A stretch of 64,000 nt of DNA from Micractinium sp. NFX-FRZ (Eukaryota > Chlorophyta > Trebouxiophyceae > Chlorellales > Chlorellaceae). Under the pieces are notes generated by a model. It was not told the origin of the DNA. It searched no databases and saw only the letters and a list, made by a program, of their open reading frames with translations. A program made the position numbers and the translations under genes. Positions 1 through 64,000 of the stretch are shown piece after piece. The stretch's first letter is position 1. The number at the start of each line of letters is the position of its first letter. Location of the stretch: positions 1-64,000 of the forward strand of contig JAPTJF010000366.1 in NCBI GenBank assembly GCA_029339195.1. The letters run 5' to 3'.

Positions 1-210
1 CCTGGCTGCGAAGGGGGTGGGTTGGAGTCCTGGTGGGGGCGGAGGGGAGGTCTGGGCGGGTGCGGGGGTTGCAGAGCCGCTCCCAGGCGTGCCGGCGGGG
101 CGGCGGCGCTGCAGCACCCGCTCCACCTTGAGCCCCACCTGCTCCTGCCTGCTCTTTCCCCGCTCCACCTGTGCCCCCACGCGCTTGCTTCTGTATGACT
201 TGATGTCCAT
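1..210 (-). CDS. Possible partial gene running off the left edge; product unknown
   Basis: Read on the minus strand from an ATG at 210, the frame stays open for 70 codons to the window edge. The first half is rich in Lys, Arg, Glu and Gln and begins MDIKSYRSKRVGAQVERGKS, which looks like a charged helix. The second half is Pro/Ala/Ser-rich and low in complexity. The frame is also open upstream of the ATG (adding ASKTPEDVL) until an in-frame TGA, so this could be an internal exon whose acceptor lies near 230-240 instead of a first exon. I do not recognise the family. The balanced composition of the first 40 residues, unlike the compositional shadows around it, is the main argument that it is coding. 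It would be tandem with, and downstream of, transporter copy A. Confidence 0.4.
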   Translation of the reverse strand, partial: MDIKSYRSKRVGAQVERGKSRQEQVGLKVERVLQRRRPAGTPGSGSATPAPAQTSPPPPPGLQPTPFAAR

Positions 211-973
211 AAGCACGTCTTCCGGCGTCTTGGATGCTTGCCGAAGGCACCTGGCTGGTCAGCGCTGTGAGCGACGCTGGCGGGCGACTGCCTGCCGACG
301 CTCGTCACACGTCGTTTCGTGATTGCTGACCAGGCAACCTTGTTGACGCACAGACAACATCAAATCGTGTGCTTGCCAGTCGGAAGAATATGAGCTGCAG
401 TTCTGCCTCACTTTGACAGACCTTCACTGAGGCAGGCAGCACAACTGCCGCTGCAGCCGGCAGTGTGGGGCTACCCTGCTGCGCATCCGCTGCTTCCTTC
501 ACTCAAGCCAGCCTTCCGTGAACTCAGCATTCCTCCACGGAGACAAGGTTACGGATTCTATGAATTCACAAGGCATTGGCAGATAGCAGGATATTCCTCC
601 TCACCGGGGCACCCGGCCCTCTAAGAGAGGGGGGCGGCGTGCCAAGCCCCTCCCCCGGGCCCGCTCTCACGGAGCACATGTGGGCAGCAGCAGTAGGCAG
701 ATTGCAATCATGTGGGCAGCGGTCAGCACACTGAATGTTCAGAATGGGGGCTGCGAAGCAACAACAGGTGTTGAGAGAGCAGAAACAAGTCTCGGGCACA
801 AAAGGAGTACTTGGGTAGAAAAACAGATGGGAAGGATGGGGTTGGGAGCCGAAGGAAAGGTGAATGGAGCTGCTCTACAGGGCAAGTTCCGGGTTGAGTT
901 GATGATTGCCACCGTACCAGGCTGGTGGGCGACAGCCGGCAATGAGGCAGCCAGCCAGCGATCAGGCGGTCCG
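211..973. other. Intergenic region between the left-edge fragment and transporter copy A
   Basis: Less GC-extreme than the surrounding genes. It should hold the 3' UTR of the minus-strand transporter copy A and upstream sequence of the left-edge fragment. I found no TGTAA polyadenylation signal on the minus strand here and no convincing exon. Homology to the region after transporter copy B is not apparent, so the inverted duplication ends at or just before the stop codon. Confidence 0.5.
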
Positions 974-3900
974 TCACAGCTTGGTGCCAGCCGCCTTCTC
1001 GGCGCGGCGGGCCCGCCACCAGCCCACGCTCTCCACCACCTGGGGTGCCCCCATGACCACCAGGCTGACCAGGCCGGTCACCAGCCACACCAGGCCCCAG
1101 CTGTCGTGCAGGATCAGGGAGACGACGGAGACGACGGCCTGCAGGGGGCCAGGAGGGAGCGGACGGTGGGACAGCAGGGGTGTGGACGTGAGCGGGGGGC
1201 AGGCGCTGTGCAAGGAAGAGGGCGGCGAGGAAGCCAGGACTGGGAGAGGCAGCAAGGCAGGGCAGGGCAGGGCAGCAGAGATAGCAGGCAGGGAGGGCAG
1301 CTGGCCGGGACACCGGCCACTGTTGGTGCGGCCACGCTGCGGCGCGCCCTGCCCTCCCCACGGCAGGCGGGCAGGCAAATGCTGGCTGGCACGCACCAGC
1401 ACGATTTGCATGGGGGTGCCAAACTTGAGGAAGTCGCGGGAGGAGTGGCCGCCGGCTGCCAGTGCCATCAGGTTGGTCTGCATCAGGGAACACGGGGGAA
1501 GAAGGGATGAGCAGAGGGGGATGTGGAGGGCGGGGAGCGGGGGAGGGCGGGTCGCATGCTGAGGCCCGGCTGGGGTGGAGGCCAGCGGGCACCAGGCACA
1601 GCACTGCGCAACAGAGCAAGTCACATCACGGTGCCATGCAGCGCAGCACGGCAGAGCGCAGCGCAGCGCAGCGCGGCGCGCACTGTGCAGCGCAACATGA
1701 CACAGCGCAGCACAGCACAGCACGCGCCTGGTAGCCGAAGCTGCTCATGAACACGCTGGAAGCGCCCAGCATGATGGCGTAGGACAGGAGGTAGATCTGT
1801 GGGGGCAGGGGAAGCAAGGGCGGGATGCGGGGGGGTCAGATGGAGGCAGGCCCAGCAGGCCTGGCCCGCACTCCATCCAGTGCATGCAGAGAGACGTGGC
1901 CGTGGCAGGCACCCGCAGGCTGGAAAGCACCTCTGGGTTGTGCAGCCGCCACCCACAGCCAGTAAGCTCGTCCTGACTTTGAGCGCCCTTGAGGCGCCCA
2001 CAATGTGCCACCCGCCCCCACAGGTTAGGCCCCGGAGGTGACAGACATATCGCGCCCCGTTACTCACATCCACGTTGTCGTTCTTGGAGATGGTGGCGGC
2101 GATGGGGAACATGAGGGCAGCGGCAGAGTTGTTTGCGATGATCTGGCTCAGCAGGGTTGTCGCCACATAGACGGCGGCAATGGTGAAGTTGCCTGCAGGA
2201 GGGGGGTTGAGAGCGGGAGACAGCACGGGCAGGGTGAATGGAGTGGCCGGACGCAAAGCGCAGTACCGCCAGCAGCAGCTAGCCAGAATGAGGGGCACAT
2301 GGCTGCTGTCAACCCCACTCTACTCCACCCACTCCACCACGCCCACTCCACCACACCCCCGCATGCTAGCTTCATTGCTTTGTAGCTTCAACTCACCGCC
2401 GCCGGCGGTTTTGCCGATGTCGACGATGACGTTAGCGATGGCGGCGGCGCCGCCCGACTGCTCCAGCGCGGCACTGACGCCAAAGGAGCCGGCAATCATG
2501 AGGTAGACGTCCCAGCGGATGGCCTTGCGCGCCTGCTCGGGGCTCATGCAGCCCGTCAGCAGCATGATGGCCACCACGATGGCGGCTCCCGGCAGGATGT
2601 CCAGGACTTCGAGTGCGTAGAGGATGAATGCGGTGGCAATGGAGGCGATGGCGATGGCGGTGTGCAGGTAGCGGGGCGGGTTGGAGTCGGCCATTTCGAT
2701 GATCACCGAAAAGTGCTTGGAGTCCTGCAGGAGGTGGAGAGACGGCACGAGGGGATGGATGGGCTTGTAGAAACACACAGATGAACACGTAAAGGGAGCG
2801 CCAACAGATGGTTGCCAGAGAGGACGAACCATGCCGCTGCGCCTGCCACTCAACGCGTGCTCCCTGTCCCCCCTCACATCACACCTTCCTTTCCTCACCT
2901 TGTTCTGCCCGCAAAAACAGCCCCCCTGCCCAGCAGCCCGAGCCTCCCTCGTATCACCCTGGCAATGCTCGTTATTACTCCCCCCACCTCCCTCCTTGCC
3001 TCACCTTGTTCTGCTGCGCAAAGGCTGCCCCCGTGTCCAGCAGCAGGATGTCTCCCGCCTGCACTCGGATGTCGCCAGGTTTGGCGCTGATGCGCTCCCC
3101 CTTGCGGGCCACCGCCACCACGGCCGCGTTGAACTGCTCACGGAAGCGCACATCCTTGATCGTCTTGCCTGCTGGGGAGGGAGGAGAGGGAAATGTGTGA
3201 CACGGATGAAACTCGAGCGAGTGCGTGATGAGCTTCTGCGCTTGAATGCTTCCCGCCGCTTGCAGGCCCCCTTCTCTGGTGCTCTCCACCCCAGGCCCAG
3301 CCGCTGGAAACTAGCCCCTCGCCCCTCCTGCCTCACCTGCCAGGGGGGAGGACTGCGCCACGATGGCCTGCACCAGCCGCCGCTCAATCACGGGCGTCTC
3401 CCGCAGCTTGGAGGCCTGCTTCTCAGCCAGGGGCGTCAGGCCGGGTGTGTTGCGGATGAAGCGCACGCTGGCGGCGTTGCCTGCGGGCAGGGGGGCAGGG
3501 GGCGGGAAGGGAGGGAGCGCGGGGAAGGGGGTGAGCATGTAGCCGGTCAGGGGGGAAGGGGCGAGCTGGAGTTGGCCCCAATTGGTGAGCCACACGGTTC
3601 CACTGAAGCCTCTCATCGGGCAGCACAGCCACACAGCCTGCCAGGCAGCCCATACACAGCCAGGTGTCCCCACACACCCACACCCACACCCCCCATCGTC
3701 ACCTGCAAACCACAGGGTGTCCCCCTCCTCCAGGATTTCGTCGGGCGACACGGCGTGGATGGTGATGAAGCCCGCGCCCCGGTCGATGGAGGCCAGGAAG
3801 GCGTTGGGCAGCTGGCGCAGGCCCGCCTTGGCCACCGTCTTGCCGGCAAGCGCCTTGCCCACCCGCATGCCGATCAGGAACTCGTTGAAGCTGCGCACCT

Positions 3901-6900
3901 GCGGGGGTGACAACAGAACAAGGCGGACGGTGATTACAGGGGGCGGTGCAGGGATTGGTGAGGTGAGATGGATAGGAGGCGTCCCCCAGACACCTCATTG
4001 TGCGTGCTGTCGTGCAGCAGTGCATGGGCCAGGAGGTGGGGGTGGGGGAGGCAAGCCGGGCACGCCAGTGAGGAACCATACGCCCTTCGCCCTCCCCTCC
4101 CTTCACCTGGCCGCCCTTAGTGATGTCGGTGAAGGCCGAGTTGACGTCGGAGGAGGTCCAGAACTGGGGGGCCACATCCAGCAGCATGTGGTCGCCAGCC
4201 TGGCAGGGAGGGCAGGAGGGGAGGGCGGTGCGGGTTGCACGTTCAGGTGCGGGCCGGTCGGACGTGGGGTGGCGGCAAAAAACCCGAAAGACAGGCTCAA
4301 CTGCACAACAGCGCAGGGGGTGGTTGAGCTGGCGCCAGCATCACTTAAATAAGTCACCCACCCAGCCCCAGGATCTAGCCCTGCTTACATGCAGCACCTC
4401 ATCCCCAATGTGGGGGCCCGTCCAGTTGAGCGGCATGCCGTTGCGCTTGATGGCCAGCACGGCTGCGTGGAAGCGGCCGCGGAAGGCAGCCGCGCGGATG
4501 CTCTTCCCCACAATGTCGGAGCCTGCACAGGGAGGGGCGGCAAGGCAGGCGGTATCAGGCGTGGCATGTAGCAAGTAAACATGAGAGATGGGAGGCCAGG
4601 CAGGCAGGCAGGAGGGCAGGCGGTGTGTGCAGCAAACAGCAGAAGATGAGCGGGCGCACCCTTCTTGATGACGGCCTCCACTAGCTCGGGTGTGTACCCC
4701 CCGGTGGGAGAGTCGCTGCCGTCTAGGCTCTTGCCAGGAAGCGGACCCACCTTGGGCACTGCAGGGGGCGGGGCAGGGGTGGGACAGCTGGCGCACGTCA
4801 GTGCCACGCGCGAGCGTGTGGGTGTAAAGAGTGTGAACGCTGCGTGCTGCGCACGCTCAGGGTGTGTCCTACCTGCGCCGCTCCCAGGGCAGCCCAGGCC
4901 GGCCATCTGGTTTTGAGTGCAGGCAGCAAGAGATACACAATAGGTGCCGCCCGCCGCCCACCACAGATAGCTGACCCGCCAAGCGTGGAGGACAGACAGA
5001 AGTGCACACTTCACATGCCCCACACACCCAGCCACCCACACCCATGCCGGCACCCCGCCTGCCCACCAAAGACGGAGGAGACGCAAATGTGGAGGACAGG
5101 CCGGGCACCTAGCGCGCACGCAGGCGGCACGAGACACGGAAGGCAAGGATAGATATGCAAGCGACCAACCCACCCACCAGAGATGGAGGAGACGCCAAAG
5201 GTGGAGGAGAGGCCAGGCACCTCGGTTTCGTCCACCTGCTCCAGGGCGTCAGAGTAGGGCACCAGGCCGAGCTGGGTGAACTTGTCGGTGCCATCGGGGA
5301 TGCCTGCCAGTATGGGGGGAGGAGCAGGGGGAGGGAGGGGGTGAGCAAGCAAGCAGTTGAGGCGGGGCTGTTGCGGGTGACACTGCCAGGACGGCGGGCC
5401 TTGTGAACTTCATGGCACAGGCAGCTCAGGTGGGCAAGCACGCACAAGGGGCCATGGAACGGGTGGCTGTCAAGCCACCTGACAGCCGCAGGACGAGTTC
5501 GGCAGCCGGCACGCTCTTGTGGCCTCACAGCACGCACCAGCCAGGACAGAGCAGAGCAGAGGTGCGCACCCGACAGGTACAGGACGTCTCCGGCCGCCAG
5601 CACAAACTCGTGGCCCACGGCGTGCACCAGCTGGTTGGCGCGGCGCACAGACGTCACGTACTGGCCGCTCAGGTTGCGCAGGCCTGCAGGCGAGGCAGTG
5701 CGCCGGCTGTGGGTGAAATGCTGCTGCCGAGGCCGGCTTGGGCGGGCGCAGGGTGGCTGCAGAGCACAACTGCGTCAGAGCACCGAGTGGTGCTGTGTAC
5801 AGCTGCACATGTGTCCGCCTGGTGCTGCGCTGCCCTCTCATTTTCCGCCCACGCCCCCTGCCTTTACGCATGTCGCATCGAACTGTGCCAGGCTGCCAAG
5901 CGCACCCCAAAAAATCCTGGAAGCTGCGCCCCACATGCCTGAGTTGTGGGGGGCGAGCAGTCCCGGCAGAATGGGAACAAAGTGGCAGAAGCAAAGGGTG
6001 TGGTGCAGAATGGTATCACAGTGGCAGAAGCCAAGGGTGTGGTGCAGAATGGGATCAAAGTGGCAGAAAGCAAAGGGGTGTGGTGCAGTCAACCCACCTG
6101 CGTCCTCGATGCTGCGCCCCACCACGGGGGAGTTGTGGGAGACGAGCAGGCCCAGGAAGAAGTCGGCGCCCTGCTCAGACACCATGCCGCCGCTCCCGTC
6201 CTCGTCCTTGAAGCGCTTGAAGGCGCGCGCCATGTTCTTGTACACTTTGGAGCCGGCGCCGCCCGTCAGCAGGAAGGGGGCGGTGAGGACGATGTAGACA
6301 ATGCCCCAAAAAGTATTCGGCACACCTGCAGGGGCAGGGGCAGGCAGGGGGCAGGGCAGGAACGGGTCAACCGAGAGCGGGGGCAGGCTGGGCGGGAGGG
6401 CCTTGCAATGCACCAGTTGTTTCGCCACTGTGCTGCAGCTACACGTATGGGCCCCGCCCCGCTCCACTACGTGCCCACCCCGCTGTGCTGCACCTATCCC
6501 TGAGGGGCCCGCCCTGCTCACCCTCTCCACACCACGCCCCGCTCACCCTCCCCACCCCGCGCCCCGCTCACCCTCCTTACCCCGCGCCCCGCTCACCCTC
6601 CCCACCCCGCGCCCCGCTCACCCTCCTTACTCCGCGCCCCGCTCACCCTCCCCACCCCGCGCCCCGCTTACCGTAGGGCGTGATGCCAAAGAGTTGGATG
6701 GACTTGAGGCCCGCTTGGTAGTATTCGCTGCAGGCGGGCGGGCAGGCAGGGCAGGCAGGGCAGGCAGGTGAGAACAGTACAGGGAGGGAACGTGGGGGAG
6801 GTCCAGCGAGTGGCAGGCCTGCTGCTGGCGGGGAGGGCTGGGCTGGGCCGAGCTGCGGTGCGGCTGGGCGGGGCGGCCCTCCCAGCAGAGGCGGGGGCCA

Positions 6901-9138
6901 GCGCAGCGTTCTCAGGGCGGGGCTGGCAGCACAAGAATGAGGCAGCACAGCGCAGCACAGCGCTCCCAGGGAGGGCCTGCCAGCGGAGCAAGGAGACATC
7001 GGGGCTCACCTCTTGGGGTCCAGGATGCGGGCGTCAAAGGCGCCGGTGACAACCAGGTTGGTGGAGGTGCCTGCAGGGGGTGTGCGAGCGTGTGAGGTGG
7101 AGTGGGTTCAGACGGTGGAGTGTAGGGTGGGTGGTGACACAACACAAGGCGCAGCGCAGCATGCGCGCTCCATGCGTGTGCCGCCGCACAGGTCACCTGC
7201 CGGCTGGCCAGTTGAGAAGCGGCGTGCCACGCAAAGCAGGCCCAGTGCAGGTCTCCCCCAGCATGGCATGGGCACGCACCGATGGTGGTGTTCAGGCCGC
7301 CCAGCAGGCAGCAGTAGGAGAGGGGGATGAGTAGCTGGCGGATGGGCAGGCGCGCCTTGGAGGCCCACGTCATCACGATGGGGAGCATGATGCAGAACAC
7401 GGGCGTGTCGTTCACAAAAGAGCTGAAGATGGCCGTGACCAGGCACATGCGGACCTGTGTGAGGGGAGGAGGTGGGGGCAAGTGAGGGGCGCGCAAGTGG
7501 GCAGGGGTGGGTGGGCGGGTGGGTGTGCGAAGCAGTGGGTGGGCAGCAGGTGGAGCAGGGGGCGGAGCAGCGGCAACGGCAGCCCAGGGGGCGCCGGCTG
7601 GCAGGGCAGGCGGCCTGACAGGGAATTTAACAATGCAAGCACTGGGCCAAGCAATGTGCAATGCGGTGCAGTGCCGTCACCATTCCGTCGTACCTGAGCC
7701 AGCATTGTGTCGCGGGGCACTCCCAGCAGCTTTGTGATAATCCAGTCGGCGCCTCCTGTGGAGGTGATGCCCTGTGCCACCATGAACAGCACTGTGACAG
7801 GGGGGCAGGGGGAGGGTGGGGCAAATGGAGTGAGTGGAGGTGTGGGTGGGTGGGAGGGCTGGGAGAGAGGTTCCGGGCTAGGGACAGCAGCACTGCGGGG
7901 GCGTAACCAAGGAACGTGCCGCCGACAGCGGCTCGCATGTGGCTCAGTGGGCACGCACGGCTGCAGCCGAAGCCAGGGCAGGCCCGCACCGCCCACCAGC
8001 CCTGCCTTTGCGACTGCCGCCCGTCAAGCCTCAAACCCAACTCTGCCCACTGCTCATCATCGAGCATCCAAACCCTCTGCCCTCACAACACGCCCCCAGC
8101 CTTGCACCCGCCATCCCTGGCCCCCCTCACGCACCCACAACGGTCATCAGTCCGGAGCTTGAGAAGCCGACAAGCGCATTCTTGATGGTGATGATTTTGA
8201 AGACGACGCAGAGGGCGAGCACCATGTTCATGACCAGGTCAGCTGCACAGCACGCACAGTGGGGGGAGGGAGGAGGGAGGGCGGGTGGGGTGAGGTGAGG
8301 GCCGGGGGAAGGCAGGGAGGATGAGGTGCGGCGAATGCGGGCGAGGGCGGCGGCAGCGGCCGCAGGTGGGAGGCATGGGGCGGGGGCAGCCTGCTGGCAC
8401 CAGTTCCGCCGCCCCTGCCCCAGGCCCAAACAAGTATGGCAGCGCCGCCGCCTGCCTGCCTGCCTAGGCGGGTGCCCACCCACCTCCCACCACGTCGAAC
8501 ACCATGAGCAGGAAGCCGCCGGCGATGAATGCCAGGCTGAGCCATCCTTGGGGGGAGAGCTCGCCGAAGGTCGTCTTCAGGTTGAGCTCGGGCTTCTCTG
8601 GGGCTTTCCAGCCGATCAGCTCTGCTGGGAGGACCATGAGCAGGACCTGCGCACAAAGGCCAGGGAGGGAGGCGCGGGAGAGGGGACGATGTGGCGGGGG
8701 GCTGGTGTTGCAGCAGCAGCGGCAGCAGCCGCCGCCTTGTGCAGAAAAGCGGGTGTTGCACCAGCTGCAGCATGCATTTGCAACTGCACGGGGGTGCCCG
8801 GGGGAATGCGATTCAATGCCAATGCGATTCAATGCCGGCTGGGACTGAATGTAGCAGTGGCGTGCTTTCTGACGCATGCATGCACATGAGGCATGGTACT
8901 GGCAATGCCGATGGTAGTCGGCGCTGACACCAACCGCCGGCGTGGGGGAGCTGAGCAGGCGGCAGCGGCAGCGGCAGGGGTTGCTTCCAGCCCATCGGCT
9001 GGGCCGGTTACACACTAATGTGGTTGCTCTTTAACTCACCCCGAGGCCAAAAATGAGAAGCACCGATATGTTGTAGGCCGTTTTTGAGCCGAGCCAGGCC
9101 TTGACAGGGCCCCGCCCGCCGGGGGCAGGACTGGCCAT
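974..9138 (-). CDS. SLC13/SAC1-SLT-like anion (sulfate) transporter with RCK_C (TrkA-C) domains, copy A
   Basis: Probably a plasma-membrane sodium-coupled sulfate or related anion transporter of the divalent-anion/Na+ symporter family. The ATG is at 9138 and the stop at 974; 21 exons encode roughly 940 residues. Traced exons include 9040-9138, 8484-8646, 8135-8242, 7694-7791, 7280-7454 and 7010-7070. The N-terminal membrane half carries SSFVNDTPVFCIMLP and TSTNLVVTG, and the C-terminal half carries NNSAAALMFPIAATI. These are the paired Asn-Ser/Thr-Pro-type substrate and sodium motifs of SLC13. Between the halves lies a long soluble insert resembling repeated TrkA-C regulatory domains (for example GPHIGDEVLH and SPDEILEEGDTLWFAG). 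That arrangement is known from algal SAC1/SLT proteins. Exons 4 and 5 of copy B are a single exon here (7694-7791). Intron sequences from exon 7 onward nearly match copy B. The substrate is inferred from the family, not shown. Confidence 0.86.
5985..6085. repeat. Threefold tandem repeat of about 41 bp in an intron of transporter copy A
   Basis: The core AAAGTGGCAGAAGCAAAGGG and variants occur three times, each followed by a TGTGGTGCAGAATGGG-like tail, just after exon 9. Copy B has a single unit at the matching place (about 39293-39340, opposite orientation). The repeat therefore changed copy number after, or escaped, the homogenisation of the two genes. Confidence 0.8.
6527..6672. repeat. GC-rich minisatellite in an intron of transporter copy A
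   Basis: Five to six imperfect copies of a unit of about 25-28 bp containing CGCCCCGCTCACCCTCC followed by CCACCCCG or TTACCCCG. It abuts the donor side of exon 8 (minus strand). The same intron of copy B (38828-38890) holds only a short GGGGTGGGCGGGG-type stretch. Confidence 0.8.
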
Positions 9139-9888
9139 GCTGCTTGTTCGAGGGAAAGAGGGGGTGGGCAGTGGTGGGGTAGGAAATCCGAGCTCTGAGC
9201 GCGCGGTGCGCACTAGTTACCGAGGGGACGGAACAACTTGGCGGTGCGGGCGCAGTTTGTGCGACACACGCAAAGTTATGTGTTGTGTTGTTGGGAAGTA
9301 TGTGTTGTTGCGCGGCGCACTCCGCGGATTTAACCCCGCCATTGCTGGCACATGGGAAAAGTACAGCAAAAAGTACATGACTGCCATTCCCACCATCCAA
9401 AGCTCTGGTGGCAAGGCGAAGACAGCAAGACAGCATATGACACGAAAAGAATGGTATGGGGGGCCGCAGGGACGGGGTAGGGGAGCACAAATAGGAGGGT
9501 TATTCCCTGGGAGGCTGGGATACCGGCGCCAGCGGTTGCAGTCTGTGCTGGCAATGCACCCTGCTTCCACAGCCACAGCAGCTAGCTTGGGCGACAAGCA
9601 CTGCCCCAAGCAAGGTGGAAACGTGCAAGTATTTCAGTTGAGACGGTGACATAATGGGCGCTTTGCCTTTGGAAAGTGACCACCGCTCGCCCTGCCCCGC
9701 AGCCACCCACCGCCGCTCCCCATCGCCCCGCCGCACCAGGCTTCTGCCAGCTCCTGGGCTGCACCTCTGTCCCACGGAGCACTTGTTACACTTGGCTGCC
9801 CCCGCGGGGGCAACACCACACGGGAGGACCTGCTGGCAGGCTGGCAGGCACAGGGCATGGCCACCACGCATCGGGAAGCAAGCGGTCG
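9139..9888. other. Promoter region of transporter copy A and 3' region of the upstream gene
   Basis: Lies between the start of copy A and the stop of the acidic membrane protein, both on the minus strand. It contains one probable polyadenylation signal for the upstream gene, listed separately, and the presumed promoter of copy A. No supported exon was seen. Confidence 0.5.
9786..9790 (-). terminator. Probable TGTAA polyadenylation signal of the acidic membrane protein gene
   Basis: TTACA on the plus strand reads TGTAA on the minus strand, about 100 bases after the stop codon at 9889. TGTAA is the established green-algal nuclear polyadenylation signal. Confidence 0.6.
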
Positions 9889-12035
9889 TCACCAGTCTTC
9901 GTCCCACCGCTCATTGTTCCAGCCCCCATTGTTGTTGGGGCTGGCAGCAGCGCCGCCGCTGGCAGCGTGGTTCCACTCGTCTGCGGTCATGACAGGCCGG
10001 CCGTCCCGGCCCGCCACCGGCTCGTATTTGTGCTGGGCCGCCGACAGCTCCACTCCGCTGCCAGAGCCGGCACCGCCGCGCCCGCCGCGCCCCTGCTGCT
10101 GGCGGCGCAGGTACAGGACGCTGCCGCCACCGGCTGCCAAGCAGAGCGTTAACATTACGAAGACCGCGGTATCCCAGCCGTTGGCGGCGGGCCTGCTGCC
10201 GGGGACAGGCCTGCAGGGGCAGGGGGCGGGCAGTGCGCGGTCGGGGGGCAGCAGCAGCAGCAGCATTGGACAGCGGGAGTGAGCAGGGGCAGCAGTGTGG
10301 CATGAGCAGGCCTGCACTGGACAAGACAGGGGGCAGGGAAGCTGTGGCAGGCCTGGGCGGACGACGGCAACCCCTGGCAAGGCCGCTGGCAGCAATGCCC
10401 TCATCCCCTCCTTCCGTCCTGCCCCTCACCTGGCGCCCTGCTCCTTGGGCGTCACCGCCGCTGCGTCAGCCTCAGCATCGTCCTCATCCCCACCCTCTGC
10501 ATCGCCTCCCTCGCCCTTCTCGTCTCCGTCGCCACCGCCCGGATTCTGGCCCCCATCGCCGCCATCGCCGCCCTCCTCCCCATCCTTCGGCTGCCCCGGC
10601 TGCTCAGCCTGCTCCTGCCCCTCCTCCTTGCCCTGTTGAGCTGGCGGCTGAGCTGGCAGGGGCGGGCCTGCCACCTCCTCATCCTGGGGCTGCGGCGACC
10701 GCCCTGCCAGTGCCACAGACTCCCCATCCTCTGCGCTGCTGCCAGCAGGCGAGGGCACCGCTGCCTGCGGCGGCTCCTCATCCCCCTCGCCCTCCGTGCC
10801 GCCTGGCAGTGGCGGCTGGGCTGCCTGCTCGGTACCCTCCTCCTGGCTGGGCGGCGGAGGACTGGTGGACTGCTCCTCCTCCTCCTCCTCCTCACCCTCC
10901 TGGCTGGGCGGCGGCGGGCTGGCTGCCCGCTGCTGCTTGCCGCCCTCTCCCTCGCCCTCCTGCTCCTCCTCGTCGCTGCTGCTGCTGCTGCTCTTGCTGG
11001 GCGCGGGCCGGGAGGGCGCCACATTGGCGTTCTTGTCGCCAGCTGCCGGTGCACCGTCGCCCGACTGCGACTCAGCTGGTGCCGAGGCAATGGGGGGAGG
11101 CCGCAGTACTGCTGCCTTGGGCGCCTGTTGTTCGGCCTTGGGCGGCGGCCGCTTTGTTTTCTGCACCGCTCCGCCCTCCTCCTCATCGCCCCCCTCCTCC
11201 CCGCTGCCCTGCCCCTTGCCTCTGGGCGTGCTGTCATCACCCTTGCCTGCCTCGTCAACCTCTGCCGCTGCGGGCGCCGGTTTGGCTGCCTTTTTCCGTG
11301 CCGCAGGCGGGGCTGCAGGGGGGCACACGGACAGCACGACAGGGCATAGTCGGCAGCAGCTCAGCTCAGCCGGTAGGAACGGCACTTGTTGTGGGCATGC
11401 GATGCTCCAGCAGTACAAGGGCACATGTGGCGACGAGCCCCGAGGTTCAACAGTAACAGGGCACACATGGGGGCCGCACAGCCTGGGCAGCACAAGAGTC
11501 GCACACCTCCCGGGCTGATGGCCACATGCCACGCCCCCAGCACAAGCAGGCAGCCACCCAGACTGCTCAACTTGCCAGGCAGCCAGCCAGGCAGCCAGCT
11601 AAGCACTGCACTGCACTCACCAGGCATGTCTACATCTTTGTCCTCCTCCTCATCAGCTGGCGGCGGGTCATCGCCTTCCGCATCCACCTCTGACGGCGGG
11701 CGGCGCTTGCCGGTGCCGCCCGCCGCGGCGGATGTTGCGTTGGTGCCAGCAGGCGACGCCTTGGCTGCTGTGCCTGCCCCGGGACCGTTCTTGGTGGCAA
11801 CTGGAGTCTTCTTTCCTGGGGATGCTGCACCCTCTGCTGCCTGGACGCCTTTGGGAGTGCTGGCGGGGCCGCTGGTGGTGTTCTTGCCGCCGCTCAGCAC
11901 CGCTGGCACCGTCGAGTCGGCGGCTGCCTGGCTAGCCTTGGTTGCATCGTCTGCTAGCCGGCGCGCATGCACCGCTGTCAGAGCGACTGCAAGTGTCAGC
12001 AGCAGGAGGCAGCGACTGAACAGCTTGCTCCACAT
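9889..12035 (-). CDS. Acidic, Pro/Glu/Ser-rich type I single-pass membrane protein, unknown function
   Basis: Three exons, 11621-12035, 10430-11312 and 9889-10210, join in phase. An N-terminal signal peptide starts MWSKLFSRCLLLLTLAVALT and is followed by a cleavable-looking ARRLA region. The long middle is disordered and acidic, with Glu runs, Ser runs and a repeated SPPPPSQE element. Near the C-terminus there is one hydrophobic segment (TAVFVMLTLCLAAGGGSVLYL), then Arg-rich residues and a short tail. The tail contains KYEPV, which fits the YxxPhi sorting motif. The architecture resembles TGN38/TGOLN-type cycling proteins, but I see no sequence homology that proves it. Its start is only 182 bp from the divergent start of the next gene, implying a shared promoter. 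Confidence 0.75.
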
Positions 12036-12217
12036 GACTGCCTGTTGCTAGGACCCCCAGTCCTCCACCTCCGCCTGCTCGTAGTGTTGTTCTGAGCACT
12101 CGCTGGGTTCGTTGTCTCAGGTGCCATCCTCTCCAGCGCCAGCTCAGCAGATGATGCATGCAACATAGCAACAATCGTCGCTCCCGCCCATTGTAACATC
12201 GCGCATTGCCCAGCAAC
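12036..12217. promoter_or_regulatory. Short bidirectional promoter region
   Basis: 182 bp separate two divergent ATG codons, at 12035 (minus) and 12218 (plus). Both genes must use this interval for initiation and 5' UTR. No TATA box is obvious. Confidence 0.55.
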
Positions 12218-15200
12218 ATGAGCGACACAGAGTATTCAGACGTCGAGGAGCAGGCGCCGCCCGCTGCGGCGCCCCGGGCGGCTCCTGCGGCCCCCAAGCC
12301 CGTGTCTAAGGCTTCCAGCGGCTCATCGGCGGGCCTGGTCATCGGTGTGCTGGCGGCGGGCGCTGCTGTGGCGGGCGGGGTGGCTTACAAGCTGCTCTCG
12401 GGCAAGCCAAAGGCGCGTGGCTCCACCCCGGCTGCCTCACCCGCCAAGAAGAAGGTGTCGCCCGTCAAGAAGACGATCTCCCGTCGGACCCCGTCCTCGG
12501 CAGCATCGGCAGCAGCAGAGGCGCCGGCGGCAGAGCCTTCCGGCACGCCAGCCGCGGCCGCTCCCGCCAGGCAAGCTTTATGCATGAGCACCAGCTGGTG
12601 CGGCATCGCTTGATTTGCGTGCTGGGAGTGCCATACACGGTGCTCAGCATGGAATGGGCACCCGCCAGGTAGCAGAGATGAAGAGCCAGCGCACGTGCAC
12701 GCGTGCTTATCCCGACCGCTGTCTCTTCCTTTGCCTGCAGCAGCAGCCGTGCTGCTCCCGCAGCAGCGGCCGCGGCGGCCGCTGCCACTGCAGCAGCGGC
12801 AGCGGTTGCCCCGCCCAAGCGCTCTGCAGCCCCCGTGCTGCCAGCCCGCCCGTCTCCCAAGCGTGCCGTGCCCAAGCCGGCTGCGCCGGCGGCGGCAGCA
12901 GCACCCAGCGCTGCCGCAGCAGCCAGTGCCGAGGCAGAGTCTCTCACCAAGCAGGCAGCTGCAGCAGCTGCTGCTGCTCAGCAGAAGGCTGAGGCTGAGG
13001 CAGCAGCCACCAAGGAGCGGGCCGCAGCTGAGGTGGCGGCCAAGGAGCAAGCTGCTGAGGCGGCAGCCCAGCAGAAGGCTGAGGCGGAGGCAGCGGCTGC
13101 CAAGGAGCGGGCAGCTGCCGAGGCTGCTGCAAAGGAGAAGGCGGCAGCGGCGGTCGCCAAGCAGGCTGCAGAGGAGATGGCATCTGCTGAGGCCGCCACT
13201 GCCAAGCAGGCTGCCGCTGCCGTGGCCGAGGCTGCGGCGCCCGCCCAAGCCGCTGCCGCTGCTGCCGAGGCGCAGCCTGCCGCGCCCGCTGAGGCCGCCG
13301 CAGAGGCTGGCCCTGCTGAGGTCGCAGCAGAGGCTGCCCCCGCCGAGGTCGAGGCCGCGCCTGCAGAGCAGGCAGCCGAGGGTGAGGCAGCTGCTAACGG
13401 CGAGGCTGAGGAGGAGGCGGTGCAGCACCACGTGCTGCCCACCGCTGCTGACCTGGCAGCTCTCGTGGTCACCCCAGAGGCAGCCGCTGACGGCGCTGCA
13501 GCCAAGGAGGCGGAGGAGGAGGGCGCTGTGGAGCGGCTGGGCGACGTCCCCGCTCCCCCGCTCAACTTTGAGGGCGCCCCCGGCGCTGACGGTGAGTGGC
13601 GCAGCACCGCCTGCACAGCCTGCAGCACTGGCATGCACCGAGGCCAGGCGGCCATGGTGTGCGCTGATGGCTGAGCAGCAGGGGCATGCACGGAGGGTGC
13701 AGCAAGGGTGTGTGCATAGTGCGAGTGTGAGTGTGCAGTAGTGTGGGCTCCGCTGTTGCACCACGTGCCGGGCACCACAGTTTCCTACTATCCCTGTGAA
13801 TCAAGTCCTCAGTGCTGAGCCTTTCTCTCTCTTTTTTCGCTGTCCACCCGCCATGAACGAGGTGGAGCCGAGTGGCATGTTCCTGCATGCCTCTCCTCAG
13901 CTCTCCCTTCAATGCATTGTCCTGACTGCTGAGCCCTTGGTTTGTGCTGTCCAGACGCCATGAACGAGGTGGAGCAGAAGGCCAAGGACATGAGCCTGCA
14001 CGCACACAAGCTGGTCAAGGAGAACAAGTGAGACGGGCAGCGGGGCCACCGTGCGCATGTGTTTGCGCACCTGTTGCCACTCTGCTGTGCTCCTGATGTG
14101 GCGCAACAAGACAACACAAGCAGCTTAGGTTGCTGTTGTTGGGGGCCTCTTGGATGGTGTTGAGGGGCAGGGGTTTGGGCAAGCCTCACGGTGGGGCAAG
14201 GGGAGGTAGAAGGGCGCCGGTGGGCCGAACCAGTCAAGAGACTGTGCCGGCAGGTGCACCGGCTGGGCGGGCAGCGCTCTCAGGAGCCTTCGCCCTCCCA
14301 CGTTCCGCCTCTTCCGGTGGGGCCCGTCGCTGAGCGCTTCACATGCCGTTACTCACCCCCTCCCACCTTCTTCCCCCGCCCTTCCCGTCGTGCCCCCTGC
14401 CCTGCAGCAACATTGTGCAGGGGTCCAAGGAGCAGAAGGCCGCACTGGACCTGCTGCTGCTGCCGGAGAACGCGGGCAAGGCGCGGCCGCACCTGGTGGC
14501 AGCCTGCGCCTTTGCGCTGGGGTGAGCGCCCAGCCGGCACCCAGCTGTCACTCGTATTCCTGCCCTTGGAATGCTCACCTCGATGCCTTTGCAACAGCAC
14601 CCCCTGTCCCTGCGCCTGTGCCTGCATTCTCAGCCTCCTGTCAACGCTGCGCTCTTCCCGTGCGCCCGCACTGCACTGCCCATCGCAGCTCCGTGCCGGC
14701 TCCGCCCCAAAGGTCGGGCCTCACCAACCCAGCCCCCGCCTCACCTCACCTGCACTGTCTCTGCCATGCCCCGCCGCTGTGCAGCGACATGCTGCTGGCT
14801 CAGCGCAAGGTGGATGAAACCAAGAAGGCGCTGGCCATTGCCTACCAGACCTCCAACCACATTGAGGACAACGGGCCCAAGGTACAGGGCGTGTGCCGCA
14901 TGAAATGGAAGGCAGCTCCCCTCCACGCCTCCTCACCCTGTCTTTGGCATGCTCTTGTGTGGTATGCGTGCGCGCCTGCGCACGAGCCACGCCTACATCA
15001 CCAGTTCTGAGCGCCAGGCTCCTGTGCCTTCTCAACAAGCAAACAACCCCCCTCCCTGGTACCGTTGTGTGCCGCCGCAGGTGCGCGCCCTCATGAGCTA
15101 CGCCAGGCTCCCGTGCCCTCTCAACAAACAAACAGTCACCACCCCGTGCTTTGCATGCTTGTGTGCCGCCGCAGGTGCGGGCCCTCATGAACTACGCGTA

Positions 15201-18200
15201 CATCACCAAGTCGGAGCGCAAGGCGGCCGCCACGGAGGCGACGTACGCCGAGGCGCTGGAGCTGGCGCGGGCGCAGCACGGCGCGCGGCACGGAATGGTG
15301 GAGAAGATCAAGTACGAGTGGAGCGCCTTCCTGGGGGGCAGCGGGCGCGAGGTGAGGGAGGGGCGGGGCAGGGGGGAGGAGAGGAGGGAAGGTGGCGGGG
15401 CAGGGGGTGAGGAGGGTGTGGGCGCGAGGTGAGGGAGGGTGCAGGGGAGAGGAGGCAAGGTGGCGGGGCAGGGGGTGAGGAGGGGGTGACGGAGCAGGTC
15501 ACCTGTTGGCCAGCGTTGAGCTGCTTCACCTTGCTGGGGTCACGGGGAATGGTGGAGGGGGTCAAGTGCGAGTGGACCCGGGGACCGGGACTTGCAGGGA
15601 TGTTTGTGTTGGCATTGAGAGGGTCAGGCGCAGGATGGGGGAGCATCATTGAGTGTGCCCAGCTCGCCTCCGCAAAGCCCCTGCTGATCCATTCGGTCAG
15701 CCTCCGGGCTGCTGGAAGAAACACAGCTGCCCCTCCGGCCGCCCCACCCGGGCTGCCCCAATCTCCCTGTCCCCACCTCACCCTGCCCATGTTGCCCCTG
15801 CTACTGCCTCTCCCAGGCCGAGGCTGCCAACATGCTGATCCAGTCTGCCTCCGAGCTGCTGGCTGAGGCTGAGCGCCTGGCAACCGAGGAGGGCAGCAGC
15901 GGCGGCGATGCCGAGGGACGGAAGGAGGAGGAGGGAGAGGGCAAGCCGGCCGCCGCTGCCAACGGCGCAGCGGAGGCTGACCCTGGGTCGGGGCTTGAGC
16001 ATGCCGAGGGCGAGGCGGCTGCGACGGGCGGCGGGGAGGAGGAGGAGGAGGAGGCGATGACGCCAGTGCAGAGCGCGCAGCACTATGCCATGCGCAACCT
16101 GATGAACGCGGGTGCGTGGGCGTGCTAGCGCTGTGGGGGCGGCTGCGTGGTGTAGCAGTGCTGAGTGTATGTTGCAGTGACGGATGGGGGCGAAGGTGCT
16201 TGGGCCGCTGCCGGGCGGGCATGGGTGCCGCTTTGGAAGGGGCGGGGAGGGAGGCACCAGCTGTCTCCAACACCACCATCCTACCCTCGTGCCCCTGCCT
16301 TCGCCAGCCGACGTGCCAGATTGGCTGCACACAGGATCGGCACCAGTGGGGCCACGAGCTGCCAGCCGCCACACTTCCACTCATACCAACCTGTACCCGC
16401 TCTTTGCCATCACCCCACACGCTTCACTCTTTACTTGCTTCAAACACTTACACCACCCAATGGCCCCTTCACCGTCCGCCCCCTCACCGCGTGCAGGAGT
16501 GCTGGACAGGCTGCAGCAGTGCGTTCAGTCTTCACTTGCTTCAAACACTCTCACAAACCAATGGGTCCCTCCCCCTCCCTCCCCCTCACCGCGTGCAGCC
16601 GGCGTGCTGGACGGGCTGCAGCAGTACCAGCGGGGCGAGGAGCTGCTGGCCAAGGCGCTTGACATTGCCGTGGTGGCCTGGGGGGCAGGCTCCATGCAGC
16701 ACCTCAACGTCCTCTACGCCCTTGCCCAGCACTTCAGGTGGGTGGGTGCGGGGTGCGGGGGTGAGCAGTAGGGGTGGCGGTCGCTCTTCATCTCCCAGAT
16801 GCTGTAGAGCAAGAGCTTGCAACAGCGCACATGCTGGCCTTCGCCCGCGCCCCAGCGGGACCCCAACCTTCATCCTCCTCCAACCTTCATCCTCCTCCTG
16901 TGTGCCCCGCTGCAGGCGGCGCAGCATGCTGCAGGACTCTCAACACCTTTGACAAGCAGGTGCAGACCTCCACCCAAAGTCTTTGATCCTGACCCTGCAC
17001 ATTCGTGCCCTCCTTCCACTCCTCCTGTGTGCGCCCCGCTGCAGGCGGCGCAACATGCTGCAGGAGAGCATCGAATTCCACGAGCAGGTGCTGGCCATCA
17101 TGGACGACAACATCCAGGTCTACTCGCCCGAGCTGCTGCAGAACCGCATCGCCATCCTCAGGTGGGGTGACAAGGCAGAAGGGTTGTTTGTTACAATCCA
17201 AGGTGAGGGCTGCTTGCCCGAGCTGCTGCAGAACCGCATCGCCATCCTCAGGTGGGGGGCGGGCCAAAAGGCTGTCACGTGATGCTGTTACTCAAAAATA
17301 AATCAAGCCTTCACTACAAAATAACGTGGTGGTGGTGGGTTTGGTCAGGGGGAGGGCTGCTCGCCCGGGCTGCTGCACAACCGCATCGCCGTCCTCAGGT
17401 GGGGGGGGGCGGGGGCAGGAGGTTTTTTTTACGAAATCCAAAAGTGAGGGCTGCTCCCCCAGGCTGCTGCAGACCCTCCAGTGGGGTGGCAGGCCAAGGT
17501 CACTGCTGCTGTTGGAGCAAGGCACTAGGGAGGGAGGGCTGGGGGGGTGCAGCGCCAGCATCATCCCCACCTCCCGGGCCTCTCCGCCCTCCGAGCCCGC
17601 ACTACCAAACCCTGCATGCCTCCCTCCCGCTCACCCCTCTCCCGCAGGGATGTTGCTGTGCTGATGGGCAAGGGGGGACTATAGTAGATACCTACCAGCA
17701 CACCACTTTGATGTAGTTATATAGGAAATTCAATCACCCACCCCACTGCCTCTCACCCCTCTCCTGCAGGGATGTTGCTGTGCTGATGGACAAGGTTGGG
17801 CAGGGCGAGGCGGCGGTCGACTATGCCACCGGAGCGCTGGTCAATGCTCAGGTGTGGGGGGCGGCCCGCTGCTAAGGGTAGTGTTGTGGTCGGTTGGGCG
17901 AGGCGGTGAGGCCAGCGTGCAGGCGAGTGTGCAAGGGAATTGGGGCAGGGGCCCAGGGGTGGGGTTGTGCAGAAGAGGAACAGCAGGCGTTGCGGTGGCC
18001 TGCACCGCCGCCCTGCCCCCCTCCAATCTCACCGCCCTGCATGTGCGACCCTGCTCACCGCTCCGAGCTGCCTCACCCAACGTACAGCCACAAGCTCCAC
18101 CCCCTGCTCAAACCACCCCACCCCATCTTGCCTGCCCGCAGACGCTGGCTGGTATCATGCAGGGGCAGCAGCGGACCACCAGCCACCCCATCCTGGAGCC

Positions 18201-18709
18201 CTTCTACCGCCTGCTGGCGGAGCTCAAGGCAAAGGTGGGCAGGCGGCGGGTGTTGCGTGTAACTGTTGCAGTGCTTTGAGTTGCTTCTAGCGCCCGTGCC
18301 GTGCCTGCCAACCCGCCCTCCTGCCTGCCCGCCCGCCTTGGTCTGTTCCCGCCTGCCAGCCCAGCGTGGGGATGCTGCCAACCCTGCATTTCCCCTGCAT
18401 TTCCCCCGCGGCCTGCTGCAGGGCCGCCTCCCCGTCCTCTTGTGCTCCGCCATGCCTGTGCGCCCCTACTTCCTCTTAACTGCATCTCCCCTCCCTGCCC
18501 TGCCTTGCCCCCACCGATTGGACGCTTTGCAGATTGGCGACGAGGAGGGCGCGGCCGAGGCGCGGCGCATGCTTAACGAGAGCAAGCTGCACCAGCGGCT
18601 GGCGCAGGGCGGCCGGCAGCAGCAGCAGCGCGGCGGCAAGCCCAGCGGCGGCAAGCGCACCAGCAGCAGCGGGGCGTCGACCGCCCGCGCCGGCGGCCGC
18701 CGCGTGTGA
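12218..18709 (+). CDS. Membrane-anchored Ala-rich coiled-coil protein with TPR-like C-terminal half, unknown function
   Basis: Twelve exons: 12218-12570, 12741-13591, 13955-14027, 14408-14521, 14785-14881, 15175-15351, 15817-16111, 16599-16737, 17045-17161, 17770-17851, 18142-18234 and 18533-18709. They total 2568 bases and close in phase (855 residues). Residues 1-37 are acidic and Pro/Ala-rich; about 38-57 (GLVIGVLAAGAAVAGGVAY) form one membrane span. A Lys/Ser/Pro stretch and a long Ala/Glu/Lys coiled coil with repeated AEAAAAKERAAAEAAAKE units follow. From exon 3 on the protein becomes a helical repeat domain resembling TPRs (LARAQHGARHGMVEKIK, SIEFHEQVLAIMDD, AVDYATGALVNAQ). It ends in a basic Gln/Ser/Arg tail. 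The first intron has a GC donor. Most introns carry imperfect copies of neighbouring exon ends. I do not recognise an orthologue; a scaffold role at an organelle membrane is only a guess. Confidence 0.82.
13841..13867 (+). repeat. Exon-start echo upstream of exon 3
   Basis: GTCCACCCGCCATGAACGAG here matches the true acceptor and exon 3 start (GTCCAGACGCCATGAACGAG, 13949 onward), including GAGGTGGAG after it. The AG of the acceptor is changed, so this copy is probably not spliced. Confidence 0.8.
14985..15215 (+). repeat. Threefold repeat of the intron 5 end and exon 6 start
   Basis: The exon 6 start (acceptor GCCGCCGCAG, then GTGCGGGCCCTCATGAACTA at 15175) has an upstream copy at 15071-15115 with an intact acceptor. 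A third partial copy near 14985-15030 encodes the later part (SHAYITSSERQAP-like). The spacer CTCAACAAACAAACA is repeated as well. Confidence 0.8.
15536..15590 (+). repeat. Echo of exon 6 inside intron 6
   Basis: CACGGGGAATGGTGGAGGGG and the following TCAAGTGCGAGTGGA correspond to the exon 6 stretch at 15289-15322 (CACGGAATGGTGGAGAAGAT, then CAAGTACGAGTGGA). A second short echo of the exon end, GGCGCGAGGTGAGGGAGG, sits at about 15420. Confidence 0.75.
16432..16625 (+). repeat. Tandem copies of the exon 8 acceptor region
   Basis: The block ACTTGCTTCAAACACT, then an AATGGCCCC- or AATGGGTCC-like stretch, then CCCCTCACCGCGTGCAG and the exon 8 start GTGCTGGACGGGCTGCAGCA, occurs twice with differences. 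The upstream acceptor at about 16490 remains a canonical CAG. Confidence 0.8.
17126..17480 (+). repeat. Three to four tandem copies of the exon 9 end plus donor
   Basis: CCCGAGCTGCTGCAGAACCG, continuing CATCGCCATCCTCAGGTGGGG, occurs at about 17126, 17217 and 17366, with a shorter decayed copy at about 17455. Each full copy retains AG followed by GTGGGG, so three potential donors lie in series. The true exon 9 end is taken as 17161. Confidence 0.85.
17635..17795 (+). repeat. Duplicated exon 10 acceptor and start
   Basis: CACCCCTCTC(C)(T)GCAGGGATGTTGCTGTGCTGATGG appears at about 17632-17664 and again at 17754-17789. Only the second copy continues into the open frame encoding DVAVLMDKVGQGEAA. 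Confidence 0.85.
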
Positions 18710-19215
18710 GAGCCAGCGCCCGCTGTGAGATCTGTGCCTGCCATGACAATGCACCGAAGCCTGCGCCCCTGAGGACTCTCTTCAACCCACCGTCTGTTGA
18801 CATGCCCTGCCGTGCTGTTCAGCCCCCGTTGAGCTCTGGCCCCTGTGCTGTGGGGTGCCCCTGCCTTTGCCTGCCTTGCGTTTGGGAGCCACCTCCGGGG
18901 CGCATGTGTGCCCAGCTCACTACCCGTCCTGTTGCCTGCCTGCCTGCCTGCTTGCTCTCTTGCTTGCTGATTTGATTGCTTGTTGCTTGCACCGGGACCC
19001 CCTGGTCCTCATCCACGACCACCGTGCACCCCCTCCCTGCGCCTTGCTCCTTTGCGGCAGCGCGCCACCCTGGCATGCCACTGACGCCTCACCAGTCCAC
19101 CCATCTTCACACCCAAGAGCGCTTTTGCGTACCGCAGCAGCACCTGTCCTTTTTCCCCTTTGTTCTCGCTTCAAGTTGACTCTGTTCTGCTCCGTCAACG
19201 CGCACTGTCCCCTGG

Positions 19216-19220
19216 TGTAA
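19216..19220 (+). terminator. TGTAA polyadenylation signal of the TPR-like gene
   Basis: TGTAA on the plus strand, about 510 bases past the stop codon and only ten bases from the opposing signal. Confidence 0.55.
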
Positions 19221-19229
19221 TGCCACGGT

Positions 19230-19234
19230 TTACA
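19230..19234 (-). terminator. TGTAA polyadenylation signal of the sugar transporter gene
   Basis: TTACA on the plus strand, that is TGTAA on the minus strand, about 440 bases past the stop at 19671. Confidence 0.55.
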
Positions 19235-19670
19235 ATGGGAGGCAGGCAGCATTGCATGTTGGACGGCAGCGGTGGGGTTTGTGCACCGGGAGCAAGCAGG
19301 AGCAGAGGGGCAGGCAGGGAAGGGAGGTACACAAAAGGGTTGGTACATACAGGTAAATGTGCATTCGTTGTTGTTATTCCATTCCATTGGTGTGTGCTTG
19401 TAAGTGCCGAGGGCTGGATTGCGGCCTGCTGGCACGTCAGGCTGGCGGAGGCACGCCAAGCATGACGGCCCCGCAGGCAGCCTCAGCCTGGCAAGGGCGG
19501 CGCTTGCATGCTGTTCTCGACTCCCTCTCTTGTTTCCAGGCAGCGCTTCCGCTCCCCATTGTGGAGGGAGCTGCCAGCGGGCGTTGCGCACCGAGCGCTG
19601 CCTCGTCTAGTCTGTGGAAAGCTCAGCTACAGGCGGGGCTGGCTCTGAAGGGCCTCACTAGCCGGGCCGC

Positions 19671-22600
19671 CTAGTCTGGCAGGAGCAGGGCGCGGATGTC
19701 GCGGACAGAGCGCTGCTTGGTCTCCACCATGTGACCCCTCATAAATACAAAGGCGGCGGCATTCAGGGCGGCATACACCAGGTAGCTGCCTGCAGGGGGC
19801 AGGGGCCGGCAAGGGGCGGGCAGGCCAGGTGGGCAGGGCGGGCGGCGAGGCAGCGGGGGGTGGGGCCGGGCAGGAGGGCGGGCAGGGCACGGTTGCAAAG
19901 CAGGAGCGCCCGGAGGGCGCATGCCCGATGCGCACAGGCAAGAGCAGGAGCAGAAGCAGCAGAAGAGCAGCAGTAGGTGCCCGGAAGTCGTGCGCACCCG
20001 CGATGCCCAGCACTGCCAGCATGGAGGGGAAGGTGGAGCCGACCACCAGGTTGGACAGCCAGTTGAGGGAGGTGCAGAAGGCCTGCATGGAAGGGGGGCC
20101 GCAACTCGGTTATAAAAACAAGGTAGTTGAGGCGATGTGCAGAAAAGCATGCCTGGGAGAAGTTCCAGCCACAAGGTTGGGGCCAAGGATGCGCCGCCCA
20201 TCGTCCGTGCGTACACACACCCGCAGCGCAACGCGCCCCCGGGAGGGCGGCCCTGCCCCCGGCTGCCCCTGCCCGCCCCACCTGTGCAGTGCCCATGATC
20301 TCTTGGGGCAGGATTTCGGGCAGGTAGAGGTAGGGAATGGGCCCCGCCCCCAGTGCAAAGAAGACCATGTATGCCAGGATGGAGCCCAGGGAGGCGGCGC
20401 CCTCCAGGGACTTGGGGGCTGCGACGCAGGCGGCGGAAGGAAAGAGGCAGAGAGGAGGCAGGGGATTGATTGGACCCAAGGGCAAGAGGGTGCACGTTGG
20501 AGGGACGCCATGTCAGCCAGAATGGATCCATGGTCCCTCTGGAGAGCAGGGGCCTGCTGTCAACCACAGTGGTGTGCCCAGAGAGGGCGGAAGGAAGGAG
20601 GGCAGAGGCCACAGCATGCACCCCTTGCTGGGCAGCAGCAGGAAGGCGGACAGGCACCTCGCAGACACACAACATAGCACAGCACAGCACAGCACAGCAC
20701 AACCCAGCGCAGCACAGCATGCAGCACTCACTGGGCAGCAGCATGAAGGCGGACAGGGTTGCCAGGCAGGCGGCCATGCCGACGAACGAGGTGAGCAGCA
20801 GCTTGCGCCGGCCGGCACGGTCCATCAGGCCGGCTGCCACCACGGTGAACGCTGCAGGGCAGTGAGGGCAGTGCTTTGACAGACAGAGGTTCAATGGCAT
20901 TGTTACGGCCTTCCAGTTGATACAAGCTGCCACTAGGCAGGGGAGGGAGTGCTGAAAGTTGGCCCGACCGCCTATCCCATCACCGGCTTCCACTTCCGCC
21001 CCTGCCCAATATATAGCAGCTCTGCCCACGCACCCAGGTTTGTGAGACCCATGGCTATGCTGCCCAGAATGGGCGAGCTCAGCCCCGCCTGCTCAAACAC
21101 CTGTGGGGTGTCGGGCGGGAAGGGCGGGGCAGGGAAGACGGCGGCGGCAAAGGGAGGAGACAAGGTTGGCAGGCCACCCATGGGCACAGCGTGGGAAGCA
21201 CGGACACGGAGGGCGCATGCCCTGCGGATCTCACTTCCCCTCGCTCCTGAACTGCCCTCCCCCTGCCGCCGCCCAGCGCCTGCAGCCCATCCTGGCCTGC
21301 AGCCCATTTGGATCCCTAGTGCTCCCTTGAAGAGGCTCCAGGAGGCTCCCCCTTCCCCTCCCACCCCCTGCCCCGTCACCTTTGTTGAGAAGAAGATGAC
21401 GGTGTTGATACCTGAGCACAATGAAACAAGGGCGGGCAGGTTGGGCTAAGTCACACGACATGAGGGCGAACGTGGAGGGTGCAAAGGGGCGGGGCTGCCA
21501 AGCAGGGTGAGCAGGCAGGCAGGGGGCAAGCAGGTGCACCAGCCACAGGCCGGCAGGGTGCGCAGCTGGCTGTGCGACTGTGCACCTGTGCCCCGCCCGT
21601 GCAGCGCTCTCACCCGAGGCCTGCTGCGCCAGGGGCAGCGCCGCCGCCAGGATCATGACACGGCGGTAGCGCGGCGCCAGCAGGGCAGACCACCCCAGGT
21701 GCTCCTCGTGCCCCTCGCCCTCAGCCTCCTGCTCGCCACCGCTGCCACCCAGCAGCGGCTGCTCCGCATCTGCATCAGGCACTGCCACACCCGCAGCTTC
21801 CCCGGCCGCCGCAGCTGCCACTGCCTGCTGCAGCTTTGGGTGGTGGTCCGCCAGAACAAGTGCGCTGCCGTGCAGGCGGCGCAGCGCGGCGGCCGCCCGC
21901 GCGGGGCGGCCGACGCGCAGCAGCCAGGCGGGTGACTCTGGGCAGAGGGCTAGCAGTGCAGACTGCAGGAGCGCGGGGCCCAGCGCTGCCGCAAACATGA
22001 TGCGCCTGTGGGATGCACACAGGGGTGGGGGAAGAGGCACAGGGGTGGGGAGGGGGAGCGGAGCGGAGGGAGGCGGAGAGCGAAAGGGAGGGAGGCATTA
22101 GTGCAGCAGCAGGCAGCCTGGCCAGGGGATGTCCAATGTGCAACATAGCACAGCACAGCACAGCACAGCAAAGCACAGCACAGCACAGCACAGCATGGCA
22201 CAGCTCGGCTCACCACCAGGCCACCTGATGCCCCAGCAGCTCCACCCGCTCCATGCCCGTCTCATAAGGATACCCTGCAGGGGAGGGGGCGGGCAGATGG
22301 TGAAGCAGTGGGCTGGCTGGACATGGGGGAGGGGAGGCTGCTGCTTCACACGCAACTGGGCACGTCATGGAGGGCTTTGTTAAACCCAAAACAAACACCA
22401 GCGCCCCCACCCGCCCACCCACCGCACCTATCACGTAGGCCGCCAGGATGCCCACATTGATGAACACCTGCACACAGAGTTGAGCCAGCAAATGACAGCC
22501 GTTTCCTCACAAGTCTGAAGGATGAGCACATGGTGCCCACCCGCCCAGCTGCATGCGACCCCCCAGGCTGGCACCCCCCTTGCGCCCGCTTGCCCGCGCC

Positions 22601-23530
22601 CGCATGGTCCCACCCGCCCACCTGCCCACCCGTACCAAACAGCCCACCCCCGCCCGCATGCCACCGTGCCAAACACCACATCCCCGCCCGCATGCCACCC
22701 GTGCCAAACACCCTACCCGCCCGCCCGCCCACCTGCGTCAGCGTGCCCAGCGCGCCTCGGATGCTGACGGGCGCAATCTCAGCCAGGTACCTCGGCACCA
22801 GCACCGAGGCGGCGCCTGAGCCCAGCCCGGCCACAAAGCGCCCCGCCAGCATGGCGCCAAGGGAGCGGGCACTCATGCCCATGGCGGCGCCTGCCAGCAG
22901 CAGGGCATTGTTCATGATGCTTGCGGTGCTGCAGGGGGGTAAATGAGGTGGGTGAGGAGGGGCATGAGGTACGGAGGTGCGGGGCACGACGCGGCGGGAG
23001 AGCACGAGGCAGCTCAGGCGTCAGCCTCATGCGTGCAAATATCAAGTGCCACGCAGGCATAGAAGCACGGTGCTGTGCCCAGCCTGGACGCACCCCAAAC
23101 ACCCCGTCTGCCAGACCCAGGCCTCATGGCAAGGCAGGTGATCTCACCGGGGCCCCAGCCGGTCTGCCGCCTTGCCTGCCACCAGGCTGCCCAGCGTGGC
23201 GCCCACAAGCAGGGCGGCCACCAGGGCTGCTCCCTGCTGCCCCGTGTGAAGGTCCGCCTCCACGTGCGCCTCACTGGTGTTGAGGATTCCAAGGTGGTAG
23301 CCTGGGAGAGGCAGGCGGGAAGGGGAAAGTGAAGGGTGAGCTTGCTTGGGGGACCTGCAAGGGGCTTGCCGCCCGACGGGCAGGCGGGCGGGCGCGGGCA
23401 GGCGCCGCGCGGGCACCGCCGCTCGACGCAGCTGTCGGGGGCGCCTGGCGGCGTGGCGCTCACCAAACTGGATGCTCCCCAACACCGCCCCAGCGATGGA
23501 GAGCCACAGCAGCGCGGGGAAGCTCTCCAT
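19671..23530 (-). CDS. MFS sugar porter (hexose transporter-like)
   Basis: Twelve exons: 23464-23530, 23148-23301, 22733-22928, 22428-22467, 22214-22274, 21614-22005, 21380-21411, 21034-21100, 20732-20851, 20282-20418, 19998-20082 and 19671-19789. They total 1470 bases and close in phase (489 residues). Sugar-porter signatures are present in order: [10 protein letters not shown] in helix 1, [20 protein letters not shown] with AEIAP after helix 4, CPESPAWLL after helix 6, [15 protein letters not shown] in helix 7, [10 protein letters not shown] between helices 8 and 9, and LYLPEILPQ in helix 10. Twelve spans are expected. The central loop is longer than usual and acidic (about 50 residues of Ala/Glu/Gly). 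The ATG lies almost directly before helix 1, with little room for a plastid transit peptide, so a plasma-membrane or endomembrane site is likelier. Substrate cannot be read from sequence. Its start is 222 bp from the divergent UFC1 start. Confidence 0.88.
20630..20765 (-). repeat. Exon-end echo and pentanucleotide array in sugar transporter intron 9
   Basis: The exon 9 end with donor (plus strand ACTGGGCAGCAGCATGAAGG, 20730 onward) has an intronic copy, GCTGGGCAGCAGCAGGAAGG, at about 20629, both followed by CGGACAGG. Between them lies a GCACA-type pentanucleotide array (about 20672-20720). Confidence 0.75.
22140..22200. repeat. Pentanucleotide (AGCAC)n array
   Basis: About ten AGCAC/AGCAA units in an intron of the sugar transporter. 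Related arrays occur at about 1635-1725, 20672-20720, 52726-52765 (as GTGCT) and 57664-57696, all inside introns and near exon edges. Confidence 0.8.
22610..22735. repeat. Minisatellite in sugar transporter intron 3
   Basis: About three imperfect units of 30-40 bp built from CCCGCCCGCATGCCACC and GTGCCAAACACC, running up to the donor of exon 3 on the minus strand. Confidence 0.75.
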
Positions 23531-23752
23531 GTTGGTCAGTGTGTCGCGATCGTCGCGCCTCCGACACTTTCCTGCACCCCGTCGAGACCGGGCAGCACTG
23601 TGATCACTTCAAATGCAACGGAGGCAGCAGGGCACGCCTCTATAGAGACGCAGCAGGCGGCCAAGGTGGCACAGCATGTGGCCGAATGAAGGTCCCTTTG
23701 CGCTTGAAGCTACTTCCAAATCACTCAAAACACTACCCAAAAACACTACACA
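23531..23752. promoter_or_regulatory. Bidirectional promoter between sugar transporter and UFC1
   Basis: 222 bp between divergent ATG codons. The UFC1-proximal part is unusually AT-rich for this window (AAATCACTCAAAACACTACC). Both transcription start sites must lie here; no classical TATA box was assigned. Confidence 0.55.
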
Positions 23753-24951
23753 ATGGGCGATCAGTCGTGGGACCCCACCACCCGCGCCACGGTGCAGAAA
23801 ATCCCCCTGCTCACCGTGCGGGCGGGTCCACGCGACAAAGAGGACTGGGGCAAGCGGCTGAAGGAGGTGCGCTGGCAGCAAGGGAGCCCGGGGCAGGTTG
23901 CCTGCTGCCGCAGCCGCCGCCGCCTGCCGCCGCCACACGGCGTCACTGCTATCCTGCTACGCCGCCCCGCTCTCTGGTGTGTTCTTTCCCAGCAGGAGCT
24001 GCAGGCGCTGATCAAGTACATCGAAATCAACAAGGCGGCAGATCTGGATTGGTTCACCATCAAGCCGTCGAACAAGGAGGGCACCCACTGGAGCGGCAAG
24101 TGCTGGTGAGCGGGAGCTGGCACTCTGGGCAGGAGCGGGCACTCTGGGGCAGGGTGGGGGCGCTTGCACCTTGGGCAGGGGGATTTCTCCAGCGGCCCGT
24201 GATTGGGGCGCGCAAATGCTGCGGCTGCAAGCACAGTGCAGCTTCTTGCAAGGTGTGTTCAGGCAGGGTCGGGCCCGCCACGGCCCAGCGTGCAACTGCG
24301 CACGAGCATGCCCTGCCCTCTTCCTGCCCTGCCTTACACCCGCCCCTGTTTTTTGCCTCTCCAGGTATGTCCACGACCTCATCAAGTACGAGTTTGACTT
24401 CCAGGTGGGAGAGGGAGGGGGCGGCAAGAAGGGAGGGGCGTAATGTGGTGAGGTCTGGGCGTGCGGTGGGGAGTGGAATGATGAGTGTGGGGCTCTGTGG
24501 TGTGCGATGCCGTGGGTGCAGGCTCACCTGCAACCCGCTTGCCACCTCCACCACGGCCACCCCACTCCATCTCCAGCCTGACATCCCGCCACCCACCCCG
24601 GCCATCACCTCCTCCACACTGCAGCACACCCAGCACGCCGCCCAACTGACCTTTCCCTCCTGCCTCCCGTTCCCCCACCATGTGCACCCCCGCCCCTCCC
24701 CCTTCCAGTTTGACATTCCCGCCACCTACCCCACCACCGCCCCCGAGATCGAGCTGCCAGAGCTCGAGGGCAAGACGGCCAAGATGTACCGGGGAGGCAA
24801 GATCTGCCTGACCATCCACTTCAAGCCGCTGTGGGCCAAGAACACGCCGCACTTTGGCATTGCGCACGCGCTGTGCCTGGGCCTGGCGCCATGGCTGGCA
24901 GCAGAGGTGCCCTTCCTCGTGGAGAGCGGCGCAGTCAAGTCCAAGTCGTGA
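23753..24951 (+). CDS. UFC1: UFM1-conjugating enzyme (E2)
   Basis: Four exons, 23753-23866, 23996-24105, 24365-24404 and 24709-24951, give 168 residues, the usual length for the family. UFC1 accepts UFM1 from the E1 UBA5 as a thioester and passes it on through the UFL1 ligase complex at the ER. Conserved landmarks are [20 protein letters not shown] near the N-terminus, [35 protein letters not shown], and the active-site block [20 protein letters not shown], in which the catalytic Cys is about residue 121. After it come [10 protein letters not shown] and [12 protein letters not shown]. Exon 2 has a tandem NAGNAG acceptor (CCCAGCAG) that could add one Gln. The identification rests on near full-length motif agreement. 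Confidence 0.96.
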
Positions 24952-25465
24952 AGCACGTTTGGTGCAAGCCAGGCGTTGGTTCATCCCCAGCAGCGCGCAG
25001 CCGACACGCAGCCGGCGCGCAGCGGGCGTGCGGCGGCCGGCGGCAGCAGCAGCTGGCAGTGGCAGGCCTCAGCAAACGCCTTGGCTCTGGCCTGAGAGGG
25101 TATAAGATTCATCAGTCTGCAGTAGGTAGGCCGCCAGGCAGTGGGGCAGCGAACATCATATTGGGGGCGGCACAGCGTGCGCTGGCCGTAGCGTCTCAGT
25201 GCAGCAGTGCAGAGTAGGTTGTTAGGCTTTTGAGCTGCTTCCTCCTCATTATTTCATTCCAAACTGTTCCATTTCACCTTCACCTCCGCCTACAGTGATG
25301 GACAGCTATCTGTAACGAAGTCATTTACAACTTGAGGCTGCCGGTGCCCAGACTGTGCTTAGCTGCGTTGTCACCGCCAGCAGCGGCGTCGCAGCAGCAG
25401 GATAGCCACACCCTATCCGCGCCGGCCGTCGATACCCAATACCTTCATATATCTCGCCCAGTATC
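24952..25465. other. UFC1 3' region and promoter of the reductase gene
   Basis: No supported exon. A TGTAA at 25311-25315 probably ends the UFC1 transcript, leaving about 150 bp of AT-richer sequence before the ATG of the next gene in the same direction. Confidence 0.5.
25311..25315 (+). terminator. UFC1: Probable TGTAA polyadenylation signal of UFC1
   Basis: TGTAA 360 bases downstream of the UFC1 stop codon and upstream of the next ATG. Confidence 0.5.
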
Positions 25466-26814
25466 ATGCCGTCATCTGCAGTGACCTGCAGCGGCTCGTG
25501 GGCGCCCACCCGAGTTCCGAGCTGCCCCTTAGCACGCCCCGGCCAGCCGGCTCTACGCGCATTGCCAGAAGTATGTGCAGCCCGCCTCGATGCCCAGCGA
25601 TGCCGACAGGGTGCAACAAGCAGCAGGCGGCAGCAACTCTGGGCGGCGGTGCCCGAACAGCGCCGCTGCCGGTCGCGCCGCGGGGCGCCGTCCTGCTCCG
25701 TGCAGCCGCCGGTCCATAGCAGCACCGTCAGCGCAGGCGGCAAGGCCAAGCGGGTGGTCATCACCGGCGGCAGCCGTGGGCTGGGCTTTGCAATGGCCCA
25801 GGAGTTTCTAGCCCAGGGGGATTCGGTGGTCATCTGCGGGCGGGATGAGGAGCGGCTGCAGGCAGCGGTGGCGGCGCTCCGGTGGGAGTGTGGGGATGCA
25901 GGCCAAGTGCACGGCATACGCTGCGACTGCAGCAGCCCAGAGGACGTGCAGCGGCTGGGGGAGTTTGTGCAGAGCCAGCTCGGAGGAGTGGATTACTGGT
26001 TGAATAACCAAGGTGAGACCTTTGGGTGGTATTGCCCTTGGGTTGAACCAAATGCCTGTGATGCTGTGGTGGCGTATAGCGTGCATGCGAGTGGGCGAGG
26101 AAGCAAGCAAGCGATCGGCTGTGTGCTTGAAGCAGCGACTACTGCCGCCCGCTGCCCGCTCAGCTTTTGATGCTACCCGTCGTCCCTCCCCCTTCTCACC
26201 ACCCACCCCCCCGCTGCCTCCTGCCCCTCCACGGCACCCTGCAGGCGAGGTCACTGCCAAGCGGGTGCTGGATGAGGTGGACCCCCAAGAGATAGTGCGG
26301 GTGGTGGGCTCAAACGTGGTCGGCTCGCTGCTGGGCTGCCGCCAGGCGGTGGCCCTCATGCGCCGCCAGCCGGCGCCAGCTGGCGGCAGCCGGGAGCCGC
26401 TGTACCACATCTTCAACTTTGGGTTCAGCCCCTGGGGCGCCAAGGTGAGAGCACATGGAGATGTTGGCACGGATGGGTTCAAAGTGAGCAAGTGAAAGTG
26501 TGTGTGCCCAGGGCCAGCAGCACTAGCTGTGCAAGGCCGGATCGCCCTCGCCACTCGGCTGCCTCACTGCCCTGCCCCCCCCCTGCAGCTCGCACCACCC
26601 CATGCCGCGGCCCCCCTTCCCTGCGCGCCATCCCCACCCTCCTTCCTCCCCAACCCCTCCCCCTTTCACACGCCTGAGCAGTTCACCAAGAGCGCAGTCA
26701 CCCACAAGGCCACCAAGCGTGCGCTGGTCCAGCTGAACGAGAGCCTGGCGCAGGAGCTGCGGGAGGCGGGGGTGACCTCAATTGGCGTGCACAACCTGTC
26801 GCCAGGTGGGATTG

Positions 26815-26855
<41 letters not shown>

Positions 26856-27547
26856 GGCAGCGGCAGCACATGCAGGGCGGTGAGGGACAGGAGGGGTGGC
26901 AGGGGCGAGCGGGGAGGTTGGAGTGAGACGGAGCGCTGGCCCAGGTGATCGAGAGCTTGGCTGCAGAGCTGCAGGAAGCGGGGGTGGCCAGCATCGGCAT
27001 TCTTCATAACCTGATTCCGGATGAATTGGAGAGGCAGCAGGGGAGGTGTGAGAGGGAAGGTAGGGGAGGGGAGAGTGCGCATACGGGGCATTGGCGCACC
27101 AGGCAACCAGCTGCCCGCCTGCTACCATGCCTGCCCGCCCGCACACACTAGAAGCCCGCCCTCCAACCCTCACCCCCACCCGAATCCCAACCCTTTATCT
27201 CCCCCCTCACTCGAATCTCCTCTTCAGGCATGCTTCTCACGGACCTCCTCCTGCGCGACTCCACCCCCGCCGCGCGCCGCTTCTTCAACGCGCTCGCCGA
27301 GGAGCCAGAAACCGTGGCGGCAGCACTGGTGCCACGCGTGCGCAGCGTGCGCGGCAGCGGCACCAGCATCGACTACTTGACCCCCGGGGGTGCTTTGTTG
27401 CGCATCCTTTCGGGCCTGCCCCAGGTCGTCAATGGTGGGCGCTTCTTTGACCGGGAGGGACGGCGAGTGGGGCGCCCGGGGGAGGCATATCAGGAGAACG
27501 GCGTGCGGGTGCAGGTGCAGCAGCGGCGGCAGGAGCAGCCACGGTAG
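25466..27547 (+). CDS. NYC1/NOL-like short-chain dehydrogenase (chlorophyll b reductase family)
   Basis: Four exons, 25466-26012, 26245-26444, 26682-26805 and 27228-27547, close in phase (396 residues). Residues 1 to about 90 are Arg/Ser/Ala-rich with few acids, as in a chloroplast transit peptide. The Rossmann NADP-binding motif TGGSRGLG begins at about residue 100, and LNNQGEV stands where NNAG is usual. The block VGVHNLSPG/TDLLL-type (here SIGVHNLSPGMLLTDLLLRD), EEPETVAAALVPRVRSVRGS and YLTPGGALLRI recalls NYC1/NOL chlorophyll b reductases, which convert chlorophyll b to 7-hydroxymethyl chlorophyll a. At the catalytic YxxxK position I read THKATK, that is His257 and Lys261, so the usual Tyr is absent. 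Intron 3 holds a decayed second copy of exon 3. Family confidence is good; substrate is inferred. Confidence 0.82.
26817..26862. repeat. (AGC)n microsatellite
   Basis: About eleven AGC units with a few changes, just inside intron 3 of the reductase gene, after the donor at 26806. Confidence 0.85.
26930..27032 (+). pseudogene. Decayed second copy of reductase exon 3 inside intron 3
   Basis: In frame this stretch reads VIESLAAELQEAGVASIG and then ILHNLIPDE, clearly related to exon 3 (LNESLAQELREAGVTSIG, then VHNLSPG). An insertion and changed end destroy the SPG motif and the donor. It looks like an old exon duplication that is no longer spliced in, although an alternative exon cannot be excluded. 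Confidence 0.75.
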
Positions 27548-28364
27548 CTGGCAGCAGCCCTGGGCGGGAGCCTCCCAGTGCTCTCTGAGAAACCGTGGCC
27601 GGCGCTGCGTGCAGGCCTGGATCAGCGGATGGCAGCCCTGCCTTGTGTTGTGGGTGGTTGTTGTGGGCGGAGATCTCCGGAACTGTGATGGAGATCATCT
27701 GCCCCTCAACTACGTCGTTGATTGCAAGCGCACTGGGCGCTTGCCTTCTGCACAGAGGGCGAGCCTGGCACTGAGGGCCTATATTACTGACAGACATGCA
27801 AACTTTGCGTAACCTGCATATGCTGTGAATTGCTGGAGTGTTGAAGAGGCGGTGACATGGCAGTATGACAGAGAGAGCGCCGTCGAGAGCGCCATCCGCC
27901 GCCATCCGCCACCCCGGCCGCCGCCCTGCGGTGCGCCATGCTGGCCAGCTACTACCCCCCACACCATAGCAGCTGCGCGCGTGTTGTGAATCCGCATCAG
28001 AATCCCTTGAGGAGGGCAGTTGTCGTGGCCAACCCATGCCACGTCAGAGGAGCTGGTAGCCATGTGCCCTCCTGGAAAGAGCATGTTGGCGTTAATTCGG
28101 CGTTTATACAGCAGATCCTCAAAACGAGGGCAGGGAGGCCTGGACGTCACTTGGCAAGTGTCTGGGTGTTGAGGGAGCGGCCGTGAGCCTTGCACAAGGC
28201 GCAGGTAGGAACAATCTGCACGTCCAGTATCCACAAAATGCAGGTCAGGTCTTCGTCAGGCTGCCCGCCCCTAGTTAGGCCTTCTAAGCGTACTGAAGCT
28301 TGCCGCCGTGCGCTGCTGCAGGGCCCGCGATGCCGGCGCGGGTTGATTGTTAGGGTCTCGGGCG
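27548..28364. other. Intergenic region
   Basis: Should contain the 3' UTR of the reductase gene and the promoter of the LRR kinase. It is less GC-rich than coding parts, with no supported exon. I saw no clear TGTAA signal. Confidence 0.45.
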
Positions 28365-31300
28365 ATGCCCGCCCAAGTTGCAATTGGCGTGGCGGCGGCC
28401 CTCCTGTTGGTGGTGGCAGCGGCCACTGCCCGGCCGCCTGCCGCCGCCAGTTCCACTGCGGTAGATGGTGAGCGAAGGAGCGTGCCCATGTTGAATAAAA
28501 CACCATCTGCCCATTGCTGCATTGGTGATTGACGACAGCTGAGCTCTGCATCCCAGTCTCACATGGGTGGCCACATGGATGGGCCTGGCTGCTGGGCGCC
28601 GTTGTAACCTGGTCCCCGACCTGCCTGCATGCCGCGCCCCTTGAGAACAATCTTTCGGACCCCCACCCAACCCCGACCCCTCCCAGCAGAGGCGGCCATC
28701 CTCCGGCGCCTGCGCCAGGCGCTGTGGGAGAGCGACCCGGATTGGGCGGCCACCTGGAACCCAGAGTGGCGGCCTGGCGGCCAGGCCCAGCCATGTACCT
28801 GGGAAGGCGTCACCTGCAACAGCCAAGGACATGTCACGCATGTGTGAGCGAACGCGCAGCTTGGCGGGGCCAGACAGTGGCTGCCCTCCCTGCTTGGTGT
28901 GCTGCAGCAGGCAAGCTGGGCGGGCGCAGCAATTCCGCCAGCCCATGCACCCTCTCCCTGCCCCTTCCTGCCCCTCCAGCGACATCAACGCCCGAGCAAA
29001 AGGCGCCCAGGCCAGGGCCGCCCGTGCCGCGACTGCAAACGCCACCAGCCCGCTGCTGCCCGAGCTGGCGCAGCTGCAGTGGCTCGTCATGCTGGGTCTA
29101 GTGCACACTGCCGGGCACGGAGGCATACCCATGCCCAACATACCCGCCCAGTGGCTGGCGCCAGGCGCCTTCCCACGCCTCGCATGGTGAGTGGCAGTTG
29201 CCGCACAGCTTTGATGACTGGGCATGCTGTCGAGTCTAGTCTAGTCGTTACAATATTCCACTGCGAGGCATGCACAGCCGGGCGCCTTGAGGCAGTACTG
29301 GTTTTGGACTGGGCATGCTGGGCACTGTGCGCACAGCATGGGTGACCTGGGGCATCCACGCTCCAGAGCCTTACGTGGTCAGAAGGGGGATGGGGGCAGA
29401 AGGGGGATGGGGGCAGGGCTGTTACGTGGAGTTTTCATGCGGTGGCAGGGGCCCCGCCTGGAGTTGCCTCGGCTGGGCGGCATGACATGTGCTCTGGTGC
29501 TGGGCCTGTGTCGGCTTGAGCGCGCACCATCCGCGCTCTCACACCGTAGCCTGCCCCATGCTTCCTGTGCGGTTTGCCACATCAACACATGCACATGTTG
29601 TGTTACTGCCAAGCATCCTCGCATGCCTGCCCCCCCCACTCCTGTGTGCAGGCTCTCGCTGGCGGGCCGCTCCCTGCCCACCTCCCTGCCCGACTTCCCC
29701 CCCGGCGTGCTCCCCCGCCTGGAGCGCTTGGACCTCGAGTTTCACAACCTCAAAACCACGCTGCCCGCCAGCTGGGGCGCCGACCCCGAGGTACTGCCGT
29801 CGCTGCAGTACCTCACGGTATCCGTGCAGGTGGAGGGGACCCTGCCGCCAGCCTGGTCCCAAGGCTTCTGCAAACTCAAGGGCCTGAACCTGGTCAACCT
29901 GCCTCCCAACCTGGAGAAGGCGGCTCCCTTCCAGGAGGCAGCTGCTTACATCACCCAGTGGCGGGCAGCTGCCAGGGCTGGCGAGCAGGGACGTAGCGAG
30001 GAGAGCAGCGGCATGGCAGCTGCACAGCAGCAGCAGCAGCACCGCTTGCCACCAAGTTGGGCCGCAGGCTTCCCCCAGCTGCAACTGTTGGGCCTGTACA
30101 ACCTTGGACTGAGCGGCACGCTGCCCCACGAGTGGCTGCGCGGCGGCTTCCCAAACCTTCTCGACTTGTGAGGGCGCGCCGGCTGCTGGGGGCGTGCATT
30201 GAGGAGCGGGGCAGGTGTACAGTCACTCACCCTGACCCATGCTCAGGCCGCACCTGTTGTGCAACGCTGCGCTCTGCGCTGCCCTGTGGGCCCTCATCAC
30301 CCCCACGCACCCCGCCCCGCGCATGCAGGCACGTGCCTTTCAATGAGCTCACCGGCACGCTGCCCTCCTTCAGCAACATGACCAAGCTGAGTTCAATCAC
30401 GGTGCGTCTTCCTTACTGCCTGTGCACAGCATGCCCCCTTGCACATGGGCGCCGGCAGCAGGGTGCCGAGCTAACCCAGGTGCCGCTCTAACTTGGTGCT
30501 GACGCAAGCATTAACGGAAGCGTGGCCTCACCGCGGCACACACACACTCACCCTAACACGCGTCTCTTGCCTGCCCCGCAGCTGTCCGACAACCGCTTCA
30601 CTGGCAGGCTGCCGGATGCCTGGGGAGCATCCCAGGTGAGAGCAGCCGCCAGGGCCTGCCCCCCGCCTGCACATGCATGCGCTGCCTGGCTGCTTCTCTC
30701 TGCTGCCACGCGTGTTACCCCTGTCTCGTCCAATGCACTGCAGCTCGTCTTCCTCTCCGTGGTCAACAACTGCCTGCCAAGCCATGCCTTCCTGCCTGCG
30801 GCTGCCTCTCCCTGCTGCCAAACGTCATACGCCTGTCTCCTCCATTACCCACCCTGCAGCTTCTGCTCCTCTCCGTGGTCAACAACTCGCTGTCCGGCCC
30901 CGCCTTCCCGCCGGCCTGGTTGCATCCTGGCTCTCTGCCAGAACTGCTGATCCTCAACTTTGCCGGCAACAAGGGTCTGACTGGCACGCTGCCCGCTGGT
31001 CTCCCCTGGCCAAAGCTGCACAAGCTGTGAGGCTGGCCAGTGCCCGGTTGTTACGCGTGTGTATATCCACTGCGAAGCATGCCCAGCAGCCCATCAACTG
31101 TGAGGTTGCTTGATGGGCAGGCGACTTATTGATGGGCAGGGCCCTGCTTGATGGGGAGGCTCGGCACCCGGATGCCCGCTGCTCTGCTGGCTGTTGCCAC
31201 CATGAAGCGAGGAGTACGATCGTGTCCCAACGTGTGCACCCATCGCTGCTGGCTGGTGCATACAGGGGCTTGCGAGACACGGGGCTGCACGGCGGCGTGC

Positions 31301-34300
31301 CCAGCGCTTGGTGCAAGGCGCCCTTTGCTGGAGAGATTGCAGAGCTGTGAGTGAGGGGTGCTGCCTGCTGAGCCTGGGTGACTGACTGACTGCGGGCTAA
31401 GAGGGGGAGGCATCTGAGCCTGGTCCCGCCTCGCCCCACAGAGGGTCATGTTCTTTGCAAGAAGCGGGCTCAGCTCCTGTGCACGACAAACCAGGCCCTC
31501 AGGGTTGCCTGTTTGGTTGAGCAAAAGGACGTAGGTTTAGGATGCCCTGCTTCTTGGACACGTGACCTTATATCAGGGCGAATCCCCTTGCTGCCTGACC
31601 TATTGCCCCGCCTGCTCCTTCTGCCCCGGCTGCTCCTTGCGTACAGCAAGGGCCACCATGCACCGATCTTTCGGTCAGGCTGGCATTCGTCTTCGACCTG
31701 CCTGGCTCAAAGCTTGCCAATGTGCCTGAATTTGCACATGACCTACCGTTCCCGTCGCCGCCCGGCTGTGCTGCAGAGAGCTTCACGGCACTGCAGTTGA
31801 CGCCACCCTGCCGCCCTGCGCTGCGCACACCATGCACGGATTGTTCGAGCGGTCTCACAACTCCACAGCAAACGGCGCCTTCAGCCAGAGGCCCCAGCTG
31901 GCGGCGGTCACCGGCCTGGCCGCGCTCCTGCCTGTGGCAGCTCTGGCGGCGGCTGGGGCGCTGGGCCGCGTGCTGTGGCAGCGCAGGCTGCGGCAGACCC
32001 AGGCGCACAGGAGGGAGGACGTGGGCCAAGCCCCGCTGAGTCCAGACAAGCGGCGGCGATTCAGCGAGACGTCAGGGGTGGCGGCAGATGCAGCGGCAGC
32101 GGCGGCAACGGCACGTGCTGCATTGGCAGCGGCACATGCAGCACGTGCTGCCTCCGACCCCGGTTCCAGCGGCAGCAGCGACATGTCATCAGGGCGGCTG
32201 GAGCGGCTGCAGTCACTGCTCAGCACCCAAGCCGGCATGGGCCGCCCTATTGAGATGTACCGCCTTGGAGAGGTGCCTGCTGACGTGGCACTCCATGGCG
32301 TGCCTGCTGACGTGGCCGCTCTCACCCAGGTGCCAGAAGACGCCCCCCTTTTCGATCCCCAGGCAGGCTTGGCAGCAGAGCTTGGCCTGGAGATGGCCGG
32401 CACGTCCCAAAGCTACAGGCCTGTGGGAGCGCATGCAGCACACGCTGCCCACCGGCGGTGGGGCCTGCAAACAACCTCCCTGCGTCTGCGGCCGGGAGAG
32501 CTAGAAGTGCGCGGCTCTGCTTGCGCTGGCAGCAATGATTGTGTGCTGTTGCCGCCGTCCTCTGACTCATTGTCTATGACACATGTCAAAGCTCTGGTCA
32601 GCGTGCTCCGCAGCCAACTCCACTTGTTCAGTGCAGTGATCCTTTCTCACGCGAGCTTCACCTGTTTTAGACAGCATCAAGCTCACACCGTGCGCACACC
32701 CCTGCCCACCCGCCCTCCTGCCCCTGCCCGCAGTTTGTGACTGATGAGGTGGGCTTTGTGGTACTGGGGGCTGGGTCCCACGCGGCAGTCTACCTGGGCA
32801 AACTGCAGGACGAGCACCTGGTGGCAGTCAAGGTGAGTGGCAGTACCAGGCAGTACCAGTGCCTTAAGTGATAAAGCCAATGTCACCGGGTGTGGTCGGG
32901 GTGGGCAGGACAGGGGCAGGAGATCGGCAGGCAAGCTGTTGTGGGGTCCCCAATACCCTGCCAGAGGCAGCTCTGGGGCGCTAGCACAGGCGATGCAGAC
33001 CGTCCTTGTCATCTCACTGGCCTGATGTGCTGCGGCGTGTGTGCAGGTTTTGGAGCTGCAGCCGTCGCACGATTCGCAGGTCGTCTGGCGAGAGGTCGGC
33101 CTCTTGCGACAGTGCACACACCCGCGCATTGTGCCGCTGTTTGGCGTGGCCATCAAGGTGGGGCAGTGGGCCCTGTGTTTTGCGTCTCTTGTGGTTGCCA
33201 GGGCTGTTGTGTGTGTGCATTGCTTGGTGACCTCTAGACCATTGATGTTTCACAGCAGCTTTCTTTATGGGTGTATAGGTGTGGAGACTGGGCAAATGCA
33301 AGCACACACACGAGAGCCACCCCTTGCCCCCGCCCCTGCCCCTGCCCTGGCCCCCACCCCCGCCCTCCCTGCAGGGCCAGCTTCTGATGCTCGCCACGGC
33401 GCTCATGCCTGGGGGGTCCCTCAAGGCCGCCCTGCAGAGCCCCACCCTTCGAGAGCAGCTGCACTGGCAGGCAGCGTGAGTGAGGCAGGCACACTCCGCT
33501 GCACGCTGCATGGGATGGACAGGCACAATGGCACCGCTGCAGTCTGCCGCATGCTCTGTTTGACCCATGATGTTCTGCAGTGCATCACCTTTTCTGGCAG
33601 GCTGGTCAGGAGGCAAGCATCTCTGCTGCGCGCACTGCGCCCCACCCTGCTGCGCCCGCTGTGGCCCCCCGCTGTGCAGGGGGTGCCAGGTGGCGCTGGA
33701 TGTGGCGGAGGGGCTGGCCTTTTTGCACTCGGATGCCCAGGTGCTGCATGGAGACCTGAAGCCCGGGTAAGAGGCGGAGGAGGGGGGCTGTGAGGCCCTG
33801 GCAGGGAGGTGCACTGCGGCCGGCAGGGCGAATGGGCAGTGGCAGCACGAGACACACCACCAGCCCCGCCGACTGTTTCGCCGGCCGGGCTTACGGGCCG
33901 TGGCAGCACCCTCATGGCTACCTCTAACAACCTCACCCAAATCGCTGCCCCGCCCTGCAGCAACGTGCTGCTGACGAGCAGCATGCGCGCCTGCATCGGC
34001 GACTTGGGGCTGGCACAGGTGGTGGATGGCGCGGCCCGCACAGCCAAGGGGTTCACCGCCACGCACGCAGGTGTGGCGAAGCCGCGGTGGGGGCCAGCGG
34101 CTGGTGCCTCTGCCTGTCTTGAGGCTGCGCCCCTGGCCAGCTGCACTGCTGCCCCTGGTGGGTAAGGGCCGCCGGCAACCAGCTTGACAGAAGCTACCAA
34201 ACCCTGCACGTGCACTCACTGGCCTTGCCGGCACCGCACCTTCACTGCTGCCCCCTGCAGCGCCAGAGCAGATTCTAGGCAAGCGCTGCACCCTCGCGGC

Positions 34301-34918
34301 CGACATCTACAGGTGATCATGAGGCGGGGTCCCAAGGACGCGATACCCAGTGCAGCAAGGGGCTGTGGCAGTGCAAGGCATACCTGCCAGCTGGCCTCAG
34401 CTGTCTGACGGTGTCCCTTCGTTGTTGGTGAGAGCTCTGTTCGGCTACCAGCCTCCTTGGCGGCAGACGCCCGCCCTCCCCGTTTACCCCTCCCTCACCC
34501 AACCGCCCAGCTTTGGAGTGCTGCTGTCTGAGCTGGCCACGCGGACGGTGGCTCGCCAGCGCGGCGAGTGGCGCCTGCCCAGCACGCCCGACGAGTGCCC
34601 GCAGGTGGGGTGGGTGCTGGGCCGGTGGGCAGCAGCACAGGAGCTTTCAGGCTGTTTTGCAGAAGCCTAATTGTTGCCTGACAACTCCCTGAAGCGTACA
34701 GACCGTGTCCCTGTGGCGCGCCTGTCCATTTGGTTTGCTTACTGCTGCCCTTGTACTCCTTTGCGAAGCCTCCAAGCACAACGCTGCCTCTCCTTTCTTC
34801 CCCGCGACAGGGCGTGCTGGACCTGATCCTGGCATGCATCTCTCCTGCGCCGGAGCTGCGCCCGACAGCGGAGCGGGCGTGGCAGCGGCTGCAGGCAGCG
34901 TGCTGCGGTGCCACATAA
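28365..34918 (+). CDS. LRR receptor-like protein kinase
   Basis: Seventeen exons close in phase (2847 bases, 948 residues): 28365-28467, 28690-28843, 28980-29186, 29652-30167, 30329-30401, 30582-30635, 30860-31026, 31266-31346, 31777-32506, 32734-32832, 33047-33157, 33375-33475, 33680-33766, 33961-34070, 34261-34312, 34511-34604 and 34811-34918. A signal peptide (MPAQVAIGVAAALLLVVAAA) precedes an LRRNT-type cap ending PCTWEGVTCNSQGHVTHVDI. Irregular plant-type leucine-rich repeats follow (FNELTGTLPSFSNMTKLSSI, LSDNRFTGRLPDAW). One membrane span lies at about 493-515. The kinase has LGAGSHAAVYLG (about 706-717), Lys728, Glu744, HGDLKPGN (Asp824), DLG at 842-844 instead of DFG, APEQ and DIYSFG. 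The join across 31347-31776 is the weakest: another exon of 3n bases could be hidden there. The ligand is unknown. The kinase is probably active because Lys, Glu and both Asp are kept. Confidence 0.88.
30690..30900 (+). repeat. Tandem duplication of the exon 7 acceptor region in the LRR kinase gene
   Basis: CTGCAG followed by CTCGTCTTCCTCTCCGTGGT and CAACAAC at about 30741-30772 copies the true exon 7 start at 30860 (CTTCTGCTCCTCTCCGTGGT). The upstream block with CTCTGCTGCCA and CCTGTCTC is duplicated too, giving a unit of roughly 115 bp. Both acceptors are intact. Confidence 0.8.
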
Positions 34919-35181
34919 CACCTGTGCCTCTGCGCGGCAGGCTTGCATGCATTGCACAAGAGGAAGCGGCGGGACCAGCTGGCAGTGCCTAGCAGCATTC
35001 ATCGCCGCAGGTTGTAAGGGGGACACTGGCGCCATGGCGCAGGCTGTAGCTGCAAGCTGAGGAAACCTCCTGCTGCACAAGGCCGGGCAACACTATTGCC
35101 AGTCTGTGCAGTTGTTTGCAGGGGGATGTAAGGTGCACATTGCGACAGCACGTTTCGACACTGAGATCTAGCAGCTAGCCG
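34919..35181. other. 3' region of the LRR kinase gene
   Basis: Non-coding. TGTAA occurs at 35013-35017 (about 95 bases after the stop, the likelier signal) and at 35127-35131. Confidence 0.55.
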
Positions 35182-35427
35182 CTACGCGGCAGCTGCACCC
35201 ACGGCGGCGGGTGGCGGGAGAGGCTCATGCGCCGCTGCTGCTGCACCCCCTCCCGCGCCCTGCCGCCGCTGCTGCCGCCCCTGGCTCTCGGGCGGCTGGC
35301 CAGAGGTGGCCGCCCGCTTCTCGAGGATGTGGGCGATGACCCAATGGATGGTGTTTCTGCTGAAAAATACGTTCTTGGAGCCGTTTGCAATCCGTTCTAG
35401 GGAGTACTCGAGAAGCGCGTCTGTCAT
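35182..35427 (-). CDS. Small hypothetical protein (81 residues), doubtful
   Basis: Minus-strand ORF from ATG at 35427. Its first 45 residues have balanced composition (MTDALLEYSLERIANGSKNV, then FFSRNTIHWVIAHILEKRA), unlike the biased shadow frames nearby. The rest is Gly/Ala/Gln/Pro-rich. An amphipathic helix around IHWVIAHILEKR is likely. The gene would converge on the LRR kinase and share a 358-bp divergent upstream region with transporter copy B. I do not recognise a family. It may also be an exon of a longer gene with unseen upstream exons. Confidence 0.4.
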   Translation of the reverse strand: MTDALLEYSLERIANGSKNVFFSRNTIHWVIAHILEKRAATSGQPPESQGRQQRRQGAGGGAAAAAHEPLPPPAAVGAAAA

Positions 35428-35785
35428 ATTCGAAAATGACAGCGGTGGCAGGGCGCGGGAGGGGGTGAAAATGAGCCTTAGGCCTGCAAATGCAAGGGGT
35501 GTGCAAGGACACGGGCCGATGGGTGCTTGAAGAGAGAGGGCGCCGGATGCCCCACGTGCACGGTGCCACATCGGCATGCAACACATGCAGGGGTGGAAAG
35601 GAGCGAAGACGGGGTTGGTCACTTTGCAGGTGTGTGCATGTGCAACTACTTCGCTCTGCGTCCAGCCCAGGCCGCTTTATGCACAAATCGCCCGGTGTAC
35701 AACTGCTGCGCGGGACCCTGTTCAGCGCTGCACGGCGCTGACCTACTTCCGCCCTCGCCTCAGCCGGGTCCTTATCACAGCAACC
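35428..35785. promoter_or_regulatory. Upstream region of transporter copy B
   Basis: Presumed promoter and 5' UTR of copy B, possibly shared with the small minus ORF. It shows no evident similarity to the region upstream of copy A (9139 onward), so the two paralogues may be regulated differently. Confidence 0.45.
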
Positions 35786-38700
35786 ATGGCGAGGACTGCC
35801 CCGAGCGGCAGACCGGCCTGGCTCGGGTCCAAGCAGGCGCGCCGCATAGGCGTGTTGGTCACTTTCGGTCTGGGGGTGAGCGGACGACCCGTGCTTTATG
35901 ATGTAGCCGCCTGCAGAGCGTGGTGCCAGCGCTGCCGCCGCCGCCGCCCGCTCGGCTCCCCGCAAGCGGCACAACAGTTGCGGGTCACACCTGCGCTACG
36001 CTTTGCAGAGGCAGCGCATGCACGCCTGAATGTGCTCAGACGTGCTGCTGGAGCACCAGCACCCCAGACCCCACACTCCAGTGCCAAACACCCAGCACCC
36101 ACCCTGCCTGATCCCATGCGCAGGTCCTGCTCATGGTCCTCCCAGCAGAGCTGATCAGCTGGTCTGCGCCGGAGAAGCCTGAAGTAAACCTGAGGACCAC
36201 TTTCGCAGATTTGGCACCCCAGGGCTGGATCAGCCTGGCCACGATCGGCTTGGGCTTCTTGCTGATGGTGTTTGACCTGGTGGGAGGTGGGTGCTGGGCT
36301 GGGGGCGGGCTGCACCTGGAGGGTCGTGAAAGGTCGGTGGGGATGGTGGGGGTGGGGGGGGGGTGCAGCTGAACGAGTCAATAAATTGAAAGCCCCTGCA
36401 GCCAGACGCGTGAACTGCATTGGATGCTGGTGGGTAAGTGGGTGCTGGGGGCCGCCGCACGACGTGATGAAGAGTGGGTGCTTGGCGGGGGGGGCGGAAG
36501 GTATGTGCCGGCGTGCGGGGTGCAGTCCTGCTTTTAGTGCTCGGTGTGTTGGGAGCTGGGTTCGTGGAGGGGGCCTGCATCTCGGCATGCGGCATGCTGG
36601 AAGGTGGGTGCTGGGAACGGACTGCAGCGGAACTCAGGTGGAAGCTGGGTGCTGGGTGGGAGGCTGTACTGTGCATTGCCACGGGAGGTGGGTGCTGGGC
36701 ACGGCATGCAGCACGGTGTGGTGGGAGGTGGGTGCTGGGCAGGGAGCTGCTGTGCGGCACGTTCCCTGCCAGTAAGTGCCTCCCAGCCCTGCAACGTTCG
36801 GTAGTATAGAAAAGTGCCGCCGCCAGCAGCAGCCCTCAAACACCTGTTCACGCCCTGGCGTCCTCCTGACATTGGCCTCAACATTGCGCTGTGCATGCTG
36901 TGCAGCCGACCTGGTCATGAACATGGTGCTCGTACTTTTGGTGGTGCTCAAGGTGGTCAGCATCAAAAGCGCACTTGTCGGCTTCTCCAGCCCTGGACTG
37001 CTGACTGTCGTGGGTGCGTGATGAGCAGGGCGGGGGGCAGGTTGTTGCGGCTGGTGCGGTAGTGATTACCCACCCGCGCATGCATGCATGTGCGCATGCA
37101 TGCTTGGGCAGTGCTGAGAGCTGCAGCTGCTGGGTAGCGACGCATCAAACCAGCCACTCAGTCAGCCCAGCAGCGATAGTGACGCTGCCTGGTGTTCCCA
37201 TTACCTGAAGCCCAGCCCTCCCACTCGTCTGCCCTTGTCTCCTTGTCCGCCCCCCTGCTCCCTGCAGTGCTGTTCATGGTGGCACAAGGCATCACCTCCA
37301 CGGGGGGTGCAGGTATGCCTCGCAGGGTGCATCATGCCCTCCGAGGGTGTCTGCTGCTACTGGAGGGGCAGGCAGGCACTGCCTGCTGCTGCTCACACCC
37401 CGTCTGCCGGCAGGGGAGCTGCACTGATGGTGCCCACTGCAGCTGCTGCTGCGGCGGCGGCTGTCTAAGCGCTGATGCTTTTTCGCTGTCCCAAGTGCTT
37501 TCTCAGTCTCCAGCGAACGCGGGGGCCTGTTCCATCACACGTGACTGTGACATTGATTGATTGATTGATTGATTGATGCAATCCTCCCACCGCAGAATTC
37601 CTGATCACCAAGATGCTGGGAAAGCCACGTGATACCATGCTGGCTCAGGTATTGGTACTGCCGCCCCTTCTCCGTACCGCCGCCTATCCGCATGAGGCTT
37701 CGCTCATCAAGTAACGGCGCCAGTGCTCTGCTGCCGCCTGCCCAGCCCGCTATCTGCCCCACCCACTGCTGCCTCCCTCCTTCTGCTGCACTGGAGGCCC
37801 CACACCACCCAAGTGTTGCTGCTGCTACACTGCTGCTGATGCACACCCTTGCATTTCAAACCTTACCCCCCCACACCTCTGCTCCCACACCTCCTCCTGC
37901 AGGTCCGCATTTGTTTGGTGGGTGGCCTTATTTCGAGCTTTGTGAACGACACGCCAGTTTTCTGCATCATGCTCCCAATCATCATGAGCTGGGCCTCCAA
38001 GGCGCGCCTGCCCATCCGCCAGCTGCTCATCCCGCTCTCCTACTGCTGCCTGCTGGGAGGAATGAACACCGCAATTGGTGCGCGCGAGTCAGTGGGTGCC
38101 TGTGAGGGAAGGGTGGCGCTGCAAGGCCCCCTTGGGGCTACAGCTTCCCACCTCCCTCTGCCTGCCTGCCTGCGTCCTGAACACCGCCATCTCTGCGTGC
38201 CCATGCGGGGGAGGGTGCTGCTGCAAAGGAGCTTGACGTTGGCTGGTGGGCGGGCGGCTCCCAGACGACTCCTCGTGCACCTTCCTCAAGTGCTTGGTAT
38301 GCATACACGGCACCGTGCGATGTCGTGCGATTGGGCCGCCGCGGTCACTCAACATAGGGCAGCCACTCAGCGCGTAATGTGTATACAGGTGTACTACATA
38401 GTATGGTCATGCCTTCCTGCCACCTCACACCACGCAGGGACATCCTCCAACCTGGTTGTCACCGGCGCCTTTGACACACGCATCCTGGACCCCAAGAGGT
38501 GAGCCCCGATGTCTCCTTGCTCCGCTGGCAGGCCCGCCCTGGGAGCGCTGTGCTGCGCTGTGCTGCCTCATTCTTGTGCTGCCAGCCCCGCCCTGAGAAC
38601 GCTGCGCTGGCCCCCGCCTCTGCTGGGGGGGCCGCCCCGCCCAGCCGGACCGCAGCTCGGCCCAGGCCTGCCACCCGCCAGCGGTTGACCGCCCCCGTGC

Positions 38701-41700
38701 CGGACCTCGCTCACGTTCCCTCCCTGTACTGTGCCTGCCCTGCCTGCCCTGCCTGCCCTGCCTGCCTGCAGCGAGTACTACCAGGCCGGCCTCAAGTCCA
38801 TCCAGCTCTTTGGCGTCACGCCCTACGGTGAGCGGGGCAGGCGGGGTGGGCAGGGTGAGCAGTGAGCGGGGTGGGCGGGGCGGGCCCCTCGGGGCTAGGC
38901 GCAGCACATCAGGTTGTGCGGGTGTGGAGCGGGGCGGGGCCCACACATATAGGTGCAGAGATACAACTGGTGCATTGAAAGGCCCTCCCACCCAGCCTGC
39001 CCCCTCTCTCAGTTGACCATTCCTGCCCTGCCCCCTGCCTGCCCCTGCCCCTGCAGGTGTGCCGAATACATTTTGGGGCATTGTCTACATTGTTCTTACC
39101 GCCCCCTTCCTGCTGACGGGCGGGTCGGGCTCCAAAGTGTATAAGAACATGGCGCGCGCCTTCAAGCGCTTCAAGGACGAGGACGGGAGCGGCGGCATGG
39201 TGTCTGAGCAGGGCGCCGACTTCTTCTTGGGCCTGCTCGTCTCCCACAACTCACCCGTGGTGGGGCGCAGCATCGAGGACGCCGGTGGGTTGACTGCACC
39301 ACACCCTTTGCTTCTTCCACTTTGGTCCCATTCTGCCGGGACTGCTCGCCCCCCACCACTCACACGTGGTGGGGTGCAGCCCCCAGGATTTGTGTTGGGG
39401 TGGGCGGGTGCGCTGGGCAGCCTTGCGCAGTTCGACATGACATGTGCGGAGGCAGGGGTGCAGGCGGGCGTGTTGAGAGGGCAGCGCAGCACGGCCGGGC
39501 GCATGTGCAGCTGTGCACAGCACCACTCGGTGCTCTGCAAAGTGAGCGACTGCCCAAGCCGGCCTCGGCAGCAGCACTATTTGTTCACAGCCGACACAAT
39601 GCCTTGCCTGCAGGCCTGCGCAACCTGAGCGGCCAGTACGTGACGTCTGTGCGCCGCGCCAGCCAGCTGGTGCACGCTGTGGGCCCCGAGTTTGTGCTTG
39701 CGGCCGGAGACGTCCTCTACCTGTCGGGTGCGCGCCTCTGCTCTGCTCTGTCCTGGCTGGTGCGTGCTGTTTGGCCACAAGAGCGTGCCGGCTGCCTGTC
39801 AGGTGGCTTGACAGCCGCCCGTTCCATGTCCCGGTGTGCACGCTTGCCCACCTGCGGTGCCCGTGCCATGCTTCACAACGCCCGCCGTCCTGGCACTGGC
39901 AGCCGCAACAGCCCCGCCGCAAACTGCTGCTTGCCCACCCCCTCCCTCCCCCTGCCCCACCACCCGCACTGGCAGGCATCCCCGACGGCACCGACAAGTT
40001 CACCCAGCTGGGCCTGGTGCCCTACTCTGACGCCCTGGAGCAGGTGGACGAAACCGAGGTGCCCGGCCTATCCTCCACCTTTGGCGTCTCCTCCATCTCC
40101 GGTGGGTGGGGTGCCGGCGGGTGGGTGGTTGGGTGGGTGGGCGTGTCATCTTTCTCTGCTGGGCGGGGTCTTGTATATCTGTCCCTGCCTGCACGTGCGC
40201 TAGATGGCTGGCCTGGGCTGCCCTGGGAGTGTCGCAAACCGGGACAAGCCCCTGGCCTGAGCAGCACGCAGCGCCCACACTCTTCACACTCACACGCTCG
40301 CGAGTGGCACTGACATGTGCCGCCTATCCCACCACTGCCCCGCCTCCTGCAGTGCCCAAGGTGGGCCCACTGGGAGGCAAGGCCGCCTCACGCACCGACT
40401 CCTCCACTGAAGGCGGGGTGGGCTCTGCACCCGAGCTAGTGGAGGCCGTCATCAAGAAGGGTGCGCCCGCTCATCTTCTGCTGTTCTGTCGCACACCGCC
40501 TGCCCTCCATCTGCCTGCCTGGCCTCCCACCCGTCGGGTGGGTACTTGCTGCATACGCCTGAACCTTGCCCCCCATCCTCAGGCTCCGACATTGTGGGGA
40601 GGAGCATCCGCGTGGCCGCCTTCCGCGGCCGCTTCCACGCCGCTGTCGTGGCCATCAAGCGCAACGGCATGCCGCTCAACTGGACGGGGCCCCACATTGG
40701 GGATGAGGTGCTGCATGTGAGCGGGGCTAGATCCTGGGCTGTGCGGCCTTTTTGGCTGGGCAGTGATGGCGCCAGCTCATCCTCCCGCTGCACTGCGCAC
40801 CAACGCCTGTCCTTTGGTGTTTTGCCCACCACGTGCCCGCTCAGCCCGCATCTGAACGTGCGACCAGTACCGCCCTCCCCTCTCCCCATGTCCTCCGCTC
40901 CCTGCCAGGCTGGCGACCACATGCTGCTGGATGTGGCCCCCCAGTTCTGGACCTCCTCGGACGTCAACTCGGCATTCACCGACATCACCAAGGGGGGCCA
41001 GGTGAAGGGAGGGGAGGGTGAAGGGCGCATGGTTCCTCACTGGCGTGCCCGGCTTGCCTCCCCCACCCCCACCTCCTGGCCCATGCACTGCTGCACGACA
41101 GCACGCACAATGAGGTGTCTGGGGGACGCCTCCTATCCATCTCACCTCACCAATCCCTGCACCGCCCCCTGTAATCACCGTCCGCCTTGTTGTTGTCACC
41201 CCCGCAGGTGCGCAGCTTCAACGAGTTCCTGGTTGGCATGCGGGTGGGCAAGGCGCTTGCCGGCAAGACGGTGGCCAAGGCGGGCCTGCGCCAGCTGCCC
41301 AACGCCTTCCTGGCCTCAATTGACCGGGGGGCGGGCTTCATCACCATCCACGCCGTGTCGCCCGACGAAATCCTGGAGGAGGGGGACACCCTGTGGTTTG
41401 CAGGTGACGATGGGGTGTGTGGGTGCGGGGGTGGGGGTTGGGACACCTGGCTGCATGTGGGCTGCCTGGCAGGCGGTGTTGCTGTGCTGCCCGATGAGCA
41501 TCCAGCAGGAGGGCAGCACACTGTTGTTTGCTGGTCAGCGGAGAGGAAGGCATAGGCTTCGGCGTGTGCTGGAGTGTGCAGGGGGGGAGAGAGTGTTCCC
41601 TGCTGGGCTAGCCAACTGGGCATCCCGCTCGCTCCCCCTGGCCGGCCACGTGCTCACCCCCTGCCCCGCTCTCCCTTCCTTCCCGCCCCCTGCCCCCTGC

Positions 41701-44251
41701 CCGCAGGCAACGCCACCAGCGTGCGCTTCATCCGCAACACGCCAGGGCTTCCACCCCTGGCTGAGAAGCAGGCCTCCAAGCTGCGGGAGACGCCCATCAT
41801 TGAGCGGCGGCTGGTGCAGGCCATCGTGGCGCAGTCCTCCCCCCTGGCAGGTGAGGCAGGAGGGGCGAGCGGCTAGTTTCCACCAGCTGGGCCTGGGGTG
41901 GAGAGCACCAGAGAAGGGGGCCTGCAAGCGGCGGGAAGCATTCAAGCGCAGAAGCTCATCACGCACTCGCACGAGTTTCATCTGTGTCACACATTTCCCT
42001 CTCCTCCCTCCCCTGCAGGCAAGACGATCAAGGATGTGCGCTTCCGTGAGCAGTTCAACGCGGCCGTGGTGGCGGTGGCGCGCAAGGGGGAGCGCATCCG
42101 CGCCAAGCCCGGCGACATCCGGGTGCAGGCGGGGGACATCCTGCTGCTGGACACGGGGGCAGCCTTTGCGCAGCAGAATAAGGTGAGGCAAGGAGGGAGG
42201 CGGGGGGGGTAAGAGCGAGCATTGCCAGGGGTGATACGAGGGAGGCTCGGGCTGCTGGGCAGGGGGGGTGTTTTTGCAGGCAGAACAAGGTGAGGAAAGG
42301 AAGGTGTGATGTGAGGGGGGACAGGCAGCACGCGTTGGGTGGCAGGCGCAGCGGCATGATTCTTCCTCTCCGGCACTCAACTGTCAACTTGCCGGGCATG
42401 TCACCCTCCTTTTGCTTTGTTCATCTGTGTGTTCCTACAATCCATTCCGGTGCCCTGCCTTCTCTCCCTTGCAGGACTCCAAGCACTTTTCCGTCATCAT
42501 CGAAATGGCCGACACCAACCCGCCCCGCTACCTGCACACCGCCATCGCCATCGCCTCCATCGCCACCGCATTCATCCTCTACGCACTCGAAGTCCTGGAC
42601 ATCCTGCCGGGCGCCGCCATCGTGGTGGCCATCATGCTGCTGACGGGCTGCATGAGCCCCGAGCAGGCGCGCAAGGCCATCCGCTGGGACGTCTACCTCA
42701 TGATTGCCGGCTCCTTTGGCGTCAGTGCCGCGCTGGAGCAGTCGGGTGGCGCCGCCGCCATCGCTAACGTCATCGTCGACATCGGCAAAACCGCCGGCGG
42801 CGGTGAGTTGAGGCTACGAAGCAATGAAGCTAGCATGCGGGGGTGTGGTGGAGTGGGTGGAGTAGAGTGGGGTTGACAGCAGCCATGTGCCCTTCATGGG
42901 GCACATGGCTAGCTGCTGCTTGCGGTATTGCGTTTTGCGTCCGGCCACTTCATTCACCCTGCCCGTGCTGTCTCTCGCTTTCTCCTCCCCCTTGCTGCAG
43001 GCAACTTCACCATTGCCGCCGTCTATGTGGCCACCACCCTGCTGAGCCAGATCATTGCCAACAACTCTGCCGCTGCCCTCATGTTCCCCATCGCCGCCAC
43101 CATCTCCAAGAACGACAATGTGGATGTGAGTAACGGGGCGCGATATGTCACCTCCGGGGCCTAACCTGTGGGGGCGGGTGGCACATTGTGGGCGCCTCAA
43201 GGGCGCTCAAAGTCAGGACGAGCTTACTGGCTGTGGGTGGCGGCTGCACAACCCAGAGGTGCTCTCCATCCTGCGGCTGCCTGCCGCGGCCACGTCTCTG
43301 TATGCACTGGATGGATTGCGTGCTAGGCCTGCTGGGCCTGCCTCCATCTGACCCCCCTGCGTCCCGCCCTTGCTTCCCCTGCCCCCACAGATCTACCTCC
43401 TGTCCTACGCCATCATGCTGGGCGCATCCAGCGTGTTCATGAGCAGCTTCGGCTACCAGGTGCGTGCTGCGCTGTGCTGTGCTGTGCTGTGTCATGTTGC
43501 GCTGCACAGTGCGCGCCGTGCTGCGCTGCGCTGCGCTCTGCCTTGCTGCGCTGGATGGCACCGTGGTGTGATGTGTTTGCTCTGTTCTGCAGCGCTGTGC
43601 CTGGTGCCCGCTCCCCAGCCGGGCCTCAGCATGCGACCCGCCCTCCCCCGCTCCCCGCCCTCCACATCCCCCTCTGCTCATCCCTTCTTTCCCCGTGTCC
43701 CCTGATGCAGACCAACCTGATGGCACTGGCAGCAGGCGGCCACTCCTCCCGCGACTTCCTCAAGTTTGGCACCCCCATGCAAATCGTGCTGGTGCGTACT
43801 GGCAGCAGCATCAGCAGGGCCTGCCGACTTGCCGTGGGGAGGGCGCCGCGCGCAGCATGGCTGCCGGCTGCGCCAGGCAGCTCTCTGAGCAGTGGCTGGT
43901 GTCCCGCCGCCCTCCCTGCCTGCCTGCACCCGACGGCTGTCTCTGCTCTGCTGCCCTGCCTTGCTCTGCTGCTCCCTGTCCAGCCCTGCTTCCTCACCAC
44001 CCTCTGCCTGCGCACCACCTGCCCGCTTTCATGAGCACACCCCTGCACTCCCACTGTCCTCACCCTCCTACCCCCTGCAGGCCGTCGTCTCAGTGCTCTC
44101 CCTCATCCTGCACGACAGCTGGGGCCTGGTGTGGCTGGTGACCGGCCTGGTCAGCCTGGTGGTCATGGGCGCACCCCAGGTGGTGGAGAGCGTGGGATGG
44201 TGGCAGGCCCGGCGCGCCGAGGAGGAGGCTGGCGGCGACGGCAAGGCGTGA
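35786..44251 (+). CDS. SLC13/SAC1-SLT-like anion (sulfate) transporter with RCK_C (TrkA-C) domains, copy B
   Basis: Twenty-two exons close in phase (2832 bases, 943 residues): 35786-35875, 36124-36286, 36906-37013, 37268-37312, 37596-37648, 37903-38077, 38438-38498, 38772-38827, 39057-39284, 39614-39727, 39976-40101, 40353-40460, 40583-40716, 40909-41001, 41208-41403, 41707-41850, 42019-42182, 42475-42802, 43001-43125, 43391-43459, 43711-43791 and 44081-44251. The N-terminal transport half has VAQGITSTGG, SSFVNDTPVFCIMLPI and TSSNLVVTG. A long soluble middle holds TrkA-C-like repeats (SDIVGRSIRVAAFRGRFHAA, KTIKDVRFREQFNAAVVAVA). The C-terminal transport half has MIAGSFGVSAALEQSGGAAA and NNSAAALMFPIAATIS. 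The TrkA-C modules probably sense a ligand and gate transport. Copy B mirrors copy A but has an extra intron (37313-37595) and a shorter N-terminus. Confidence 0.88.
37551..37577. repeat. (TTGA)n microsatellite
   Basis: ATTGATTGATTGATTGATTG-type array in the copy-B-specific intron 4, close to the acceptor of exon 5. Confidence 0.85.
42268..42305 (+). repeat. Echo of the exon 17 end in intron 17 of transporter copy B
   Basis: GGCAGAACAAGGTGAGGAAA repeats the exon 17 end and donor (CAGCAGAATAAGGTGAGGCA, 42171 onward). Copy A has the equivalent on the minus strand (about 2897-2920), so this echo predates or was copied between the paralogues. Confidence 0.7.
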
Positions 44252-45139
44252 GGGCTACATCTGAGCTTGCCTGCCACTGCTGCTGGCTACAAACGTTCCA
44301 ACATTTCTGTTCATATAGCGCAGAATTTTTTCGTGCACTGATGGTCACCTGTAGCACTTGTTTTTATGCCTGCCTTGACCAGTTCTTGGGGCGCCGAGCC
44401 GCCCAACTCATCCGTGCATGTGTCCATCTTCGGCATGCTCGAATCCATCTATCCACCTGCTCGCCAGGAACTGCATCGGCAAGGGCCCGAGCGCATGCAG
44501 CTCCTGACCTGTAGTGTCCTGTTAAGGAGCACTGAGCCTATGCATTCAACTTTCAATGTTTAGCACTTCCTTGAATGACTGCATGTCTAACACTTCCTTA
44601 ACGAACTTAACCGCAGACAATTTCAACCTTTCCTTGAATGACTTATCACAAAAAACATCCCTGAATGACCGCAAACATTCAGGAAGCGGCGCACCTGGCG
44701 GCACGCTGCCACCGCTCAGCCCCCGTGCCCTCGACCATGTGTGTGTGTTCAGGAACTGCGCTCGTGCCAGTATGCATTCACCCCCCGCCACTGGGAAGCT
44801 GCACTGGTCTACTGTGCTTGAGTTTGGTTATAAGCAGTCAAGTAGGCAACAGGAGAGGCGCAAATATGAAAGAGCTGGCAGCGCCCTGCCGCCCGCTGCC
44901 GCCCGCGGGGCGTCCCGCCCCGCTCGCACCTTGAGAGCAAGATGCGGGCGCTGTGTTTGAGCTGTGCGTCGTCGATCACTCTTTGTAAATCTCGGTTGCC
45001 CTCCCTTCCCGACCCGTCCGAGTGCCCGTGCACCCTCCAAGCCAAGCCCCACGTTCTTGTCGTCATCAGCAGGCAGGTCGAGGCGCTCCCAACCTTCGCC
45101 TTGGGTTGCCGAGGCTTGCTCAATGGCGTGGCCGGCGCC
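44252..45139. other. Intergenic region with short repeats upstream of the WDR26-like gene
   Basis: 3' region of transporter copy B and promoter of the next gene. It is AT-richer than average. Between 44555 and 44690 three variants of TTCCTTGAATGACT occur with related AACACTTCCTT blocks. A TGTAA at 44985-44989 could be the transporter polyadenylation signal, but it lies 730 bases past the stop. Confidence 0.5.
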
Positions 45140-45143
45140 ATGA
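45123..45143 (+). promoter_or_regulatory. Six-codon upstream ORF overlapping the start codon
   Basis: ATGGCGTGGCCGGCGCCATG followed by A: the uORF stop TGA (45141-45143) overlaps the proposed main start ATG (45140-45142) as ATGA. This geometry would allow termination-reinitiation or dampen translation. Confidence 0.5.
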
Positions 45144-48100
45144 CCACACGCCGCGCAGTGGACTCCGACAGTCACCAGCATTCACCCTCCAAGCGGCCCC
45201 GCCTCCTGGACACAATTAACATGACGAACGCCGATCCACCGATCGCGCAGCGCAGCCCGGGGCTGAAGCCGGCACGCAGCGACGACGCGGCGGCGGCAGC
45301 AGCGGCGGCGGCGGCCCGAGCCGCCGGCGCTTTGGGCCGAAGCGGCCTCGTTGACCGCACTCAGTACATTCGGCTGCTGGAGCAGGCACTCAGCTCGCTG
45401 GGTTTTGATGATGTGGCGACCCAGCTGGAGCGTGCCTCTGGCGTCACCAGCCAGCCAGCCCAGGTGGGACGGCACATCTGTGTGTCCGGGAGCAGCTGTT
45501 TTGTGTTGCCCAAGCGGCACCTGCCTGCTGCACACGCTTGCTGCTTGACAAGCCCAGCAGCGCTCAATGCTTGCACTGGAGACGCCCTGCCCTGCTGCCT
45601 CAAGGTTCCCCTGCATGCTGCGCCGCGCTGCCGCTGCTGTGCACAGGTGAACAAGCTGCAGCGGGCGGTACTGGCCGGGGACTGGGCTGCGGCCATCCAA
45701 TACGTGAGCCAGCTGGACCTACAAGGCACGCACGCCCTGCAGGTGAGAGCCGCCCGCCTGGCTCGGAGCAGTTGTTTGCCCGGCCGCACGCCTACGTGCC
45801 TGCCTGGTCCAGCTACCAACTTGCCTGCTTCAACCTATGGACTGCTGACTTGCGCGGCTGCTGCCGCAGCTACCCAGCCAGCTGTCCCCACCTTGACACC
45901 CACCCAGTGGGTTGCGTGCCTGTTTGTGCAGGCTGGCTGCTGCTGCTGATGGCTGTCGTGTCAGCAGGCTACTCGCGTGCCCGCCCGCTGCAGGAGACTC
46001 ACTCACTTGCTTGCTCGCCGTAGAGCATGCATCTGACACGCCGACACGCCTGCTCCTCAATCGCCACCCACGTTTCTCTAAATCACGCTCCCCTCCCTCC
46101 CTCCCATCCTGCTTTCAACCTTTTAATCTGCAGGAGGCGCAGTTTCTGATCCTAGAGCAAGCCTTCATAGAGGCACTGCAAGCCGGGGACTCCCCTGCAG
46201 CCCTGTCCTGCCTGCGCGACCAGCTGACGCCTCTGGGTGTGCACCCGCAGCGCCTGCACCAGCTGGCAGCCTGCCTGATGAGCGGGCACCAGGCGGCCGC
46301 TGAGCTGGCAGCGGATACGGAGCGGCAGTCGGACTCGCCGCCCTGCGACGCGCGGCAGCACGTGCTGCGCCGCCTTCAGGCAAGCCGCCACTGCGGGGCT
46401 TGGCAGGATGGCCAGGGCTGGGCAGGCTGGCGGGGCAGTTGGTGCGAGGGCGTGCTGGGCGCTGTTGCTGCCCTTCCTAGCTCATGCAGCACAGGGCCCG
46501 CTTCATGGTTTGAGCCGCTGCACTAGCCAGCTTTGCGGCATTTCGCGCTGCCTTCAACTGTGGGCGCCTGTGCACGGCACGCCCACCGTTCCAGCATGCT
46601 TTTTTAAGTACCCCTCGCCTGGAACCATGCCCCCTGCAGGCGGTCGTCCCTCCTGAGCTGATGCTGCCTGAGCGGCGGCTGGAGGAGCTGGTGGAGCAAG
46701 CCCTGGAGGCCCAGATCAACGCCTGCCGCTACCACAACTCCCCGGGCGTGTGCCCCTCCCTGCTGTCAGACTACAGCTGCGGCACGGAGCAGATCCCCAC
46801 ATGCACCACGCAGGTGCTTGTGATGTGGTTTTGCTTTGCTTCTCTAGGTTGGGAAGGGTGGGTTAAATGTGTCAAAGGGAAATGGGTTGTGCTGTGGTTT
46901 GTTGAGATTGGTGCTGTGGGGTATGGGGGGGACTGGATTGCCGCTGAGCAGGCCCCAATGTGCAAGACATAGTTAGGGGCGCTACAGCCACCACGCCTGC
47001 CGACGCTGCCAAGTGCATGGTTGCGGTTGGGTGGCGGGCGGGCCAGCTTGTGTTGCTGGTGCTGTTGGAGCGGCGGAGAGTGTCATGCCAATCTACAAGG
47101 AAGCGTGCAGCGCTGCCCACATGCCCCCCCCCGCCACCCTGCCCCCACCCCACCATTGTCATCTGGCGCCCAGTTGCCTTCAACAAACTCTCCCCTGCCC
47201 CCCACCCCACTCCCCCGCCTGCCAGGTGCTGCTGGACCATTCCGACGAGGTGTGGCATCTGCAGTTCTCTCACGACGGCCAGATGCTGGCCTCCTGCGGG
47301 AAGGATCAGACCGCCATCATCTGGGAGGTGCAGCGCAGCAGGCACAGCAGCAGCGGCAGCAGCCCAGGGGGAAGCAGCAGCCCAGGCGGCGGCGGCAGCG
47401 GCGGCAGCCGGAGCGGTGGCAGCATTGTGACAAAGCGGCACGTGCTGCGGGGGCACAGCGGGCCCATTGCCTTCCTCTGCTGGAGCCCGGACGACTCCAA
47501 GCTGGCAACCTGCGGTGAGGCGGGGGCAGGCAGGGGAGCAGGCAGTGAGGCTTGCAGGCGCCTCTCTCTCACTACCTGGCCCGGAAGATGGCAGCTCAGC
47601 CCCCAAGCCTGGTGCCTGCTCTCGCCGGTGCCGCTTGGCGCACATGCTGTTTGGAGGCGCAGCGTACGGGGTGCCCATACCACCCACCAGACTGCGTCAC
47701 CCAGCATCAACCCGACGCCCCCGCCTCGGCCCCCTGCTCCCACTACACCGCTGCCGCCCCCCTGCCAGCTCTGCCGCTCCTCTGCTGGCGCTGCGCTGCA
47801 TGTCAGGACGCACTCTTGTCTGTGATGATGTCAGAACTGTCACCAACAGAAACTGGTATCTGCCCATGCTGCAGGCCAGGACGCGCTGCGCCTGTGGGAC
47901 ACAACCTCGGGCAAGTGCCTCTCCGTCTTCCAGCACCACAAGGAGCCAGTCACCTGTGCCGCCTGGTTCCCAGACGGACAGCGCCTGGTTACGGGCAGCC
48001 ACGACAAGCAGGTGCGGTCTGGGGGCCAGGTGCGGTGGTCCGGGGCAGGGGGTGGGCTGGCTGGTGCAGGCGACGGAGGGCGGGCTGTTCCCCTGCTGCT

Positions 48101-49866
48101 CCGGTACAACTGCCTGTATGCAACAGCCTGCTATTTTGCACTGCCCGCTCTCTGTGCCGCTCCCGCGCCCCGCCTGCCATGCGCCCCTGCGCCGCACCCC
48201 CCCCCCGTTGCTCACCATCCCGCCCCCTGCCCGGCCGCAGCTGTGCATTGTGAGCCTGGATGGGACGGTGGAGCGGCAGTGGCGCATCCAGCGCATTCAG
48301 GAGGTGCTGGTGGCAAAGGGCGGGCGATACATCCTGGTGAGGCGGGGAGGGGCAGTCTTCGGCGGGCACGCTAGGTCTGCAGTGCAGGATTTGTGTGAAT
48401 GGACATCAACTTCCACACGCCAGCACTGGTTGTGGTCTTGAGAAAGCCCCTGAAGGCTGACTTGCGTGCTTTCGTGCCTACGCTCGCTGCTTCTTGCTCC
48501 CCTCCCACCTCTTCCGGCCCGCTCGCACGCAACCTCCCCCCTTCCCGTCGCCCCTCCTCCCCCTCCTCCCCCTGCTTGCCTCGCCCCGCCAGGCCACCAC
48601 GTGCGAGCGCAAGGTGCGTGTGTACGACCTGCAGGAGGACACAGAGAGCTACATACCGGAGGCGGAGCCCCTCATATCCATGTCCCTCTCCCGGGACGGC
48701 CGCTACCTGCTGGTCAACCTCACCTCCAACTCGATGCACCTGTGGGACTGCGGGGAGGCGGCCGGCCAGCTGCGCATGCCCTCCATGCCCTGCGCAGCCT
48801 ACAACGGCGCCAGCGTGAGTGAGGTGCACTGGGCGGCTGCAGTGCATGAGCGCGCGCAGAGAGGGGGGAGGTGTGCCACGTGTGCAGCTGCTGCCAGCGC
48901 ATTGCGCTCCTGGCGCTTGGCCCCCTACCACTCCCGCTCACTGCTGCCCCTGCTGCTCTCCCGCTGCTGCTGCTGCTGCTGCAGGACAAGCAGAGCCGGT
49001 TTGTGGTGCGCTCGTGCCTGGGTGGGCTGGACGACCGCTTTGTGCTGACGGGCAGCGAGGAGTGCCGCGTATATGTGTACCACCGCGCCACAGGTGTGCC
49101 CACTCAACCCTTGTGCTTGCATGCATATACCCTGCTTTGTGTGTTTGAGGGTGGGGAAACAGGCTGACCTGCAGAGGAAAGTGCAGCGTGCATGCGTGCC
49201 ATCGGCTGGCACACGCGACGGCTGGATTTGCTGTCTGGCATGCCCCGCTGGCTAGGCTGCCACGGGCGAATGTGTTGGCGCGGTTATTCCTCCTCTGCAG
49301 CACAGCGTGCTCAACGCCCCTGCGTTGCGCCTGCCGCCCCTGCTTCCTGTTGGTTGGACGGCGTGCAGGGGAGCGGCTGCTGTCCCTGGAGGGGCACAGC
49401 GGCACCGTCAACTCGGTGGCCTGGAACCCGGCAGGTGCGGCTGTACCCTTACATAGCTTATGCCTGCCTTGTTTAGCTAGCTCGACTGCCTGTGGGGTCC
49501 CAGTTTCTCTGGGGGGGAGGAGGGAGAGGTGCGGGTTTGGCCGGGGCTGGTCATTGCATCTGGCGCCAAGTATGTTGGGGGCAGAGGGTGCTGCGGCGTG
49601 GGCCAGCGGGGCTGTCGGTGCGTTTCACAATGCCGGATAGCCATCCGGGCAGCCATTGGGTGGTGCCCACTTGCCTGCCGCCCTTCCTCTGGCTGCCCAT
49701 CTGCCTAACGTCCTGCTGCCCCGTTGCCCCACCCCCCCCTGCAGACCCCCACATGTTTGCCAGCGCCAGCGATGACAAGTCGATTCACATCTGGCAGACG
49801 CCGCCTCACCCCGCAGCGGCAGGCGCAGGTCCGGGGGGCGTGGTGCTGCAGGCCGCCACGCAGTGA
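45140..49866 (+). CDS. WDR26/Gid7-like LisH-CTLH-WD40 protein
   Basis: Eleven exons close in phase (1881 bases, 626 residues): 45140-45463, 45647-45742, 46134-46379, 46640-46813, 47226-47514, 47875-48011, 48241-48336, 48593-48814, 48985-49093, 49369-49434 and 49745-49866. The N-terminus has a basic patch (SPSKRPRLLD) and Ala repeats. Then come LisH (VDRTQYIRLLEQALSSLGFD), CTLH (FLILEQAFIEALQAGDSPAA) and a WD40 propeller beginning LLDHSDEVWHLQFSHDGQML and ending SASDDKSIHIWQ. WDR26/Gid7 is a subunit of the CTLH/GID E3 ubiquitin ligase. A Gly/Ser insertion interrupts the first blade (after WEVQRSRH). An in-frame ATG at 44942 would add 66 residues lacking domain features, so 45140 was preferred. 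Intron 3 uses a GC donor. Confidence 0.92.
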
Positions 49867-50195
49867 CCCACTCTACTGCCGCACAGCGCCGGCAACAGTT
49901 GTACCGCCCGCTCGCTTGCGCTCCCCAACCCATGAGCACCGCACACAATTGATTTTCACAGCCTGCTCTGCCTCTGAGTTTCATGCGTTGCCCCTGTACA
50001 TCAGTGCACATCCCCATGCACATCTGCTGTTGTAACTCTAGCCCCCAGGCCTCCGCAACTATGAATTGCACATGCCGCTCGGCGCCCCACAGCGCCGTGC
50101 ACAGCGTCTTAGCGCCGGCGCAGCCCTGGGCCCGCGTCTGGGCAGCTTGCCTTTAACCCCACCGCCTTTACCCGTGATCAGCGACCACCAGAACC
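49867..50195. other. Short intergenic region
   Basis: 3' UTR of the WDR26-like gene with TGTAA at 50031-50035, then about 160 bp of promoter for the SGNH gene in the same direction. No exon seen. Confidence 0.55.
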
Positions 50196-53100
50196 ATGGG
50201 GGCCGCGCTGGGCAAGCCGCAGCGGCTGCCGCCCTCCTGCTGGTTGCTATTGGGCGTGGTCGTCGGCCTGCTGTTCGGCGGGCAGTTCTTCAGCTGCCGC
50301 TATGTCTCAATGTGCCCACAGCAGCAGAAGTACGTCGGCAGCAACGGCGCCGCGGATGCAGCAGGCGCAGCCTTCTCCTCGTTCGTTTACCCCACCTGGC
50401 CCGTCAGCGAGCTGCCGCCCACGGTAGGAGTGCGGCCGCCGGCTTGCAGGCCTGCGTGGCGGCGCGGGGCCGTTGAGTGGCGGCGGCGGTTGCGTACCCG
50501 GGCTTTGCAGCTTCGCTGCGATCGCGGTGCCTGCACCAGTGCATGCACCCTCATTCAATGGCTATATTCAATTTGTATCGTCCCCCGCTGTTCTTCAACC
50601 ACACTTGCTGCCGCCCGCTGCTGCCCGCCTGCCTGCCGTGCAGCCGACGTTCCCGGGGCCGCCAAAGAGCAAGAAGCAGGCTGTGAATGAGGCATGGCTG
50701 TGGGGCTACGTGCCAGCACTCGACCCGCGCGGTCTACAGCGGGGCCTGCTGCACCACGGCGACCCCGCACGCATGCGGAGAGCAGTGGACAAGCTGCTGC
50801 GTGGAGAGAAGACAGTGGTGGCAGCGGTGGGAGGCAGCATCTCAGTGGGACGAGGTTCGGCCACGCAGGTGGGTGGGTGGCGGCAGTGGTGGGTGCAGCA
50901 GCAGCAGGCTGGCAGCATGCAGCAGTGGAGATGCGTGGGGTTATTGCACTTTGTGGGATTTGCAGCGCAGGAGTGCTCGGCACTGCCCTGCCGTGTTGCA
51001 GCTCAGGCCGCCTGGCTGCCGTGCGTGTCACACACTCTTTTAATATGGAACTGCAGCCTGCAAACAGCTCAAGTGCTATGGGGCTCGGCGTCGGCAGCAT
51101 GTGGCGGCAGCATGCATCACCTGAGCTCTGCCTTTTGCCTGTCCTGTGGTGTCAACTTCTGCAATGCAAGGGGCAGCCCACCTGCCCTGGCTACTTCTCT
51201 GCTGCCTGCCTGTGTGGGTGGCTGGCGGACATGGACCAATCAGGGGCCATGTCTGCCTGCACTTGCTGCTGCAGGGCAAGGGCATCGACACCGAGTGGCC
51301 CTCCTACCTGGACCAGTTCTCGGCCTGGCTCCAGGCCGCCTTCCCCGCCTCCCGCCCCACCCTGGTCAACAAGGCGCAGAGCGGCTCAACCTCCAACATC
51401 TTTGACGCCTGCGCAGAGGCCATGGTCCCAAAGGTGGCTAGCTAGGGGGGGCAGAGCTTTGGTGGGGGCAGGGGGCCAGTGGGGCTTGCGGGCGCCAGCC
51501 ATCAGTGCCTGCCCCAGTGGGCACTGCGGCCTTGGCCTGTAAATTTAGCGTCACATGGTGACATATCGATTGAACACACCATGTGACTCTTCTACTGAAG
51601 CATGACAACATCCTTGCCTGCCCCCCAACAGGACGCCGACATCGTGGTTGTCGAGTTTGCGATGAACGACGGCACCCAGGTGGACTGCGCCCGCGACGGC
51701 TCCGGCACCGTCCCCGCCCGCGCCTCCTTTGAGCGCCTGCTGCGCAAGCTGCAGGCGCTGCCCAACCGCCCCGCCGTGGTGGTGCTCAACTCGTACAGCT
51801 TCATCCGCGGCGCCATGGGGTCGTACCTCAAGGTACTGCCCACACTGCTGGCACTACGCGGTTGTGCTTGCAGTGGCACTTGCTGTGGGCCGCTGTCCTG
51901 CGGCTGGCGTGTGAACACGGTGCGTGCACCCTGCCGAGCGAGTTTGCCCACGTGGCCCCCCCTGCAGAACGCTGAGAACGAGATGTCCATCATTGCCGCC
52001 TACTACGGCCTGCCCACGCTGTCGGTGCGGGCCGCAGTGTTCCACCAGATGCTGCGCAACCAGCGGGGCTACCGGGTGGGTGGGCAAGGCGGGCGGGTGG
52101 ATGGCCTGCGACGGCTTCACTCGGGGTGCGCAGCCTTGGGTCCAATGTGCAGCGGGGACTTTGCAAAGTTCTATTCACCCCAACCCTCGGCCTCCTCATC
52201 ACACCTCCTGTCACTCCCCTCCCACCTTCACCCCTCATCCATAACACCTCGTCTCTGCCACCTTGCCCTCCGCCCAGATGAGACGGACCGTATGCACATT
52301 GAGGTGCCTGCCAACAGCGGCGCCCCCCCCCTTTGCAAATCTCGACCCCGCCAGCCTACAACGTAAGCCGCACCCCCACACTGCAGGTGGACCGCGTGCG
52401 CACCGAGGTGCCTGCTGAGGACGACCCCGAAGAGCTCTTCCTCTTCGACATCTCACACCCCTACGGCCCCACCGGACACAGGCAAGCAGGCAGCGCAGCA
52501 ACACCTGCACCTTTGCACTGGGCAGGCATTGCAGCACTGTTCGGGGCACGCCTGGTCACTGCACTGCAGGCGCCCCTGTGGATGATGCTCATGAGCCACT
52601 GCTGCCCGGCATGCCAGGGCTGCTTGGCAGGGTTTGCATGCTGTGCCAGCTATGCCACGCTGTGCTGTGCAGCTGTACGTTGGAGCTGGTAATTAGCTGA
52701 TGGCGCGCTGACCTGACGGGCATGCTGTGCTGTGCCGTGCTGTGCTGTGTTGTGCCGTGCGGTGCAGGTACATGGCAGAGCTGCTGATTGGGCTCACCCA
52801 GCTGACGGCGGGGTCCCTGTCGGCCAGGCCGCTGCTGGGGGAGGAGCATGAGGTAGCAGGGGAGGCGCTGCCGCCACCCATCATCCCGGGCAATTATGAC
52901 AAGAAGGCAGCCTCCTGCTCCATGAACGTGAGGGGGGCAGGGGTCTGACACAGCGCCAGAGGAAGAGTTTTGCGCTGTGGTCAACCTCTCGAAAAGTTGT
53001 CAGCCTGTCGAATGTTATGCATATTGTGCTCTCACACCCTGCTCTGGCTGCCCCCTTCGTCCTTGGCATTGCAGCGCGCCTTTGAGACTGTGGTGGTGGA

Positions 53101-55071
53101 GAAGAAGGGGTTCAAGTGGGTGAACGAGCGGCCGGACGCGGAGAGCGAGAACGACGAGAAGTGGGGGTGGATTGGGGGCAAGCCGGGCGACTATGTGGTG
53201 CTGGGCCTGGACTCGCGCAGCGCCAGCGACGGCGCCGGGGAGGGGGCTAGCCTGGGTGAGTGCGAGGACGGGAGGGTGGCGAGAGAGAGGGAGAGCAGGA
53301 GCGAGGCGGTGCTTGGTCCGGACTTGTGCAGGCCCTCTCATGACCTGGCAGTCGCACCAGCAATGGCGTTGGGGTGCTCGTGGGGTGTGGTGATGTCATG
53401 AAGGGTGGGTGACTTGGTTGCATAAGGGGCGCGATTTTGAGTGGTACAGTGGGCACCACAGGCGTCGTGCGACTGGGCAGTACCGAATTGCTGGCCAAGT
53501 TGGTGCTTTTTGCTCCCAGTCTCCGCCCCCACCCCTGCCCCACCCCTTCCGCGCACTGCCCCGCTCCGCCCCGTGCAGAGGACGTGCTGCTGCCGGTGCT
53601 GAACCACCGAGCGCGCGAGATCCTCGACTCGTACAACCACCTGCGAGACCCCGTCACTGCGCCCCTCAACGTGTCGGCCATCCTGGCGGGGCAGCCAGAT
53701 GCAGGTGCGGCCAGCCAGGCACCGGGCACAAAGCACATGCCTGGGTGCACAAGCAGAGCGGTGTGCTGCATGGGGGGCAGCGAGCTGGGTCTCTGGTCAC
53801 TGCAAGGGCGTGCCCCTGTGCACCCTGGTGTGAGGATTTGGTTTCAACCGGTGCATCCCGCCATGACACCCCACCGTGGCACCTCGACCAGCGTGCATTT
53901 CTTGTATGCCCCCCTTCCTGCAGAGGCGGAAAGCAAGGAGGAGGAGGCGGCCAAGGCGACGGACAGCCAGAGCCAGATCCTGATTGGGCACCTGGCCAGC
54001 TACGAGGTTGGTTTGCAGCCCACGTGGCATACCCGACTGTGCCGGACAGGCAGCAACAAGTCGGGTCCTAGTGCGGCATGTGGGCGCCTGCCAGGAGCTT
54101 GTGGGTCCTGTGTCGCAGCACCGTGCCCCCTTATCGATCTCTGCTCCCATCGGCGTGTGCTCCCCGTGCAGGGCATGGGGCGAGCCAAGGTGCAGTGCAT
54201 CAGCGGGTGCACCTGCGAGGCGAATGTGCTGGACGGGTGGTGGGAGCGGCACGCCTCGCTGCAGGTCATGCACACCATCAGGGTGAGTGAGTGACATATC
54301 TTGTGGAATGGATTGCTGCTGGTCTGCAGGGCGGGGGGATGCCTGTGTGGCACCGAGGCCCAGGGTTGGGGTGATCGGTGAGGCTGCCGGTCATGCATGC
54401 GGACCATCCGTGGTGGCGGCAGCAGGGTGGGTGGATGCCAAGGCACACGGATGAACACAGTGCACAGGGGACGACACAGAATGCGCAGGGCAGCTGGGCA
54501 TATGTCAGGCCCCAAGATGGAGCGCCGTGAGCGTCCTCACATGCACCCTCTTGCGCATGTGAGCGTCCTTGCACCCTCTTGCGCATGTGAGCGTCCTTGC
54601 ACCCTCTTGCGCATGTGAGCGTCCTTGCACCCCACCTCGCCTGCCGGCGTGCCCCGCCCCCTGCCCCCAGGTGTCTGAGCACCCCAAGTGCCGCCTGAAG
54701 CTGACTGTGCTGGAGGACAGCAGCGGCAAGGGCAAGGCGGCTGGGCACAAAGTCAAGCTGACCGCGGCGCTGGTGCTGGCGGGCACCTCGACAGAGGGGC
54801 TCAGCAAGCCTGGCAGGTGCCTATGGATGGGGGCAGGGCAGGGCAGGCCGATGTTTGGGGGGCGCAGGCGGGGCCAGTGGGCAGGCTGGGGAGTTGGGGC
54901 AGGGCAGGGCACAGCTGGCCGCATGCAGCACTGCTGCCTGCTGCTGTGCATGCGGTATTTCGGGCAAGCAGGAGCGCTGTATGGAGAGCATGGTTGAGCT
55001 GGTCTGACCTGTGTGCTGCTGCCTTCTCCCGCGCCGCCACGCCTTGCAGGTTGTCGGCCATTGCTCGGTAG
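50196..55071 (+). CDS. Membrane-anchored SGNH-hydrolase-like protein
   Basis: Thirteen exons close in phase (1845 bases, 614 residues): 50196-50423, 50644-50868, 51275-51433, 51632-51832, 51968-52075, 52387-52481, 52768-52927, 53075-53255, 53579-53704, 53924-54006, 54172-54282, 54671-54816 and 55050-55071. A single N-terminal span (CWLLLGVVVGLLFGGQFF) follows a short basic head, as in type II Golgi proteins. The SGNH blocks are VVAAVGGSISVGRG (Ser about 141, GGS instead of GDS), VEFAMNDG (Asn216) and FDISHPYGPTGH (Asp328, His331). The C-terminal part has a Cys-containing segment (KVQCISGCTCEANVLDGWWE) and a beta-rich stretch. An O-acyl esterase or acetyl transferase acting on wall or glycoprotein sugars is plausible; the substrate is unknown. 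Intron 6 has a GC donor. Confidence 0.82.
52275..52425 (+). repeat. Echo of exon 6 start in intron 5 of the SGNH gene
   Basis: GACGGACCGTATGCACATTG followed by AGGTGCCTGC at about 52281-52312 parallels the exon 6 start TGGACCGCGTGCGCACCGAG and GTGCCTGC at 52388. It is preceded by its own CGCCCAG acceptor. Confidence 0.65.
54535..54635. repeat. 28-bp minisatellite, about 3.5 copies
   Basis: GCACCCTCTTGCGCATGTGA followed by GCGTCCTT repeats in tandem in intron 11 of the SGNH gene, ending shortly before the acceptor of exon 12. The repeats are nearly perfect, so the array is young. Confidence 0.9.
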
Positions 55072-55728
55072 CGGCGTGCGGGCGACCCGGCCATGGCGGC
55101 ACAGGTCAGGGCTGCCAGCCGATCTAGCCTGGATTTGATTTCCCCTTCAAGTACTGTAACATTTCATTGAGCCAGGCATGAATCCCAAGGGTTGAAACAA
55201 AGGAGCACGGAGGTAGGGGACGGAGGCGCGCCCTGGAAGCGGTGCCCTCCTGGCCCCACAGCACAACGGTCCTGGCTGCAGCAGATGTCGCAGGCGTGCG
55301 CAGACAGGATGGCCCTCTCCCAGCCGGAGCACTTTGTATCCATTGCACTGTGCTCACACGTGTGCACTGCGGCCTCGAAACTGACAAATGTACGCAAGGC
55401 CTCACCCGCTGAGGTTAGGGCCTGACCTCCGAGTCCGTCCAATTCATACTTGCATCATGACTCCGTAACCTCATGTGATCTTGCTTCAACCAGAACGTTG
55501 ACATCGAATCAAATGGACAGGCAGAAGTCACGCAAGCAAAGCTGCCGCTGTCGCTGCACCCACGGGGCACCGGTTGCCGTCGACGCCCGGCACCGCCAGC
55601 ACCCACCAGCTGCCTCCCCCCTGTTGCGCTGCCGTCGCTTCAACCAGCTGTGCTCCCCTGTGCTGCTGCGCGCCACCCATGCCAGCAACCGGGCTTAGAG
55701 GAGTCTTCAAGGCGCAAACCGGCCACGC
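55072..55728. other. Convergent 3' region
   Basis: Lies between the stop of the SGNH gene and the stop of the TBL2-like gene on the other strand. TGTAA at 55155-55159 (plus) fits the SGNH gene. No minus-strand TGTAA was seen for the TBL2-like gene. No supported exon. Confidence 0.5.
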
Positions 55729-58700
55729 TCAGATGAGCTTCTGGGGGGCGGCCCACAGGCGCACGCGTCCATCCAGGCCGCCGGTGGCCAGCACGCTGCT
55801 CACGCCGCGCGGGCCCCGCAGCTTGCTGGAGGACCACTCCAGGCACGTGATCTGCAAGAGCATAGGGTGGTCGGGAACTGAGCGCGTGCGTAGCAATGCG
55901 GCAACAAGCATCGCCCCAGACGGTGAGCGGACGCACAACCGCGGTGCAGCAGTGTGCATAAGCCTGTGTGCCCTGTAACCGCCCACCCAGCCCACCCATC
56001 AGCCTGCCCGCAATGGCCATCCGCCCAGCCAACCAGCAATGCCCCGCCCACTCCCCGTAGCGCGCAGTGTGCACGCTGCTCCACCTCGCCACGCGTCCCT
56101 TGCCATTGGCAGCTACTGGACCCCCCCACAAACAAGCCCCGCTTCCCTCCCTCCCCCACAGGGGGTGTTGAAGGCAAGGAAGGGACCTCCTGTGTGCACC
56201 CCCTCACCGCTGCGTCGTGCGCATCCTCCACCCGCTCCACCACCTCGCCGGTGCGGCTGTCCAGGAAGTGTACCATGGTACCGCTGGCAGCTGCGATGAA
56301 GCCGTCGGGGCCCCAGGCCAGCCGGCTGTAGCACTTGCCGGGGAGCAGGGACAGCCCGGTGCTCAGCAGGATCTGCGCAGCCAGGCAGGGAGACGGGCGG
56401 GCACACGCAGGGGGGCGGGGCGGGGAGGCAGGAGGGGTGGTTTGGGATTGGTTGCGGAAGGGAGGTGGGCACGAACTTGCAATGGTCGTTGAGTGGTTAA
56501 GGAGGCAAACGCTTTGCGGCAGGGGCATCAGCCAGGATCGGAGTCCCTGCTCTGCGCCACCATGTGACACCAACCACTCACAACCAAGTGCTGGGCACTT
56601 GGCACTACACCTGAACATGCAGGTGCTCTGCTGGCACGGACCCTTGATGCCGCCGCCAGCGCACCCCAGCCTGTCCCACAGCCCCCGCTCTCACCTTTGG
56701 GTCCTCATCCATGTGATACCTGCAGCAGGGCAAGCAGGCGTGGGGAGGAAATGTCAGAGCACGTGCTATAGGTAGGGAGCTGAGCTCATTGATGGGCCTC
56801 AACAATCCCCGCCCTCCCGCCCAGCCACCGCGCGCCTGCCTGGGTCAGGGCTGGCACCCTGCCTGCAGCGTGCGGCGGCGCGGCGGGGGGGGCTGGCGAG
56901 TGTCTGCCGGCACGGCAGGCGTCGCAGCAGGCGCCGGTGCAGCACAGGCGACGGCACGGCCACGGTCGCACGTACCTGACGTTGATGTTCCAAATCTGTA
57001 GATTGAATGGGGGTGGGGCAGCAACAGGGGAGGCGCCATGTGAGCGTTCTTCTGGCCATTGACAGCCCACCCCTACCGACGGCCAAAGCGCCGCCCTGGA
57101 TGCACAGAGCAGCAACTTCAGGCGGCACAGGAACCACAACAGAGCGGCGGCCCCACGCACCTTGAGCAGCCCGTCCCCGCTGGCTGTGACCATTTTGGTG
57201 AGGTCCGGCGAGAAGTCGAGGCAAAACACCTGCGCAGGTGGCAGGGCATGCGGGTGCGGGGAGCACGGTGCGGGCTACTGTCAGGGGGGGCATCTAAGAT
57301 TCTCGGGGCCTGTAGTTGGGGGGTAACAATTGCCTCTGTCCTTTGCCCTTCCCCAACCCCAGTGCTTGCCTTCAGGCTTCCCGCCCACTCCCATCCCCCC
57401 ACCCCACCTTGCACTCTGGCCTTTGAGGCGCACAAGAAACCACCTGCCACCCACCTGCTCGCCAACCAACCCAAACCCAAATTCACTTCTAACTCTCCGG
57501 TGCACCCACCTTGGACTTGTGCCCCTTGAGGCTCATCGCCATCTTGATTCCGGTGAAGGTGCCCAGCCGATCAAAACCGACTTCGTACACCTGGCACAGC
57601 AGGGCAGGGCAGGGCAGGGCAAAGCGCACAGTGGGCACGTAAGGCAGAGCGAGCATGCAAGGAACACAGCGCAGCACAGCACAGCACAGCACGGCACAGC
57701 ATGGGTCAGATGCCAGCGGGGGGCGAACGGGCGCATCGGCAGGCGACTGCGGCGGCGGCGGCGACAGGCTTCAACTTGCCCTGCGTCCTGGCTGTGCGCC
57801 ATTTGTGCATGCCGACACAGCACCCCGGCCCCGCCCAGGCACCCCACCTTGACGTCGCTGGTGAACGTGCCCGCCGCCACCCAGCGCCCGTCCCTGCTGA
57901 TGGTGGCCATGTAGTTGTTCAGCCCCCCCGTGTCCATGCTGCCTAGCTGCCTGCACACAATGAAACAGACAGAGAGAGCACGCGTGGGGCGTTTAAAGGA
58001 GTTTGTGGGAGCAACCGCAAGAGCATGCATGGCACCGATGCTGGGGTGAGCAGCAGTGCATGCACCTGTGCTGCGGCCCACTCATCATCATCATCATCAT
58101 CATCATCATTGCCACTGCACAGCCCTCCCCGCCACCCCCAGCCACCACAACATACAAGCTGGAAGCAACACAAATGGCAGCGCACCTGCCGGAGGTGCTG
58201 AACACCCGGATGTCCGTTTTCGTGCTGCAGCTGGCCAGGATGCCGTGGCCCCCCTTGCTGGTGGAGGCTGAGGCCAGGCAGAGGCCGGCCAGCTTGTTGT
58301 GCACCCCCTCGTGGCTCCACTCCTCGCTGGCCTCCTTGGGGGAGAAGTCGAGCATGAGCAGGCCGGCGGCGTTCACCATGCCCTTGGTCTGCAGTGAATT
58401 GTGTGCGACAGGGTTGGGAGCGGGATCAGTACATCAGCGTTGCATTGCCCATGTGGGTGCACCCATTGGTGGCCTCAAGGGAGGTTGCAGGCCAGCATGG
58501 GCAGCGTTCACCATGCCCTGGTCTGCAATTCCAAAGCAGGCAGCAGGGGTGGGGCGGAACGATTGGGGTGATGCCATGTCCCACGGCGGCCCGACTCACG
58601 TGCCACCACTGCGCCAACCCCGCCACACTGTGCCCTGCGGCGAGCCGCCCTGGACCACATTCACACGTGCACCGCAGCGGGAGAGCTGTCGTCGTCGCGG

Positions 58701-60088
58701 GCAAGTCTTGGCACCGCCACCACACTTGGAGTACATAAAGCAGCACTGGTTCCAAGTCGAAGTGGGACGTGCTCATCCCCATTACAATGGCCACATCCAG
58801 CACCCACCTGCCCTTCAACCGGCCACCCACCTGCACCGCGACGTGGGAGTTGCCGTCACCAAACGCCACGTCCTGCACGCCCACCCGCAGGAGCTCCTTT
58901 TTCCGGAAGGGGATGTTCTTGGCTGTGGGGTCAGCCAGGTTGAACACCCGCACCGTGCGGTCGTCGCAGGCTGCACGGGTTTGGGGCACAAGGGAGGAGG
59001 AGATTGGCGTTTGTTAAAAGTACTTTACGAGGGCTCTCCTGCTGTAAGCTCCTGCACGCTGCCGGGCAACCGACATCTCACCCAGATCCAGCCCACTTGG
59101 CCTCTTCACAGGGCTACCTCCCGCCTTCACCCTCCTCCACCACTACCTCCCACCTGTCGCCAGCTGCGTGCCGTCAGATGGACAACCTCTTCCCAATCCT
59201 GCCCACTTGGCATCAACACTGGGCTACCTCCAGCCTCCACCTCGACCCTTCCGCGCCACCACTACCTCCCACCTGTCGCCAGCTGCGTGCCGTCGGGCGA
59301 CCACGAGATGCCCGTCACCTCAGCCGTGTGCCCCTTGAGCCCCGTGATGAACAGAGGGCTGCCCGCATGCTTGTTGTCCATGTGCTGCCTGCTCGTGGGA
59401 GGACAGGCGGCGGGGCGGGAGATCAAGGCGGGAAATCAAGCAGGGAGGAACTCTCAGGAAGAGAGGCGGGGGGGGGGGTGCGGGCGGGGCGGGGGTGACA
59501 GCTCAGGACAGGCAAGGCATAGCCGGAGATAGGCAGGAGAGTAGTGCAGGTGACAAGCCTCAGGGGGGGTACAACTAGCAGGCACGCTGGAAAGCGGCCC
59601 TCTGGCTGCCAACAGTCGGTTGGCGGGCCCAACAGGCGGCACTGCCCAGCACCCAGCACCCAGTGGTGCCAGCCCCGCCTTGCTCACCCCGGCTTGCTCT
59701 TGCTGGCATCCTTCATCAGCTGCTTGATGGACACACCCTTGGGCTGCGACTCAGCCTTGCGGGTGGGCGCTGTGCCAGCGCTGCAGCAGCAGGCGCGGGG
59801 AGGCGGGCGCACAGGCAGTGAGCGGTGCCGACGGCGGGTGGCGGGTGATGGCGGGGGCCGACCCATTTTCCGCTTGCACCGGCGTGCCGCGGCGCACCTG
59901 ATCTCGGTATCATCGCTTCCCTTGGCGGGAGACTCCTTTTTAGGCAGAAGTGCTCGAAGAACTGCAGCTGCCAAGTTCAGCACTCGTGAAACTAGCCGCA
60001 GCACGATCCACGCCGCGCTGCCAACCACAAGAACGACCGCAGCCTGCGAGGCTGGCGACAGGAGCAGAAAGTCACTCATAAAGCCCAT
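55729..60088 (-). CDS. TBL2-like membrane-anchored WD40 protein
   Basis: Twelve exons close in phase (1329 bases, 442 residues): 59898-60088, 59688-59780, 59273-59388, 58831-58970, 58186-58388, 57848-57950, 57510-57590, 57161-57229, 56976-56995, 56695-56719, 56208-56372 and 55729-55851. An N-terminal hydrophobic anchor (SQAAVVLVVGSAAWIVLRLV) precedes a Lys-rich linker, then a seven-bladed WD40 domain: LKGHTAEVTGISWSPDG, CDDRTVRVFNLADPT, KGHKSKVFCLDFSPDLTKMV, EDAHDAAITCLEWSS and ATGGLDGRVRLWAAP. Length and layout match transducin beta-like 2, an ER-membrane protein linked in animals to PERK signalling and translation control. An algal role is unknown. One exon is only 20 bp and another 25 bp. 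Two introns contain exon-end echoes. Confidence 0.88.
58086..58110. repeat. (ATC)n microsatellite
   Basis: Eight to nine ATC units in intron 5 of the TBL2-like gene. Confidence 0.9.
58370..58535 (-). repeat. Echo of exon 5 acceptor in the TBL2-like gene
   Basis: Plus strand GTTCACCATGCCCTTGGTCT then GCA at 58373-58395 (exon 5 start and acceptor) recurs as GTTCACCATGCCCTGGTCTG then CA at 58507-58527 inside intron 4. One base is lost in the intronic copy, shifting the frame. Confidence 0.75.
59080..59300 (-). repeat. Tandem duplication of exon 3 end and donor in the TBL2-like gene
   Basis: CACTACCTCCCACCTGTCGC then CAGCTGCGTGCCGTC occurs at about 59139-59175 and 59259-59295. The flanking GCCCACTTGG and GGGCTACCTCC blocks are repeated too (unit about 120 bp). 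Only the higher-coordinate copy continues into exon 3. Confidence 0.8.
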
Positions 60089-61388
60089 GCTTGATCTCCG
60101 TGGCCCTTGCTGCTGCAGCTCTGTCGGCTAATGCCGAGGTGCACAGGAGGGTGTGCGAACACGGTGGCAGGGCCGATCGTTAATGAATAGGGGGGCGGGC
60201 GGGGGACACATGCCGCCGGCGGCGGCGCAGCATGGCTGCATCTCGGCAAGTTGGACCAGGACGGTGCACATTGAAGCAATGCAGCCTTCAGGCGGCCCTG
60301 GCTGCAGCATTTTCCCTGCTCACACCTCGTGGCTTCAAAAGTGACAGGCGATTCAGGCAATATGTCCATCAGGTGGCAAAGGGGTATGAGTATCCGGTAC
60401 TCCACCTGCTCGAGATGGCATGGGGCCTCATCCGGTGGGACTAGGCGCCAGGCCGTAGGCGCCAATCTACTGCCCGATTGATGCTTTTTCAGCACGATAC
60501 GGACAGGCACACTCAAGAGCCACATAGCAACCGAATTTGCAACGCTGACACCAATGGTGCCACTTCCATGCTTCCCCAGCCTGTACGCGCTGTTACCAGA
60601 ACAGTCACAGTGTGTGGAAGCCGCGGGCGTCAAATCAAGCAAGTCAAGTAAGGCAGAATGTTGTCGTTTCATCTGAAAGCTTTTATGTGTGTGTGCACGA
60701 ACGACGAATAAACATGACAGCGCCAGAGTCCCGACGAGCTACGGGTTGCTCACTTGCACACAAGCAGTAAGCAAAGATAAAGGGACCGTTGGGGCGGTGG
60801 GTGGGCGTGCGCTGGAGTGGAAAACAATGTGCATGGAACTGAACGGTATTTGCAAGTGGACAGGCTTGTCAAACTTCTTGAAGCGAATGAAACGGTGATT
60901 GCATGTGCTATGAACAGCGACCCAGGTAACGGGCCTTAGTCGGTGGAATTGAAAAGATGAGCTCAGGTGGGCAGGGTGCAGGGCCCTGCCTGGCAGTGGG
61001 GACCCCGGGGCCATCTGGCAGCAGGGATTTATTGCATCAATTTCACGACTGCCGGGCTGTGGAGCCTAGAAGCAGGGCTCGGGGCCACAGGTGGGACGTT
61101 GGCCTGCCTCAGTTCCCGAGGCCCGAGGAAGCGGGGCAGCCCAGGGCAGCCAACCAACTGCAGGGAGGCGGGGGCGAGGGCACGGACCGGGCGCAGACAC
61201 AGGTTTAGCATGAGGGGTAGGGGAGGATTCATGCGGCGCGGAGCACCGCTTGGATCAATGGATGAGCGAGAGTTTCGGGTGCAGGTGCCGACAAACCCCC
61301 CCATGCCTGGTGGGGCAAAGTGTTCCTTGCCTGACTACCGCTTGCCTCCAGCTGGCCCCCCGCCCAGTGCTGCTGCTGCATGGAGCCC
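60089..61388. other. Intergenic region between TBL2-like and SBP genes
   Basis: 3' UTR of the minus-strand SBP gene and promoter of the TBL2-like gene. Composition is moderate, and no exon or clear TGTAA on the minus strand was found. The long frames here lack domain features. Confidence 0.45.
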
Positions 61389-63189
61389 TCACCTGGCCTC
61401 CTGCCGGGGCTCCGCCCGCCTTGGGAGCGGCCTGGCAACAGCAGCTAGGCCAGGAGGCCCGCCCGAATAGCCGCTGTCTTCCACTTGCTGCTTGACACAT
61501 TGGTTGACAGTTGAAGCAGGCGCAGTGTGCTGTCGAGCGCCCTGCTGCGTGCAGGCTGCCACGGCACTGCTTTGGGGTGCCCGCACTGGAAGGCTGCCAC
61601 CACTGCCGGCTGGCAGCTCCCCAGGCTGCGCACAGGAGAGAGGCGGCGAGGTTGGGGCATGGACACGGTTAGGACAGTGCATGAAGGTTAGGCTACGCCG
61701 CTGGCAGGGAGGTGCCACCTGGTGCACGGCATGCACAGCAGGGCCGCCACACTGCCCCTGCTTGCACAGCCACATGGCACACTGCTGCGCAGGACTCACC
61801 GTGCCGGTGCTCTGCTCTTGGTGCAGCAGGTCGGTCAGCAGACCTTGCAAGGTGCCAATCAGCTGATAAGCGAGCTGCAGCGGCAGCTGCACCGCTGGCT
61901 GCCTGCAGTCGGGGGGCGCCTCTGCTTGCGCCCGAGCCTGCGCCTGCAGCCTGGCTGGCTGCCTGCAGTCGGAGGGCGCCTCCGCTTGCGCCTGCGCCTG
62001 CGCCTGCAGCCGGGCTTCAGGGGCAGCCGTGGGCGAGTCTGCTGGCAGCGGCGGGGGCACCGGCCCGCCGCCGCCCAATGCTGCCAGCGAGGTCGAGGCT
62101 GCGAGTTCGAGGCCGCTGCCGTTGGCCGTACCATCGACCAACGTGCTGACTCCTGGGGTGGGCGGCGGAGCCTGAGGCTCCAGCATGGGCCGCTGCAGTG
62201 CCGCCTCTGGCTGCTGCGGATGCCCGCTGCATGGCTCCGGACTGCCCAGCAGCGGTGGCCACCCCAGCTGCTTTGCCACCTGCAGCAGCTGCTCCCGCTG
62301 CCCCGCCGCATGCCACTGCCCCTCCCACAGCTGCCGTTCCTGCTGCCGCTGCCACGGAGACAGCGGCGGGGCAGGGGGCTGGGCGGGGGCAGGGACGCTC
62401 CCTGGGCTGCCCTGCGGCACTGCCGCCTGCGGCAGCTGATGCTCCGCCAACAGCGGCTGTGTAGAAGCAGCAGCCGTGCGCGCTGCAGGAGCTGCCCGGC
62501 TCTGCCAGTCCTCCTCGCCCCTGTCCTCTGCCCGCCGCTCCTGGCGCTGCCGCTTGCGCCGCAACATCTGGCGCTCCAGGCTCTTGCGGCAGCTGCGGCG
62601 CACGTGGCAGAATCAAGCCGTGCTTTACCATCAGGTAGGCAGCTGATGCACCAGGTTGAGCTGAGCACACCATGCCTTGAACAAACACCCGACCTCTGTT
62701 GTTTGAGCAGAGTGTTTCAAACCACCACCCCTCTCTTTCATGAGGTGTACCAACCACTACATGTAACCATTAGCCACCCCGTCAGAAAGGGTTTATGTCG
62801 GGAGCACCGACCTGCGCTGCTCTCCAGAGAATTCGAGCAAATTGTGGAGCCGGCCGCACTGCAGGCAAGGGGGGTGGGTGGGTGCGTGGGCGAGCGGTTA
62901 ACTGGACTGGCGGGCAAGTGGGTAGGCGAGCGAGCGGGTGTTTGGTAACACTGGGGCAGATCTGCGCAGCATGGCGGGAGACTGCGGCGCCCTGCTATGG
63001 CGATTAGAGGGAGGCCCATCGGCGCTGCCCTGCATACGCAGGAGAGCAGGCACGAGCGGGGACGCACAGCGCATTGGCTTGCTGGGGCACGTGCCGTTGG
63101 GGGCACATGTGCTTGCCTGCTGGCAGAAGCGCGCCACCTCCTGGCTGCCTACGTCCACGCTGGCGGCCGCATAGTGTGTGGAGCAGATC
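61389..63189 (-). CDS. SBP-box (squamosa-promoter-binding-like) transcription factor, 5' end not traced
   Basis: Exons recognised on the minus strand: 63117-63189, 62812-62858, 61800-62592 and 61389-61625. They splice in phase to read RICSTHYAAASVDVGSQEVA, RFCQQCGRLHNLLEFSGEQR and SCRKSLERQMLRRKRQRQER. This is the second zinc site (C-x2-C-x3-H-x11-C) and basic nuclear-localisation end of the SBP DNA-binding domain, plus the C-x2-H of the first site. The first CxxxxC half must lie upstream of 63189 and was not found with confidence. The rest is Gln/Pro/Ala-rich, activation-domain-like, with a 20-residue tandem repeat (QAEAPSDCRQPA and QAEAPPDCRQPA). The intron after 63117 has a GC donor. Intron 61626-61799 is 174 bp and open in frame, so it can be retained. 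Confidence 0.85.
61886..62010 (-). repeat. 60-bp tandem duplication within the SBP gene
   Basis: GGCTGCCTGCAGTCGGGGGG and CGCCTCTGCTTGCGCC occur twice in tandem with few changes, encoding two AQAEAP(S/P)DCRQPA units. The frame is preserved. Confidence 0.8.
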
Positions 63190-64000
63190 CTGCCGGGGGA
63201 GGGAGGGGTACGGGGGCAGGGTGGGTGAGTACCGGCAGTGACCACTGGTGCTGGCAGGTGAGTAGCAAGTGGCGAGTAGGTGACTTCTAACAGCATCATA
63301 TGCATGGCTAATTAGCAGGTGGGGCGGCAGCTGAGAGGCCGCAGTGGCATCAAGGTGGCGTGGGGCAGCGACAGTGCCCCAGCCTCTAGCAGGGGCTGCC
63401 GGCAGCCACTGGAGGGGCAGTGCTGACAGTGCTGCTGTTGAAGCAGTGCAGCCACACCCTGCTCGGCTCCCTGCCCTGCTGGGAAGCGCCCGCCTTGTTG
63501 GGATGGCCGGTGTGGAGGCCACCGCCTCACGGACTCAGCCGCAATAAGGGGGTCCCCCTGAGTACAGCACTGCCTGCAGCTCTGGAACCTCGGCTGAGCC
63601 CCTGTGCCTGCCTGTCTCCCTTGCACACAGGCGGGCTGGTGTGCTGTGAGGCACGCCGCTTGCCCTCACCTGTGTTTCTGCAGGGAGGGTGGCACCACAG
63701 TCATGTGGGGGTACTTGTTAGATCAAGGGGAGAGCGGCGGAGCTGAGTGAGAGGCTGACTTAAGTGCCTGTAGTACAACGGTCCCGACTCAGGTGATCGG
63801 CTGGTGCACCTGCAGCCTCCCCACTGCTGGTGGGGCTCCGTGGAGTTCACGCGCAGCACGGGGGTTAGCAATGCCATGGTAAGGTTGAGTGGAGGTGGTG
63901 AGCGGGCTGGGAAGGCGGGGGGGTGCATTGCTGAGGGGAGCGCTGAGCGCTGCGCATGGCTGCCGCTGGCTCCCCCGGCCCGGGTTCAGGTCCGGTACAG
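63190..64000. other. Unresolved region upstream of the SBP exons
   Basis: Should contain the 5' exons of the minus-strand SBP gene. Candidates include a CPSSGC motif (about 63405-63422) and a DCGATLPAETQ stretch ending in a canonical donor at about 63671. Neither joins in phase to the exon at 63189 with all the residues expected of the first zinc site, so I leave it unassigned. Confidence 0.35.

Follow-up and report, generated by a model that had tools for sequence, protein, structure and literature searches.

Many introns in our 314 kb sample contain a copy of the exon edge that lies next to them. These echoes are probably relics of random, small tandem duplications that fell across existing exon-intron junctions and have since drifted; most units would have measured 70-160 bp. 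Tandem duplication is their likely source, as the original prediction held. Introns with echoes are longer (median 342 nt, n=51, against 251 nt for the 565 others), as lengthening by duplication would predict; echoes occur on all three sampled contigs and turn over between paralogs.

The sample comprised the window, meaning the whole 64,000-nucleotide stretch of DNA analysed and nearly all of its contig (64,610 bases), together with 250 kb from two further contigs of a 66 Mb assembly (838 contigs, GC about 65%); it is a sample and not the whole genome. Gene models came from a self-trained hidden Markov gene finder (HMM) written for this analysis, which yielded 36 models and 649 introns. These models are computed only, and have known errors: neighbouring genes are fused in places and certain echoes are called as exons. 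For the main scan, 40 nt of each exon edge was aligned to its own intron, and a score of at least 30 was taken as a strong copy. Introns of 80-900 nt were kept (616 of 649), and edges that were shorter than 30 nt or of low complexity were dropped, leaving 577 acceptor and 573 donor edges. A second scan used 60-nt edges, the 99% point of the null as threshold, and introns of 160-700 nt (530 of the 616); this set of 530 also served for a second scoring scheme, the counts of intron-only duplications, the simulation and the test of intron-poor units described below. All thresholds were of our own choosing.

Strong copies were found in the own intron for 30 of the 577 acceptor and 24 of the 573 donor edges, where unrelated introns lead one to expect 0.23 and 0.43, respectively. 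In total, this gives 54 of 1150 edges against 0.66 expected. At the same score, reverse-complemented sequence gave two acceptor and no donor edges, and shuffled introns gave none, such that copies are nearly always in the same orientation as the exon. The similarity between exon edges and introns thus exceeds random and shuffled expectation, as predicted, and these three controls rule out chance, low complexity and base composition as the source. The 60-nt scan found at least one echo in 79 of 530 introns (8.2 expected), and the second scoring scheme also showed an excess over control introns. By contig, 15 of 255, 25 of 719 and 14 of 176 edges were echoed. Echoes are over-dispersed when counted by gene model (p 1e-5) and less clearly so in blocks of at most 12 introns (p 0.058), so that the existence of hot genes is not certain. 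The rates of junction echoes and of intron-only duplications are weakly correlated (rho 0.27, p 0.065).

The TPR-type gene that drew attention to the phenomenon was said to carry duplicates of neighbouring exon edges in at least six introns, and this held at the places named: 12 copies of the adjacent exon lie in 6 of its 11 introns (introns 2, 5, 6, 7, 8 and 9; Table 1). Its 12 exons were set by hand from the reading frame, with the end of exon 7 placed at 16111, and match three proteins of relatives at 75-84% identity. The closest named protein is from Chlorella ohadii (75%), and the source alga is likely a relative of Chlorella. For each intron the query was the adjoining exon sequence, at most 120 nt on either side, and 200 other introns served as the null, giving an empirical p of 0.005 for ten echoes and 0.010 for two. 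In introns 1, 3, 4, 10 and 11 no echo rose above the 99% null point, with the acceptor side of intron 10 tying. In this gene 6 of 22 edges are echoed, compared with 4.7% overall (P 0.0004, before allowing for the choice among 36 models). The gene finder recovered this structure apart from the end of exon 9, which it placed at an echo donor (17251) in preference to the donor at 17161. The 30-residue insertion that would follow from 17251 is absent from all three relatives' proteins, and the nearest of these (84%, from a contig of 1816 bases) has no translated echo at the junctions that it covers.

Table 1. Positions, within the window, of the TPR-type gene, its echoes and further duplications discussed in the text
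Feature	Position	Strand	Details
TPR-type gene, 12 exons, 12 echoes in introns 2, 5, 6, 7, 8, 9	12218..18709	+	reading frame; homologs P0001-P0003; Pfam TPR_12; HMM gene model
Acceptor echo of exon 3 (13956-13978), intron 2	13849..13871	+	22/23 identical, lag 107
Acceptor-side echo of exon 6 (15175-15224), intron 5	14968..15019	+	40/50
Acceptor echo of exon 6 (15175-15197), intron 5	15081..15103	+	21/23, AG kept; within 94-bp x 2.0 tandem repeat 15012-15197
Echo of exon 6 interior (15292-15322), intron 6	15546..15576	+	27/31
Acceptor-side echo of exon 7 (15833-15862), intron 6	15682..15715	+	28/30, 4 gap columns
Weaker echo of exon 8 (16626-16646), intron 7	16342..16362	+	18/21, p 0.010
Acceptor echo of exon 8 (16601-16625), intron 7	16496..16520	+	23/25, lag 105; homology extends to intron side
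Acceptor echo of exon 9 (17045-17065), intron 8	16916..16936	+	20/21, AG kept, lag 129
Donor echo 1 of exon 9 end (17116-17161), intron 9	17206..17251	+	43/46, lag 90; GT picked by gene finder
Donor echo 2 of exon 9 end, intron 9	17353..17398	+	41/46
Donor echo 3 of exon 9 end, intron 9	17447..17476	+	24/30, p 0.010
Acceptor echo of exon 10 (17770-17795), intron 9	17648..17673	+	25/26, AG kept, lag 122
Acceptor echo before exon starting 30860 (LRR-kinase stretch)	30744..30799, approximate	+	lag 116; tandem repeat 30688-30912
Donor echo in sugar-transporter gene	20629..20654, approximate	-	lag 103
115-bp segment of SAC1-like copy A, missing at same place in copy B; holds donor echo (about 5067-5109) of exon ending 5178	5057..5171	-	paralog alignment
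80-bp intron-only tandem duplication, copy A, missing in copy B	6009..6088	-	42/43, lag 80
Donor echo of exon ending 6098 (copy A), common to copy B after exon ending 39284	5915..5964	-	scan, paralog alignment
Donor echo of copy-B exon ending 41403; only first part left in copy A (mostly deleted)	41481..41535, approximate	+	scan, paralog alignment

Similar echoes had been listed for other genes of the window, and most of that list stands. At a score of at least 28, the scan found 17 edges in the window, and these include edges in both SAC1-like copies, the sugar transporter, the LRR-kinase stretch, the GDSL/SGNH stretch and the WD-repeat gene; the reductase stretch, also listed, had no edge at this score. 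Pfam matches support the gene pieces (TPR, CitMHS with TrkA_C, Sugar_tr, adh_short, kinase, GDSL and WD40), while "SAC1-like" and "TBL2-like" are the labels of the original prediction.

The echoes decay as sequences free of coding constraint would. Mismatch rates between echo and exon at codon positions 1 to 3 are 0.111, 0.103 and 0.117 (199 mismatches at 1802 sites in 54 echoes), and this evenness indicates that echoes drift without constraint; coding constraint and false haplotype duplication were discarded as explanations on the same grounds. Divergence from the exon spans 0 to 21%. Echo and exon lie 80-140 nt apart in 45 of 65 junction events, and some introns hold, by eye, arrays of up to four copies, counting the real edge. 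The homology is centred on the exon edge, with the exon part matching better than the intron part.

Turnover can be followed in the two SAC1-like paralogs of the window (copies A and B), whose introns can be aligned and which differ at 11.5% of 4153 intron sites and 7.4% of 2680 exon sites; the scanned piece of copy A matches Pfam CitMHS and TrkA_C. The segment found in copy A only (Table 1) has a lag of 112, so that the two genes differ in length by about one unit, in this single case. A third paralog, 36-60% identical in the matched pieces, has a 145-nt intron with no echo at this site, which favours gain in A. In copy A, echo and exon are mismatched at about 5 of 45-49 sites, a divergence of about 10% against about 6% per lineage for introns, which favours an older origin followed by loss in B; loss in B is therefore as possible as gain in A. 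A second echo looks by eye to be common to both copies.

We suggest the following route from duplication to echo. A tandem duplication whose unit covers an existing exon-intron junction would double the splice site. Provided the outer copy were still used, the mRNA would be unchanged, the inner exon edge would become intronic, and the intron would grow by one unit; the echo could afterwards drift, reduplicate into short arrays or be deleted. Judging by gene models and the proteins of relatives, this species probably splices at the outer site. Splicing may act as a filter in this scheme: where the unit holds enough intron, the outer site would work as before and the inner copy would become intron, while units that lie close to the junction or are poor in intron would be removed.

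Duplications confined to introns provide the yardstick for this model. At lags of 70-160, they were found in 43 of 530 introns, with the single best event counted per intron, and 13 of these shared their lag with a junction echo of that intron; there were 50 junction events at such lags. Simulated duplications with random placement and drift, scaled from the intron-only events and their lags, predict 52-53 junction events at lags of 70-160, where 50 were observed, and 7.6-8.4 at lags above 160, where 9 were observed. Below a lag of 70, however, 19-20 are predicted and only 6 were observed (Poisson P 0.0005). The simulated intron-only lags are too long (41 at 70-160 versus 30 observed), and when each lag class is scaled to its own count, the prediction for junctions becomes about 38 at 70-160 and 24-26 below 70. 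Units that hold less than 50 nt of intron made up 4 of 53, while 46-57% were expected (binomial P 1e-9). If the simulation leaves such units out from the start, it predicts 0.75-0.81 junction events per intron-only event, compared with 50:30 observed. Up to a factor of about two, the junction echoes can be accounted for without a special mechanism, and a modest junction bias remains. The survivors seem to pass a sharp splicing filter, and selection on splicing may be the cause of the deficits of short-lag and intron-poor units. The density of echoes had been taken as the mark of an active genome-wide process. Echoes on all three contigs and the turnover between paralogs agree with such activity, but the density requires no process aimed at junctions, and intron-only duplications are similarly common.

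The remaining bias leaves a small chance that splicing- or transcription-linked duplication of exon edges into introns operates in addition to ordinary tandem duplication. Template switching linked to splicing, or breaks at stalled spliceosomes, for example, might copy exon edges with little or no intron flank. Such a mechanism acting at junctions would explain the two-fold residue over the simulation, the weak intron homology at donors, a preference for 20-50 nt of exon, and the ratio among the 68 young, nearly ungapped repeats, of which 45 touch a junction, 20 are intron-only, and 3 are full-length tandem copies. The centring of the homology on the exon edge points the same way, and so does a BLAST self-comparison, with 86 direct pairs joining exon or junction to intron or junction (61 intron-junction, 16 exon-intron, seven junction-junction and two exon-junction) versus 24 pairs within the same intron. 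However, by its method, this search is probably blind to lags below about 50, so that many intron-only repeats would be hidden from it.

The intron side of the repeats speaks to the same question. After dropping events with short or clipped flanks (6 of 48 for global and 4 of 48 for local alignment), local alignment found an intron-side match at p≤0.05 for 18 of 25 events at acceptors and 7 of 19 at donors, 25 of 44 together; under equal drift, the expected fractions are 0.70-0.97 for acceptors and 0.59-0.91 for donors. When a stricter, global alignment was used, the counts were 13 of 23 and 4 of 19, with 0.99-1.00 expected. The near-complete absence of intron homology suggested by the global test was softened by local alignment and by reading arrays by eye, including two C4 arrays that have low scores in the global test and nonetheless show intron homology. 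The strong junction-specific excess suggested by event counts likewise shrank, to no more than about two-fold, once sensitive alignment and simulation were applied, although it did not vanish. Both the intron homology and the near agreement of untargeted simulated duplications with the observed counts weigh against a mechanism directed at junctions. On the other side, the shortfall of intron homology under equal drift, most marked at donors, and the scarcity of full-length copies among the young repeats count against random tandem duplication.

It is improbable that the echoes are alternative splice sites in use, or regulatory decoys, under selection. Among echoes that reach to within 3 nt of the junction, AG is kept in 17 of 27 and GT or GC in 15 of 16, and at one donor the gene finder favoured the echo. 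Yet AG retention at acceptor echoes is slightly below the neutral expectation (21.7, P 0.027), GT/GC retention at donor echoes fits drift (13.3 expected), and echo sites are weaker than the real ones, with medians of 1.3 versus 9.1 bits at acceptors and 4.4 versus 10.5 bits at donors. Lags divisible by three show no excess (14 of 55), and the segment that would be added is in frame and open for 8 of 55 echoes; with no frame bias and few such segments, as well as no codon constraint, there is no sign of regular use.

More improbable still is the proposal that duplicated AG|GT exon segments create introns, as in the model of Rogers, and that the echoes are footprints of intron birth. Exon copies with splice sites do sit in introns, as this proposal expects. 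However, the duplicated units cross existing junctions and the echoes lie inside longer introns. An intron born in this way should start with a match to the start of the downstream exon and end with a match to the end of the upstream exon, and this register signature showed no excess in 547 introns, where the top score of 26 equals the 99.9% null point. The original prediction favoured this route of intron gain, which our data do not support. One intron of SAC1-like copy B (37313-37595) occurs in neither copy A nor the third paralog and is a candidate for recent gain, presumably from another source: it resembles neither flank, and a genome search that skipped simple repeats matched only the intron itself. 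Neither this intron nor the TPR-gene stretch has the many similar copies at unrelated sites that would mark an introner-like element.

An assembly artefact, in which collapsed haplotypes or mixed strains were joined in tandem, might be entertained given the fragmented assembly and the excess of exon over intron homology, but is just as improbable as intron birth, since mismatches lack the bias towards third codon positions that a pair of functional alleles would show, the TPR-gene stretch has itself as its one full-length genome match (elsewhere, matches are short and of 70-81% identity), one echo is common to two paralogs, and divergence ranges so widely.

Random tandem duplication across junctions has relatives among described systems. 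In the potato RdRp gene PGSC0003DMG402000361, a tandem duplication across an intron-exon boundary duplicated the branch site, pyrimidine tract, 3´ splice site and exon start (PMC4974935). The duplication there crosses a boundary as it does here, but as described it gave a single gene an extra intron via a cryptic donor, whereas here existing introns are lengthened, in many genes and at both ends. The tandem genomic duplication model of intron gain (Rogers, 1989; Hellsten, 2011, for ATP2A1; both as cited in PMC4974935) also has splice sites supplied by local tandem duplication, but it requires an exonic AGGT segment and gives rise to a new intron that consists of exon sequence, the signature that is absent here. 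Internal gene duplication (Gao and Lynch, 2009) similarly treats duplication within genes as a common mutation; what is cited from that work concerns duplications that take in whole introns, and the creation of introns, with no mention of exon edges decaying within introns. Direct repeats near splice sites have also been described at new introns after break repair (Li, 2009, for Daphnia, as cited; Farlow, 2010, PMC2809761). Those repeats, as reported there, are about 8-18 bp long and lie at new introns, unlike the exon copies here, which are mostly 20-60 nt and lie inside existing introns. Among the titles and abstracts of the open-licence literature, we found none that described echoes of this kind in algae on the scale of a genome.

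In compact genes with short exons and introns, much local tandem duplication would become junction duplication that splicing can absorb, and the echoes offer a concrete route by which introns lengthen. Those that survive constitute a natural experiment on the spacing of competing splice sites and on how much intron a donor or acceptor needs to carry before the inner site is ignored. Echo sites can also be a trap for gene finders, as at the exon 9 donor of the TPR-type gene.

Within an array on contig C1, a 92-bp unit comprising an exon start and an intron end, including the AG, is followed by a repeat identical to it at 92 of 92 positions, and more diverged copies adjoin this exact pair. Judged from its sequence, recent growth of the array by one whole unit is indicated.

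The extra intron in one of the two SAC1-like paralogs of the window (copy B) falls inside what both copy A and a third paralog (L034) keep as one unbroken exon. The intron showed no similarity to its own flanks, and a genome search that skipped simple repeats returned only the intron itself. It is thus a candidate recent intron gain.

The two SAC1-like paralogs align unevenly along their length. In their 5´ part, alignment is confined to the exons and their surroundings (76-86% identity), whereas from about window position 7084 (-) onward it runs across introns (81-89% identity), a difference that points to gene conversion or else to a second duplication, partial in extent. Both paralogs also carry a predicted 6-nt "exon", AACAAG, which appears to be the end of a donor echo (a decayed intronic copy of the exon end) common to the two copies. 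This case is a caution for annotation, as false micro-exons can arise from echoes.

Features discussed, in window coordinates unless a contig is named
Feature	Position	Strand	Length
SAC1-like paralog, copy A	974-12035	-	
SAC1-like paralog, copy B	about 36117-44247	+	
Extra intron, copy B	37313-37595	+	283 bp
Predicted "exon" AACAAG	2899-2904	-	6 nt
Predicted "exon" AACAAG	42284-42289	+	6 nt
GC donor of intron 1, 12-exon TPR-type target gene	12571-12572	+	
Exact 92-bp repeat	C1:100001-300000, stretch positions 176405-176588		

The first intron of the target gene opens with a GC donor; in the gene-finder profile, the second intron base is C in about 7% of donors. Elsewhere, on contig C4 (C4:200001-250000, L029-L033), a donor echo is broken near stretch position 8000 by inserted sequence, about 57 nt long, that holds a repeated short motif and is AT-rich within a genome that is GC-rich.
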